NCBI GenBank assembly: GCA_036523395.1
Contig: DATDEH010000083.1
Span: forward strand, 1 to 53,685
Length of the DNA stretch: 53,685 bases
Direction: 5' to 3'
Source of the DNA: Candidatus Limnocylindria bacterium
GTDB lineage: Bacteria > Chloroflexota > Limnocylindria > P2-11E
The first letter of the stretch is position 1; each line of letters opens with the position of its first letter. The notes beneath the pieces are model-generated. The model did not search any database. It saw only the letters and a program-made list of their open reading frames with translations, and had not been told where the DNA came from. Below are positions 1 through 53,685 of this stretch, one piece after another. The position numbers and the translations under genes are program-made.

Positions 1-261
1 CGCTCAGCCCCCGGCGCGCCGCCGCTCTTCCACACCTTCGCGTTCCTGCTCGAGGAGCTCGGCGGGACGCTCGGCGCCATCGACACCGAAGAGCAGATCG
101 AGGACTGGCGCGAGATGACGCCAGCGGAGCTCCGCACACAAGCCAGTGCGTTGGAGAACCTCAGCACCGACGGGAAGAAGAGCATCGGCGGAAGCTGGGC
201 CGATTGGGGTCGCTTTCGGGCGGTCGCGCACCGCGCCGTCGCCGATGCGCTCGACGCCTAG
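1..261 (+). CDS. C-terminal part of an unrecognised protein (5' end outside window)
   Basis: An open frame runs from base 1 to a TAG at 259-261 and gives 86 residues. The sequence is acidic and helical in character (LLEELGGTLGAIDTEEQIEDW, then a conserved-looking GGSWADWGRFRAVAHRAV stretch before the end). It has no signal peptide, membrane segment or catalytic motif that I recognise. It faces the ABC-2 permease tail to tail, with a hairpin and a short repeat between them. Function unknown; the coding call rests on the open frame, typical high-GC third positions and the correct place of the stop. Confidence 0.6.
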   Translation, partial: RSAPGAPPLFHTFAFLLEELGGTLGAIDTEEQIEDWREMTPAELRTQASALENLSTDGKKSIGGSWADWGRFRAVAHRAVADALDA

Positions 262-276
262 GCACACGGGGGGTTG

Positions 277-294
277 CAGGGGGTTCGCCCCCTG
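277..294. terminator. TTCG-capped hairpin between convergent genes
   Basis: CAGGGGG pairs with CCCCCTG around a TTCG tetraloop (7-bp perfect stem). It lies 16 bases after the upstream gene's stop and before the convergent permease stop. There is no T-tract, so it may act as a 3'-end stabiliser rather than an intrinsic terminator. Confidence 0.45.
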
Positions 295-338
295 CGATGA
301 ACAGGCGGGTTCGCAGGGTGTTCTCCCCCTGCGATGAA
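288..338. repeat. Short direct repeat in a convergent intergenic region
   Basis: CCCCCTGCGATGAA occurs at 288-301 and again at 325-338, each preceded by a GGGT-rich segment. The second copy lacks a fully matching 5' arm. It looks like a partial tandem duplication of the hairpin's 3' side. Confidence 0.5.
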
Positions 339-1424
339 TCAGTCGAGCCGGAACAGACGGTAGGCAAGGACGAAGGAGACGATCGCCCACACCACGAGGC
401 CGACGATCTGGCCACTCACGTCTGCGAGCGAGGCTCCCGTCGTCGCGATCGCGCGCAGCGCGTCGTTGAGGAACGTGAGCGGCAGGTAGTCAGCGACCGG
501 CTTCAAGAACGCGGGCACCGCGTCGCGCGAGAAGAAGACTCCCGATAGGAATAACTGCGGGAGCGTGACGATCTGCGTCGCGACCGCGGCCTGGTTCTCG
601 GTGGAGAGCAGGCCGGTGACCGCGAAGCCGAGGCACAGGAAGACGACGGCACCCAGGATGGCCACCGCAAGCAAGGATCCGAGCCCGCCAACGACGGTGA
701 CCTTGAAGGCGAGCACTGCGACCCCGAGCAGGATGAGCACCTGCACGACCGCGAGGATCAGGCGCTGGAGCACATGCGCCGCGATGTAGTTCCTTCGCGG
801 GATCGGCGTGGCCATGATCCGGCGGATGACACCACGCGAGCGCTCCGCGACGAACGCGAACGCCACGCTCGAGATGCCGAGCTGCATGATCGTCATGCCG
901 AGGATGCCGGGCGTCAGGAAGTCAACGTACTTGAGATTGCGTCCGGTCACCTCCTCGCTCTTGAGGCTTACGACCGGCGCCGTCCGGGTTACGGCGAATG
1001 ACAGCTGATCGATCACGGAATTGAGGACCGCGACGCCTACCGCACCCTGCTCCGGGCGCGAGCTGTTCCGAAACAGGGTCAGCGTCGGTACGCTGCTCGA
1101 AGGCGCTGCGGGCGCGATGCGGAAGTTGCTCGGGATGACGAGGACGAGATCCAGATCGCCGGCGGTGAGCTTCGCGAGCTGCCCGTCGCGGTCGCCACTG
1201 GTGATCTTGAGCGTGTCGATCTTTCCCAGTGTCGCGATGAACGACGCGCTCTGGTCGTTCTTCGCCTCGTCGACCATGCCCAGGTTCACGCGCACCGACC
1301 CACCGAAGTTGAGGACGCCGAACAGGACCATGAACAGGAGCGGGAAGAAGAAGCCGAAGAACAGCGCGGTGCGGTCACGCGCGTACGCGCGGAGCAGCAT
1401 CAACGTGTAGCGAGGTATCTGCAC
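339..1424 (-). CDS. ABC-2 type transporter permease
   Basis: This 361-residue integral membrane protein forms the channel of an ATP-driven exporter. The N-terminus has a short cytosolic stretch and a first membrane segment (about 22-42, LFFGFFFPLLFMVLFGV). A large external domain follows, then five hydrophobic segments (about 170-355) containing the family feature RGVIRRIMATPI near residues 195-210. The GTG start overlaps the TAG of the ATPase gene by one base (TAGTG), so the two are translationally coupled. The substrate cannot be read from sequence; drugs, lipids and polysaccharides are all usual for the family. Confidence 0.9.
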   Translation of the reverse strand: MQIPRYTLMLLRAYARDRTALFFGFFFPLLFMVLFGVLNFGGSVRVNLGMVDEAKNDQSASFIATLGKIDTLKITSGDRDGQLAKLTAGDLDLVLVIPSNFRIAPAAPSSSVPTLTLFRNSSRPEQGAVGVAVLNSVIDQLSFAVTRTAPVVSLKSEEVTGRNLKYVDFLTPGILGMTIMQLGISSVAFAFVAERSRGVIRRIMATPIPRRNYIAAHVLQRLILAVVQVLILLGVAVLAFKVTVVGGLGSLLAVAILGAVVFLCLGFAVTGLLSTENQAAVATQIVTLPQLFLSGVFFSRDAVPAFLKPVADYLPLTFLNDALRAIATTGASLADVSGQIVGLVVWAIVSFVLAYRLFRLD

Positions 1425-2182
1425 TAGTCCTCCCGCAGCGCGTGGCCGGTGACGTCGAGGAACACGTCGTCGAGATTCGCCTGCTGCTGGACGACCGGTT
1501 TCCGGAATCCTCGTTTCAGCAGGGCCTCGATGAGCGCAGGCGGCGAATCGAGCGCGACGATCCGGCCCGCGTCCATGATCGCGACGCGGTCGCAGAGCGC
1601 CTCCGCCTCGTCCAGGTAGTGGGTCGTGAGGAACACTGTCGTGCCCCGCGCGCGGATCGCGCGCACCAGCTCCCAGAGATTGCGACGCGCCTGCGGATCG
1701 AGTCCGGTGGTCGGCTCGTCCAGGAACAGCACGCGCGGCTCGTTGACCAGCGCGACGGCGATAGAGAGACGCTGGCGCTGCCCACCGGACAGCTTGTCCT
1801 GCTTCTGCTTCGCCTTGTCCTCGAGGCCGACCGATCTCAGGATGGCCATCGAGTCGACCTTCTTGCCGTAGAAGAGCGCGAAGAGATCGACGATCTCGCG
1901 CGCCAGGAAGTTCTCGGGGAACGCGCTCTGCTGCAGCTGCACGCCGATCCGTTCCTTCACGCCCGACGGATCCTTTCGGACGTCGACACCGGCAACTATC
2001 GCCGTTCCGCTGTCGGCCGACCGCAACCCCTCGAGGATCTCCACGGTCGTCGTCTTTCCCGCCCCGTTCGGACCCAGGAGCGCGAAGATCTCGCGCTCCT
2101 CGACATCGAAGCTCACTCCGTCGACCGCCTTGATCTGGCCATAGCTCTTACGGAGCTCGCGAACGGAGACGATGGGCGGCAT
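1424..2182 (-). CDS. ABC transporter ATP-binding protein
   Basis: A 252-residue cytosolic ATPase that drives the adjacent ABC-2 permease. Visible motifs in order are the Walker A GPNGAGKTT (about residues 36-44), the Q-loop, the signature LSGGQRQR (about 131-138), Walker B VLFLDEPTTGLD (about 150-161) and the switch His in FLTTHYLDEAE. The length and the short C-terminal tail are typical of DrrA/CcmA-like exporter ATPases. It starts at an ATG 37 bases after the small membrane protein upstream in the same operon. Confidence 0.94.
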   Translation of the reverse strand: MPPIVSVRELRKSYGQIKAVDGVSFDVEEREIFALLGPNGAGKTTTVEILEGLRSADSGTAIVAGVDVRKDPSGVKERIGVQLQQSAFPENFLAREIVDLFALFYGKKVDSMAILRSVGLEDKAKQKQDKLSGGQRQRLSIAVALVNEPRVLFLDEPTTGLDPQARRNLWELVRAIRARGTTVFLTTHYLDEAEALCDRVAIMDAGRIVALDSPPALIEALLKRGFRKPVVQQQANLDDVFLDVTGHALRED

Positions 2183-2219
2183 CAGGGCCTCACGAAGGTC
2201 GCGGGAACACTGCGTCCCA

Positions 2220-2690
2220 TCACGGCCTCACGAAAGCCCGGTACGCCGCATCGTGCAGGTAGAGGGCGACCGGGAGCAGCGCGACCGCCGCGATGACGAT
2301 CCGCACGACGACCGGATGCGGCCGCCGCAGCCGCGTGTAGGTCACGACGAGCGCGACCGATATCGCGGCGAGCAGCGGGACCGTGGTCACCCAGTGTGAG
2401 GCAGCTGCGCTGTCGAACACGAGGGAATAGATGGTCGCCGCCCCGAGCGAACCCGCCGTGAGCCCGATGACGGCGAAGACTCCGGCGTTGCGGGCCGGGT
2501 CGCGGAGCGCCAGAAGGAGGCCGATCCCCAGCGACCCGAAGATCGTCCCGAGCAGACGCTCGTAGGTGCGGTGGTACGGGGCGAACAGGAACCAGTCCGG
2601 GAACGCGAGCGAGAACACGACCGGAGCGAAGAAGAGCGCCGCGCAGGCGATGCCGACCGCCCGGGCGCCGCGCAGGGTGGTCGTGCTCAC
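2220..2690 (-). CDS. Small four-helix membrane protein, first gene of the ABC operon
   Basis: From a GTG at 2690 this encodes 156 residues with about four hydrophobic segments (roughly 11-30, 43-61, 70-90 and 100-118), plus a fifth weak one near the C-terminus. The frame stays open far upstream, but that extension is antisense to the LCP gene and highly charged, so the GTG start is preferred. It lies 37 bases ahead of the ATPase gene, hence probably one transcript. No family recognised; it may be an accessory membrane subunit or unrelated. Confidence 0.7.
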   Translation of the reverse strand: MSTTTLRGARAVGIACAALFFAPVVFSLAFPDWFLFAPYHRTYERLLGTIFGSLGIGLLLALRDPARNAGVFAVIGLTAGSLGAATIYSLVFDSAAASHWVTTVPLLAAISVALVVTYTRLRRPHPVVVRIVIAAVALLPVALYLHDAAYRAFVRP

Positions 2691-2723
2691 GTGCGGCTGG
2701 CGTTCCACGGCTGGCGAGTCTCT

Positions 2724-2738
2724 TACGCTAGGTGTTGT
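2724..2738 (+). promoter_or_regulatory. -10 box of a probable leaderless promoter for the LCP gene
   Basis: TACGCT (2724-2729) lies 9 bases before the ATG at 2739 and no SD is present. Transcription would begin at or next to the start codon. Confidence 0.4.
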
Positions 2739-4328
2739 ATGTCGAATGTGGGGAGTCGGCAGCGCCCGCTCATGCTCGCCGCGGGATCGCCGCTCGGGTC
2801 TCCCGGCTTCGCCGCGCTCCTCTCCGCTCTCCTCCCTGGCCTTGGTCAGGCCTATCAGGACCGCTGGGTCAAGGGCCTGCTCATGCTGCTCCTGCCGATC
2901 TTCGCGTTCGCGCTCGCGGGCGCGTTCGTCGTTAATGCGGATCCGCTCACCGCGTGGGTGCTGCGCAACGCGACCTACGTGACGCTCCTGGTGATCGCGA
3001 CCGCGCTCGTCTACCACGTCTTCGTCGTGGTCGATGCGTTCGCGGGGCGCATGCGTCGTCTTCGCGGTCGCAATGTCATCGACTACGCGGTCCTCGCGCT
3101 CGTGACGACGACGCTGATCGTCACCTACGGAACGATCTATCGCGAGTCGGCGCCGTGGGCATCGTTCTTCGCCAAGATGTTCGCGCCGATCACCCGCCCG
3201 CAGGTCGCTCCGACGCCGGTCGGCCAGGAGCCCGCACCGGTGTGGACGGGTAACGACCGCTTGAACGTGCTCGTCCTCGGGATCGATACACGCGACGGCG
3301 ACCGCACCACGCAGAACACCGACACCATGATCGTCGTCTCGCTCGACCCGTTGAACGAGACCGCCGCGATGCTCTCGATCCCGCGCGATGTCTACATCAA
3401 CAAGCCCGGCACGTTCCAGGGAAAGATCAACGGGGCGTTCGCGTTCGGCGGACCCGACCTGGTGCGAAGACTCACGAGCGACCTGCTCGGGATCAAGATC
3501 CACTCGTACGCGCTGGTGAACTTCGACGCATTCAACAAGATCGTGAACGGCGTCGGTGGGGTGATCGTCGACGTGAAGCGGCCGGTGCGCGACGAGACCT
3601 ACCCTACGATCGACTACGGCGTCGAGCGCGTGAACATCACACCTGGACCGCAGCTCATGTTCGGCGAGACCGCGCTGAAGTACGCGCGATCTCGTCACGA
3701 CACGAACGACTACAGCCGCGCGCGGCGCCAGCAGGATGTCCTCGGCGCGCTCCGCGTGAAGCTTTCGACGCCGCAGGCGCTGCGGACCATCCCGTCGCTC
3801 ATGGAGGGGGTCGGCACGACGATCGAGACCGACTTCGATCCGGCCAACGTCCTGCCGCTTGCGCGCGCGGCCGCGAGCATCGACAGCGGTGACATCACGA
3901 GCGACGTGCTCTACCCGTGCGGCGGCGACTATCCGCGTTGCGAGCTGACGTACGACAGTGAGGGCGGCTTCTTCCTCATACCTGACGTCGCGAAGATCCG
4001 AGACCTCGCCGCGTCGCTCTTCTACGATCCGAAGGTCCGGCAGGAAGGCGCGCGCGTCGAGGTACAGAACACCGGCGCACGGAGTGGCGTCGCGAGGGAT
4101 GTGGCAGACCGGCTCGAGGCACGCGCGTTCGGCGTCAGCGCGGTGACCGATGGCTCATCCGCGAAATCGGCGGTCGTGCTCCGGAATCCTGGCAAGCGCT
4201 ACACCGCCGAGCAGCTCCGCGCGCAGCTGGGTCTCCCGATCGAAACGGCCGAGGGTTCCGGCGGGCCCGACATCGTCGTCCGCATCGGCAACGACTTCCG
4301 AAGCTTCGCTAGCGACTCAGCTCGCTGA
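2739..4328 (+). CDS. LytR-CpsA-Psr (LCP) family cell-wall glycopolymer ligase
   Basis: A membrane-anchored phosphotransferase of the family that moves undecaprenyl-linked glycopolymers to peptidoglycan. The N-terminal third has a GLGQAYQDRWVKG motif (TM2-like) and three membrane segments. The extracytoplasmic LCP domain (about 170-370) shows NVLVLGIDTRDGD, NTDTMIVVSLDP, the signature SIPRDVYI, GKINGAFAFGG and YARSRHDTNDYSRARRQQ with the Arg/Asp residues that bind pyrophosphate. A LytR_C-type domain (VEVQNTGARSGVA) closes the 529 residues. The ATG at 2739 is chosen because residues upstream are shadow sequence; ATG 2772 is an alternative. The 3' end overlaps convergent ilvE by 12 bases. Confidence 0.92.
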   Translation: MSNVGSRQRPLMLAAGSPLGSPGFAALLSALLPGLGQAYQDRWVKGLLMLLLPIFAFALAGAFVVNADPLTAWVLRNATYVTLLVIATALVYHVFVVVDAFAGRMRRLRGRNVIDYAVLALVTTTLIVTYGTIYRESAPWASFFAKMFAPITRPQVAPTPVGQEPAPVWTGNDRLNVLVLGIDTRDGDRTTQNTDTMIVVSLDPLNETAAMLSIPRDVYINKPGTFQGKINGAFAFGGPDLVRRLTSDLLGIKIHSYALVNFDAFNKIVNGVGGVIVDVKRPVRDETYPTIDYGVERVNITPGPQLMFGETALKYARSRHDTNDYSRARRQQDVLGALRVKLSTPQALRTIPSLMEGVGTTIETDFDPANVLPLARAAASIDSGDITSDVLYPCGGDYPRCELTYDSEGGFFLIPDVAKIRDLAASLFYDPKVRQEGARVEVQNTGARSGVARDVADRLEARAFGVSAVTDGSSAKSAVVLRNPGKRYTAEQLRAQLGLPIETAEGSGGPDIVVRIGNDFRSFASDSAR

Positions 4329-5291
4329 CTTGTAAATAGGTGTGAGCCAGTCGCGGTAGCGTTCGTTCTTGCCACGCACCGCGTCGAAGTAGATCTTCGA
4401 GATCCGCTTCGTGATCGTGCCGACCTCGCCCGTGCCGACATCGCGGTGGTCGACGCTCGTCACCGGGGAGATCTGCACGCCGGTCCCGCACATGAACATC
4501 TCATCGCAGATGTAGAGCTCGGTGCGGTCGATGACCCGTATCTCGACGGTCAGGCCGAGATCGCCGGCGATGCGAATCACGTTGTCGCGCACGATCCCCT
4601 CAAGGATGTTCTCCGTGGCTGGCGGCGTCATGAGCTTGCCGTCGCGCACGAGGAACAGGTTCGCGGCGCTTCCCTCGGATACGTGGCCCTCCTGGGTCAG
4701 CACGATCGCCTCGGCGAAACCGGCCTCCTCGGCCTCGCTCTTGGCCAGAGCCGCGTTCACGTAGGAGCCGGTGATCTTCGCGCGCGCCGGGATCGCGTTG
4801 TCGTCCACCCGGCGCCACGACGAGACGTGGCAGGCGATGCCCTTGTCGATATCGATGTAGTTACCGAATGGGACGGCGAACATCGTGAAGCCGTCCTCGA
4901 GGTTGTGGAGCCGGACGCCGATCACCGGGCTCGCCTTGTAGGCGACGGGCCGGACGTAGGCGTCCTCTCTGTAGCCGCACTTTCGGAGCAGGTCGACGGA
5001 GATGGCGACGAGCTCGTCCACGCTGTGGGGGATGGCGATCCGCATGATCTTGCCCGAGCGGCGGAGCCGCGTGAAGTGCTGGCGCAGATGGAGGCCGTAG
5101 AGCTGCTCCTGCTCGGCGTTCCAGTAGGCCCGGATCCCCTCGAAGACGCCCGTTCCGTAGTTGAAACCGTGCGTCATGACCGAGATCTTCGCCTCGCGGA
5201 TGGGTACGAACTTGCCATCCAGGTAGGCCCACGCGCTGTCGGGCGCGGCACCTCTGGGCAGCTTGGCGGGCCGGACTAGCTCCTGCACCAT
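4317..5291 (-). CDS. ilvE: Branched-chain amino acid aminotransferase
   Basis: A PLP fold-IV enzyme that interconverts Leu/Ile/Val and their 2-oxo acids with glutamate/2-oxoglutarate. The 324 residues include YGTGVFEGIR (about 45-54), the Schiff-base Lys of RAKITGSY (about Lys172), EGHVSEGSAANLF (about 201-213, cofactor phosphate region) and the CGTGVQISPV loop. Length and motif order match group-1 IlvE. ATG 5291 is chosen because AAGGAG lies 6 bases upstream; a longer frame to 5375 has no SD. A CACAAT -10-like box (5371-5366) gives a leader of about 70 nt. The gene diverges from the TctC operon, so repressor sites there could touch both. Confidence 0.93.
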   Translation of the reverse strand: MVQELVRPAKLPRGAAPDSAWAYLDGKFVPIREAKISVMTHGFNYGTGVFEGIRAYWNAEQEQLYGLHLRQHFTRLRRSGKIMRIAIPHSVDELVAISVDLLRKCGYREDAYVRPVAYKASPVIGVRLHNLEDGFTMFAVPFGNYIDIDKGIACHVSSWRRVDDNAIPARAKITGSYVNAALAKSEAEEAGFAEAIVLTQEGHVSEGSAANLFLVRDGKLMTPPATENILEGIVRDNVIRIAGDLGLTVEIRVIDRTELYICDEMFMCGTGVQISPVTSVDHRDVGTGEVGTITKRISKIYFDAVRGKNERYRDWLTPIYKSAS

Positions 5292-5304
5292 CACCCACTC
5301 CTTA

Positions 5305-5325
5305 GGGATCGCCTGAGGCGATCCC
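5305..5325 (-). promoter_or_regulatory. Perfect 9-bp hairpin abutting the ilvE ribosome binding site
   Basis: GGGATCGCC and GGCGATCCC pair around a 3-base loop. On the ilvE transcript the hairpin ends one base before the SD (AAGGAG), so it may stabilise the mRNA 5' end or set ribosome access. No alternative pairing with the SD was found by eye. Confidence 0.5.
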
Positions 5326-5403
5326 GACCAGCCGACCGCACGCCCCGTGCCGACCTCGTTCCCGCATTGTGACACGCGGCCTCGCCGCGCTGGTGGCGAT
5401 TGT

Positions 5404-5439
5404 TGGTCAGACCGCTAGGATGCCGCTGGTCAGACCGCT
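5404..5439 (+). promoter_or_regulatory. Two GntR/FadR-type operators flanking the TctC -10 box
   Basis: TGGTCAGACCGCT occurs at 5404-5416 and again at 5427-5439, a 23-base period (about two helical turns). A TAGGAT -10-like box (5416-5421) lies between the palindromic cores GGTC-A-GACC, so a bound repressor would cover the promoter. The same TGGTCAGACC core lies in the promoter of the GntR gene at 14593. Confidence 0.72.
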
Positions 5440-5491
5440 GTTGAGCCATTCGCGGGCGAACGGCGTACGAGTCCGTGGAGGTGCAGACAAA

Positions 5492-6535
5492 ATGTGGCCA
5501 GTGACCCGTAGGCGTTTCGTATCCCTTCTCGGTGCCGGCATGCTCGTCGCGACGGCGTGCGGCGGCGGTGCTACCACTGCGAGCCCGACGCCAGCTGCGT
5601 CGACCGCGGCGTCGGCCTCGGTGGAGACGATGACCCAGCCGACGCGTCCGATCGAGTTCGTGATCAGCACCGCGGTCGGCGGCGGCTCGGACATCTACGC
5701 GCGCGCGATGCAGGCGATCATCGAAGAGCAGAAGCTCTCGCCGCAGCCGGTGCAGCCGGTCAACAAGGAAGGTGGGTCCGGCGCGGTCGCCTTCACCTAC
5801 GTGTTCGAGAAGAAGGGTGACATGCACTACATCATGATCACCCTCAACAGCTTCTTCACCACGATCGTCACTCAGCCGGCGCTCCCGTACAAGGCGACGG
5901 ACTTCACGCCAGTCGCCAACCTCGCGCTCGACCCGTTCTTCCTGTGGGTCAATGAGGACAGTCCGTGGAAGACTGCGGGCGATGTCATCAAGGCGGCACA
6001 GGGCAAGGAGCTCGTCGTCGCTGGAACCGGCTCGAAGCAGGAGGACGAGGTGATGTTCCTCCGCATCGCCGACCTCGCGAAGACGAAGCCGTTCCGCTAC
6101 GTGCCGCAGTCCGGCGGTGGCGCGGTCGCGACCGCGCTCGCCGGCCACCAGGGCGGCGTCGAGGTCACGGTGAACAACCCGAGCGAAGGGCTTGGTCTGT
6201 ATCAGCAGAAGAAGCTTCGTCCGCTCTGCGCGTTCACGCCTGCGAGCCCGACGACTGGCGTCTACTCGGGCCTCGCGACATGCAAGTCGCAGGGCCTTGC
6301 GATCGACGACTACTACATCATGCGAGCGGTCATGGCTCCGCCCGGCCTCACGCCGGCGCAGCAGGCGTTCTGGGTCGACGTGTTCAAGAAGGTCTTCGAG
6401 TCCGCGAAGTGGAAGACGTTCATGGACACCAACGCCCTCGTCCCTGACTTCCGATCGGGCATCGACTTCCGCACGTTCATCAACAACTACCAGAAGCTCC
6501 ACCAAGACATCGCGACCAAGAACAAGTGGGTGTGA
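5492..6535 (+). CDS. Tripartite tricarboxylate transporter substrate-binding protein (TctC/Bug family)
   Basis: The extracytoplasmic receptor of a TTT carboxylate transporter, 347 residues. The N-terminus reads TRRRFVSLLGAGMLVATAC, combining a twin-arginine motif with a lipobox, so it is probably a Tat-exported lipoprotein. The mature part has the Bug-family opening RPIEFVISTAVGGGSDIYAR and the loop NKEGGSGAVAF that contacts the ligand carboxylates. ATG 5492 follows GGAGG at 9 bases; the longer frame to 5369 would run through the operators. It is the first gene of tctC-B-A, ten bases before the next start. Bug proteins bind di/tricarboxylates or other acids; the ligand here is unknown. Confidence 0.9.
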   Translation: MWPVTRRRFVSLLGAGMLVATACGGGATTASPTPAASTAASASVETMTQPTRPIEFVISTAVGGGSDIYARAMQAIIEEQKLSPQPVQPVNKEGGSGAVAFTYVFEKKGDMHYIMITLNSFFTTIVTQPALPYKATDFTPVANLALDPFFLWVNEDSPWKTAGDVIKAAQGKELVVAGTGSKQEDEVMFLRIADLAKTKPFRYVPQSGGGAVATALAGHQGGVEVTVNNPSEGLGLYQQKKLRPLCAFTPASPTTGVYSGLATCKSQGLAIDDYYIMRAVMAPPGLTPAQQAFWVDVFKKVFESAKWKTFMDTNALVPDFRSGIDFRTFINNYQKLHQDIATKNKWV

Positions 6536-6545
6536 CCCAGAGCGC

Positions 6546-7028
6546 GTGAGGCCCTATCAGGTCGCGACGGCGGCGGTCATGATCCTGATCGCCGCCGTCG
6601 CCATGTTCGACAGCCGCGCGTCCGCGCTGCCTGACCTCAGCGGAAGATTCCCTGGTGGTCTTGGGCCGGGCTTCTATCCCTTCTGGTCCGCGGCGATGAT
6701 CGCCGGAGCCGCCGTTGTCGTGATCTACCGGTGGTACGTGACGGCCGAGACCGGCGAGGGCGTATTCGCGCGGCGCGAAGCATGGACCGCACCGCTGAAG
6801 ATCGCGGTGCCGATGATCGTCGCGGTCACCTTGATCAGATGGCTCGGCTTCTACATTGTCACCGGGCTCTACATGGGTTTCTTCGCCGCGTACCTTGGCC
6901 GGTACCGCTGGGTGTGGGTCGTCCTCATCGCGGTCATGTTTCCCGCGCTGATCTATCTGTCCTTCGAGAAGGGGTTCCGCGTCTCGCTGCCGAAGAGTCT
7001 CTTCTACGACCAGGGCTTTCCCTTCTAG
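6546..7028 (+). CDS. Tripartite tricarboxylate transporter small membrane subunit (TctB)
   Basis: From GTG 6546 this gives 160 residues with four hydrophobic segments (about 5-20, 38-58, 82-107 and 112-134), as usual for TctB, the small subunit joining TctC to TctA. The GFYPFWSAA motif after the first helix and the late FEKGFRVSLPKS are typical. It sits 10 bases after tctC and 12 before tctA. The longer frame open upstream is antisense-like shadow over tctC. SD is weak, so translation is probably coupled. Confidence 0.87.
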   Translation: MRPYQVATAAVMILIAAVAMFDSRASALPDLSGRFPGGLGPGFYPFWSAAMIAGAAVVVIYRWYVTAETGEGVFARREAWTAPLKIAVPMIVAVTLIRWLGFYIVTGLYMGFFAAYLGRYRWVWVVLIAVMFPALIYLSFEKGFRVSLPKSLFYDQGFPF

Positions 7029-7040
7029 CGCGGGGCTGCG

Positions 7041-8606
7041 ATGGACATCCTCAACGGATTCACGAGCACGCTGGGCAGCCTCGCCGGAGGCTTCGGCACA
7101 GCGCTCCATCCGATCAACCTGCTGCTCCTCACGATCGGCTGCTTCCTCGGTCTCGTCATCGGGGTCCTCCCGGGTCTCGGTGGGACGAGCGGTGTCGCCA
7201 TCCTGCTGCCGATCACGGTCTTCATCGCGAACACCGGTCCGGGCGGATCGACGAGCGCGGTCATCTTCCTCTGCGGCATCTACTGGGGCGCTCTGTTCGG
7301 CGGCGTCATCACCTCGATCTTGTTCAACATCCCCGGCGAGCCGTGGTCGGTCGTGCTTCTCTTCGACGGCTTCCCGCTCGCGAAGAAACTGGGCAAACCC
7401 GCGCTCGCACTATCGTCGTCGTTCTTCGCGTCGTTCATCGGAGCGTTCATCGCCACGGTCTTGTTCACGTTCTTCGCGCGCGCGCTCGCAGACGTGGCGC
7501 TCGCGTTCGGCCCGGCCGAGCTCTTCGCGGTCTTCATCATGTCGTTCGCGACGCTGATCGGACTCGGCTCGGAGTCGCCCGCGAAGAGCGTGATGATGAT
7601 CGGCTTCGGCCTGCTGCTTGCGGCCGTCGGGTTCGACACGCTCACCGGCGCCCCGCGCCTCACGTTCGGGCGCATCGAGATCCTTTCGGGCATCGGCTTC
7701 GTGCCGGTCACGATCGGACTCTTCGGGATGGGCGAGATCCTCGCGTCGGCCGAAGAGCAGGGCATCGGTTTCGTCGAGCGCCTCTCCGCGAAGGTCGGCC
7801 TCAAGGACATCCTCGAGACGCTGCGCGAGCTTCGTAAGCGCATCTGGACCGTGGTGATCACCGCCGTGATCGGTTTCTGGTTCGGCGTCCTCCCGGGCCA
7901 CGGCGCGACCGCGGGCTCGTTCCTCGGCTACGGCCTCGCGCGCCAGTACTCGAAGAACAAGGCGAACTTCGGCAAGGGCGAGATCACCGGCATCATGGCG
8001 CCGCAGGCGGCCGCCGACGCATCGGCGGTCGGGTCGCTCGTTCCGATGGTCGCGCTGGGTGTGCCGGGCTCGCCGACATCCGCCGTGATCATGGCCGGCC
8101 TCTTCATCTGGGGGCTGCAGCCCGGGCCGCTGCTCTTCATCGACCACCCGGATTTCGTGTGGGGCCTGACCGCGAGCATCTACCTCGGGCACCTGATCAC
8201 GTTCACGATGTGCCTGCTCGCGGTGCCGCTCCTCGCGAAGATCATGCACATCCCCTACGCGATCATCACGCCGTTCATCGTCATCATCTCGATCATCGGC
8301 TCATACTCGCTCAACAACAGCATGTTCGACGTGTTCATCACGATCACGTTCGGCTTCGTCGGCTACTGGCTGCGCAAGATGAAGTACCCGCTCGCCCCGC
8401 TCGTCGTCGCGATCGTGCTCGGCGACTCGACCGAGCGCGAGCTCCGGAAGGCACTCATCGCGAGCGGCGGCAGCCCGCTCATCTTCGTCGGCAGCCCGCT
8501 GGCCGCGACGCTGATGATCCTCGCGATCATCCTGCTGCTTCTGCCCGTCATCCGAAACGTGCGCGAGCGTCGCGCGCGACCCGTGTCCGTCGATCCAGCG
8601 GCGTGA
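7041..8606 (+). CDS. Tripartite tricarboxylate transporter large permease (TctA)
   Basis: A 521-residue permease with about twelve membrane segments that carries the substrate by secondary transport. The family motif GVLPGLGGTSGVAILLP is near residues 34-50, and an inverted second copy, GVLPGHGATAGSFLGYGLA, near 282-300, reflects the internal duplication of TctA. NIPGEPWS (about 97) and ALGVPGSPTSAVIMAG (about 337) also match. It overlaps the next gene by four bases (GTGA). Confidence 0.94.
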   Translation: MDILNGFTSTLGSLAGGFGTALHPINLLLLTIGCFLGLVIGVLPGLGGTSGVAILLPITVFIANTGPGGSTSAVIFLCGIYWGALFGGVITSILFNIPGEPWSVVLLFDGFPLAKKLGKPALALSSSFFASFIGAFIATVLFTFFARALADVALAFGPAELFAVFIMSFATLIGLGSESPAKSVMMIGFGLLLAAVGFDTLTGAPRLTFGRIEILSGIGFVPVTIGLFGMGEILASAEEQGIGFVERLSAKVGLKDILETLRELRKRIWTVVITAVIGFWFGVLPGHGATAGSFLGYGLARQYSKNKANFGKGEITGIMAPQAAADASAVGSLVPMVALGVPGSPTSAVIMAGLFIWGLQPGPLLFIDHPDFVWGLTASIYLGHLITFTMCLLAVPLLAKIMHIPYAIITPFIVIISIIGSYSLNNSMFDVFITITFGFVGYWLRKMKYPLAPLVVAIVLGDSTERELRKALIASGGSPLIFVGSPLAATLMILAIILLLLPVIRNVRERRARPVSVDPAA

Positions 8607-9688
8607 CGCCTCTCGACGTCGCGCTCATCGTCCTCGCGTTCGGGCTGATCCTCGTCGGCGCCGAGGTCTTCACCAACGGGATCGAGTGGCTAGGGATCAA
8701 GCTCAACATGTCCGAGGGCGCCACGGGCAGCATCCTCGCTGCGCTCGGCACCGCGACGCCGGAGACGCTCATCCCGGTCGTGGCGATCCTGTTCACCAAC
8801 ACGAGCGACTCCGATGAGATCGGCGTGGGGGCCATCCTCGGCGCGCCATTCATGCTCGCGACCCTGGTCATGCTCCTGATCGGCGTGACCGCATACGTCC
8901 TGCGTAAGCGGAGGGGCCGCGACACGCTCCGCGTGGACGCGGCGCACGCGTCACGCGACATGTCGTTCTTCCTCGTCCTCTATACGATCGCGCTCGGACT
9001 CGCGCTCCTGCCGCGCGACCTGCACTTCCTGAAGGGCTACCTCGGGTGGATCTTCCTGCCGGCGTACTTCCTCTATCTCTTCCTCGTCCTCCGGACGCCG
9101 AAGGTCACGCCTGAAGACGTCGAGGAGCAGGAGGAGGAGCACGAGGCGTTCGACGAGCTCACCTTCGCGACGCAGCTGCAGCGGTTCGGAGCGAGCATCG
9201 TGCCGACTGCCCCTCCGCTGTGGCTCGTGCTGGTACAAACGCTCGTCTCGTTCGGGGCGATCCTCCTGGGAGCGCGGTTCTTCGCGACCTTTGTCGAGGA
9301 CTTTTCGCATGCGATGCAGTTCAACACGCTTCTCGTCGCGCTGGTCCTCGCGCCCCTCGCGACGGAGCTGCCGGAGGCGGCGAACAGCCTGATCTGGACG
9401 AAGGACGGAAAGGACGTCATCGCGCTCGGCAACGTCGCGGGCGCGATGGTCTTCCAATCGACGATCCCGGTCACGATCGGAGTGCTGCTCACGCCCTGGG
9501 AGCTGGGGCGGTTCGGCACCATCGCCGCGGTGTTCGCCCTCCTGTCGGGCTTGCTGATCTGGATCCAGTTGCGTTTGCGCGCGCGCGACAACTCGCTGCC
9601 GCCGTCCTCTCTCATGCTCGGCGGAAGCCTGTACGTGGTCTTCCTCGTCTACGTGGTCTGGAGCGTCATCGCGGGGCTGCCAGCCTGA
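8603..9688 (+). CDS. Sodium/calcium exchanger family membrane protein
   Basis: A 361-residue cation antiporter-like protein with two repeats of five to six helices, as in the CaCA superfamily. The alpha-1 repeat reads GILAALGTATPETLIPVVAI (about 37-58) and alpha-2 reads LVLAPLATELPEAANSLI (about 249-266), carrying the acidic residues that coordinate the cation. An acidic loop (PEDVEEQEEEHEAFDE) joins the halves. GTG 8603 overlaps the tctA stop, so the gene probably belongs to the tct transcript and could supply or balance the cation used by the transporter. That functional link is inference. Confidence 0.88.
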   Translation: MTPLDVALIVLAFGLILVGAEVFTNGIEWLGIKLNMSEGATGSILAALGTATPETLIPVVAILFTNTSDSDEIGVGAILGAPFMLATLVMLLIGVTAYVLRKRRGRDTLRVDAAHASRDMSFFLVLYTIALGLALLPRDLHFLKGYLGWIFLPAYFLYLFLVLRTPKVTPEDVEEQEEEHEAFDELTFATQLQRFGASIVPTAPPLWLVLVQTLVSFGAILLGARFFATFVEDFSHAMQFNTLLVALVLAPLATELPEAANSLIWTKDGKDVIALGNVAGAMVFQSTIPVTIGVLLTPWELGRFGTIAAVFALLSGLLIWIQLRLRARDNSLPPSSLMLGGSLYVVFLVYVVWSVIAGLPA

Positions 9689-9775
9689 TCCCGCACACCT
9701 GACTAGAATCCCCGAATCGCGCTGTGAGCAGCTTCCAAGCGCCGCGCGACGATGAGAGGGAGGTCGGACGGACCA

Positions 9776-10765
9776 ATGAAACGTGTGCTCGCGATCTATG
9801 TTGCCGTCGCGCTCGTCTTTGCCGCCTGTGGCGTTATTCCCGGCACCGGTAGCTCGCTCAAGATCGGGATCGTCACCGACATCGGCCAGCTCGAGGACAA
9901 GTCGTTCAACGAGTTCTCCTGGAAGGGCGTCCAGGACGGCGCCAGCGCGATCGGCGCGCCGAAGCCGGTGGCGATCGTGACCAAGGACATCGCCGACTAC
10001 AAGCAGAATATCCAACAGCTCGTCGACCAGAAGTACGACATCATCGTGACAGTCGGATTCCTGATCAGCAGCGACACGCTTGCTGCCGCAAAAGCGAATC
10101 CGACGATCCAGTTCTTCGGCGTCGACCAGTTCATCGCCGACCCCGTGCCCGCCAACTATCAAGGTCTCTTGTTCAACGAGGCGCAGGCGGGCTACCTCGC
10201 CGGGATCGTCGCCGGCACCATCACGAAGAGCGGGAAGATCGGCGCGGTCGGCGGACGGTCGGACGTCCCGCCGGTCGTGAACTACATCAAGGGCTACGAG
10301 AACGGCGCGAAGTCGATCAAGGCCAACGTCCAGGTCAGCATCAACTACGTCGAGGACTTCAACGCTCCCGACAAAGGCGAGGCTTCGGCGAAGACGATGA
10401 TCGGCCAGGGTGTTGACGTCCTCTTCCAGGTCGCTGGCCTCACCGGTGCGGGCGTTCTGCGCGCCGCCTGCAACGCGAAGGTCTACGGCATCGGCGTCGA
10501 CGTTGACCAGTACCTGTCTCTTCCCGATTCGAAGGGCTGCATCATCACCAGCGCCGAGAAGCACCTGCAGAACGCGACGCGCGACGCGATCAAGCGCTTC
10601 AAAGACAAAGGCAAGCAAACGGGCAACTTCACCAACGACGCGACGAACGACGGTATCGGCGCGTCCGAGATCCGCAACCTAAGCCCGATCCCCGCGGGTC
10701 TGCAGGACAAGATCAAGCAGGCCACTGCGGATATGAAGTCGGGCAAGCTCAAGCCGATCCCGTGA
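9776..10765 (+). CDS. BMP-family substrate-binding lipoprotein of a nucleoside-type ABC importer
   Basis: A 329-residue lipoprotein. MKRVLAIYVAVALVFAACG is a signal peptide with lipobox, followed by the BMP domain: KIGIVTDIGQLEDKSFNE (about 28-45), the ligand-side GFLISSDTL and GQGVDVLFQVAGLTGAGVL. BMP proteins (PnrA, Med, YufN) bind nucleosides, sometimes other solutes. ATG 9776 has GGGAGGT upstream; a TAGAAT -10-like box at 9704-9709 gives a leader of about 60 nt. An intrinsic terminator directly follows, so this receptor would be made in excess over the ATPase and permeases. Confidence 0.92.
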   Translation: MKRVLAIYVAVALVFAACGVIPGTGSSLKIGIVTDIGQLEDKSFNEFSWKGVQDGASAIGAPKPVAIVTKDIADYKQNIQQLVDQKYDIIVTVGFLISSDTLAAAKANPTIQFFGVDQFIADPVPANYQGLLFNEAQAGYLAGIVAGTITKSGKIGAVGGRSDVPPVVNYIKGYENGAKSIKANVQVSINYVEDFNAPDKGEASAKTMIGQGVDVLFQVAGLTGAGVLRAACNAKVYGIGVDVDQYLSLPDSKGCIITSAEKHLQNATRDAIKRFKDKGKQTGNFTNDATNDGIGASEIRNLSPIPAGLQDKIKQATADMKSGKLKPIP

Positions 10766-10788
10766 TCCAGATCCGGTAAATGGGAAGG

Positions 10789-10823
10789 AAGCGGGCCGAC
10801 CACTCGGGTCGGCCCGCTTTGTT
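10789..10823 (+). terminator. Intrinsic terminator/attenuator inside the nucleoside ABC operon
   Basis: A perfect 13-bp stem (AAGCGGGCCGACC, 10789-10801, with its complement 10807-10819) with a 5-base loop runs into TTTGTT. It ends only about four bases before the ATG of the ATPase gene, so it both limits read-through and occupies the place of the next gene's SD. Confidence 0.85.
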
Positions 10824-12362
10824 ATGAGCGAAGAGACGCCGGTCCTCGAAATGCGCGACGTCAGTAAGCGCTTTCCGACCGGCACGCTCGCCACCGACGC
10901 GATCGATCTCGACCTCGGCCAGCGTGAGATCCACGCGCTCCTGGGCGAGAACGGGGCCGGGAAGTCAACGCTCATGAACATCCTCTATGGGCTGGTAGAG
11001 CCCGACTCGGGCGAGATCCGCATCGACGGCGCGGCAGTGACCATCCAGAGCCCGGCGGACGCCATCGCGCGTGGCATCGGCATGGTCCACCAGCACTTCA
11101 TGCTCGTGCCGGTCCTCTCCGTCGCGGAGAACGTCGTTCTAGGTCAGGAGATCACCCGCGGCGGACAGGTCCTCGATCTGGGCGCGGCCGAGCGCCGGAT
11201 CCAGGATCTCGCGGAACGGCTCGGGTTCACGATCGATCCGCATGCGCGCGTCGATCAGCTATCACTCGGCCAACAGCAGCGCGTCGAGATCCTGAAGGCG
11301 ATCTACCGGGGAGCGCGGATCCTGGTGCTCGATGAGCCGACGGCGGTACTGACGCCGCAAGAGACGCGTGAGATCTTCGGCGTGCTGCGCCGGCTTCGCG
11401 AGGACGGCACGAGCATCATCTTCATCAGCCACAAGCTCGACGAGGTCCTCGAGATCGCCGACCGGATCACCGTGATCCGCCGCGGCAAGGTCGTCGGCAG
11501 CCGAAAGCCGGCGGAGACGAACGAGAGCGAGCTCGCGGAGCTCATGGTCGGACGGGCCGTGTCGCTCCGCGTCGATCGCGGCCAGTCGCACGCCGGCGAG
11601 GTCGTCCTGGAGATCGCGGGGCTCCGCGCCACGGACGACCGACGCCGCGAGGTATGCAGTGGCGTCGATCTCACCGTCCGCGCAGGCGAGATCGTCGGCA
11701 TCGCGGGCGTCGGCGGCAACGGGCAGGACGAGCTCGTCGAGTGCATCGTCGGCATGCGAAAGCCCATCGCTGGGACGATCCGCATCGCGGGCCGCGATCT
11801 GACCCACCTCAGCGTTGACGCTCGACGGGATCTCGGCATCGCGTACGTGCCCGCCGACCGCCAGCGCTTCGGGCTGGTGCTTCCCTTCCGCCTTCCGGAC
11901 AACTTCGTGCTCACGCGTTACGCCGAAGCTCCCTATGCAGCGGGATTCGGTGGCTTCGTGCGCCAGGAGCGGCCGATCCGCGACGAGGCCAGTCGCCTGG
12001 CCAAGGAGTTCGACGTCCGGACGTCCTCCCTCGATGTCACGGCTGCCACGCTGTCGGGAGGCAACCAGCAGAAGGTGGTCGTGGCGCGCGAGTTCCGACA
12101 CGACCTGAAGGTGCTGGTCATCGACCAACCGACGCGCGGGCTGGACGTTGGCAGCGTCGAGTTCATTCACAAGCAGGTGATCGAGCGCCGCAACGCGGGC
12201 GTCGCGGTGCTTCTGGTCTCGGCCGAGCTCGACGAGGTGCTTGACCTCTCGGACCGCATCCTCGTGATGTTCCGCGGCCAGATCGTGGGGAGCTTCGCCG
12301 CGGCTGAGGTCCAGCGTGAAAAGGTCGGGCTCCTCATGGCGACCGGCCAGGCGCGCGCGTGA
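10824..12362 (+). CDS. Duplicated ATPase of a nucleoside/simple-sugar ABC importer (YufO-like)
   Basis: A 512-residue protein with two fused ATPase domains. The first has Walker A LLGENGAGKST (about 39-49), signature LSLGQQQR (about 146-153) and Walker B VLDEPTAVLT. The second has the degenerate P-loop GIAGVGGNGQDEL (about 293-305), signature LSGGNQQK (about 410-417) and VIDQPTRGLD. This is typical of CUT2/BMP-type importers. The ATG has no SD because the terminator stem lies directly upstream; initiation may depend on read-through or a leaderless message. It overlaps the permease by four bases. Confidence 0.94.
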   Translation: MSEETPVLEMRDVSKRFPTGTLATDAIDLDLGQREIHALLGENGAGKSTLMNILYGLVEPDSGEIRIDGAAVTIQSPADAIARGIGMVHQHFMLVPVLSVAENVVLGQEITRGGQVLDLGAAERRIQDLAERLGFTIDPHARVDQLSLGQQQRVEILKAIYRGARILVLDEPTAVLTPQETREIFGVLRRLREDGTSIIFISHKLDEVLEIADRITVIRRGKVVGSRKPAETNESELAELMVGRAVSLRVDRGQSHAGEVVLEIAGLRATDDRRREVCSGVDLTVRAGEIVGIAGVGGNGQDELVECIVGMRKPIAGTIRIAGRDLTHLSVDARRDLGIAYVPADRQRFGLVLPFRLPDNFVLTRYAEAPYAAGFGGFVRQERPIRDEASRLAKEFDVRTSSLDVTAATLSGGNQQKVVVAREFRHDLKVLVIDQPTRGLDVGSVEFIHKQVIERRNAGVAVLLVSAELDEVLDLSDRILVMFRGQIVGSFAAAEVQREKVGLLMATGQARA

Positions 12363-13504
12363 AAGTCTGGCGCACGCAGCTCGCCCCGACCTGGTCGAAG
12401 GCATCGGTCCCCGTTTATTCGATCGTCCTCGCGTTCGCAGTGGCCGCCGTCGTCGTCATCGTGTCGAGCGCTTTCACCGAGACCGGCTTCGACCCGCTGC
12501 TCCCGTTCGCCGCGTACGCCCGTTTGCTCGCCGGATCGTTCGGAAGCGGCAACGCCATCGCGAACACGCTGGTGTCCGCCGCCCCGCTGATGTTCGGCGG
12601 TCTCGCGGTCGGCCTCGGATTGAAGGCCGGCCTCTTCAACATCGGGGTCGCCGGACAGTTCCTCGTCGGGGCGTTCGCCGCGGCGGTTGCGGGCGCGTCG
12701 CTCGCCACCGCGCCGACGATCGTCGGCATGCCGCTCGCCATGCTCGCCGGCGCGTTCGCCGGCGCGGCGTACGGCTTCGTACCCGGTTACCTCAAAGCGC
12801 GTACCGGCGCGCACGAGGTCGTGACGACCATCATGCTCAACAACGCAGCCGCGCTGCTGCTCACGTGGGCGGTCAACGACCTCGTACGCGCGCCGGGCTT
12901 CTCGTTCCCGCGGACCGCCGACATCGGGCAGAGCGCCCTCCCGATCCTCGCCGGTCGCAACCTGCACCTCGGCATCGTCTTCGCGGTGGCCGCCATCTTC
13001 GTGATCCGCTGGATCCTCGACCGCACCGTCCTCGGCTTCGAGATCCGCACCGTCGGCACGAACCCCAACGCCGCGCGATACGCGGGCATGCGGCCGATCT
13101 TCATCACCGCGCTCACGATGACGATCTCCGGTCTCCTCGCGGGTCTCGCCGGTGCGATCCAGATGCTCGGCGTCATCGGCTTTTACGCGCCGGGCATCAC
13201 CGCATCGGTCGGCTTCGACTCGATCGCGGTCGCGTTGCTGGGCCGATCCGATCCGATCGGCATCCTGTTCGCGGCGCTCCTCTTCGGCGCATTCCGCGCC
13301 GGCGCGCCGCTCATGCAGATCGAGACCAGCGTGCCGATCGAGGTGATCGACATCATCCAGGCGCTGGTCATCCTGTTCCTCGCTGCGGACGTCATCGTGC
13401 GGAAGGTCTTCCGCGTGCGCGCGCCGAAGGTCGAGATCACGGAAATGGCGACGGTGACGGGGTCCTGGGGCACGGGCACGCCACCGCCTGGATCGGCACG
13501 CTGA
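12359..13504 (+). CDS. ABC importer permease 1 (YufP-like)
   Basis: A 381-residue permease of the branched-chain/nucleoside class with about nine hydrophobic segments. Family features are GLAVGLGLKAGLFNIGVAGQFLVGAF (about 80-105), TGAHEVVTTIMLNN (about 149-162) and VGTNPNAARYAGMRPIF (about 233). GTG start overlaps the ATPase stop (GTGA). The C-terminal tail after the last helix is soluble (VRKVFRVRAPKVEITE). Confidence 0.93.
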   Translation: MKVWRTQLAPTWSKASVPVYSIVLAFAVAAVVVIVSSAFTETGFDPLLPFAAYARLLAGSFGSGNAIANTLVSAAPLMFGGLAVGLGLKAGLFNIGVAGQFLVGAFAAAVAGASLATAPTIVGMPLAMLAGAFAGAAYGFVPGYLKARTGAHEVVTTIMLNNAAALLLTWAVNDLVRAPGFSFPRTADIGQSALPILAGRNLHLGIVFAVAAIFVIRWILDRTVLGFEIRTVGTNPNAARYAGMRPIFITALTMTISGLLAGLAGAIQMLGVIGFYAPGITASVGFDSIAVALLGRSDPIGILFAALLFGAFRAGAPLMQIETSVPIEVIDIIQALVILFLAADVIVRKVFRVRAPKVEITEMATVTGSWGTGTPPPGSAR

Positions 13505-14538
13505 TGGATCTGCTCGCCGTACCGCGGCTCATCTGGGAGTTCCTGGTCTACCTCTTCACGGTGATGCCGGACCTGCTGCCGATCATCCTCTCGCTTGCGA
13601 CACCGCTCGCCCTGGGCGCGCTCTGCGGCGTGCTCGGCGAACGGTCCGGCGTCGTGAACATCGGCATCGAGGGCATCATGCTCATGGCCGCGTTCTTCGG
13701 CTACCTCACCGGTTTCGCACTGCATGAGCCGCTCGGGACCGGTGTCGCGCTCGCGCTCGGCATCGTGGTCGCCGTCGCCACCGGAGCACTCCTTGGGCTT
13801 CTGTACGCGTGGCTCACGGTGACCGTGCGCGCGGATCAGATCATCGCCGGCACGATGATGAACATCGCCGCCTTCGGTATGACGGGCTATCTCAACCGCC
13901 TCGTCATCACGCCGTCCGGCCGCGGAGGCGCCGGCGTGATCACGCCGTTCCATTTGCCGGACCAGCTCGCCGCCATACCATTCCTCGGCCCGATCCTCGC
14001 GATGTTCCTCGACCAGGGGCCGATCGCTATGAGCGTCATCGTGCTCGTCCTTGTTTCGCAGTTCGCCCTGTTCCGCACGCGGTGGGGACTCCGCACCCGC
14101 GCCGTCGGCGAGCATCCAAAGGCCGCGGACACCGTCGGCATCAACGTCTTCCGCCAGCGCTACATGAACGTGATCATCGGCTGTGCCATCGCCGGTCTCG
14201 CGGGCGCGTACCTCACCCTCGAGTCGACCGGCTCGTTCCAGAACGGCATGACCAACGGGCGCGGCTTCATCGCGCTTGCCGCGGTGATATTCGGACGCTG
14301 GACTCCGGTGGGTGCGTTCCTCGGGGCGCTCCTGTTCGGCACCGCCACGGCCTTCGGCATCATCGTCAACGTCCGGCCGGCCGAGGGGGATCTCGGCGCG
14401 CTCATGAAGTCGATCCCGACGTTCTGGTACGCGGCCCTTCCCTACCTCATCACGGTCGTGATCCTGGCCGGCGTGGTCGGCCGGTCGACCCCGCCGGCTG
14501 CCGATGGCATCCCGTACGCGAAAGAGGGCAAGGGCTAG
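13504..14538 (+). CDS. ABC importer permease 2 (YufQ-like)
   Basis: A 344-residue partner permease, starting at an ATG that shares one base with the previous stop (TGATG). It carries the paralogous motifs ERSGVVNIGIEGIMLMAAF (about 45-63), RADQIIAGTMMNIAAFG (about 110-126) and RAVGEHPKAADTVGINV. Together with permease 1, the duplicated ATPase and the BMP receptor it completes one importer. The longer open frame upstream runs antiphase through permease 1 and is rejected. Confidence 0.93.
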   Translation: MDLLAVPRLIWEFLVYLFTVMPDLLPIILSLATPLALGALCGVLGERSGVVNIGIEGIMLMAAFFGYLTGFALHEPLGTGVALALGIVVAVATGALLGLLYAWLTVTVRADQIIAGTMMNIAAFGMTGYLNRLVITPSGRGGAGVITPFHLPDQLAAIPFLGPILAMFLDQGPIAMSVIVLVLVSQFALFRTRWGLRTRAVGEHPKAADTVGINVFRQRYMNVIIGCAIAGLAGAYLTLESTGSFQNGMTNGRGFIALAAVIFGRWTPVGAFLGALLFGTATAFGIIVNVRPAEGDLGALMKSIPTFWYAALPYLITVVILAGVVGRSTPPAADGIPYAKEGKG

Positions 14539-14552
14539 GCCGGGCGGACCCT

Positions 14553-14611
14553 TTGACGGCTCCTCCTAACCGTCGTAGCCTCTTGTCCGTTCTGGTCAGA
14601 CCACCTGACCA
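14553..14611 (+). promoter_or_regulatory. Promoter with overlapping GntR/FadR-type operator
   Basis: TTGACG (14553-14558) and TAGCCT (14576-14581) are separated by exactly 17 bases. Starting 12 bases after the -10 box is TGGTCAGACCA (14593-14603), a perfect TGGTC-A-GACCA palindrome of the form used by FadR-subfamily regulators, followed by a further TGACCA (14606-14611). The position at about +5 suits autorepression of the GntR-oxidoreductase operon. Confidence 0.75.
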
Positions 14612-14630
14612 GCCATTGGGGAGGTCCGAA

Positions 14631-15332
14631 CTGGCCGTCATCGAGCCCATACGGCGCAGCAGGCTCTACCAGAGCATCGTCGAGCAGATCGAGTCGCTCC
14701 TGGAGAAGGGCGAGCTTCGGCCGGGCGATCAGCTCCCGCCCGAGCGCGCGCTCGCCGAGCAGTTCCAGGTGTCGCGCGCCTCCGTCCGCGAGGCGCTCCG
14801 AACCCTCGAGCTCCTCGGCGTCATCGAGACCCACGCCGGCGGCGGCACGTTCGTCCGTCAGGTGGCACCGGACGATCTCGTGCGCCCGCTGCACAGCCTC
14901 ATCGCCCGTGGTCACAGCGTCCCCGATGTGATCGAGTTCCGCGGCCTCATCGAGCCGGCACTCGCCGCGCTCGCTGCGACGCGCATCAGCGACGCGCAGC
15001 TGGCCGAGCTCCGCGAGATCCTCGCGGCTCAGGAGCGGAAGGTCGCCGCGGGCGAGACGTACGTGGAAGAGGACACGCGCTTCCACGAGGTCATCGGCGA
15101 CGCCGCGAAGAACGAGCTCCTCACGACGATGCTCGCGGTCATCTGGGACGTCCTCCGCGCATCGCGCGAGCAGTGGCTGCAGACGAACCAGCGCGCGCAC
15201 ACATCTCTCGACGCGCACCGCCGAATCCTTGACGCACTCTCCCGCCACGACGTCGAGGGCGCGCGGACCGCATCGGCTGAGCACATCCGCGCCGTCGGCG
15301 AAGGCATCCTGAAGCTCCTTGGAGGTAAATGA
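14631..15332 (+). CDS. GntR-family regulator, FadR subfamily
   Basis: A DNA-binding repressor of about 233 residues. The N-terminal winged helix contains RLYQSIVEQIESLLEKGELRPGDQLPPERALAEQFQVSRASVREALRTLELLG, the GntR signature. The C-terminal FCD domain (about 85-225) has Asp/His candidates for a metal site (EEDTRFHEVIG, DAHRRILDAL). The start is unusual: GGGGAGGT sits 6 bases before CTG 14631, while in-frame TTG 14616 overlaps that SD and TTG 14583 is only two bases past the -10 box. It overlaps the oxidoreductase gene (ATGA). FCD regulators usually sense carboxylic acids, fitting its operators at the tct and own promoters. Confidence 0.88.
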   Translation: MAVIEPIRRSRLYQSIVEQIESLLEKGELRPGDQLPPERALAEQFQVSRASVREALRTLELLGVIETHAGGGTFVRQVAPDDLVRPLHSLIARGHSVPDVIEFRGLIEPALAALAATRISDAQLAELREILAAQERKVAAGETYVEEDTRFHEVIGDAAKNELLTTMLAVIWDVLRASREQWLQTNQRAHTSLDAHRRILDALSRHDVEGARTASAEHIRAVGEGILKLLGGK

Positions 15333-16510
15333 TGGCTGAGGAACGCAGCGTTTCCATCGAGGTCGTGTACCGGGGCATCTTCCAGAAGACGCTGGCGCAG
15401 CGCATCTGCCGTTCGGTCGTGCTCGCCGCACGCAAGCGAGGACACACCGGCACGGCATTCGCGCGCTACGGGGACTCGCCGGAACGCAACGGGGTGCCGG
15501 CGAAGCAGTTCGCTGTCGTTGCCGCCGACGAGCTCGAGCTCGAGGCCTCGATGGCGAAGTACGAGCCGAGCGTCGTGGACGTGAGCATCGCCGTCGATGA
15601 CACGCTCGTGAAAGGCGTTGAGTCGTGGGCCTGGTACGGGCGCCAGCCGATCTGGAAGCCCGTACGCGCGAACGGCTGGCTCCTAGTCACGAGCGACAAG
15701 AAACCCGACGAAGTGCTGGCGCAGACCGACAAGGCGGAGCGACCGTACACGCTTGGGATCGTCCCGGGGGGCGCATCGTTCGCCGGACTCTGGGTCTACA
15801 AGGACGACCACACCGACTTCCGCGTGCTCGGAGCGCTCGCCAAGATCCTCCCGCAGTGGATCGCCCTCGACGACGCGAAGGCCGCCTCTCTCGAGCTCGC
15901 GAAAGGTGACCAGTCCGCCGTCGCATCGGTCCAATACGGCTACGACGCGACGACGATGCGCCGGGTCAAGGACGGCGAGGGAACGAGCGGCCACGAGGTA
16001 CTGCAGTTCAAGAAGCCCGGCTGGACCAAGATGCGACCGGGGGTCATCGTCGAGGCCCGCAAGCCCGGCGAACGCAACCCGTATTACAAGAAGTACGGGG
16101 CCCGCACGATGCGGCCGGTCGTGAACTTCGACACGTGCATCAAGTGCACGATGTGCTGGCTCGACTGCCCGGACGAATGCTTCGAGGTCACGCCCGAGGG
16201 CCATTACGAGGTCGTGTACGAGGCTTGCATCGGCTGCGGCATCTGCGCGCAGGTCTGCCCGGTGAAGGACTGCATCGTCATGGTCGACGAGCTCAAATTC
16301 ACTGACAACAAGGACAAGTGGCAGCTCTGGAAGACGGATCACTCCAAATACAACTCGTGGTTCGAGGACATGAGCGGCGTGTCGGCCGACCCGAAGAAGG
16401 GCGCGTCCGGCAGCGTCCCACCGAACGCGAACCCCGCCGCCAACGCGGCGACGAATCCAGGTGCGGACCCTGCGGCGAATCCCACGACTTCGGCGGGAGG
16501 TGACGAGTAA
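15329..16510 (+). CDS. 2-oxoacid:ferredoxin oxidoreductase, fused gamma and delta subunits
   Basis: A 393-residue subunit. Residues 1 to about 190 form the gamma (2-oxoacid:acceptor oxidoreductase) domain. Residues about 255-320 are a 2x[4Fe-4S] ferredoxin with CIKCTMCWLDCP and CIGCGICAQVCP, which takes electrons from the catalytic subunits. The tail is Asn/Ala/Pro-rich low-complexity sequence of unknown role. A strong GGAGG precedes ATG 15329 (a second ATG follows at 15332), and the start overlaps the GntR stop. The fusion order gamma-delta is common in pyruvate and branched-chain oxoacid enzymes. Confidence 0.92.
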   Translation: MMAEERSVSIEVVYRGIFQKTLAQRICRSVVLAARKRGHTGTAFARYGDSPERNGVPAKQFAVVAADELELEASMAKYEPSVVDVSIAVDDTLVKGVESWAWYGRQPIWKPVRANGWLLVTSDKKPDEVLAQTDKAERPYTLGIVPGGASFAGLWVYKDDHTDFRVLGALAKILPQWIALDDAKAASLELAKGDQSAVASVQYGYDATTMRRVKDGEGTSGHEVLQFKKPGWTKMRPGVIVEARKPGERNPYYKKYGARTMRPVVNFDTCIKCTMCWLDCPDECFEVTPEGHYEVVYEACIGCGICAQVCPVKDCIVMVDELKFTDNKDKWQLWKTDHSKYNSWFEDMSGVSADPKKGASGSVPPNANPAANAATNPGADPAANPTTSAGGDE

Positions 16511-17745
16511 TGGCAGTCGAGGTCAAGACCAAAGAAACGAATGAGATCGAGACCGAGCAGCTCGCGACGGGCTGCGAGGCCATCGCCGAGGCCATCCGGC
16601 TGGCTGACGTCGACGTTATGGCCGCATACCCGATCCGCCCGTACGACGGCGTGATGCAGGCGGCAGCGAAGCTCATCGCCAACGGCAAGATGGACGTCGA
16701 GTACATCGTCGCCGACGGAGAGCACAGCCAGTTCGAGATCGTGAAGCACGCCTGCGCGGTTGGTGCGCGAGTGTTCGTCGGCTCGTCGGGCGTCGGCTGG
16801 TTCTACGCTTTTGAGGCGATCGCGGTCACCGCGGGCCTGCGCCTACCGGTCGTGGCGATCTGCGGCAACCGCGCCCTCGATGACCCCGGCGCGTTCGGCA
16901 CCGAACACAACGACTCGCTCGCGGTGCGCGACCTCGGCTGGCTTCTGCCGTGGGCCGAGACGGCGCAGGAAGCACTCGACCTCGCGCTCATGGCCTGGCG
17001 CGTCGCCGAGGACAAGCGCGTGTCGCTCCCGGTCGCGATCGGGCTCGACGGCGCCTTCCTCACCCACTCGCAGCACATCGTGAAGATCCCGACACAAGCT
17101 GCGGTCGACAGGTTCCTGCCCAAGTTCGACCTCGGCGACCGCCTGCTGCACCCGGACAACCCGATCACCATCGCGCCGCAGGTCGACCAGGACTGGCTCA
17201 TGGAGATCCGGCGCCAGAACGACGCGGCGATGCGCAATGCGCTCGGCGTGATCCGCGAGGCGCACGCGGACTTCAAGAGGATCTTCGGCCGCGGCGGCGA
17301 GAGCCCGTTCCTCGACGAGTACATGACCGACGACGCCGAAGTCGTCGTCATCGGCCAGGGGACGCTCTCGCTCCCGATGAAGGTCGCGATCCGCCGTCTG
17401 CGGAAGGAGCGCGGCCTCAAGATCGGTCTCGTCCGCCTCAAGTGGTTCCGGCCGTTCCCGACCGAGGAGGTCGTGAAGAGCCTCCGCAGGTTCAAGGCCG
17501 TCGGCGTCATCGACCGCGACTACAGCTTTGGCTCGCCGTATTACGGCGGCGTCCTCTACAACGAGATCCGCTCAGCGCTGTACTCACAGGAGAAACGCCC
17601 GGTCATCGTCGGGTTCATCGCGGGACTCGGCGGTCGCGAGATCGAGCAACCGATGGCGACCGAGATCTTCGAGAAGACCATGGCAGCCGGCAAGGGCGAC
17701 CTCGCCGCCGGCGACACGTGCCATTGGATCGGCGTACGGGAGTAA
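16510..17745 (+). CDS. 2-oxoacid:ferredoxin oxidoreductase alpha subunit
   Basis: A 411-residue subunit with the pyrimidine-binding domain at the N-terminus (ATGCEAIAEAIRLADVDVMAAYPIRPYDG, about 19-45, then EYIVADGEHSQFEIVKHACAVGARVF) and the C-terminal domain with VVIGQGTLSLPMKVAIRRL and FRPFPTEEV. With the beta subunit it forms the thiamine diphosphate active site that decarboxylates a 2-oxo acid and makes an acyl-CoA. The Glu of ADGEHS is the candidate cofactor-activating residue. The start overlaps the previous stop (TAATG). Substrate (pyruvate, 2-oxoisovalerate or other) cannot be read. Confidence 0.9.
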   Translation: MAVEVKTKETNEIETEQLATGCEAIAEAIRLADVDVMAAYPIRPYDGVMQAAAKLIANGKMDVEYIVADGEHSQFEIVKHACAVGARVFVGSSGVGWFYAFEAIAVTAGLRLPVVAICGNRALDDPGAFGTEHNDSLAVRDLGWLLPWAETAQEALDLALMAWRVAEDKRVSLPVAIGLDGAFLTHSQHIVKIPTQAAVDRFLPKFDLGDRLLHPDNPITIAPQVDQDWLMEIRRQNDAAMRNALGVIREAHADFKRIFGRGGESPFLDEYMTDDAEVVVIGQGTLSLPMKVAIRRLRKERGLKIGLVRLKWFRPFPTEEVVKSLRRFKAVGVIDRDYSFGSPYYGGVLYNEIRSALYSQEKRPVIVGFIAGLGGREIEQPMATEIFEKTMAAGKGDLAAGDTCHWIGVRE

Positions 17746-17748
17746 GAG

Positions 17749-18804
17749 ATGACGACTGAGATCATGCCCGCCCAGGACCTGCCACAGATCAAGGGGGTCA
17801 AGGACGTCCCGTACGACGAGCTCTTCGTCTCGGGCCACCGCACCTGTCAGGGCTGCGAGTCCGCGCTCGTGATGCGGCACATGGTGAAGGCATCGGGCCC
17901 GCGCACGATCGTGCTGGGGTCGACCGGCTGCATGTACGTCGCGAACACGACGTACTACACGACACCATGGGTCGTGCCGTGGATGCACACGCAGCTCGGC
18001 GCGTCCGGGTCCGCGGCGCTCGGCACCGCGGCCGGTCTCAAGGTGCTGATGCGCAAGGGAAAACTGAAGAACGAGAAGATCAACGTCATCGCGTTCTGCG
18101 GCGACGGCGGTGGCGCCGACATGGGCATCGGTGCGATCTCCGCCACCCTCACGCATAAGGACTACAACTGCCTCGTCCTGCTGTACGACAACGAGTCGTA
18201 CGCGAATACCGACATCCAGCTGTCGAGCCAGACGCCGTACGGCGCGGTCACGACGTTCTCGCCTTCGGGCGATAAGAAGCGGCTTATGCACACGCGCTGG
18301 AAGAAGAACGTGCCTGGCATGCTCGCGGCCGGTCATCCGGAATCCCGCTACATCGCGGCAGGATGCGCCGCGTACGCCGTGGATCTCATGAACAAGATCC
18401 GCAAGGCGCTCGAGCTCGGCGGGCCCACGTTCGTGCACACGCTCGACCCGTGCCCGAAGGGTTGGGACTATCACCCGCAGTACAGCCAGGAGCTCGGCCA
18501 CCTCGCCGTGGAGACCGGGATCTGGCCGCTGTACGAAGTCGTCGACGGCGTGTGCAACCTCACCGGCCCGACGCGTCAGATCGCGGAGGGTCGCAAGAAG
18601 CGCAAGCCGGTGTATGAGTACCTGAAGCGGCAGGGCCGCTTCGCGCACTTCATCGACGAGGACGTCGAGCACTTCCAGGCGCAGGTCGACAAGATGTGGA
18701 CGGACTGGCTCATTCCCGGCGTGATCCCCTTCACCGTGCCGGCGAAGGACGTTGCGATCCTGAAGATCGACAAGAAGCCCATGCACGAGCAGAAGACCGC
18801 GTAG
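17749..18804 (+). CDS. 2-oxoacid:ferredoxin oxidoreductase beta subunit
   Basis: A 351-residue subunit binding the diphosphate of thiamine diphosphate through FCGDGGGADMGIGAISATL and the following YDNESYANT (about 117-160). RTCQGCESALVMR (about 31-43) supplies cysteines for the intrasubunit [4Fe-4S] cluster, together with later Cys residues in GSTGCMYVANT and DPCPKGWDY. Three bases separate it from the alpha gene. A terminator follows, so this closes the GntR-operator operon. Confidence 0.92.
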   Translation: MTTEIMPAQDLPQIKGVKDVPYDELFVSGHRTCQGCESALVMRHMVKASGPRTIVLGSTGCMYVANTTYYTTPWVVPWMHTQLGASGSAALGTAAGLKVLMRKGKLKNEKINVIAFCGDGGGADMGIGAISATLTHKDYNCLVLLYDNESYANTDIQLSSQTPYGAVTTFSPSGDKKRLMHTRWKKNVPGMLAAGHPESRYIAAGCAAYAVDLMNKIRKALELGGPTFVHTLDPCPKGWDYHPQYSQELGHLAVETGIWPLYEVVDGVCNLTGPTRQIAEGRKKRKPVYEYLKRQGRFAHFIDEDVEHFQAQVDKMWTDWLIPGVIPFTVPAKDVAILKIDKKPMHEQKTA

Positions 18805-18827
18805 CGCGGCACCTCACAAGGTCGTCG

Positions 18828-18856
18828 AAGGGCCGCCGCAAGGCGGCCCTTTTCTT
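18828..18856 (+). terminator. Intrinsic terminator after the oxidoreductase operon
   Basis: AAGGGCCGCC (18828-18837) pairs with GGCGGCCCTT (18842-18851) around GCAA, followed by TTCTTT. Confidence 0.88.
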
Positions 18857-18929
18857 TGGGGTCTTTCGTAGCCTTGCCGGTGGCGACACCGGCGTCGGTC
18901 GTGGTGCTGTCGATGAGGAGGGGATCGAC

Positions 18930-19508
18930 GTGCGAAGGTCAGTTCTCGCCCTGGCTTGGGCTGTTTCGATCACGTGCAGCGGGGGCGCGGTACCGGCAGC
19001 ATCGCCCACCACAGTTGCCGGGGTCCAGCTGTCGGGCGACGCGGAGATCCCGAACAAGGCGCGGATGAACGTCCAGATGGCGCTCCTCGGCATGTCCTTC
19101 AACGTCGACACGATCACCATCGACGGAAAGCAGTTCACGAAGGCGCGGTAACGGGCAACGGACCGAAGGCTCGAAGAGCTCGTCGATGAACGGCGTGCTT
19201 GATCCTCTCGGCAACGTCGATATGTCCTTCATCCACGACGTGGTCGAGGTCGATCGCCCAGAGGTCGATGGCCGCAAGACGCGGCACCGAACCCCGTCGG
19301 CACGGGTGAGCTCTGGATCCGCATCGACGACTCGCAGATCGTCCGTCAGCTGGTGAAGGTGTCGCTTGACGTCGATGGACTCGCGGGGATCAGCTTGCCC
19401 GGGTCGACCTCGAACATTGACATGGCGTCGGTGGAGATGTCGCGCGACATGCACTTTTCATCACGGGAGGCGCTCCCGCAGATCACAGCGCCGCCGGCGG
19501 GACGCTGA
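18930..19508 (+). pseudogene. Frameshifted LppX/LprAFG-family lipoprotein
   Basis: Three in-order pieces in different frames resemble one LppX/LprG-like lipoprotein, a family of secreted lipid-carrier proteins. Piece 1 (from GTG 18930) has a signal peptide with lipobox-like SITC, then NVQMALLGMSFNVDTITIDGKQFTK, stopping at 19151. Piece 2 (about 19174-19295) reads SMNGVLDPLGNVDMSFIHDV and EVDGRKTRH. Piece 3 (about 19297-19508) reads PVGTGELWIRIDDSQIVRQ and ends PQITAPPAGR. Breaks fall near 19150 and 19295. An AGGAG lies before the GTG. Either a genuine pseudogene or two indel errors. Confidence 0.75.
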
Positions 19509-19583
19509 AGCCGTGCCGCGACAGAACGGTAGCAACGCGGTTGCGGCATCGCGCGACGATGTCGGCCTGGCGTTAACAGCGGC

Positions 19584-20216
19584 GTGAGCCTCCTGGCTGG
19601 ACTGGTCGCCGGTCTCGTCATCGCTGGGCTCTACCTGCTGGCCGGACACTTCCGCATCGAAACGCCCCAGTTCACGATCGCCGGCAACCCGACGCTCGCG
19701 CTGGCCACGGCATCCGTCCTGGTACCTTTGGCCATCCTCTGGGGATGGACCTGGGTGTCGGATCGTTGGTCGGGCCGGAGCGGGCCGCGTCTCCTGCTCT
19801 ACACCCTCGGCCTCGCGCTCGCGACGGCGGCTGCCTTCCCACTCGACTCGATCCTGAGTGCGTCCGCGCCGAACCGCATCGTCTTCGACCCGAGCGTGTC
19901 GATCGTGGCCGTCGACGGCGTGCTCTGGATCGTTCCGGTCGTCGCGATCGCGGCGATCCTCTACTGGCTCTTCGGTTCGGGCAAGCTGCCGGTCGGCCTG
20001 CCGGCGCTCGCGTTCGGATATCTGATCGGACTTCCGCTCGGACTCCTGTTCCCCCCGGCCGCGATGGGCGCCGTCGCCGGCACTGCTGCGGGTCACGCCT
20101 GGCGCGAACCCGGCGCGCGGGCGCTGATCGTCGTGCTCGTCGTCTTCATCATGCTCATCGCCGCGGTCGAGCTGCCGCTCGCAGCCGCGACCGTCGACAG
20201 TCCCCTCCTCAAATAG
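19584..20216 (+). CDS. Membrane protein, paralogue of the gene at 20681
   Basis: A 210-residue protein with about five or six hydrophobic segments: 4-22, 33-55, 69-86, 112-133, 142-160 and 178-200. No catalytic motif is seen. Its layout matches the protein encoded 1.1 kb downstream: GLVAGLVIAGLY versus GYLAGLIIAVIA at the N-terminus, a WTWVSDRWSGRSGPRLLLYTLGL versus WVWLLAREGDRRLEAALYTLGL loop, and the same helix order. Function unknown; the pair looks like an ancient tandem duplication. GTG start. Confidence 0.72.
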   Translation: MSLLAGLVAGLVIAGLYLLAGHFRIETPQFTIAGNPTLALATASVLVPLAILWGWTWVSDRWSGRSGPRLLLYTLGLALATAAAFPLDSILSASAPNRIVFDPSVSIVAVDGVLWIVPVVAIAAILYWLFGSGKLPVGLPALAFGYLIGLPLGLLFPPAAMGAVAGTAAGHAWREPGARALIVVLVVFIMLIAAVELPLAAATVDSPLLK

Positions 20217-20358
20217 CGGAACTCTCGTAGCGGAACTCTCGAGTGCGACGGGCGACGCGTTCGCTGCTCCATCGAATTGACAGCCGGCGCGCCACCCGCT
20301 GCATCGCGAGCGCTGGCCGCGACCCCTAGCTTCGCCTCCAGAGGCTCGGAGGTGTCTT

Positions 20359-20601
20359 GTGAAGCGCATCGTGATCGCCCCGCTTCTCGGCTCACTGCTC
20401 GCTCTGGGCGCGGTCTCACTGGCCGCCCCCGACACCGGCTCGACTCGCACCGTCATCGACACGGGCTCGAGGCTCGACACGCGCCTGCGCGCCATCGACG
20501 GAGTGCTCTTCCCAGACTCGATCGGCGCCGAGCATCGGCAGATGCCCGACGTCGGATGTGAGGCGCCGACCACTGACCAGTGCTTCGGCTCTGGCGTCTG
20601 A
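20359..20601 (+). CDS. Small secreted protein of unknown function
   Basis: An 80-residue product from GTG 20359 with GGAGGT seven bases upstream and a TAGCTT -10-like box at 20327-20332. MKRIVIAPLLGSLLALGAVSLAA is a clear signal peptide. The mature part is about 55 residues with two Cys (VGCEAPTTDQCFG) near the C-terminus that could form a disulfide. No family recognised. Its end overlaps only an implausible 5' extension of the next gene. Confidence 0.6.
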   Translation: MKRIVIAPLLGSLLALGAVSLAAPDTGSTRTVIDTGSRLDTRLRAIDGVLFPDSIGAEHRQMPDVGCEAPTTDQCFGSGV

Positions 20602-20615
20602 TCGACATACCCGGA

Positions 20616-20647
20616 CCGAGGCCGGTGAGCCACGCTCCCGGCCTCGG
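20616..20647 (+). terminator. Hairpin after the small secreted gene
   Basis: CCGAGGCCGG (20616-20625) pairs perfectly with CCGGCCTCGG (20638-20647) around a 12-base loop. A C-rich, not T-rich, sequence follows, so termination strength is doubtful. Confidence 0.5.
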
Positions 20648-20680
20648 CCCTCCCGCACTGCCTCTAGCATCGCTCGCCTA

Positions 20681-21304
20681 GTGGCAATCGCGGTCCTCGC
20701 CGGCTACCTCGCCGGGCTGATCATCGCGGTCATCGCGTTCACGGCCGAGAACTCACGGATCACGTTCGGCGGTTACGCGCTGTATGGGAACGGCGCGCTC
20801 ATCGTGCCAGCGATACTCGCGCCGTTCGCGCTCTATCCCGGGTGGGTTTGGCTGCTGGCGCGGGAAGGCGATCGCCGACTGGAGGCCGCGCTGTACACAC
20901 TTGGGCTCCATTTCGGCGTCGGCACGTGGGCTCTCCTCGAGGTCGTCCTGAACCCCCAGTCGGCGACCGTGACGCTTCTCAGCGCGGTGCCAGGATTTCT
21001 GCTTTCGGGCGCCCTCTTCGTGCTCCCCGCGGCCCTGCTCGCCGCGGCGACCCTCTGGCTCGTCCGGTCCAGACACGTCGCGATCACGCCGTTGACCGCG
21101 GCCTTCGGGTTCGTCATCGCCGCGCTCACGGGCCTGTTCTTCGGCCTCGGCCTCGGGATCCTCAGTGGAGGCGCTGTCGCGCTCGCTCTGGACAGACCCG
21201 CACGCAGGACGGCGATCGGCATCGCTCTCCTCGTGCTGCTGATCGTGGCCGCCAACGCGCCGATCGTCGCGGCGATCGCGACAAGCAGCGGCCCGACGCG
21301 CTGA
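20681..21304 (+). CDS. Membrane protein, paralogue of the gene at 19584
   Basis: From GTG 20681 this gives 207 residues with about six hydrophobic segments. A TAGCAT box lies 10 bases before the GTG and no SD is present, suggesting a leaderless message; the longer frame from 20558 overlaps the preceding gene and is Arg/Ser-rich shadow. Helix order and the LYTLGLHFGVGTWALLEVVL region mirror the upstream paralogue. Function unknown. Confidence 0.7.
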   Translation: MAIAVLAGYLAGLIIAVIAFTAENSRITFGGYALYGNGALIVPAILAPFALYPGWVWLLAREGDRRLEAALYTLGLHFGVGTWALLEVVLNPQSATVTLLSAVPGFLLSGALFVLPAALLAAATLWLVRSRHVAITPLTAAFGFVIAALTGLFFGLGLGILSGGAVALALDRPARRTAIGIALLVLLIVAANAPIVAAIATSSGPTR

Positions 21305-21309
21305 CGCGC

Positions 21310-21993
21310 CTAGGAGCTCGGCGTCTCCCCTTCAGGCCGACGCGGCGCTGGCTGCGGAGCCGCGGGCGCTGTTGCCGTTGACTGTGGAGGCGGCTGAGGC
21401 GCGTTCGCGCCCGGCGGAGTGCCGGGAGGCGCCGGGGTGAACGGCCGCGGCGGTCCGGCGGGCCGGAACTCGCCCGCAGGACGGAACTCACCCGCGGGCC
21501 GGAACTCGCCGGCCGGCCGCCAGGGACCGCGCTCGGGCTTCGGCGGTGGCGGACCGCCCGCCATCGCGCGTGCCTGCGGTGACATCAGACCGCGCACGTG
21601 CTCGGCGGTGTACGGCAGAAGCGCCATGAAGCGCGCGCGCTTCAGCGCGGTCGTGAGCATCCGCTGGTGCTTCGCGCACGAGCCGCTCTTGCGACGCGGG
21701 TCGATCTTGCCGCGCTCGCTGATGTAGCGGCGGATGCGGCCTACGTCCTTGTAGTCGATCTTCTGCACCTTATCGACGCAGAACGAGCACACCTTCCGGC
21801 GCGGGCGACGCGGACCGCCAGGTCCGCCCGAACCACGGTCGCCACCACCGCCACCACTGCCGTAAGACGGACGACCGCCGCCGTACGACGGGCGCGGTCC
21901 GCGCGGCGCCATCGGCGCGGGCGGACGCGGCGCGCCGCCTTCGACCGCGGCTTCGGGATGCGCCTGCGGGTTTGGAGGGGTCTCGTTCGTCAT
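21310..21993 (-). CDS. rpsR: 30S ribosomal protein S18 with long low-complexity tails
   Basis: The S18 core spans about residues 64-130: [61 protein letters not shown] CxxC plus later Cys suggests a zinc-binding (C+) form. Around it lie a Pro/Gly/Arg-rich N-terminal arm of about 63 residues and a Pro-rich C-terminal arm of about 97 residues with three exact RPAGEF copies. Ordinary S18 is about 70-90 residues, so this is nearly three times as long. ATG 21993 is preferred over GTG 21999 because of spacing from GGAG. Last gene of rpsF-ssb-rpsR. Confidence 0.93.
21466..21519 (-). repeat. Triplicated 18-bp unit in the rpsR tail
   Basis: Three consecutive 18-base units encode RPAGEF each, with silent third-position differences, followed by a partial RPAG. 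It is a coding minisatellite in the C-terminal extension of S18. Confidence 0.85.
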
Positions 21994-22005
21994 CTGCACT
22001 CGCTC

Positions 22006-22431
22006 CTAGAACGGGATCTCGTCGGGATCGAAGCCGGGAGCCGACTTCTCACCGTCCGCAGCACGGTCACCAGCGACCGGCGCGGTCATGCCCTCGCGAC
22101 CGGGCCGCGGATCGAGCATCTGGAAGTCGTTCGCGCTGATGTCCAGGCTGAGGCGCTCCTTGCCCTCGCGATCGGTGTACGTGCGGGGCGTGAAGCGGCC
22201 CTCGACCAGCACCAGACGACCCTTCGTGATCATCTGCTGTGCGCGCTCGGCGAGACCCGACCAGCAGCTCACGCGGTACCAGTCGGTCTGCTCGACGCGC
22301 TCCTCGGCGCGACCGCTCACGCGGTTCACCGCGACGCTGAACTCACATACCGGCTTGCCGTTCGGTGTCATCTTGAGCTCCGGATCGCGGCCGACGTTCC
22401 CCACGATGATGATCTTGCTGAATGAAGCCAT
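22006..22431 (-). CDS. ssb: Single-stranded DNA-binding protein
   Basis: A 141-residue SSB. The OB fold covers residues 1 to about 108: FSKIIIVGNVGRDPELKMTPNGKPVCEFSVAVNR, TDWYRVSCWSGLAERAQQMITKGRLVLVEGRF and the LSLDISANDFQML end. A short acidic linker leads to the C-terminal tip DPDEIPF, the segment used to recruit repair and replication proteins. It begins two bases after rpsF, in the usual rpsF-ssb-rpsR order. The longer open frame upstream is shadow over rpsF. Confidence 0.96.
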   Translation of the reverse strand: MASFSKIIIVGNVGRDPELKMTPNGKPVCEFSVAVNRVSGRAEERVEQTDWYRVSCWSGLAERAQQMITKGRLVLVEGRFTPRTYTDREGKERLSLDISANDFQMLDPRPGREGMTAPVAGDRAADGEKSAPGFDPDEIPF

Positions 22432-22433
22432 TT

Positions 22434-22721
22434 CTATTCGTCCCTTCTCACAACGATGTGGCGCAGGATCTCCTCCGTGAGACGGATGGTGCGCTCGAAC
22501 TCGCGCGCTTGGTCCGGCGGGAGCGAGAACTCGAGCACGCCGTAATGGCCGTCGCGGTGGTGGGCGAGCTCGTATGCGAGCCGGCGGCGTGCCGGAGGGG
22601 TCACTTTGTCGATCTTGCCCCCGAGGGTCGTGATCGTGTGCTGCAGCCGGTCGCTCACCGCGGTCAGCCGCTCTTCGTCGGCGCTCGGGGGGAGGAGATA
22701 CATGAGCTCGTATGGGCGCAT
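22434..22721 (-). CDS. rpsF: 30S ribosomal protein S6
   Basis: A 95-residue S6: MRPYELMYLLPPSADEERL at the N-terminus, then GGKIDKVTPPARRRLAYELAHHRDGHYGVLEFSLPP, the classical core that pairs with S18 on the 16S rRNA. First gene of the operon, about 80 nt downstream of a probable promoter. A modest SD (AGGAAG) lies upstream. Confidence 0.96.
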   Translation of the reverse strand: MRPYELMYLLPPSADEERLTAVSDRLQHTITTLGGKIDKVTPPARRRLAYELAHHRDGHYGVLEFSLPPDQAREFERTIRLTEEILRHIVVRRDE

Positions 22722-22816
22722 TCGGTCCGGCTTCCTTTCCCTGGGCTTGCCGCGGACCTTTGGTCCGGGGCGAAAAGGCGCCGTGGCACATATCCACGGC
22801 GGTAGCGAACATTGTA
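22722..22816 (-). promoter_or_regulatory. rpsF operon promoter and structured leader
   Basis: TACAAT (22816-22811 on the minus strand) is a good -10 box; the -35 region is poor. The leader of about 83 nt contains two hairpins: GCCGTGG/CCACGGC (22800-22794 with 22786-22780) and CGGACC/GGTCCG (22767-22762 with 22758-22753). This is where autogenous S6:S18-binding leaders occur in bacteria, but I cannot match the published consensus, so the leader role is only a proposal. Confidence 0.45.
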
Positions 22817-22876
22817 CGGGATGAGACGGCCGGAGGCATCACACAGGAGCGTTCGGCGCAGCCTTGCGAGGGTGCC

Positions 22877-23110
22877 GTGACGCTTCGGCCAGACGCGACG
22901 GTCGAATGCGCGGAGTGCGGCCTGCCGATGACACCGATCTCCGAGTCGTCCACGACGGTCACGGTCGAGTGCGCCAATCGCCATCGTGTCGTCACTGCAC
23001 TGCCGGACGACCGAGCGACCCGCGCGCTCGTCGACAACTGGATCGCAAAGAAAGGCGCCCAGCTGCACGTTCAGCACGAACGCTGGGAACGCGAGGAGGA
23101 CGAGGAGTGA
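22877..23110 (+). CDS. Small cysteine-containing protein of unknown function
   Basis: A 77-residue product from GTG 22877. CAECG (about residues 11-15) and CANRH (about 31-35) look like a beta-ribbon metal site lacking one classical ligand, followed by an acidic C-terminus (ERWEREEDEE). It diverges from rpsF and overlaps the cupin start (GTGA), so both are probably co-translated. No function proposed. Confidence 0.6.
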   Translation: MTLRPDATVECAECGLPMTPISESSTTVTVECANRHRVVTALPDDRATRALVDNWIAKKGAQLHVQHERWEREEDEE

Positions 23111-23475
23111 GACCCCATGTCGTTACGGCCAACAAGCGCCATGTGCAGACCACCCAGACGAGCGGCATGGTCCGCGAGGAAGCGGTGCACAGCGACAAGA
23201 TGTGGGCGGGGATCGCGCACAACGCCCCTCAGGCGTTCTCTGGATGGCATCATCACGGCGACTACGAATCCGCGATCTACGTCCTGACCGGCCATGTCCG
23301 CATCGAGTGCGGACCAGGTGGCCGCACCGTTCTCGACGGCGGCCCGGGCGATTTCCTGCTCATCCCGGCGCGCGAGATCCACCGCGAAGGCAACCCGACC
23401 GATGCGACGACGGACGTTGTCCTGGTGCGGGCCGGTCAGGGCGAAGTCGTGGTCAACGTCGACGGGCCGGCATAG
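23107..23475 (+). CDS. Cupin-domain protein
   Basis: A 122-residue single-domain cupin. Motif 1 reads GWHHHGDYESAIYVLTGHVRIECG (two His and a Glu for metal binding). Motif 2 reads GDFLLIPAREIHREGN with the fourth ligand His. Such small cupins bind a metal and act as enzymes or sensors; the substrate is not visible. GTG 23107 overlaps the upstream gene. The 3' end overlaps the convergent gene by 40 bases. Confidence 0.85.
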   Translation: MRPHVVTANKRHVQTTQTSGMVREEAVHSDKMWAGIAHNAPQAFSGWHHHGDYESAIYVLTGHVRIECGPGGRTVLDGGPGDFLLIPAREIHREGNPTDATTDVVLVRAGQGEVVVNVDGPA

Positions 23476-23987
23476 CCGCGCGCGAAGAGCGCGCCTGCGA
23501 GCGCGACCGCGGCAATGACGAGGGCGCCCAGCGCGAGCGGAGTGTTGTCTTTCGGCGCGGTCGGCGTCGCCGCCGTGCCGGAGCCGAAGAACGACGCTTC
23601 CTCCGCGTTCGGCGCGCCGGCGTGGCTGCCGCTGCACGCATCTGTCTGCCACGCGCCGTTGCCCGCCGCCCGGAGATACAGCGTGTGTCCCTCACCGCGG
23701 ATCACCGCTGAGTAGTCGACGCTCGTGATCGCGCCACCCTTCGTCGGCCCGAGGTAGACCTCGACCTCGCCGAGAAGCGTTCCCTTCAGGAATCGCTCCG
23801 GGCGGAAGCGGATGACGCCGCCCGCCGGCGCGAACGTCTGCCGCGTCCCGGTGACGGAGCCGTATACGACGACCTCTGCCAGCGCGGCGCGCTCGGCCAC
23901 GGTCATCTGGACGCACGATGCGAGCGCCGGCGACGACGCCCAGCTCATGCCGAACAGCACCGCGGTGACGAACATCAGACAGCGCAC
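23436..23987 (-). CDS. Exported protein with C-terminal membrane anchor
   Basis: About 183 residues: a signal peptide (LMFVTAVLFGMSWASSPALA), a soluble beta-rich domain (SCVQMTVAERAALAEVVVYGSVTG, RFRPERFLKGTLLGEVEVYLG, SGSHAG) and one C-terminal hydrophobic segment (LALGALVIAAVALAGALFARG). The soluble part resembles NTR/TIMP-like exported domains (Cys at maturation site, 'vyGkV' strand), a weak resemblance only. GTG 23987 is chosen because GGGAG lies just upstream; ATG 24008 is the alternative. Confidence 0.72.
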   Translation of the reverse strand: MRCLMFVTAVLFGMSWASSPALASCVQMTVAERAALAEVVVYGSVTGTRQTFAPAGGVIRFRPERFLKGTLLGEVEVYLGPTKGGAITSVDYSAVIRGEGHTLYLRAAGNGAWQTDACSGSHAGAPNAEEASFFGSGTAATPTAPKDNTPLALGALVIAAVALAGALFARGYAGPSTLTTTSP

Positions 23988-24034
23988 GAGGTCTCCCACT
24001 CCAGGCATGACGCCGGAAGTTGGGCCGCGGTTCC

Positions 24035-24454
24035 CTAAGTGGCCTGCCCGGCGAGCAGCGTGCGCAGTCGCTCACCAAGGGTCTGCAGGACGGACACGGC
24101 GATCAGGGCGTTCTGACGGATGACGTTGTGGAACTCCCCACGTGACAGCACCAGACATTTCATGGGCGACAGCGCCGTCACGGTCGCGGTCCGCGGCCCG
24201 CCGTCGAGGAGGGCGATCTCACCGAAGAAGTCGCCTGCGCCGAGCTCGCGGAGGTGGCGCCCCTGGCGGCGCACCTCGGCGGTGCCGGAGATGATCACGA
24301 AGAACTCGCCGCCAGCCGAACCCTCGCGGCACAGATCGCGCCCTGCGACGAAGTCGACCTCGTCGACCTGCGTCGCGATGAAGGCGAGTTGCTTGTCGTC
24401 GCACTCCGCGAAGAGTGGAACGGACTTCAGCATCTTGACTCGCGGATCAGCCAT
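24035..24454 (-). CDS. Cyclic-nucleotide-binding domain protein
   Basis: A 139-residue protein made of one CNB domain: LKSVPLFAECDDKQLAFIA, FFVIISGTAEV, and the phosphate-binding cassette FFGEIALLDGGPRTATVTA that keeps the Glu and Arg needed for cAMP/cGMP contact. No DNA-binding or kinase domain follows, so it is a stand-alone sensor or adaptor. A TAGCCT box lies 8 bases before ATG 24454 without an SD, suggesting leaderless expression. Confidence 0.87.
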   Translation of the reverse strand: MADPRVKMLKSVPLFAECDDKQLAFIATQVDEVDFVAGRDLCREGSAGGEFFVIISGTAEVRRQGRHLRELGAGDFFGEIALLDGGPRTATVTALSPMKCLVLSRGEFHNVIRQNALIAVSVLQTLGERLRTLLAGQAT

Positions 24455-24585
24455 TGGCGCCGAGGCTACGTCGCAGTGAAGAAGGTCGCAAGGCCGCCGC
24501 CCTGTCACTCGACCAAGGCGGATGACCGCGCTCCAGGCCCGTACGGCGCCAGTTCTTGAGGCGCAATAGTCCGCAGGTCGTTCGG

Positions 24586-24659
24586 TGCTGGCGGCGGGAT
24601 TCGAACCCGCACTGAACTCCTCTTAAGGGAGTGGTCTCTGCCGATTGGACTACGCCAGC
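24586..24659 (-). tRNA. Atypical tRNA, anticodon UAA, short variable loop
   Basis: The minus strand folds as a 74-nt cloverleaf. Acceptor GCTGGCG/CGCCAGC has discriminator A73, no CCA encoded. The D-arm is GTC, an 11-base loop CAATCGGCAGA, then GAC, the three-pair layout of tRNA-Leu. The anticodon stem is ACTCC/GGAGT with loop CTTAAGA (anticodon UAA). The variable loop is only five bases (TCAGT). The T-arm is GCGGG-TTCGAAT-CCCGC. Leucine tRNAs normally carry a long variable arm and A37; here it is short and position 37 is G. Assigned as Leu-like, decoding UUA, with identity uncertain. Confidence 0.75.
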
Positions 24660-24673
24660 TCGCTAAGGATACG

Positions 24674-24731
24674 AAGGGGCTTAAACGCTCTGCCCGAACG
24701 CCGTGGGGATTCGAGTCCCTCCTCCGGCACC
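24674..24731 (+). pseudogene. 3' half of a decayed tRNA-Leu(UAA)
   Basis: The plus strand carries an anticodon loop CTTAAAC (24680-24686), a class-II variable region (24692-24704), a T-arm with TTCGAGT (24710-24716) and an acceptor 3' strand CTCCGGC plus A and CC (24722-24731). No GCCGGAG 5' acceptor strand exists upstream, where the other tRNA begins instead. The T-stem has a 53-61 A-C mismatch and the anticodon stem a G-G pair. This is a remnant, not a functional gene. Confidence 0.65.
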
Positions 24732-24735
24732 GCGG

Positions 24736-25116
24736 TCAGCGTGACGTTGGCGTCGGGCTCGCTCGAGGCCGAATGACCAGGCGCGCGACCATCCCGAGCG
24801 ATTCGTGCCCGAGGACGGTGCAGACGATCCGCACCTCCGCGGGCTCCGCCGGAGCTGTCCAGTCGTTGCTCGCGCTGCCGCCCGGTGCGAGATGGACGTG
24901 GGCCAACCCAAGCGCGCGGCCCCGGTCGTCGGGCATCAGGTCGTGCTCGAGGCGTCCGACATTCCGAACGACGAGCCGGACCCGCTCTGCTGCCGTCACC
25001 TCGATCGTCGGCGGGATGAATCCGTACTCGGTCATCGCGACGACGATCTCCCGCTCCGGCGGTGGGGCGCATCCGACGAGGAGCGCGCAGCACATCACAA
25101 GATGTAGTCGGAGCAC
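24736..25116 (-). CDS. Cupredoxin-like lipoprotein
   Basis: A 126-residue exported protein. LVMCCALLVGC is a lipobox signal peptide. The mature domain resembles plastocyanin/azurin folds: FIPPTIEVTAAERVRLVVRNVG, then LEHDLMPDD (His ligand) and VRIVCTVLGHESLGM (Cys, His and Met), giving a plausible type-1 copper site with ligands H, C, H, M. GTG 25116 has a TAAGAT box eight bases upstream; ATG 25095 is the alternative start. The role is likely membrane-associated electron transfer or copper binding. Confidence 0.85.
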   Translation of the reverse strand: MLRLHLVMCCALLVGCAPPPEREIVVAMTEYGFIPPTIEVTAAERVRLVVRNVGRLEHDLMPDDRGRALGLAHVHLAPGGSASNDWTAPAEPAEVRIVCTVLGHESLGMVARLVIRPRASPTPTSR

Positions 25117-25140
25117 GGGCGGTCATCTTAGAGTGGGCGC
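25117..25140. promoter_or_regulatory. Overlapping divergent -10 boxes, both leaderless
   Basis: ATCTTAGAGT contains TAGAGT on the plus strand (25129-25134, six bases before GTG 25141) and TAAGAT on the minus strand (25130-25125, eight bases before GTG 25116). The two boxes share the TA at 25129-25130, so polymerase cannot occupy both at once. Confidence 0.55.
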
Positions 25141-26433
25141 GTGCAAGCGCGAGGAGACCTCGCGGAGTACGCGCTAGCGGTCCGGAGCTTCAGTCGGAAC
25201 GCACGGCTGTTCATCGTCCACGTCATCGGGATGGACACCGTCCACGGCACGTCCCTCGTCCTCGTGAACCTCTATTTCCTCGCGGTCGGCCTTCCGATCG
25301 AGTTCATCGGCCTGCGACTGCTGCTCGGCGGCATCGCCGGCGCCGCGTTCTCGGTACCCGCGGGGCTCATCTCCGACCGCATCGGTCGCAAGTGGTCGTT
25401 CATCATCGGCGACGGCGCGGGCGCGGCGCTGTATATGATCACCATCTTCTCGGTAGACCAGGGCATCCTGCTCGGGACAGGTGTGCTCAGTGCCATCGCC
25501 GGAACGCTCCACGGCGTATCCGAGCCCGCCTTCATGGCCGAGAACAGCGAGCGGCGCGAGCGAGTACATCTGTTCTCGGTCTCCGACGGCCTGCGCACGC
25601 TGTCTGCGATGGTCGGGAGCCTCCTTGGAGGATTCGTGCCGCTGCTCGCTGCGTCACTCGCGGACAAAGTCACGCTCTACCGGGCGTCGATCTTCATCGG
25701 CATTGCGATCTGGGCGCTTTCGTTGATCCCCGCGCTCATGCTGCGTGGCCGCGACCGTCCGATGGAGCGTGGACCCTCAGGCATCCGCGGGATCTTCGCG
25801 GGCGTGCGCCATCCGGACCGAGTGCTCCGTCTCGTGGCCATCGGAGGGCTGGTCGCCCTCGGCTTCGGTTTCGTTGGTCCGCTCTTCAACGTGTTCTTCT
25901 ACGAGGGCCTGCACGCGCACACGCACGACATCGGCGTGACCTTCGCGTCCGGGTCGCTGTTCGTCGCGCTGGCCGCGCTCGCCGCGCCTTTCCTGGCGGC
26001 GCGCATGACGAAGGTGCAGGCGGTCGTGAGCACACGACTGCTCGCGGTGCCTTTCATCCTGCTGATCGGCCTCTCCCCCAACCTCGCCACGATGACCACC
26101 GTTCTGACGCTGGCCGGCGTCGCGTACGTCATCCGCAGCGTTCTCGCAAACGCGGCAAGTCCGATCGCGGAGGCATTCGCAATGGAGATCCTCGATCCAG
26201 GCGAGCGCGGCACGATGGTCGGTCTTCGGTCGGCCGCTCAGCAAATACTCAGCGGGCTCGGCGCGTTCCTTGGCGCTCGGCTCATGGCGGGAGGCGACTA
26301 CGTGACGCCGTTCCTCGTGATGGGCGCGACGTACGGAGCCTCCGCTGCCCTCTTCTGGGTGTGGTTCAGGCCCGTCGAGCGCGGCGCGCAGACCGTCGCT
26401 TCGATCGCGATCGCCGGTGAGCCCGCCGACTGA
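25141..26433 (+). CDS. Major facilitator superfamily transporter
   Basis: A 430-residue transporter with twelve hydrophobic segments in two halves. Between helices 2 and 3 is the MFS motif GLISDRIGRKWSFIIGD (about 79-95). Central loop after helix 6 is basic (LRGRDRPMERGPSGIRG). The substrate is unknown; the arrangement resembles drug/metabolite exporters. Leaderless GTG start at 25141, since the upstream frame is shadow of the divergent cupredoxin gene. Confidence 0.9.
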   Translation: MQARGDLAEYALAVRSFSRNARLFIVHVIGMDTVHGTSLVLVNLYFLAVGLPIEFIGLRLLLGGIAGAAFSVPAGLISDRIGRKWSFIIGDGAGAALYMITIFSVDQGILLGTGVLSAIAGTLHGVSEPAFMAENSERRERVHLFSVSDGLRTLSAMVGSLLGGFVPLLAASLADKVTLYRASIFIGIAIWALSLIPALMLRGRDRPMERGPSGIRGIFAGVRHPDRVLRLVAIGGLVALGFGFVGPLFNVFFYEGLHAHTHDIGVTFASGSLFVALAALAAPFLAARMTKVQAVVSTRLLAVPFILLIGLSPNLATMTTVLTLAGVAYVIRSVLANAASPIAEAFAMEILDPGERGTMVGLRSAAQQILSGLGAFLGARLMAGGDYVTPFLVMGATYGASAALFWVWFRPVERGAQTVASIAIAGEPAD

Positions 26434-26502
26434 CTGACCCATCCCGGCGGCTGGCGGCGCGTTCAGCGAGACTAGGCGCACCCCAAACGAGGAGTGCGCG
26501 GA

Positions 26503-27753
26503 TTGGCTGATCCCACGCGTTTCGTGATCATCGGCAACGGCGCTGCCGGAACGTACGCGGCCGAGCAGCTGCGGAAAGAGGACGCGGCGGCCGAGATCGT
26601 CATGATCGACGACGAGAAATACACCCTCTACAACCGCGTGTCGCTCCCCCGCTACCTCAAGGGCGTGCTCCTCGAACAGCGTGTGCAGGTCCGCGACATG
26701 GAATGGCACGTGAAGAACCGGATCGACCTGCGCCTCGAGACGAAGGTGACGCAGGTCAACTTCGAAGAGAAGACCGTCGCGATCGACCCGGGCGGTGAGC
26801 TGAAGTACGACAAGCTCCTCATCGCGACCGGCGGGCGTCCAAACCCTCTGCGTGTGCCCGGCTCCGACAACGCGCCCTACCTCTTCAACTTCCAGTACTT
26901 CGACGAGACCAAGGCGATGGTCGATCGGATCCCCGAGTCCAAGGTCGCGGTCGTCCTCGGCGGGTCGTTCATCGGTTACGAGCTCACGGAGGCGTTCGCG
27001 TTCCGGAAGCTGGAGACGCACTGGCTCCAGCGCGGCCCATGGTTTCTGCGGCGTGCGCTCGACGAGCCGGGCGGGAAGGTGGTCTCGCTCCTAGCGGAGG
27101 ACGCCGGCGTGCACCTCCACTACGAGGAGTCGATCGAGAAGCTCGAGCGGAGCAACGGCCAACTGAAGGTCACAGGGTCGAAGGGCTTCAGCGCGACGGC
27201 CGACCTCGTCGGTGTGGGGTTGGGATTGACGATGAACATCGACATCTTCAAGGGCACCGCGCTCGACACAAAGGTCGGCGTCCTCACGAACGAGTTCCTC
27301 GAAACGAATGTACCGGACGTGTGGGCTGCGGGCGACGTCGCCGAGTTCTACGACGTCGTCTCCGAGCGCCACCATCGCATGGGCACATGGGACAACTCGC
27401 TGAATCACGGGCGACACGTCGCGAAGAACATGCTCGGCGCGAAGCAGCCGTACGTAGAGGTGCCGACGTACGCATCCGGGATGTTCAACTCGAACATCTC
27501 GGTGATGGGCGTGACGACCGAAGAGGAGCCGGACGCCGAATCGCTGTTCGAGGTCGACTACGATGCGCGCAATTACAAGCGCCTCTTCTTCCTCGGGGAC
27601 AAGCTGGTCGGCGCGATCCTCATCGGCAAGATGAAGGGCCGCAAGAAGGTGCTCGAGCTCATCAGCTCGCGCACGCCGATCGAGGAACGGCCAAAGGTCT
27701 TCGAGCTCCTTGCGATGCCGGAGGTGCCTGCCAAGGCGGCCGCCTCCCAGTGA
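26503..27753 (+). CDS. FAD-dependent pyridine nucleotide-disulfide oxidoreductase
   Basis: A flavoprotein of about 416 residues of the rubredoxin/nitrite reductase-like class. FAD-binding FVIIGNGAAGTYAAEQLR is at the N-terminus, LLIATGGRPNPLRVPG at about 105, the NAD(P) motif VAVVLGGSFIGYEL at about 150, and the second FAD motif NVPDVWAAGDVAEFYD at about 270. It lacks a redox-active CxxxxC, so it passes electrons to a partner protein. AGGAG (26489-26493) suits TTG 26503; GTG 26494 is too close to it. It overlaps the next gene (GTGA). Confidence 0.9.
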   Translation: MADPTRFVIIGNGAAGTYAAEQLRKEDAAAEIVMIDDEKYTLYNRVSLPRYLKGVLLEQRVQVRDMEWHVKNRIDLRLETKVTQVNFEEKTVAIDPGGELKYDKLLIATGGRPNPLRVPGSDNAPYLFNFQYFDETKAMVDRIPESKVAVVLGGSFIGYELTEAFAFRKLETHWLQRGPWFLRRALDEPGGKVVSLLAEDAGVHLHYEESIEKLERSNGQLKVTGSKGFSATADLVGVGLGLTMNIDIFKGTALDTKVGVLTNEFLETNVPDVWAAGDVAEFYDVVSERHHRMGTWDNSLNHGRHVAKNMLGAKQPYVEVPTYASGMFNSNISVMGVTTEEEPDAESLFEVDYDARNYKRLFFLGDKLVGAILIGKMKGRKKVLELISSRTPIEERPKVFELLAMPEVPAKAAASQ

Positions 27754-28400
27754 CGCTGCAGCGAGTCTCGTTCGTCGTTCCCGGTGGCGAGCTCGAGGGA
27801 ACGCTTCATCTCCCGCAGACGCGCGCCGTGGGCGGCGCTCTGGTGCTGCACGGGTTCGGCGGGCATCCGGATCAGCCGCACATCATCGCGACGTGCGAGG
27901 CGCTCGAAGCCGCCGGCGTCGCAGCGCTCCGCTTCGCCTATCGCGACCACCAACCGCCGCGAATGACGCTCGCGAGCGGACTCGCTGATGCGAGCGGCGC
28001 GATCCGGCTTCTGAAGGCGCATCCAGACATCCCCGAGTCGTTGGGCGTCGTTGGCTTCTCGTTCGGCGGCGCGGTCGCCGCGCTCGTCGCGGGCCGCGAC
28101 TCGCGCATCCGTGTCGCTGTGCTCGCCGCCGCGCCGGCGCGCTTCGGCGACGACGACAAGCTCAAGCCGATCGCCGAGGTCACGCGCACTCGCGCGCGCG
28201 TGCTGCTCATCTGGGGCAGTCGCGACACGGCAGTGCCGCTGACGAGCGCGGAGCGCTACGCGGCTGTGCTATCACAGGCACGCGTGACACATCGGACCGT
28301 CATCATCGAAGGAGGCGACCATGATTTTTCGCCCGCGGGTCCTCGCGCGATGATGGCGCAGCGAGTCGCCGAGTGGTGCCGGGAGAGCCTCACAACATGA
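27750..28400 (+). CDS. Alpha/beta hydrolase
   Basis: A 216-residue hydrolase: the HGFGGHP oxyanion loop (about 36-42), nucleophile elbow GFSFGGAVAAL (Ser at about 103), a WGSRDTAVP loop with catalytic Asp and GGDHDFSP with catalytic His. Overlaps both neighbours (GTGA, then ATGA), so flavoprotein, this enzyme and the dienelactone hydrolase form one translational unit. Substrate unknown. Confidence 0.9.
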   Translation: MTLQRVSFVVPGGELEGTLHLPQTRAVGGALVLHGFGGHPDQPHIIATCEALEAAGVAALRFAYRDHQPPRMTLASGLADASGAIRLLKAHPDIPESLGVVGFSFGGAVAALVAGRDSRIRVAVLAAAPARFGDDDKLKPIAEVTRTRARVLLIWGSRDTAVPLTSAERYAAVLSQARVTHRTVIIEGGDHDFSPAGPRAMMAQRVAEWCRESLTT

Positions 28401-28984
28401 CGGCCGGGGTACTCGTGCTGCATCCGTGGTGGGGACTCAACCAGGACGTGCGCGCGTCCGCCGAACGGCTGCGCCGCGAGGGCCATGAGATCGCGGCTCC
28501 TGACCTCTTCCACGGCCGGGTCGCGACGACCCGGGACGAGGCGCAGGCGCTCAGCGGCGAGGTGAGCAAGAACTGGAAGGGCGCGATGACCGAGATCGAA
28601 TCCGCATTCGAAAAGATGCGGGCCGACCGTGTCGCGGTGATCGCCTGGAGCATGGGCGTGTGGTTCAGCTGGCAGCTCGCGCAGGCACGCGCGGACCGGA
28701 TCCGTGGTCTCGTGAGCTACTACGGGTACGGCGAGTTCGAACCGGGCGCGACCTTACCACCGATCCTCGGACACTTCGCGGAGAACGACGAATTCGATTC
28801 CGTCGAGGACGTGCGCGGCGTGGAGCGAAAGCTGATCGAAGCCAAGCATGTCGCGCAGTTCCACGTCTACCCCGGCACGAAGCACTGGTTCGACGAGCCC
28901 TCGCGACCTGAGTACGACAAGGCCGCCAGCGAGCTGGCATGGCAGCGGACCATCGCTTTTCTCGACACGCATCTGCGACGCTGA
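28397..28984 (+). CDS. Dienelactone hydrolase family protein
   Basis: A 195-residue alpha/beta hydrolase. VLVLHPWWGLNQDVRASAERL is the family N-terminus, AWSMGVWFSWQLA the nucleophile elbow with Ser in place of the Cys of classical dienelactone hydrolase, AENDEFDS the Asp loop and PGTKHWFDEPSRPEYD the catalytic His and the family C-terminus. ATG 28397 overlaps the upstream stop. With Ser, ester or lactone hydrolysis of another substrate is more likely than chlorocatechol breakdown. Confidence 0.9.
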   Translation: MTAGVLVLHPWWGLNQDVRASAERLRREGHEIAAPDLFHGRVATTRDEAQALSGEVSKNWKGAMTEIESAFEKMRADRVAVIAWSMGVWFSWQLAQARADRIRGLVSYYGYGEFEPGATLPPILGHFAENDEFDSVEDVRGVERKLIEAKHVAQFHVYPGTKHWFDEPSRPEYDKAASELAWQRTIAFLDTHLRR

Positions 28985-29015
28985 AGAGGCCGTCTCCGCC
29001 TAGCCTTACGCCCGC

Positions 29016-29425
29016 ATGGCAGCGCGTGCGCGCCGCGATCATCGACTCGATCCTCATCAGTCTCGCAGTGGCGGTGCTCGTCTTCGGCCTGTCGGTCTTT
29101 CGCGGCGCGTGGCGGGCCGTTCGCGAACTTCCTGAACACGCTCGCGTATCTGATCTACCTGGCCGGCGCGACGCTGTACTACACGGTGTGCTACGCCGAG
29201 GGCGGTCAGACATTCGGCAAGATCGCGACGCACACTGCGGTCCGGCTCGACGGCGACGAGGACCGCCCGCTCGGGTATGTGCGCGCGTTCATTCGGGCGC
29301 TCTTCCCGCCGTTCATGTGGGTGTTGATCATCTCCGGCTTGCTCGATGTCCTCTGGCCGCTGTGGGACAGCAAGCATCAGACGCTGCACGACAAGTTGGT
29401 GGGCAGCGTCGTCATCCACGTCTGA
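29016..29425 (+). pseudogene. Frameshifted RDD-family membrane protein
   Basis: Two halves of one RDD protein lie in different frames. The first (WQRVRAAIIDSILISLAVAVLVFG, from about 29017) ends in shadow sequence after 29105. The second resumes in another frame with FANFLNTLAYLIYLAGATLYYTVCYAEGGQTFGKIATHTAVRL and ends HDKLVGSVVIHV, the usual RDD C-terminus, at 29425. A TAGCCT box precedes ATG 29016, whose frame differs again, so at least one and perhaps two indels exist. RDD proteins are small three-helix membrane proteins. True decay or an assembly indel. Confidence 0.75.
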
Positions 29426-29483
29426 GCGCGGGAATGGATCGGACTTAGCGGAAGTGCAGCGCTGACTTCGCTATCTTCGATCG

Positions 29484-29837
29484 GTGGCGCCATTCGAGCG
29501 GCTCGCAGACGAGGACTTCTGCTACCTCACGACAGTCGGTCGAAAGAGCGGCAAGCCTCACACGATCGAGATCTGGTTCGCACGCGAGAACGGCAACCTC
29601 TATCTCCTGTCCGGCGGTGGCGACTCCGCGGACTGGGTGCGGAACCTGCGCAAGACACCGAACGTCCGCGTGCGCATCGGATCGCGGACGGTAGACGCAA
29701 GGGCGCGTGACGTCAGCGCGCCCGAAGAGGATGCGCTCGCGCGCCGGCTTCTCGATGAGAAGTACATGGGGTGGAAGGCTGGTAAGCGCCTGAGTTCGTG
29801 GGCGCGGAACGCACTCCCGGTGAAGATCGAGCTCTAG
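29484..29837 (+). CDS. DUF385/DDN-like deazaflavin-type split-barrel protein
   Basis: A 117-residue protein of the nitroreductase-like family that includes F420H2-dependent quinone reductases. FCYLTTVGRKSGKPHTIEIWF (about 12-32) is the family signature; LYLLSGGGDSADWVRNLRKTPNVRVRIG follows, and the product ends WARNALPVKIEL. A TATCTT box lies six bases before GTG 29484 with no SD. Whether the host makes F420 cannot be judged here; FMN binding is an alternative. Confidence 0.85.
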   Translation: MAPFERLADEDFCYLTTVGRKSGKPHTIEIWFARENGNLYLLSGGGDSADWVRNLRKTPNVRVRIGSRTVDARARDVSAPEEDALARRLLDEKYMGWKAGKRLSSWARNALPVKIEL

Positions 29838-29870
29838 TCCCGACGGCGCGTGTTCCTTTACGGTGTCGCA

Positions 29871-30641
29871 GTGCCACTCGAGTACGTCGATGACTTGACG
29901 CCGGCGAAGTGGATCGCGGAGCGACTACATCCATTCGCGCAGGACGCGGGCGCCATCATTCCGCCGGGTTTCGATGCATACGCGCGGATCTTTCATCCGG
30001 CGATGCGGCGCGTGGATCAGGTGGACGTCCCCGTGCGATGGCGAGAGATCGCCAACTCGAACCTACGGGTGCATCACTCAGAGATGCAATTCGGCGCGAT
30101 CGCCGGCGGCTCGGCGCTGAAACGTGGATCGCAGCCGGGCCTGTGGGACCGCCCGCCCACGACCGGCACACTGCCGCTGGACATCGCTCGCGTTCTCGTC
30201 GGCCTACTGCGCGGCCAGACCACGACACCCGAGCGTTGTTGGTTCGCGGCCTGGGAAGGTTGGGGCGACCCGGTATTCATGACGTCTCGAGGGTCGATGG
30301 ACAGTCCGGCTCCACCGCTGCCGGGGGTCAGTTCGAGGCCGAAGACGCGGACGTTCAAGGTGCCGGGTCGCGGCTACTACATCGCACGAGGTCCACTCTC
30401 GGCCGCATTGGAAACGGTCTACGGCGCGACGGTCAATTACCGGTCAGCGAGCATCTGGTGGCCCGATGATCGGGCGTGGTGTGTGGCCACGGAGGTCGAT
30501 TTCGACTGGACTTACGTCGGCGGCTCGAACGAGTGCGTCGCGGCGGTGCTCGGCCATCCCGACCTCGAGGCCCTTCCCGCCCGGATCAGCGACGGCGTCA
30601 GCTACGCCAGCGATCCGATCAATCCCAAGCCACTGGCTTAA
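29871..30641 (+). CDS. Conserved-looking protein of unknown function
   Basis: About 256 residues from GTG 29871, which has TACGGT six bases upstream; GTG 29850 would add seven residues. No signal peptide. Tryptophan-rich segments stand out: the opening [47 protein letters not shown] near the centre, [10 protein letters not shown], and [26 protein letters not shown] near the end. It looks like a single globular soluble protein. The 3' end overlaps the convergent gene by four bases. No function assigned. Confidence 0.78.
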
Positions 30642-31099
30642 CGCTTCAGCGGCCAGTACACCTCGGTCCGCACCTTGTCGTGCGGTGTCGTCGCCGAGTC
30701 GTCCACGTAGGACTCCCACGGACCTTCGCCCGCACCTAGACCGTGCTCCTTGAGGTACGCCTCGATGCGCCGGTACTCCGCCGACAGCGTTTCGTACGAA
30801 CCGATATGGACCGTCTTCGCGGCGCGACCACCGGGCAAGGTCGTGACGCGCGCACCGTTCGCCCCGGTCACCGTTCCGGTGAATGGGAAGCCCGCCTCGG
30901 TGTCGAACGCGGCGGGATCGCTGTTGTAGTAGCGCGCGAATGGCGGTCCCGAGGGTGTCGCTCCCTGCGCGACGATCGCCGTGCGCAGCCTCGGGAACAG
31001 CTCCATGAAGAAGGCCCCGAGACCGCTCTGGGGCATCTTGCGGCGGACCGTCAGCGCGCGCCGAGGCTGCAGTTCGACGATCTCGATGGGCGCGTCCAT
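30638..31099 (-). CDS. GyrI-like/effector-binding domain protein
   Basis: A 153-residue single domain of the GyrI-like (AraC effector-binding) fold: [16 protein letters not shown] at the N-terminus, [22 protein letters not shown] in the middle and the closing [27 protein letters not shown]. The domain binds small hydrophobic or cationic ligands. ATG shares one base with the leuD-type stop upstream, so it probably rides on the homoaconitase transcript; a metabolic link is unproven. Confidence 0.82.
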
Positions 31100-31589
31100 C
31101 AGACCCGTGGGAAGTCTCCGTGCTCGCGGAGATAGGCGACGACTCCACCCGCGGAGAGGATCTCCTGCGCGAACGAAGCGAGCGGTCGCAGCGTGGCGCT
31201 GCCAAGTGGACCGCGCAACACACCCGCGGCGGCCTCGAGCGTGACGTCATCGCCGTCGCGCACGATCTGCACGGCGTCGACGGACTCGATCACAGGGATA
31301 CCCAGATTAATGCAGTTGCGGAAGAAGATGCGGGCGAAGCTCTTCGCGACAACGGCGCCGATACCGAGCTTCTTCAATGCCGCGACCGCGTACTCGCGCG
31401 ACGAGCCGCAGCCGAAGTTCTCGCCGCCGACGAGGATGTCGCCCGGCCGCACCTCCTTCGCGAAGCCGGGGCGCGCATCGCAGAACGCGTAGGTGTGGAA
31501 TTTGTCCTGGCCGACCATGAACGGTGCGTAGCGGCCTGGCACCATCTGGTCGGTGTCGAGGTCGTCGCCGAAGACCCAGGCGCGGGCCA

Positions 31590-31590
<1 letters not shown>
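31099..31590 (-). CDS. Homoaconitase / 3-isopropylmalate dehydratase small subunit
   Basis: A 163-residue swivelling subunit: [50 protein letters not shown] (substrate-binding loop) and [17 protein letters not shown]. The short length and sequence style match archaeal/Thermus-type LeuD/LysU, which specify substrate through a loop near residues 20-30. Starts at the base where the large-subunit gene ends. Since it lies next to homocitrate synthase, homoaconitase is the favoured role, with isopropylmalate as alternative. Confidence 0.9.
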
Positions 31591-34398
<2,808 letters not shown>

Positions 34399-34408
34399 AC
34401 CTCAAGCG

Positions 34409-34906
34409 GTGGTGGTCCGCCAGTTTTCCGTGCGACGGGCGCGCGCGGAAGACGCCGACGCCATCTGCGCGATCTATAACGAGGGCATCGAGGATCGTGC
34501 GACGCTCGAGACCGAGCGCCGCACGGTCGATGAGCGTCGCAGTTGGCTCGCAGCCCGCGACGCGCGCCATCCGGTCGTCGTTGTCGAGTCTGACGGTGTG
34601 GTCATCGGGTGGGCGAGCCTCAATCTCTTCAACGCGCGCGATGCGTACCGACACGTCGCGGACATCTCGGTATACGTCGCGCGCGCGTCGCGCGGGAAGG
34701 GCGCCGGCACCGCGCTCCTCAAGCAGCTCGTCGAGCTCGGCCGCGAGATCGGCTTCCACAAGCTGGTGCTGGCGGGATTCCCCTGGAACTCCGCGAGCGT
34801 CGCGCTCTACCGGCGGCTCGGTTTCCGGGAGGTCGGGATTTACCGGGAGCAGGGCCTCCTGGATGGCCGCTGGGTGGACGTCGTGCTCATGGAGAGGCTC
34901 CTCTAG
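34409..34906 (+). CDS. GNAT acetyltransferase, phosphinothricin-type
   Basis: A 165-residue N-acetyltransferase. VRRARAEDADAICAIYNEGI opens the GNAT fold, ISVYVARASRGKGAGTALL is the acetyl-CoA loop (R/QxxGxG/A) and AGFPWNSASVALYRRLGFREVG the last conserved block. The order and the TLETERRTVDERRSWL segment are those of the Pat/Bar subgroup that acetylates phosphinothricin-like amino acids or methionine sulfone/sulfoximine. GTG 34409 follows TATAAC (34395-34400) by eight bases, without SD. Confidence 0.88.
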   Translation: MVVRQFSVRRARAEDADAICAIYNEGIEDRATLETERRTVDERRSWLAARDARHPVVVVESDGVVIGWASLNLFNARDAYRHVADISVYVARASRGKGAGTALLKQLVELGREIGFHKLVLAGFPWNSASVALYRRLGFREVGIYREQGLLDGRWVDVVLMERLL

Positions 34907-34988
34907 CCGCACAGCGCTTTGGAATGGGCCTCAAATAGCCCGTTCGGGGGCCTTACGGCCCGCGGATGGCACCCCTAGCGTGCCTCCG

Positions 34989-35027
34989 ATGAGCCGGGGT
35001 GAACGGGTTCCCGCGCCCTTTCGTTAG
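34989..35027 (+). CDS. Twelve-codon leader ORF directly before the sigma factor gene
   Basis: ATG 34989 begins MSRGERVPAPFR and stops at TAG 35025-35027; the next triplet is the GTG start of the sigma gene in the same frame. TAGCGT (34976-34981) lies seven bases before the ATG with no SD, so the uORF would be translated from a leaderless message and the sigma gene reached by reinitiation. No conservation data are available. Confidence 0.4.
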   Translation: MSRGERVPAPFR

Positions 35028-35660
35028 GTGAAGCAAGGCGACGCCGACGTGGCAGTAGGCCGGGCGCGCCCTGTCGACCTGACAGGAGGTGAGGCCGGAA
35101 CCGATGGAGCGCTCGTTCGCGCAGCGAAGTCCGGGGACGCCTCTGCGTTCGGTGAGCTCTACGAGCGCTACCGCGACGCGATCTACCGCTACTGCCTCTC
35201 TCGGACGGGTACGGCGCACGACGCCGAGGACCTCACGTCGGACGTGTTCGTGAAGGCGCTGCACTCGATCGACCGGTACCAGGAGCGCGGGCTTCCGTTC
35301 GTCGCGTTCCTTTACCGCATCGCGCGCAACGCCGCGATCGACCGCGCACGCACCATGAAGCAGCCACTGTCTGTAGACGAGCTCGTGACCGAGCCCGCGT
35401 CGCGGCAGAACGTCGAAGCCGACGCGACGCTCGCCGTCGACCGCAGCATCCTCCTCGCGGCGCTCACAAAGCTGAAGCCCGAGCATCGCGACGTCATCGT
35501 CATGCGCTTCATCGAGGGTTACAGCGCGCTCGAAGTAGCCGCGGCGCTGGGCAAGACCGAAGGGGCGGTGCGCACGCTGCAGCACCGCGCGCTCGAGCGA
35601 CTGCGCAAGGAATTCGACGACGCGCAGCGCGATATGGCGCGCAAGGGCCAACGCTCATGA
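35028..35660 (+). CDS. ECF-type RNA polymerase sigma factor
   Basis: A 210-residue alternative sigma factor. Region 2 spans about 35-100: ASAFGELYERYRDAIYRYCLSR, AEDLTSDVFVKALHSIDRY, FVAFLYRIARNAAIDRAR. Region 4 spans about 140-195: LTKLKPEHRDVIVMRFIEGYSALEVAAALGKTEGAVRTLQHRALERLRK. No sigma-3 region. The first 30 residues are poorly conserved and GTG 35049 is an alternative start. It overlaps the anti-sigma-like gene (ATGA), a layout typical of ECF pairs. Target promoters are unknown; the exported repeat proteins that follow are natural candidates. Confidence 0.92.
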   Translation: MKQGDADVAVGRARPVDLTGGEAGTDGALVRAAKSGDASAFGELYERYRDAIYRYCLSRTGTAHDAEDLTSDVFVKALHSIDRYQERGLPFVAFLYRIARNAAIDRARTMKQPLSVDELVTEPASRQNVEADATLAVDRSILLAALTKLKPEHRDVIVMRFIEGYSALEVAAALGKTEGAVRTLQHRALERLRKEFDDAQRDMARKGQRS

Positions 35661-36547
35661 ACGACGACAAACTCGTTGGCCTGCTGTCCGCGCTGCGGAC
35701 CGAGCGGATGGAGCGCACCGCCGACCAGAAGCTGCGCGCGCGGCTCGAGAACGCGTGGACCGTCCGCGAGAACCAAAGCGGGCTCGCGTGGCGTGCGCGC
35801 CGGCCGGTGTTGGTCATCGCCACGGCCGCGCTCGTGCTCGGCAGCATCGCCACGACGCTCTCGGCTCCTGGCGACAGCGCGCTCTACACGCTGCGTGTGA
35901 CGATCGAGGACCTCGCGATCCAGCTGCACAGGGATCCGGAAGACCGCGCCGAATACCTCGTGTCGCTGCTCGAGCAGCGGACCGCCGAAGCGGCACGGCT
36001 CGAGGCGACGGGCAATGCGCTCGCGGCGAGTCACGCGCGAGACATCGAACGCGACACGCTCCGCATGGTCCAGCAGAACCTCCCGGTCGCGCCCGAGGTC
36101 GTTGAGCCGGCGCCGACGGAGTCTCCGTCGCCGAGTCCGACGCCATCGCCTACGCCGTCACCGACTCCATCACCCGCCCCGACCGCCACGCAGCGTCCAG
36201 CAACACCGCGGCCGACCACGGCGCTGACGAGCGCGCCACCGACCGCGACGGCGACTCCGCGACCGACGACGGCCGCGACGCCGCAGGCGGTCAGCTTCGC
36301 CGGCGCGGTGAAGAACCCTGACGGCACGTACGCGACCAACGTGTGCATACAGTTGAGCCCGAATATGTCGTGCTTGACGGTGACCTCGTCCGCTACTTTC
36401 CGGGTCACTTTCTCCGCAAAGATCGGACAATCAGTGACCCTGAACTTCACTCGGTCGGACGGGATCAAGACCTACAAGGCGACGATCACCAAGACGGTGA
36501 CGAGCACATACATGGATGTCGGGATCGTCCTGCTCAGGGTGCAGTGA
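35657..36547 (+). CDS. Probable membrane-bound anti-sigma partner with PST-rich linker and C-terminal beta domain
   Basis: A 296-residue single-pass protein. Residues 1-47 are cytosolic and charged (LVGLLSALRTERMERTADQKLRARL), then one membrane helix (about 50-70). A DUF5667-like helical segment (about 72-130, PGDSALYTLRVTIEDLAIQLHRDPEDRAEYLVSLLEQR) follows. A long Pro/Ser/Thr linker with SPTP repeats (about 145-215) leads to an Ig-like C-terminal domain (SFAGAVKNPDGTYATNVCIQLSP). Overlap with the sigma gene and topology suggest it holds the sigma factor and senses an external signal; direct evidence is lacking. Confidence 0.78.
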   Translation: MNDDKLVGLLSALRTERMERTADQKLRARLENAWTVRENQSGLAWRARRPVLVIATAALVLGSIATTLSAPGDSALYTLRVTIEDLAIQLHRDPEDRAEYLVSLLEQRTAEAARLEATGNALAASHARDIERDTLRMVQQNLPVAPEVVEPAPTESPSPSPTPSPTPSPTPSPAPTATQRPATPRPTTALTSAPPTATATPRPTTAATPQAVSFAGAVKNPDGTYATNVCIQLSPNMSCLTVTSSATFRVTFSAKIGQSVTLNFTRSDGIKTYKATITKTVTSTYMDVGIVLLRVQ

Positions 36548-36624
36548 CCGCGCGTTAGGGGCTCAGTACCGCACTGGTACTTCCGGGTCTGTAAGGTCAG
36601 CGCCCACCCCTCGTTCTCAGGACC

Positions 36625-37263
36625 ATGAAGGTTTTCAGCACGCTCATCATGGCGACCCTTGCCCTGGCGTTGGTCCTGGTCGCGAGCGCATCCGCGGCGA
36701 CCGTCGGTGGTGGGGCGGCTGTCGTCAGCCCGAATGGACCCGACGAGTTCGGTCGAGCGTGGGCCGCATGCCTCGAGACCAGGGACGCAAACAGCGACGA
36801 GTGCTACCGCGCGCAAGAGCTGAGCGGGCTTGCACCCGACGAGTTCTTCGACAAGCTGACGCGCAAGCTGGAGCTGCTCGCCGAGCAGCCCAAACCCGAG
36901 AAGAAGCCGGACGCGTGGGCGCTCATGAAGGAATGCGCCGGCACACGCGATCTCGAGAGCGACGCGTGCCGCCGTTTCATCGACGCGACCGGCCTCAGCG
37001 GCGACGAGGTCGCTCGCCTCGCCGATGGCCTGGCCTCGCCACGTAGCGAGCATACGGCGACCGCCGACAAGAAGAACAGCACGACCGCGATGACCGACAC
37101 GATGCAGGCCTGCGTCGATCTCCGTTCCGAGATGAAGGGTCGGCAATCGGTGGAGGAGCTGAGCGCACTCGCCGAGAAGATCAACTCCGTCTGCCCGAAA
37201 GCGATCAAAGAGTCACGGTTAACGCCCGGCCAGTTCTGGGCGAAGTTCGCCGCCTACCGATAG
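36625..37263 (+). CDS. Secreted protein with three paired-cysteine repeats
   Basis: A 212-residue exported protein. MKVFSTLIMATLALALVLVASASA is a signal peptide. Three units follow, each with two Cys and a SGL/SRL-x-EF-like end: C49-C60 then ELSGLAPDEFFDKL; C104-C115 then IDATGLSGDEVARL; C163-C190 then IKESRLTPGQFWAKFAAYR. The last unit closely matches the last unit of the 37431 product. No family recognised. 77 bases after the anti-sigma gene, followed by a hairpin that is repeated after the paralogue. Confidence 0.78.
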   Translation: MKVFSTLIMATLALALVLVASASAATVGGGAAVVSPNGPDEFGRAWAACLETRDANSDECYRAQELSGLAPDEFFDKLTRKLELLAEQPKPEKKPDAWALMKECAGTRDLESDACRRFIDATGLSGDEVARLADGLASPRSEHTATADKKNSTTAMTDTMQACVDLRSEMKGRQSVEELSALAEKINSVCPKAIKESRLTPGQFWAKFAAYR

Positions 37264-37287
37264 TTCCTCTCCCCCTCCCCGCGACGT

Positions 37288-37320
37288 GAACAGCGCGTCC
37301 CCGTCCAGGACGCGCTGTTC
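37288..37320 (+). terminator. Hairpin, copy 1 of a duplicated terminator-like element
   Basis: GAACAGCGCGTCC (37288-37300) pairs perfectly with GGACGCGCTGTTC (37308-37320) around seven bases. The flanks CTCCCCGCGACGT and CATGT are shared with copy 2 at 38513. The downstream sequence CATGTTC lacks a clear T-run. Confidence 0.65.
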
Positions 37321-37430
37321 CATGTTCAGGTCCGACGTCCGGAGTAGCACCGTCGGGGGAGACATGACCGAGAGCACGAACCGTTCTGAGTGGCAAGGAC
37401 CACACACCGGGTCCATGGAAAGGAACGAAA

Positions 37431-38489
37431 GTGCTCTGGTACATCTTCAGCGCGCTATCCCTGGCCCGGCACGCGGTAGTCCTCACGCTCATCGCAGGCG
37501 CCGCCGCGACAACGATGGTGGCCGGTTCCGTAGATCAGATCGGAACGCAGGTCCAGCAACAGACGGCGCCGACCACCGCATCTTTCGCGCCCACGAGCAA
37601 GCCGGAGCCGACGGCCAAGCCGGAGCCGACGGCCAAGCCCGATGAGGCTCCCGTCATCACCTCGCAGTCAACGACGCCCGAGGTGAGCGCGAGACCGCAG
37701 ACAACAACGCGGAACATCGACACGCTCGTCAAGGATTGCCTCACCAAGTACGCCGCCGTGAAGACGAGCCCGACCGCGGGGACGGCCGCCTCCGAGGCAT
37801 GCCGCGGTGCGATCGAAGCCTCAGGCCTGACGTCGGCCGAGTTCTGGGGTCGGTTCGGTCCGAAGGTGGAGCCAACGACGCAGCCCCAGAAGCCAACGAC
37901 AGATCTCGACGCGCTCGTCAAGGAGTGCCTCGGCAAATACGCCGCCCTCAAGACGAATCCGACTGCGGGGACCGCGGCGTCTGACGCGTGCCGTCGCGCC
38001 ATCGAGGCGTCGGGCCTCACGTCGACCGAGTTCTGGATGCGGTTCGCTCCGAAGGTTGAGCCGAGCACCGCTCCCGTGGGACCCTCGACGTCTGCTTCGG
38101 CGAAGCCATCCAACCCTACGACGAACATCGAGTCGCTCGTGAAGGACTGCTTCGCGAAGTACATCGCCGCGAAGGACAGCTCCACGGGCGGGACGGCCGC
38201 GTCGGAGGCATGCCGTCGCGCGATCGAGGCGTCCGGTCTGAGCGCGACCGAGTTCTGGGCCAGGTTCGGGACGCCGCAGGCTCCGAAGTCGACGCCCAAG
38301 GCCACCGCCACACCGACCACGAAGGAGCTGACCCAGCTGACCCGGTATTGCCTGACGATGCACGCCGCGCTGACCACGACATCGAGCTCTGAGCAGGTCG
38401 AGCGGACGACCACGGTCTGCAACCAGGCGATCGCGGAGTCAAGGCTCACGCCTACGGAGTTCTGGTCGAAGTTCTCCGCCAACCGGTAG
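37431..38489 (+). CDS. Exported protein with four paired-cysteine tandem repeats
   Basis: A 352-residue protein: N-terminal hydrophobic helix (about 13-32, signal or anchor), Pro/Thr linker with TAKPEP duplicates, then four units of about 60-75 residues. Each has DxLVKxCxxKYAAxK, GTAASxACRxAIEASGLTxxEFWxRF and a Pro/Thr spacer. Cysteine pairs are 103/124, 166/187, 240/261 and 307/330. No known family recognised. The even Cys pairing and export suggest disulfide-bonded helical modules facing outward. GTG start with GGAAAGG upstream. Confidence 0.8.
   Translation: MLWYIFSALSLARHAVVLTLIAGAAATTMVAGSVDQIGTQVQQQTAPTTASFAPTSKPEPTAKPEPTAKPDEAPVITSQSTTPEVSARPQTTTRNIDTLVKDCLTKYAAVKTSPTAGTAASEACRGAIEASGLTSAEFWGRFGPKVEPTTQPQKPTTDLDALVKECLGKYAALKTNPTAGTAASDACRRAIEASGLTSTEFWMRFAPKVEPSTAPVGPSTSASAKPSNPTTNIESLVKDCFAKYIAAKDSSTGGTAASEACRRAIEASGLSATEFWARFGTPQAPKSTPKATATPTTKELTQLTRYCLTMHAALTTTSSSEQVERTTTVCNQAIAESRLTPTEFWSKFSANR
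37713..38483 (+). repeat. Four tandem protein-coding repeats
   Basis: Units begin at about 37713, 37902, 38124 and 38325. The first three are close in amino-acid sequence (GTAASEACRGAIEASGL-like cores); the fourth is diverged and matches the C-terminal unit of the 36625 gene, implying that both genes derive from a shared ancestor with internal duplication of the inner units. Confidence 0.82.
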
Positions 38490-38512
38490 GTCCTCCGCCC
38501 TCCCCGCGACGT

Positions 38513-38543
38513 GAACAGCGCGTCCCTCCAGGACGCGCTGTTC
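38513..38543 (+). terminator. Hairpin, copy 2 of a duplicated terminator-like element
   Basis: The same 13-bp stem as copy 1 (38513-38525 with 38531-38543), but with a five-base loop. It ends seven bases before the TAGCAT box of the PFK gene, so it insulates the repeat gene from the next promoter. Confidence 0.65.
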
Positions 38544-38562
38544 CATGTCTAGCATTGGGTCC

Positions 38563-39738
38563 GTGAAGCGCCGCATCGGCATCCTCACCGGAGGCGGTGA
38601 CGTGCCTGGGCTCAATCCGGTGATCAAGAGCGTCGTGTACCGCTCGACGGAGCTCGGGTACGACGTGCTCGGCATACGCCGCGGCTGGCAGGGCCTCACA
38701 CACATGCGGCCAGGCGAGGAACTGGACCCCGAGTACGTGCGGCCCCTCGATCGTGCGAACACTCGCGCCATCGACCGCACCGGCGGCACCATCCTCCACA
38801 CCTCGCGAACGAATCCGCGCAGGATGAGCGAAGCACGCCTCCCACCGTTCCTCGAGAAGTCGGAGCGCGGGGGTTTGGCCGTTGCGGAGGGCCTCTATGA
38901 CCTCACGCCGCTCGTGCTGCGCAACATCGCGGCGCTCGGTCTCGACTATCTCGTGACGATCGGCGGTGACGACACGCTCTCGTATTCGGAGGTGCTCGTC
39001 AGCCAGGGTATTCCGCTCATCGCCGTGCCCAAGACGATGGACAACGACGTCCAGGGCACCGAGTACTGCATCGGATTCTCGACCGCGATCACACGCGCGA
39101 AGGAGCTCATCGACCGGCAGCGCACGACACTTGGCTCGCACGAGCGCATCGGCGTGTTCCGCATCTTCGGACGCGACGCCGGCTTCAGCGCGCTGCATGC
39201 CGCATACGTGACGTCGGGGCGGTGCCTGATCCCCGAGTCGCCCTTCGATCTCGATCGGCTCGTCACGATCCTCGCCGAGGACAAGCGCCACAACCCGTCG
39301 CGGTACGCCTTCGTGATCGCGGCCGAGGGCGCGGTGTGGGTCGGCGGAACGATCCCTGAGTACGGACCGGCGGACGCCTTCGGGCACCGACACAAGACGA
39401 ACATCGCCGAAACGCTCGCGGACGAGATCCGCAAACGCTCCGGCGAGGAGACCATCGCGAGCGAGCTCACGTACGACCTACGCAGCGGCGACCCCGACGC
39501 GCTCGATCAGACCGTCGCGATCACGTTCGCGAATATCGCCATCGACCTCATCCGCGACGGCGTCACCGGTCGGATGGTGGCGATCCAGGGCGGCAACTTC
39601 GTGCACACGACCCTTCCGGATCCGAAGCTCGGGCCACGCCGCGTCGATGTCGCTCACCAGTACAACGCCGAGCGCTTCCGACCACAGTACGCCGAGCGCC
39701 TCGGAGCATCGATCTTTCTCTCCGCGCCCGGGGATTGA
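38563..39738 (+). CDS. Phosphofructokinase, pyrophosphate-type signature
   Basis: A 391-residue PFK. RIGILTGGGDVPGLN opens the fold. IGGDDTLSY carries Asp where ATP-dependent enzymes have Gly (GGDGS), and VPKTMDNDVQGTE carries the Lys of PPi-using enzymes; both are the accepted markers of pyrophosphate as phosphoryl donor. FGRDAGFSALHAA and the substrate-binding Arg/His regions follow. It would run glycolysis reversibly with PPi. A TAGCAT box lies seven bases before GTG 38563 and no SD is seen; ATG 38545 lies upstream of that box and is rejected. Confidence 0.9.
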   Translation: MKRRIGILTGGGDVPGLNPVIKSVVYRSTELGYDVLGIRRGWQGLTHMRPGEELDPEYVRPLDRANTRAIDRTGGTILHTSRTNPRRMSEARLPPFLEKSERGGLAVAEGLYDLTPLVLRNIAALGLDYLVTIGGDDTLSYSEVLVSQGIPLIAVPKTMDNDVQGTEYCIGFSTAITRAKELIDRQRTTLGSHERIGVFRIFGRDAGFSALHAAYVTSGRCLIPESPFDLDRLVTILAEDKRHNPSRYAFVIAAEGAVWVGGTIPEYGPADAFGHRHKTNIAETLADEIRKRSGEETIASELTYDLRSGDPDALDQTVAITFANIAIDLIRDGVTGRMVAIQGGNFVHTTLPDPKLGPRRVDVAHQYNAERFRPQYAERLGASIFLSAPGD

Positions 39739-40988
39739 TGCGCGCGGCGTTCGTCGCCCTCGCGGCGGTACTCGCGCTGCAGGGCTGCGCGCCACCGGTC
39801 TCGACCTCGACGCCGTTGCCCGCCCCCACCGTCGCCAGCGCGGAACCCACGCCCAGCGAGAGACCCGTAACGGTGCCGCCATCGCCGGTGCCGACCGCCA
39901 CGCCGTTCGCTCGATGCCCCGCGCCGCAGGCATCCGTGGCAGAGGTCTCGCTGGTGCCGCTCTGCGTTCCGGGCGCGAACGTACGCGTGGAGAACGGGGT
40001 CGAGTACTCGGATCTGCATGTCCTCTACGACCAGGTCGTCGAAGACCTCGCGGCGGTCCAGCGCGAATTCGCGTGGACGCTGCGCAGGCCACCCGCGATC
40101 GACGTCTTCGCGACGACCGCGAGCTACACCACAGGTCTCGTCCGCGAGCTCGGCTACTCCGGCGCGACCGCGGACTTGGTGGCGGAGAACTCCGTCGCGT
40201 TCTTCGAGCCCGACCTGCGCCTCATCCTCGTCAACTGGGAAGTGGTGCGCGACCGCCGACCGATCGCCGCGATACGCCACGAGCTCACGCACGTCGTGAC
40301 GCTCGAGGCATGCGCGCCGCGCTGCGACCTCGTGCCCGCCTGGCTGAACGAGGGCCAGGCGCGGCTCGCGGAGGCCACGCTCGCGGGCAGCGAGTGGCGT
40401 CTGGTGCGCGTCCGGTACGAGGCTGCATCGATGGTCGCCACGAAGACGCTCATGCCGCTGTCGACACTCGTGTCGCAGGGGCAGTGGAACGCGATCACGA
40501 GCTGGGGCGGCTACTACAAGTACCAGGAGGCCGCTCGGGCGACGGAGCTGCTTCGCCAGGACATCGGGGGCCCACAGCCAATGGCACTGCTGTACGACCG
40601 GATGCGGCGCGGCGAGGATGTCGCGCGTGCCTACGCGACGCTCACCGGGCGCTCCTTCGACTCATTCGTCGGCGGGCTCGCGGCTCGGATCGCTGAAGGC
40701 GCGCCCGCGGGTCCGGCGATCGTGACGACCGCGGGGCCGCAGGCCGGCCACGGTGTCGGCTACCTGCTCTACGGCTTCGGCTCCGAGGAGAAGATCACGC
40801 TCCGCACCGTCGGCCGCCGCAGCGAGGAGACCGAGGAGATCACAGTGTCGCCGCAGGGCGCGCACTTTTCGGAGCTCGCCGATCGCTATCCGCCGGGAAC
40901 GTATGTGATCGCCGCAATGTCGGGCGACACCGTCGTCGCGTCGACGAGATTCGAGAAGCGCGGTGGCCGACCTCTCTCGGTCGACTAG
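39738..40988 (+). CDS. Lipoprotein with gluzincin-type metallopeptidase motif
   Basis: A 416-residue exported lipoprotein: MRAAFVALAAVLALQGC with lipobox, Pro/Thr linker (about 20-55), then a domain with IRHELTHVVTLEA (HExxH) and WLNEGQARLAE about 20 residues later (third ligand Glu), the peptidase-MA pattern. A four-Cys arrangement occurs near ARCPAPQ, PLCVPG, EACAPRCDL. The ATG shares one base with the PFK stop (TGATG), so it is probably co-transcribed with PFK for no obvious metabolic reason. Substrate unknown. Confidence 0.82.
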   Translation: MRAAFVALAAVLALQGCAPPVSTSTPLPAPTVASAEPTPSERPVTVPPSPVPTATPFARCPAPQASVAEVSLVPLCVPGANVRVENGVEYSDLHVLYDQVVEDLAAVQREFAWTLRRPPAIDVFATTASYTTGLVRELGYSGATADLVAENSVAFFEPDLRLILVNWEVVRDRRPIAAIRHELTHVVTLEACAPRCDLVPAWLNEGQARLAEATLAGSEWRLVRVRYEAASMVATKTLMPLSTLVSQGQWNAITSWGGYYKYQEAARATELLRQDIGGPQPMALLYDRMRRGEDVARAYATLTGRSFDSFVGGLAARIAEGAPAGPAIVTTAGPQAGHGVGYLLYGFGSEEKITLRTVGRRSEETEEITVSPQGAHFSELADRYPPGTYVIAAMSGDTVVASTRFEKRGGRPLSVD

Positions 40989-40991
40989 GTC

Positions 40992-41855
40992 CTAGGGGAT
41001 CCGGCGTATCGACCGGCGCGGCCTGCGCGCGGCCATGATCACGATGCCGATGAGCACGCCGAGTCCGATCAGCCCGGCGGTCACGAGGAAGTCCGAATTG
41101 CCATTTCCTGCCGCCGGCGCACCTGACCCGCTCGCGGCGGAGGGGCTCGCGGCGGCCACCACTGATCGCGTCGGCCCGGCCGTCGTACTGACCGTCGGCG
41201 CCGCGGTGGTGGGCGCGGCGGTCGTCGGCGCGGCGCTGCGTGATGCGGTCGGGCTCGCGGCGATCGTCGGCACTGCCGTAGTTGCTGCGGTCGGGCTCGC
41301 GGAAGCCGCGGTCGGCGCGGGCGACGGTGAAGTGGCGCTCGTGCCGACAGATGCGCAGGCGCGTGAATCGCTCACGCCCGGCGCCGACGCGCACACCGAT
41401 CGCGCCGGCGTGACCCACGAGCTACCGTCGGCCGCGGTGCGCGAGAGCGACACAAGGATGAACGGGTAGCGCGCGCTGCTCGGCGCGCCGCACGTGCCCG
41501 ACTCGAATAGCAGGTCGAGCGTGGTCGTGTCCCCGTCGAGCGTCGCGCTCGGCCCGGTGCGGAGGCAGCGGCCGCCCGCGTCGTTGCCCCGCGTGTAGAG
41601 GGCGAGGATGTCCTTGTCGAAGCTCATGAACATATTCGACGACGCCGGGAACACATTCGCCTCGCCGAGGCTCGTCCGGAAGCTGTCGTACGCCGCCTGT
41701 GTCTGGAACACGCGCATCGCAGGCCGCTCGCCGAGCTCGGGCAGGTGGCCACGCAGCTGCAGCTTCGAAGCAACAGCTGTTGCCGCAGCGGCGGGCGCGG
41801 TGAGGAGCGAGAGTCCGAGCACGAGCAAGCCGAGGATCGCGATGAGCCTGCGCAC
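40992..41855 (-). CDS. Exported protein with Ala/Pro/Thr linker and C-terminal anchor
   Basis: A 287-residue protein: signal peptide (LIAILGLLVLGLSLLTAPAAAATA), a soluble domain of about 130 residues (QLRGHLPELGERPAMRVFQTQAAYDSFRTSLGEANVFP, CGAPSSARYPFILVSLSR), a long Ala/Ser/Pro/Thr stretch and one C-terminal helix (FLVTAGLIGLGVLIGIVIMAARRPRR). The soluble domain may be a protease-inhibitor-like or unknown fold. TAGAGT (41869-41864) lies eight bases before GTG 41855, so a leaderless message is likely. Convergent with the peptidase gene, only three bases apart. Confidence 0.78.
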   Translation of the reverse strand: MRRLIAILGLLVLGLSLLTAPAAAATAVASKLQLRGHLPELGERPAMRVFQTQAAYDSFRTSLGEANVFPASSNMFMSFDKDILALYTRGNDAGGRCLRTGPSATLDGDTTTLDLLFESGTCGAPSSARYPFILVSLSRTAADGSSWVTPARSVCASAPGVSDSRACASVGTSATSPSPAPTAASASPTAATTAVPTIAASPTASRSAAPTTAAPTTAAPTVSTTAGPTRSVVAAASPSAASGSGAPAAGNGNSDFLVTAGLIGLGVLIGIVIMAARRPRRSIRRIP

Positions 41856-41964
41856 TGCGCCAGACTCTAGGGCTCGCCCGTAGCGACCAGCGGTCGCGGC
41901 AGTGCCAGTTACGACGCTCCGCCGGTCCGTGGGAGCGTTTGCCGCACTTCACGCCTCACGGCCA

Positions 41965-42019
41965 TTGACAGCCCAGGCCGAGGCCTCTACATTGCCGGTT
42001 CTCTATGAGAGCGCTCTCA
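41965..42019 (+). promoter_or_regulatory. Consensus promoter and LacI-type operator over the regulator's start codon
   Basis: TTGACA (41965-41970), 17-base spacer and TACATT (41988-41993) form a near-ideal promoter; the start codon follows 11 bases later. TGAGAGCGCTCTCA (42006-42019) is a perfect 14-base palindrome overlapping the ATG. It differs at two symmetric positions from the Streptomyces CebR operator TGGGAGCGCTCCCA. Confidence 0.82.
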
Positions 42020-43075
42020 CCAAATGGGGCTTCTGGGCGCGCGGACGGCCGCAGGAGGGCCGACGCTAAGACGCTCGAGGCCGTCGCCCTCGCGGCGGGC
42101 GTTTCCCGAGCAACGGTGTCACGCGTCGTGAACGGGAGCAGCCGTGTCACACCGGCGACGCGAAAAGTCGTCGAAAAGGCGATCCAGAGGCTCGGCTATG
42201 TCCCGAATCGCGCGGCACGCAGCCTCGTCACAAGGCGGACCGAATCGGTGGGCCTCGTCATCCCGGAGCCCACGACCAAGCTTTTCGGTGATCCGTTCTT
42301 CCCTCGGCTGATCCGGGGGATCAACGCCGTGCTCAGCGAGGCCGACCAGGTCCTCGTCCTGCTCACACCCCAATCGGCGCACGACGAAGAGCAGCTGGGC
42401 CGCTACCTCGTATCGGGCCACCTCGACGGCGCCATGCTCGTGTCACTCCACGGCGCGGACCCCCTTCCGACGCTCCTGGCTGAGCGCGGCATCCCCGTCG
42501 TCGTTGGCGGGCGGCCGTCCCGCGGTATCGGTGTCGACGTCGTCGATGTGGACAACGTCCAGGGAGCGCTCCAGGCGGTCCGCCACCTCATCGCGCTCGG
42601 ACGTCGGCACATCGTCACCGTGACGGGTCCTCTCGACATGGCTCCAGCTAAGGATCGCCTTGCGGGCTATCGGAGCGCGCTCGCAGAAGCGGGTATCGAG
42701 CCCGATCCCACTCTCGAGCTCGCCGGAGACTTCGAACAGGCGGCCGCACGCGAGACCGTCGAGCGGTTCATCGCCGCGGGAGGCAGGTTCGACGCACTCT
42801 TCGCCGCCTCCGACACGATGGCTCTTGGCGCGATGTCCGCGATCCGTCGAGCTGGTCTGCGTGTGCCCCAGGACGTTGCGGTGGTTGGTTACGACGACTC
42901 CGCGCTTGCGCTGTCGTCGGATCCACCCCTGTCCAGCGTGCGCCAGCCGATCGAGGAGATGGGACGAGAGATGGCGCGAGCCATGTTGGCGCAGCTTGGG
43001 GGCGCACCACGACAGGTAGCGCGAAGCGTCGTGCTCGCGACAGAGCTCGTCGTGCGCGGTTCGAGTGGGGGGTGA
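42005..43075 (+). CDS. LacI-family sugar-responsive repressor
   Basis: A 356-residue regulator. After an Arg/Gly-rich lead of 20 residues, the helix-turn-helix KTLEAVALAAGVSRATVSRVVNGSSRVTPATRKVVEKAIQRLGYVPN contains the hinge region. The periplasmic-binding-like core follows (VGLVIPEPTTKLFGDPFFPRLIRGI, DVVDVDNVQGALQAVRHLI, DVAVVGYDDS). ATG 42005 lies inside the operator, almost leaderless. It probably represses itself and the sugar importer operon behind it, with a beta-glucoside or derivative as inducer. Confidence 0.92.
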   Translation: MRALSPNGASGRADGRRRADAKTLEAVALAAGVSRATVSRVVNGSSRVTPATRKVVEKAIQRLGYVPNRAARSLVTRRTESVGLVIPEPTTKLFGDPFFPRLIRGINAVLSEADQVLVLLTPQSAHDEEQLGRYLVSGHLDGAMLVSLHGADPLPTLLAERGIPVVVGGRPSRGIGVDVVDVDNVQGALQAVRHLIALGRRHIVTVTGPLDMAPAKDRLAGYRSALAEAGIEPDPTLELAGDFEQAAARETVERFIAAGGRFDALFAASDTMALGAMSAIRRAGLRVPQDVAVVGYDDSALALSSDPPLSSVRQPIEEMGREMARAMLAQLGGAPRQVARSVVLATELVVRGSSGG

Positions 43076-43110
43076 TGCCACTGTACGCATCGAATGATCG
43101 ACAGGGGTCT

Positions 43111-43134
43111 TGATATGAAAGGGAGGAGGCAACA
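43111..43134 (+). promoter_or_regulatory. Strong ribosome-binding region, shared 13-base block
   Basis: TGATATGAAAGGG (43111-43123) continues as AGGAGG six bases before ATG 43136, a strong SD for the binding protein. The same 13-base block recurs at 44685-44697 before the first permease, so this initiation region was copied or is under common selection. Confidence 0.6.
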
Positions 43135-43135
43135 G

Positions 43136-44617
43136 ATGCAACAGAACAGTTCGCGGAGACGGATCGCGCTCGGCCTCGCGGCGCTTCTCATCGCAGGCGC
43201 CTGCACGCAGGCCGCCGCGCCAGCGCCGAGCTCAACGCCCAGACCGACCGGAGCCCTCGTCACGGCACAGCCCTCGAGCGCTGGCGGGCTGACCTCCGAC
43301 GGGAAGATCCTCGTCCGCTGGTTCGTTGGCCTGGGTACGGGCGGCAACCCCGAGCAGCTCGGCGCGGAGAGCGCCGCCGTGGCGAAGTGCAACGCTGCGG
43401 ACGGGCCGTGCACGAAGGCGGGCATCAAGCTCGCTCTCGAGGTCTACCAGAACGACGCCGCGTACGACACGCTTGCCACACAGATCGCGACGCGCAACGC
43501 GCCGGACATCATCGGACCGATCGGAGTCCGCGCGCTCAACGGTTTCGGCGATCAGCTGCTCGATCTCTCCAAGTACGTTCAGGCCAAGACCCTGGACACA
43601 ACCGGGATCGAGAAGAACCTCGTCGACACCTACATCGTGAACGGCAAACAGATCGGGATCCCATACGCCGTGTACCCCTCTTACATGTACTACAACAAGG
43701 CCCTCTTCAAAGAGGCCGGCCTCAAAGAGCCGCCGCACAAGGTCGGCGACAAGTACACGATGCCGAACGGCAGCCAGGTCGACTGGAACTGGGACACCGT
43801 CGCGCAAATCGCGAAGATCCTGACGGTCGACAGCAAGGGCAACGACGCTACGAAGGCGGGTTTCGACCCGAAGAACATCACGCAGTTCGGCTTCGACTTC
43901 CAGTGGACGGACCCGAGGGGATGGGCGACTGTCATCGGTGGCTCGGGAAGTGCTGTCGCGGCTGACGGCAAGACCGCGCAGTGGCCGGGCAACTGGAAGA
44001 AGGCTATCCAGTGGTACTACGACCGACTGTGGAAGGACCACACCGCACCGACGCAGGATTACATCACGGCCCTCGCCGGCGGAAACACGTTCCAGTCCGG
44101 TAAGGTCGCGATGGACTTCGTCCACACGTGGTACACGTGCTGCGTCTACCCCGGCGACAACACCAGCCCGGTGAAGGACTGGGACATCGCCGTCGCCCCG
44201 ATATCCCTCGACGGCAAGGTCACCGCAAAGTTGCACGCAGATACGATGGGGATCCTCTCGTCGACCGTGCACGCGGATGCGGCAGTCCTCGCGATGAACT
44301 TCATCATGACCCAACCGGACATCGTCGTGACCTACGGCGCGATGCCGGCTAAGGTGGCCGACCGCAAGGCGTTCTTCACCGCGCTCGACAAGAAGTTCCA
44401 GAAGCTGAATCCAACGAAGATCGACTGGCAGGTCGCTTCTTCAATGCTCAGCTACACGGAGTCGATCAACCACGAAGCCAACATGCCCAACTTCCTCAAG
44501 TCGGACGCGGCGATCAAGACTTTGCAGTCCGACATGCTCACCAACGCGACGCTCAACATCGACACCAGGCTGGGTGACCTCGTGAAGACGCTTCAGGGGA
44601 CATTCGGCGGGAGCTAG
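43136..44617 (+). CDS. Sugar ABC importer substrate-binding lipoprotein
   Basis: A 493-residue family-1-type solute receptor. MQQNSSRRRIALGLAALLIAGAC is a signal peptide with lipobox. The mature protein has ILVRWFVGLGTGG, EVYQNDAAYDTLATQIATRNAPDI, YAVYPSYMYYNKALFKEAGLKEPP (the typical 'YN' ligand-cleft motif), DWNWDTVAQIAKIL and HTWYTCC. ATG 43136 follows GGAGG by six bases; two earlier ATGs lie in front of it. Followed by an intercistronic hairpin that would raise receptor levels over permeases. Together with GH1, cello-oligosaccharides or other beta-glucosides are the likely ligands. Confidence 0.92.
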   Translation: MQQNSSRRRIALGLAALLIAGACTQAAAPAPSSTPRPTGALVTAQPSSAGGLTSDGKILVRWFVGLGTGGNPEQLGAESAAVAKCNAADGPCTKAGIKLALEVYQNDAAYDTLATQIATRNAPDIIGPIGVRALNGFGDQLLDLSKYVQAKTLDTTGIEKNLVDTYIVNGKQIGIPYAVYPSYMYYNKALFKEAGLKEPPHKVGDKYTMPNGSQVDWNWDTVAQIAKILTVDSKGNDATKAGFDPKNITQFGFDFQWTDPRGWATVIGGSGSAVAADGKTAQWPGNWKKAIQWYYDRLWKDHTAPTQDYITALAGGNTFQSGKVAMDFVHTWYTCCVYPGDNTSPVKDWDIAVAPISLDGKVTAKLHADTMGILSSTVHADAAVLAMNFIMTQPDIVVTYGAMPAKVADRKAFFTALDKKFQKLNPTKIDWQVASSMLSYTESINHEANMPNFLKSDAAIKTLQSDMLTNATLNIDTRLGDLVKTLQGTFGGS

Positions 44618-44627
44618 GTCATCGTAT

Positions 44628-44664
44628 GGTGGCGCCCGGTACGCACGGGCCGCCGGGCGCCACC
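44628..44664 (+). promoter_or_regulatory. Intercistronic hairpin after the sugar receptor gene
   Basis: GGTGGCGCCCGG (44628-44639) pairs perfectly with CCGGGCGCCACC (44653-44664) around 13 bases. No T-run follows, so it more likely protects the receptor mRNA 3' end than terminates, as known for maltose-type operons. Confidence 0.7.
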
Positions 44665-44705
44665 CGCCTCTCGACGAACGGTGCTGATATGAAAGGGTCT
44701 CGACG

Positions 44706-45608
44706 ATGATGCTCACCCTCGCCCGTCGCGAATCGTTCTGGGGCTTTGCCTTCATCGCACCGTGGATCCTCGGTGCCCTCGTCTTCACGCTCCTTCCGAT
44801 GGGAGCATCGTTCGTCATTTCGCTCACGAACTTCGATCCGCGCTATCCCGACGCGGTCCAATCTGTCGGTTTCGCCAACTACCAACGGATGTTCAGCGAC
44901 CCGCTCGTGCTCCAATCGCTCGCCGTCACTGTCAAGTTCGCGGCTCTGATGCTGCCGCTCACCCTCGGGGTCTCCCTCGGCCTGGCCATGCTCGTGAACA
45001 ACCCAAAGCTGCTCGGTCGCAACGTCTTCCGCACGCTCTTCTACATGCCGACGCAAATCCCGATCGTCGCGACAACGCTCATCTGGCAAGGTGTCCTCAA
45101 CCTGCACACCGGCTGGGTCAACTACGTCCTCGGCGCATTCGGCATCGCGGGACCTGACTGGCTCAACAGCACGGTCTGGGTCTACCCGGGTCTCTCGCTG
45201 ATCTCGGTCTGGGGCACGGGGACCATGATGCTCATCGCCCTCGCCGGGTTACAGAGCATCCCGACGGAGCTCTACGAGGCTGCGCGGATCGACGGCGCCG
45301 GCAAGTGGGCGCAATTCCGCAACGTGACGCTCCCGATGGTGTCGCCGGTCTTCTTCTACAACCTCATCATCGCCCTCATCGGCACGTTCCAGTACTTCAC
45401 ACAGGCGTACGTGCTGACGAACGGGCGCGGCGATCCAGACAACGCCACCCTCTTCTTCAACCTCAACCTCTACCGCGAGGGCTGGCGCTACTACGACATG
45501 GGCTACGCCGCTACGCTCGCGTGGCTGCTCTTCGTGATCGTGCTTGCGCTCACGGTGATCCTGTTCCGCACGCGGAGCCGGTGGGTCTTCGAGGGTGCCG
45601 CCCGATGA
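44706..45608 (+). CDS. Sugar ABC importer permease 1 (MalF-type)
   Basis: A 300-residue permease with six hydrophobic segments, starting FWGFAFIAPWILGALVFTLLP. TLFYMPTQIPIVATTLIWQGVLN is typical of sugar-type permeases, and ELYEAARIDGAGKWAQFRNVTLPMVSPVFFYN is the EAA loop that docks on the ATPase. An ATG doublet (44706/44709) follows AAAGGG. Two bases before the stop it overlaps permease 2 (ATGA). No ATPase gene lies in this cluster, so a shared MsiK-like ATPase elsewhere is implied. Confidence 0.92.
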   Translation: MMLTLARRESFWGFAFIAPWILGALVFTLLPMGASFVISLTNFDPRYPDAVQSVGFANYQRMFSDPLVLQSLAVTVKFAALMLPLTLGVSLGLAMLVNNPKLLGRNVFRTLFYMPTQIPIVATTLIWQGVLNLHTGWVNYVLGAFGIAGPDWLNSTVWVYPGLSLISVWGTGTMMLIALAGLQSIPTELYEAARIDGAGKWAQFRNVTLPMVSPVFFYNLIIALIGTFQYFTQAYVLTNGRGDPDNATLFFNLNLYREGWRYYDMGYAATLAWLLFVIVLALTVILFRTRSRWVFEGAAR

Positions 45609-46687
45609 CGCTCGCCGCCGCGCAACAGCTTCCCCACATCGGCCTGCGCGGTCTCCTCGGCCGACGCCTCCGTAAGTGGACCGCGATCTCAAGCGTCACG
45701 TTCCTCGGCCTTGTGGTCGTGAGCGCGTATCTGATGCCGCTCGGCTACATGGCCGCGACGGCCCTGAAGGACGCCGCCCAGATGTCGGAAACGGGTGCGC
45801 CGCTCTACCCTGCGAAACCCTCGACATTCACTTGGCAGGGGCAGGACTACGCGGTCTACAACGTTCCGACCGCAGACGGCGTGCGCCAGTGGGCGCTCGT
45901 CGATCCACGCCGAGAGGACGCTACGTTCGTGGATCCTGCGCATCCTGAGAGCGGCACGATCGAGTGGCAGGGCCGCTGGCGCACGCTCGAGCAGGCCTGG
46001 CAGTTCGGTCTCGAGCTCGAGAACTTCGTCACCGTCTGGAACCAGATCAACTTTGGCCGCCTTCTCCTCAACACATTCGCGATCGCGATGATCAGCACGC
46101 TGGGAACGCTCCTGTCGTCCACCGTCGTCGCTTACGGTTTCAGTCGCTTCCGCTTTCCTGGCAAAAACGGGCTCTTCCTGCTGCTTCTGGCGACGATCAT
46201 CCTTCCGTTCCAGATCACGCTCATCCCCACCTTCGCCGTCTTCCTGGCCCTGGGATGGACCGGGACCTGGCTGCCATTACTCGTACCGCACTTCTTCGCC
46301 AACGCCTACAACGTCTTCCTGCTGCGCCAGTACTTCGTGACGATCCCGCGCGAGCTGGACGAGGCGGCGATGATGGACGGTGCCAGCCCGTTCCGCGTCC
46401 TCATTTCGGTGATCGTCCCACAGTCCATCCCGGTGCTCACCGCGGTGGGCCTCTTTCATTTCTTCTTCGCGTGGAACGACTTCTTCCAGCCGCTCATCTA
46501 CCTCCAGGGGAACATCGACCTGCAGCCGCTCTCCGTGGGCATCGCTGTGTTCAACGCGCTCTACTCGCAAAAGCCGACCCTCATCCAGGCCGCGGCGGTC
46601 ATGTCCATCGTCGTGCCGGTGGCGATCTTCTTCTTCGCGCAGCGAGCGTTCATGCGCGGCATCGTCATCACGGGCGTCGAGAAGTGA
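45605..46687 (+). CDS. Sugar ABC importer permease 2 (MalG-type)
   Basis: A 360-residue permease. After helix 1 there is an inserted extracytoplasmic domain of about 110 residues (about 50-150), longer than in ordinary MalG (about 280 residues total), which ends before NFVTVWNQINFGRLLLNTFAIAM. The EAA loop is ELDEAAMMDGASPFRVLISVIVPQSIPVL. It overlaps the beta-glucosidase start (TGATG). The insertion is seen in some sugar permeases of high-GC bacteria; its role is unknown. Confidence 0.92.
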   Translation: MTLAAAQQLPHIGLRGLLGRRLRKWTAISSVTFLGLVVVSAYLMPLGYMAATALKDAAQMSETGAPLYPAKPSTFTWQGQDYAVYNVPTADGVRQWALVDPRREDATFVDPAHPESGTIEWQGRWRTLEQAWQFGLELENFVTVWNQINFGRLLLNTFAIAMISTLGTLLSSTVVAYGFSRFRFPGKNGLFLLLLATIILPFQITLIPTFAVFLALGWTGTWLPLLVPHFFANAYNVFLLRQYFVTIPRELDEAAMMDGASPFRVLISVIVPQSIPVLTAVGLFHFFFAWNDFFQPLIYLQGNIDLQPLSVGIAVFNALYSQKPTLIQAAAVMSIVVPVAIFFFAQRAFMRGIVITGVEK

Positions 46688-48066
46688 TGGCTCGGGAACG
46701 AGTGAGCATCGTCGCCACGGTCGCGCGGGTGGACGACCCGATCGCTGCGGCCCGTGCGTTCCCACGCACCTTCGTTTTCGGCGTCGCGACGAGCGCGTAC
46801 CAGATCGAAGGAGCCCATGACGCAGACGGCAAGGAGCCGTCCATCTGGGACGTCTTCTGTGGACGGCCGGGCGCGGTCGATGACGGCTCGACCGGCAACG
46901 TCGCATGCGACCACTACCACCGCTACCGGGAAGATGTCGCGCACATGGCCGCGCTCGGTGTGGATGCCTATCGCTTCTCAATCTCGTGGCCGCGTGTCTT
47001 GACAAGCGGCTCAAGGGTGAACGCCGCAGGCCTCGACTTCTACGACCGCCTCGTCGATGCGCTCCTCGAGCGCGGCATCCGGCCCTTCGCGACGCTCTAT
47101 CACTGGGACCTCCCGCAGGCGCTGCAGGAGGCCGGCGGCTGGGCGGCGCCGGAGACGATCGAACGCTTCGCGGAGCTTGCCCATGTGGTGGGAGCCCGGC
47201 TGGGAGACCGCGTGCGCGACTGGATCACGGTCAATGAGCCGGAGGTGATTGCGTTCGTCGGGCACGCGCAAGGCAGGCATGCGCCCGGGCTCCGCGATCC
47301 CCGGCTCGCGCTGCGCGTTGCGCACAACGTGCTCCTCGCGCACCGCGCCGCCTCGGTCGCGCTTCGGGCCGAGGTCCGGGACGCCCGCGTTGGTATATCG
47401 CTGAACCTCGCTCCCGTGCATCCCGCCAGCGGGGCCGAGGCGGATGTCGCGGCGGCGCACCGCGTCGATGGTTACTTCAACCGCTGGTATCTGGACGCGC
47501 TCGGTGGGCGCGGCTACCCGAGCGATATGGTGGCGTGGTACGGAGCGCTGATCGACACGCAACTGGTCAACGACATGCGCGACTATGACGGCGACCTGGA
47601 CTTCCTGGGTATCAACTACTACTCGCGGCAGGTCGTGCGCGCCGCGCCGGCCGAGCTCCTTGCCAGTGAGCAGGTGCAGGTGCGCGGCACGGCGCATACA
47701 ACGATGGGCTGGGAGGTCTACCCCGAGGGTCTTTCAGAGATTCTGATGCGCGTCGCACGCGACTATCGACCTCGTGCGATCTATGTGACTGAGAACGGAG
47801 CCTCCTTCGACGATCACCCGCGGCACGGCCGCGTAAGCGATCCCGACCGTACCCGTTACCTCGCGCAGCACTTCGCGGAGGCGGCCCGGTCGATCTCCTC
47901 CGGCGTGCCGCTTGAGGGCTACTTCGTATGGTCTCTGATGGACAACTTCGAGTGGAACAGCGGGTACACGAAACGATTCGGGATCGTCTACGTCGACTAC
48001 GCCACGCAGCAGCGCACCGATAAGGAGAGCGCGCGCTGGTATCGGGAGTTCCTGGCCGCGCGATAA
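46687..48066 (+). CDS. Glycoside hydrolase family 1 beta-glucosidase
   Basis: A 459-residue cytosolic (beta/alpha)8 retaining glycosidase. TFVFGVATSAYQIEGA is the GH1 signature, TVNEPE holds the acid/base Glu (about Glu184), YVTENGA the nucleophile Glu (about Glu369), and WSLMDNFEWNSGYTKRFGIVYVDY the family C-terminal block. No signal peptide, so it cleaves the imported oligosaccharide inside. Overlap with permease 2 places it last in the LacI-receptor-permease-permease-glucosidase unit. Exact aglycone preference cannot be read. Confidence 0.94.
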   Translation: MARERVSIVATVARVDDPIAAARAFPRTFVFGVATSAYQIEGAHDADGKEPSIWDVFCGRPGAVDDGSTGNVACDHYHRYREDVAHMAALGVDAYRFSISWPRVLTSGSRVNAAGLDFYDRLVDALLERGIRPFATLYHWDLPQALQEAGGWAAPETIERFAELAHVVGARLGDRVRDWITVNEPEVIAFVGHAQGRHAPGLRDPRLALRVAHNVLLAHRAASVALRAEVRDARVGISLNLAPVHPASGAEADVAAAHRVDGYFNRWYLDALGGRGYPSDMVAWYGALIDTQLVNDMRDYDGDLDFLGINYYSRQVVRAAPAELLASEQVQVRGTAHTTMGWEVYPEGLSEILMRVARDYRPRAIYVTENGASFDDHPRHGRVSDPDRTRYLAQHFAEAARSISSGVPLEGYFVWSLMDNFEWNSGYTKRFGIVYVDYATQQRTDKESARWYREFLAAR

Positions 48067-48114
48067 ACCCTAGACTCTGGCGCCTCGCGACTGGCATCAA
48101 TGAGGGAGGGCTCT

Positions 48115-48297
48115 ATGGGCGCGTCGTCCTTCTTCCCGTATCCCGTGCCGTCCGGCGACGAACGCCCTGACGAGCTCGTCTTCATGCCCGAGCGCAGTCC
48201 TGCTCAGTGGGACAGGCTGCTCGCGTTCGTTGAACGACGTGGATGCGCCAGCGCGTGCCGCCCCGGGTCTGGTCGGCGGCACGCATCGTGGGATTGA
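48115..48297 (+). CDS. Short ORF after the glucosidase, possible 5' remnant
   Basis: A 60-residue frame from ATG 48115 with GGAGGG five bases upstream and a TAGACT box at 48071-48076. It reads SSFFPYPVPSGDERPDELVFM and then loses coherence near VERRGC. The start signals are convincing, but the later residues look like shadow of the next piece, so the true product may continue in another frame. Unknown function. Confidence 0.4.
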   Translation: MGASSFFPYPVPSGDERPDELVFMPERSPAQWDRLLAFVERRGCASACRPGSGRRHASWD

Positions 48298-48389
48298 TCG
48301 TGGCGGGAGCCGTCGTCGTCGCGCTCTTCGTAGATCCGCCTTCCTCGCGCCGGGTCGCTGGCGCAACGTGTACCCGATGGCGACACTGA
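48243..48389 (+). pseudogene. Displaced N-terminal membrane segment of the [4Fe-4S] gene
   Basis: In a different frame from the main gene, ATG 48243 begins MRQRVPPRVWSAARIVGLIVAGAVVVALFVDPP, a basic lead and one membrane helix. Its continuation is shadow. The main gene's frame becomes protein-like from about 48345 ([18 protein letters not shown]). Related proteins, as I recall them, carry such a helix ahead of that motif, so a frameshift with a small deletion is likely. Confidence 0.45.
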
Positions 48390-49264
48390 ACCAGACGCCC
48401 CGCCGCTTTGACTTCACATGCGCGTTGACGATGCCGAAGTGGTTCCGGGAGTATGGATATGTGATCGGAGTCGCGTTGTTTCTCGTGATCGTTCCCGCTC
48501 GCAAGATCGTCTTCGACGACAGCGGCCCCGCTCTTGGTCTGCTGATCATCGTGTACCTGGCAGCGGCGTTCGCCGGTGGCGTTCTCCTGAAAGGCAAGAG
48601 CGGCTGGTTCAGGACGATGTGCCCGCTGCTACCTGTACAGCGTCTCTATGGACAGACGCCGTTCCTCACCGTGCGCAATGCGCATTGCCGACCGTGCGTC
48701 GGCTGTGTGAAGAACTGCTACGACTTCAATCCAGCCGCGGCGCACATGGCCGACCTCTATGACACCGATCCGCACCGCAGCGGCCACCGGAAATTCTTCG
48801 CGGCGGTGTTCCCAGGACTCATCATCGCGTTGTACACCGTCGACGCTTCCGTGACGCGGCCCGCGCTTGCGATCTACGCGCAGTTCGCGAGCGTCCTGCT
48901 CTTGAGCGCCGGCCTCTTCTACGGCCTCACGGTCTTCCTGAAGGTCACCGCGGTCAGGATCACCACCGTCTACGCCGCGGCGGCGCTGGGCCTGTACTAC
49001 TGGTTCGGCCTTCCGTTCACGGCCGATCGAGTGGGCGGCACGTTCGGCGTGTCGATCCCCATCGAGCTCGTCTGGATCGTCCAGGGCGCGATCGCGGCGC
49101 TGGCGTTCCTGTGGATCCTGCGTACGCTCCGCAAAGAGACTCCCTATGTCGAGCAGGCCATCGCGCCGAAGCCCGCACGCGTCGCGTCCGGCGAGGCTCT
49201 TGCACGGCTGCGCGCCGCGCCGGAGCGGACACAGACATCGAAGACGGAGGTTGGACATGCCTGA
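48377..49264 (+). CDS. Membrane [4Fe-4S] protein (NosR/polyferredoxin-like), perhaps 5'-truncated
   Basis: At least 295 residues from ATG 48377. Membrane segments occur near 24-40, 50-68 and in the later half (about 140-265). [20 protein letters not shown] and [17 protein letters not shown] give a CxxCxxCxxxC [4Fe-4S] motif, as in NosR/NapH-type quinol or electron-transfer proteins. The conserved-looking FLAPGRWRNVYP upstream of the ATG and lack of an SD suggest the true start was lost. The 3' end overlaps the ATPase gene by eight bases, implying co-expression. Confidence 0.72.
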
Positions 49265-51146
49265 CGTGAAGGGTCCGCCCGCGGCGGAGCAGTTCGAGAA
49301 GCTCGGCGTCTTCTATCTGGGGCGGCCATACGACCCCGCGAAGAAAGCGGCCCAGCCCGGCCTCATCCTCTACGACTCCAAGGACCTGGTGACGCACGCC
49401 GTCTGTGTCGGAATGACCGGCAGCGGCAAGACCGGCCTGTGCATCGCGCTGCTCGAGGAAGCCGCTCTCGACGGCGTGCCGGCGATAGCGATCGATCCGA
49501 AGGGCGACCTCACGAATCTCATGCTCACGTTCCCGCAGCTGCGGCCCGAAGACTTCCGGCCGTGGATCAACGAGGACGATGCGCGGGCGAAGTCGCTCTC
49601 GCCCGACGACTACGCGGCGCAGCAGGCGAAGCTCTGGAAAGACGGCCTCGCCGGGTGGGGCGAGGACGGCGACCGCATCCGGCGCCTGAAGGAGGCGGCC
49701 GACTTCGCGATCTACACCCCCGGCTCGAGCGCCGGCATCCCCATCTCGATCGTCGCGTCGTTCGCGGCGCCGCCGCAAGGCGTGCGCGACGACAGCGAGC
49801 TCCTGCGAGACCGCGTGACGACGGCGGCGAGCAGCCTGCTCGGCCTGCTTGGCATCGAAGCCGACCCGATCCAGAGCCGCGAGCACATCCTCCTCGCGAA
49901 CCTCTTCACACGCGCGTGGAGCGCGGGCGAAGACCTGGACCTGAAAGCGCTCATCGGACAGATCCAGAAGCCGCCCATGACGCAGGTCGGTGCGCTGGAC
50001 CTCGAGTCCTTCTATCCGGCAAAGGACCGCGCGCAGCTCGCCGTGAAGATGAACAACCTGCTCGCCTCACCCGGCTTCAACGCCTGGCTCGAGGGCGTGC
50101 CGCTCGATGTCGGACAGCTGCTGCGGTCCGAGAGCGGCAAGCCCCGCGTCGCGATCGTCTCGATCGCACATCTATCCGACGCGGAGCGGATGTTCTTCGT
50201 CTCGCTGTTGCTGAACCAGATCCTCGACTGGACACGCGCTCAGTCAGGCACCACGAGCCTGCGCGCGATCCTCTACATGGACGAGATCTTCGGGTTCTTC
50301 CCGCCGGTTGCGGAGCCGCCCTCCAAACGGCCGCTCCTCACTCTCCTGAAGCAGGCGCGCGCGTTCGGCCTCGGCATCATGCTCACCACGCAGAACCCGG
50401 TCGATCTCGATTACAAGGGCCTCGCGAACACCGGGACGTGGCTCCTGGGCCGCCTCCAGACCGAACGCGACAAGGCCCGCGTGCTCGAGGGCCTCGAGAG
50501 CGCCTCGGCAGCGGCGCACTCGGAGTTCGACAAGGGCAAGCTCGACGCGATGCTGTCGGGGCTCTCGCAGCGCATCTTCCTCATGAACAACGTGCACGAG
50601 GACGCGCCGGTCGTTTTCGAGTCACGCTGGGCGATGAGCTACCTGCGCGGGCCGCTCACGCGCGATCAGATCAAGAAGCTCATGGACGGGAAGCGACCCG
50701 CGGTGGCAGCGACAACCCGCGCGCCGACCGGGACCGCCGGCTCGGCGAGCGACGCAGTCGCTGAGTCCGATCAGAAGGCACGCGAGCAGCGAGACGCGGC
50801 GGTCGAGAAGCTACGCGCGGAGTACGCGCCAAAGCTGCACAGGCTCGAGGAGAAAGTGCGCAACGCCGAGCAGGTCGTGCAGCGCGAGGAGGGACAGGCC
50901 AGCGGAGCGAAGGCCCAGACCGCGATCTCCGCCGGCGCGACGATCCTCGACGCCCTGCTGGGGCGCAAGATCACCCGAACATCGCTGGGCCGCGCCACGA
51001 CTGCTGCGCGCGGCGCGCAGCGCGCGATGCAGCAGGAGCAGGACGTGAAGGCCGCGAAGGAAGACCTCGCCGCAGCGCAGGCGGACTTCGAACGCCTGGA
51101 GCAGGAGCTCACGGCGAAGATCGCGGCGATACAGGCACAGGCCTAG
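49257..51146 (+). CDS. HerA-like/DUF87-type ATPase with C-terminal coiled coil
   Basis: A 629-residue P-loop ATPase. Walker A is GMTGSGKTG (about 52-60), followed by [14 protein letters not shown]. The Walker B strand ends [13 protein letters not shown] (about 340), then [48 protein letters not shown] with a candidate arginine finger. The core resembles HerA/VirB4/FtsK-fold pumps; the last 120 residues form charged heptads (coiled coil) around a small Ala/Gly-rich segment. ATG 49257 follows GGAGG. Partner proteins such as NurA are not visible, so the role (DNA translocation or other) is open. Confidence 0.88.
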
Positions 51147-51158
51147 CCCAAAGAGGCT

Positions 51159-51188
51159 GTCGGGGCCGGCATCGCTGCCGGCCCCGAC
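51159..51188. terminator. Long GC-rich hairpin between convergent genes
   Basis: GTCGGGGCCGGCA (51159-51171) pairs perfectly with TGCCGGCCCCGAC (51176-51188) around TCGC. No T-run on either side; probably a bidirectional 3'-end structure. Confidence 0.65.
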
Positions 51189-51215
51189 GCTCGCTCTGCG
51201 TGAACACGTTTCGGA

Positions 51216-52509
51216 TTACGGTCCGAAGAAGCTGATCACCCGCTTCAGGAGATCGCTCTGGTCCGCAGCGACACCGTACTCCTCGAATGCGAATGCCATG
51301 AAGACGACCTTGTACGTAGCGTTGCTGAAGGAGAGCGCGTCGGGCGCACCGGTGTCGTCGGTGAATGCCGCCACCGCTCCGCCGTTGGGCGTGATCCGGT
51401 CCTCGAATGGTGGTAGGCCGAGCACCGAGTGGTTCAGCGTGACCGCGCCGACCGCGGGCGGCTGCGTCGTCCCCGTCACCGGGCTCGTCGCTACGCCGTG
51501 GACCTGTGTCGTTGGCTTGTCGTTCTGAGTCTCAGTGCCGTCCCAGGTCACGTGCAGGTAGTCGCGGACGAATGTGGTCGTCCCCGCAGCCTGGTCGAGT
51601 AGGTCTTGGCCGTTGAGGAAGAGCCGTCCGCCGTTGTCGAGGTACGCCTCGAGCCTCGCCTCGTACGGCAGGATCGGACCCGGATACGAGTTGCCCGTGA
51701 ACCACACGATGGTCCGGAACGCCTTCATGTAGTTCTGCGGCAGGTTCGCGTCGGTCTTCAGATCCCAGACGCTTCCTCCGGCCGCGATGACCGGTGTCGT
51801 TGTCTGCGCCGTGGTGCAGGTCGAGTCAAACAAGGTGGCGGTCCACGCGCTGGTCGCTGACATTGTGTAGCCGTCGCTGTTGAAGCCGAGGTTCTTGACG
51901 GTGACGTTGTACGACACGCTCGTGCCGACCTTTCCACCGTCTGTCTGTGTCGCTGGCGTGACCGACACCGCGTACGGCGGTGCGATCGGCGTGATGAACG
52001 GCGAGCCCGTCGTGTATGGACCTTGCGTCGAGGTCACGGTCACGCCGTCATTGACGATGGACTTCACCTTGTTCTTGATGGCGTCGGCGATGCTCACGGT
52101 GAAATGAACCGAAGGCAGCTGCCCGCAGCAATGGACAGGCCTGTCCAGGTAACGGTTCCAGTTGCGTAGGTACCCCCGCTATCCGCGGAGACGAAGGTCG
52201 TATTCGCGGGTAGGGGTTCGTGATGGTCACACCCGTGGCCGGGGCATTCCCGATGTTCTTGACGGTGAGCGTGTAGGTCACGTTGCTCGAGGGGCCGACC
52301 GGCGTACCGGCGTCGACCTTCGAGAGAACGAGAGCGGGGACCGTGGCCGCGTCTTGGATGCTGAAAGCACCCCTGCCGTGCGTGCCTGCGGCCAGAAGCC
52401 GGTGCGAGGGGTCAAGGTCGAGCTGCCAGATCGCGACGATCGGGAAGCTCGAAGGCGTGCCGAGTGGCGTCCAGTTCAGGCCGCCATCGACCGTCTTGAA
52501 AGGACCCAC
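51216..52509 (-). pseudogene. Frameshifted secreted protein fragment with BNR and DUF11 domains
   Basis: On the minus strand three pieces continue one another in different frames. Piece 1 (52509 to about 52180): a BNR-type repeat end (TVDGGLNWTPLG, LLAAGTHGRGAFSI) and a DUF11 domain (VDAGTPVGPSSNVTYTLTVKNIGNAPATGVTI). Piece 2 (about 52180-52110): NTTFVSADSGGTYATGTVTW. Piece 3 (from about 52120 down to 51216): SIADAIKNKVKSIVNDGVTVT, then a second repeat-like domain and about 180 residues that include FLNGQDLLDQAAG. No start or signal peptide is left. Decay or indel errors. Confidence 0.72.
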
Positions 52510-52533
52510 GTTTGGAGAAGTCGAAGTCGAGCT

Positions 52534-52700
52534 TCATCGACCCGCATCGCGCCGGATCGGCGTCGACACGATGACGAGCTTGCCCACAGCTTCCGGGTGC
52601 CGGATGGCTGTATGGGGAGCGACGCCGCCACCAAGGGAGAAGCCCCTAGTGACGATGCCGCGACATTTCCCGACGAACTCGCCGTTCATGACTGCTTCAC
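52534..52700 (-). pseudogene. Alpha/beta hydrolase fragment
   Basis: The minus strand reads GFSLGGGVAPHTAIRHPEAVGKLVIVSTPIRRDAG and then a stop. GxSLGGGVA is a nucleophile elbow and the following RHPExVxKLVxVS is typical of hydrolases, but the oxyanion loop before and the acid/His after are missing. It abuts the BNR/DUF11 remnant without being in frame with it, so the junction is a rearrangement scar. Confidence 0.6.
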
Positions 52701-52742
52701 AAGTGGAGTTCACGCTGGCCCCGAGCGAAAGGAGTCGGAAAG

Positions 52743-53685
52743 ATGAGTGCCCTGGGAGTGAGCGAGAAAACTGACGAGGCGGAAGAACGAGGCGTGACGA
52801 TGAAGGCGCTCGTGCAGGAGGGGTACGGGTCGGCGGACTGCCTGCATCTGCGGAACATCCCGCGGCCCGAGCTGATGGAGGGCCGCGTGCTGGTGCGCAT
52901 GCGCGGCGCGTCGGTGAACGCTCTCGACTGGCACAGCACACACGGTGGACTACTTCTTGAGATCGTCTCGAAGCTGATGCGGCAGAAAGACGAACCGGTC
53001 CGAGGTGTGGATCTCGCCGGCGTCGTCGAAGCCGTTGGTCCTGGCGTCACCCAGTTCAAGCCTGGCGACGAGGTCTTTGGCGGCGCGCCTGCTTGCTTCG
53101 CGGAATACGTGCGAGCGCGCGAGGATCGCCTGCTGCTGAAGCCGCGCGATCTGTCGTTCGAGCAGGCCGCGACCATCAACGTCGCCGGGCGCACCGCACT
53201 CCAAGGTCTTCGCGACCACGCCCAGGTCAAGCCGGGGCAACGCGTGCTCATCCACGGCGCGGGCGGCGGCGTCGGCACGTTCGCGGTGCAGATCGCGAAG
53301 GCGCTGGGCGCGCACGTCACAGCAGTGACAGGTCCGCGGAACATCGACATCACCAGGTCGCTGGGCGCGGACGAGGTCATCGACTACACCAAAGAGGACT
53401 TCACGCGCCGTCCCGAGCGCTACGACGCGGTACTCGACATCGCGGCGACGCGGTCAATTTCCGATCTCCGGCGCGTTCTGGTGCCGAACGGCATGTTCGT
53501 CCAGGTCGGCGCGGCGAAGAACGGCGGTTGGATCGGGCTCTTCGGGCGGATCATCAGTGTGATGGTGCGCTCGCGGTTGCTAGGCCAGCGCGTGAAGTTC
53601 TACGTCGCGCAGACCGTCCCTGAGGATCTCGTGTACATCAGAGACCTGATCGAGTCCGGCCAGCTGCGACCGGCGATCGATCGGA
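52743..53685 (+). CDS. Medium-chain dehydrogenase/quinone oxidoreductase (3' end outside window)
   Basis: The frame is open from ATG 52743 to the window end (about 314 codons). MKALVQEGYGSADCLHLRNIPRPE opens the usual fold (ATG 52800 is an alternative start), VNALDWHSTHG follows, GVDLAGVVEAVGPGVTQFKPGDEVFG is the family core and VLIHGAGGGVGTFAVQIAKALGAHVTAVTG the NADPH site. Structural-zinc cysteines are absent, so it is a zinc-independent quinone/enone reductase type. GGAG lies eight bases before ATG 52743. Confidence 0.92.
   Translation, partial: MSALGVSEKTDEAEERGVTMKALVQEGYGSADCLHLRNIPRPELMEGRVLVRMRGASVNALDWHSTHGGLLLEIVSKLMRQKDEPVRGVDLAGVVEAVGPGVTQFKPGDEVFGGAPACFAEYVRAREDRLLLKPRDLSFEQAATINVAGRTALQGLRDHAQVKPGQRVLIHGAGGGVGTFAVQIAKALGAHVTAVTGPRNIDITRSLGADEVIDYTKEDFTRRPERYDAVLDIAATRSISDLRRVLVPNGMFVQVGAAKNGGWIGLFGRIISVMVRSRLLGQRVKFYVAQTVPEDLVYIRDLIESGQLRPAIDR

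Follow-up and report, generated by a model that had tools for sequence, protein, structure and literature searches.

A BldN-like sigma factor and its predicted output of exported proteins built from a three-helix, paired-cysteine module in soil Chloroflexota

The window analysed here, a 53,685-nucleotide stretch of Candidatus Limnocylindria DNA, carries genes for a sigma factor, a membrane partner and two repeat proteins, rep1 and rep2, in that order and all on one strand (Table 1). The reading frames of the sigma factor and the partner share 4 nt, with the start of the partner sitting within the sigma stop. An initial annotation had proposed an ECF sigma factor at 35028 followed by a single-pass partner, and both assignments stand: Pfam finds region 2 at residues 44-109 and region 4 at residues 145-194 of the sigma protein, which has these two regions only, joined by the short linker typical of ECF factors, while the overlapping reading frame of the partner encodes one transmembrane segment. 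The sigma start codon is uncertain because the GTG at 35028 follows the -10 box of its predicted promoter at a distance of 3 nt. With a profile built from 15 relatives, the best match of the sigma factor among PDB chains is BldN of the BldN-RsbN complex (6dxo_A, 1.7e-39), and the second-best is SigW (8e-28). Judged by its sequence, the sigma factor is related to BldN, though it is not filed as a BldN-family member, scoring 132 bits against the cut-off of 206 for TIGR02952.

Table 1. Predicted features of the sigma, partner and repeat gene locus (positions in the window).
Feature	Position	Strand	Basis
Predicted ECF promoter of sigma gene, TGAAC-N17-CGTT	35000..35025	+	Two-box motif, rank 1 of 107,370 (not an independent rank, as the site is itself in the matrix training set)
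ECF sigma factor, BldN-like, start codon uncertain	35028..35660	+	Pfam Sigma70_r2 1.2e-19, r4 2.7e-15
Membrane partner, probable anti-sigma	35657..36547	+	DUF5667 3.6e-9; 14 orthologues aligned
DUF5667 domain of partner	35873..36028	+	PF18915, 3.6e-9
Partner C-terminal outer domain, invariant Cys pair, possibly Ig-like (carboxypeptidase-regulatory-like)	36284..36544	+	Weak 9hfj match, E 0.05
Predicted ECF promoter of rep1, TGTAA-N17-CGTT	36590..36615	+	Rank 8 of 107,370, sigma-trained matrix
rep1, predicted exported protein, three units	36625..37263	+	Unit profile; no Pfam or NCBIfam match
rep1 unit 1, short form C-x10-C	36742..36864	+	Unit alignment; three helices in model
rep1 unit 2, short form	36913..37032	+	Unit alignment; rep1 model
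rep1 unit 3, long form	37084..37257	+	Unit alignment; rep1 model
Strong hairpin downstream of rep1, probably a terminator or 3' end	37284..37325	+	-27.1 kcal/mol, z -7.1
Weak promoter variant before rep2, GACA-N17-CGTT	37361..37385	+	Rank 38 of 107,370; missed by strict pattern
rep2, predicted exported, Pro/Thr/Lys-rich linkers, four units, GTG start	37431..38489	+	Homology to rep1, unit profile
rep2 unit 1	37710..37862	+	Unit alignment; AlphaFold2 pLDDT 92.9, three helices
rep2 unit 2	37899..38051	+	Unit profile and alignment
rep2 unit 3	38124..38276	+	Unit profile and alignment
rep2 unit 4	38322..38483	+	Unit profile and alignment
Second hairpin copy, after rep2	38509..38548	+	-27.7 kcal/mol, z -6.5

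The partner begins with roughly 50 cytoplasmic residues, followed by one transmembrane segment, a DUF5667 domain (37.4 bits against the PF18915 gathering cut-off of 27), a Pro/Thr stalk and a C-terminal beta domain whose cysteine pair is invariant across 14 orthologues. The C-terminal domain with its two cysteines agrees with the outer domain annotated earlier, but the Ig-like identity then given to it comes down to a weak alignment (E 0.05) with the N-domain of a SusC homologue (9hfj), the partner's only outside match once low-complexity matches are set aside; relative to the SusC N-terminal and carboxypeptidase-regulatory-like Ig-like domains, the partner has the invariant cysteine pair in addition. 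Anti-sigma factors of the RsbN type (class III) have a three-helix cytoplasmic domain that binds sigma 4 and sigma 2, and no sequence match was detectable between the partner and RsbN or other solved anti-sigma factors. The Hx3Cx2C motif of the zinc-type class I is also absent from the partner, which has neither cysteine nor histidine before the membrane; this motif is missing in many class I anti-sigma factors too (PMC7406223). We infer an anti-sigma role for the partner from the gene overlap, the topology and a recurring sigma/DUF5667-type pairing, and not from homology to a proven one. By eye, membrane proteins of the same domain pattern adjoin other BldN-like sigma factors in Chloroflexota and candidate phyla, and at paralogue loci no repeat units were detected. 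No paper in the literature collection consulted contained the term DUF5667.

The three and four paired-cysteine units first described in the products of rep1 and rep2 were recovered with a unit profile. rep1 and rep2 are homologous to each other (E 6e-13), and 27 units from the window and its relatives can be aligned across 46 profile positions, sharing two invariant cysteines and a C-terminal motif, A-x3-SGL-x4-FW. Both cysteines are likewise invariant in a second, overlapping set of 31 units from 8 genomes, which together with the rep1/rep2 homology places the repeat far beyond chance. The C-x(10-26)-C spacing proposed for the unit holds in the window, while relatives extend it, so that the distance between the cysteines runs from ten residues in short units to 30 in long ones. 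The cysteine count, taken from the chosen start of each protein, is even in 17 of 17 repeat proteins (range 6 to 14), and each unit is presumably closed by one disulfide. Some relatives harbor an additional Cys-rich insert, CASxSNxDxxNPC. The last units of rep1 and rep2, described at the outset as almost identical, proved far less alike, with 21 of 54 aligned residues the same (39%) and the likeness concentrated in the final 23 residues. Within rep2, the first three units form a 179-nt direct DNA repeat with 71-78% identity. Export of both proteins, as suggested by the initial annotation, is likely from their N-termini: that of rep1 reads as a Sec signal of the classical type, with ASASA-AT as the cleavage site, and that of rep2 is a hydrophobic segment behind the GTG start.

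Structure prediction had been set beforehand as a check, and AlphaFold2 on one unit (rep2 unit 1, 31 alignment rows) returned a confident three-helix module (pLDDT 92.9) with one cysteine in helix 1 and the other in helix 2. The model of full-length rep1, made from three sequences, is of low confidence (pLDDT 65) and served for the helix count only. Neither rep1 nor rep2 scores above the cut-off of any Pfam or NCBIfam family, and relatives of the repeat sought in Pfam, NCBIfam, PHROGs, PDB sequences and the folds of the PDB and of viral models yielded nothing convincing, nor did viral contigs and plasmids hold a relative. Structural searches gave E 9.9 for the best PDB fold and E 2.3 for the best viral model, a weak result that is expected for so small a module. 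The strongest PDB profile match, at E 0.0012 over the chain as a whole, was to a designed helical repeat protein; it was judged compositional, with no single stretch reaching below 0.8. A helix-turn-helix assignment (HTH_92, PF22495) was rejected at 25.1 bits against a cut-off of 27 over 17 residues; the segment AIEASGLSATEFW of the repeat protein shows a short resemblance to helix-turn-helix families (PF22495, phrog_17513), but the repeat protein differs from these in its export signal and disulfide-type cysteines, and no phrog stretch passes alone. These searches bore out the earlier remark that no domain family was recognised for the repeat, and by sequence and model the repeat is a previously undescribed family of small three-helix modules.

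Within the phylum, the distribution of this module is narrow. Among 177 genomes of the class, the unit profile picked out 14, and these belong to two genera of the same family: the genus of the window, with 4 of 5 genomes positive, and its sister genus, with 10 of 11. A sample of 400 genomes from this phylum added no further family member. When named genomes were scanned with the sigma alignment, the relatives proved to be Chloroflexi MAGs, for the most part labelled 20-40 cm, which we read as soil depth. A repeat gene stands directly behind the sigma/partner pair in G000, G014, G015, G001, G002, G006, G008 and G011, and behind the partner in G007, where no sigma gene was detected on the short contig. 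In G013, two halves lie on separate contigs (L068, L070), and their flanks are as the window predicts; in G005, a contig-end piece matches only the N-terminal part of rep2, with no unit present. G003, G004, G009 and G010 have no repeat gene beside sigma, and in G010 the unit profile detected none at all; the absence in G012 is not informative because its sigma gene is cut by a contig end (L241). The repeat gene thus adjoins sigma/partner in 9 of 16 genomes, or 10 when the split contigs of G013 are counted, with G005 omitted. Conservation of the neighborhood, a check proposed with the original claim, is borne out by an order kept in two genera, although 4 of 11 sister-genus genomes have no repeat gene next to sigma, and in seven a rep1-like gene lies at another place (L071-L077).

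This adjacency, together with the presence of cysteine pairs in both the repeat and the outer domain of the partner, would also suit repeat proteins that are signalling partners, binding the outer domain and feeding back on sigma release rather than serving as bulk material. We consider this unlikely: the outer domain is kept at loci where no repeat gene adjoins the partner (L064-L067) and in G010 as well, and most sister-genus genomes carry the repeat gene far from the partner and under a predicted promoter of its own.

What the sigma factor controls may be read from these predicted promoters. An upstream alignment of 14 sigma orthologues revealed common TG-N-A and CGTT blocks 18 nt apart, and the resulting two-box motif, TG[ATC]AC-N17-CGTT (also written TGNAY-N17-CGTT), in which 17 nt separate AC from CGTT, occurs before 14 of 14. 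ECF promoters carry (A)AC at -35 and CGT at -10 and are autoregulated (PMC8103513), and the spacing here matches that in a sigma-E target characterised in Streptomyces, GGGAAC-17-CGTT (PMC6767563). The sites before all 14 sigma genes have this ECF form and are putative targets of the sigma factor. The motif also precedes 9 of 11 rep1-like and 6 of 8 rep2-like genes compared with 3.4% of 155-nt background windows, a comparison that is not unbiased since the motif had first been noticed by eye with sigma and repeat genes viewed together. In a fairer test, a matrix was derived from sigma sites only, ignoring spacer letters and allowing the spacing to vary by one base in either direction; we fixed once, by our own choice, the background composition, the weighting of the sequences and a two-bit penalty on any change of spacing. 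This matrix gave rank 1 to the site ahead of the unlinked repeat gene in 6 of 7 loci (7,600-17,900 positions) and rank 24 in the remaining one (L077). The sites of six sigma-linked repeat genes ranked first to third, in loci that mostly hold a sigma training site too. Two of the four motif-less repeat genes (L069 and L070, from G015 and G013) begin close behind the preceding gene, with which they may be co-transcribed. For rep2 in the window itself, the promoter claim is weak.

It is because repeat genes share an ECF-type promoter with the sigma gene, even when placed elsewhere in the genome, that they are best read as its output, an idea of the initial annotation that the unlinked loci favor. 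Control of the repeat genes by the sigma factor is the best-supported step of our interpretation and is well supported in silico. If the locus were instead a mere neighborhood of separate adjacent transcription units, with CGTT a general promoter feature of GC-rich genomes, the degeneracy of the motif would be accounted for, as would its recurrence among sites from related genomes, in which neither motif nor adjacency counts are independent trials. That reading is very improbable given the scarcity of the motif in background windows, the top ranks that a sigma-only matrix gives to unlinked sites within whole loci, and the nature of the other matches. By eye, 18 further match regions in the two genera fall mostly inside reading frames and share no gene family, and a search of the sister genus also struck a truncated contig-end gene (G004:C316) that a protein search identified as a rep1 relative. 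From this inspection by eye of part of the matches, the regulon is read as small.

The DNA just downstream of rep1 and rep2 is near-identical (29 of 29 and 24 of 25 nt) and folds into strong hairpins, a pattern pointing to a tandem duplication or to gene conversion at the 3' end. Inspected by eye, the hairpin after rep1 in G014 carries a paired A-to-G / T-to-C change. A conserved hairpin had also been suspected in the 5' leaders of the repeat mRNAs, where only one tested sequence beat its shuffles at p<0.05. Between G000 and G014, the dN/dS values of rep1 (0.26) and rep2 (0.30) are the highest of eight genes, against 0.08 for sigma, 0.18 for the partner and 0.23 for a neighboring peptidase-like gene. 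High dN/dS is usual for surface proteins. Such fast evolution, the small disulfide modules and the Cys-rich insert of some relatives would also fit secreted effectors under sigma control, whether small antagonistic proteins or binders of metals or ligands. We regard effectors as rather improbable, since no toxin or binding family was matched and scaffolds agree better with the long Pro/Thr/Lys linkers and the varying number of modules; a non-systematic look noticed no immunity gene.

Gene order, homology, the module fold, the invariant cysteine pair and the shared promoter, all obtained by computation, are in our view probably best explained by a partner-held, BldN-like sigma factor that drives its own operon and exported module proteins as envelope material. 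The overlapping single-pass DUF5667 partner would keep the sigma factor inactive at the membrane, with its stalk and beta domain facing outwards, until a signal from outside, as we infer, frees it. The freed sigma factor would then transcribe its own operon plus a very small regulon, mainly exported repeat proteins whose new three-helix modules would each be closed by one disulfide. With Pro/Thr/Lys-rich spacers and a variable number of modules, these proteins would most probably act as structural or adhesive material in the cell envelope or on it, a surface role that is the least supported step. The locus defines a new family of exported modules from uncultured soil bacteria, for which a regulator, a promoter and a very small regulon are predicted. 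It also supplies a BldN-like sigma factor and its DUF5667 partner with an output that can be tested. Should the proteins be a coat or adhesin, BldN-like switches would drive surface proteins outside Actinobacteria too.

Two known arrangements bear comparison with this locus. The BldN-like sigma and DUF5667-type pairs of Chloroflexota and candidate phyla are likewise close gene pairs with one transmembrane segment and a GDxLYxxKxxxE-type domain just outside the membrane, but the few paralogue partners seen differ from the partner here in having no beta domain with a cysteine pair. In Streptomyces, BldN regulates the chaplins and rodlins, and RsbN is encoded next to BldN (PMC4255298). That system provides the nearest solved sigma factor and, as here, an adjoining gene for a single-pass partner, whereas the present sigma factor falls below the NCBIfam BldN cut-off and its partner shows no RsbN sequence match. 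The output of sigma-BldN includes exported cell-coating proteins (PMC4255298), and a coat role in our case is proposed by analogy, the output here being a Cys-paired helical repeat that is neither chaplin nor rodlin; neither rep1 nor rep2 matches the chaplin or rodlin Pfam families at E 1. It is a tentative and somewhat doubtful possibility that the module, in multiple copies strung on Pro/Thr linkers, forms a lineage-specific coat in soil Chloroflexota, which as the main output of a BldN-like switch would be an independent counterpart of the chaplins and rodlins.

In genus g2, the sister of the window's genus, the frame of the BldN-like ECF sigma gene holds no ATG, GTG or TTG from an in-frame stop to a codon within the conserved ALV motif (L058, L060 and L062-L067). 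The same loci carry a conserved five-codon ORF, ATG CCN CGG AGC CCG TAG/TAA, ending immediately 5' of the sigma open frame; start codon, reinitiation and truncation are all possible readings. Besides the sigma's partner, the window's genome (G000) encodes two DUF5667 proteins.

DUF5667 proteins of G000 other than the sigma's partner
Feature	Location	Score
DUF5667 protein	G000:C122:77536-77805	above cut-off
DUF5667 protein	G000:C122:19680-20009	above cut-off

A short GGACC...GGTCC-type stem is frequent in the leaders of the repeat mRNAs (window 37386-37430; L057-L063, L071-L077), immediately 3' of the predicted start site, with individual sequences seldom beating their shuffled versions. Some relatives of the repeat protein rep1 (L072, L074, L077) contain repeated CASxSNxDxxNPC elements inserted between units. 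Downstream, the hairpin 3' of the second repeat gene, rep2, and the ATG of the phosphofructokinase gene (38545) overlap; the GTG at 38563 (MKRRIGILTGGG) matches relatives better than this ATG as the start.
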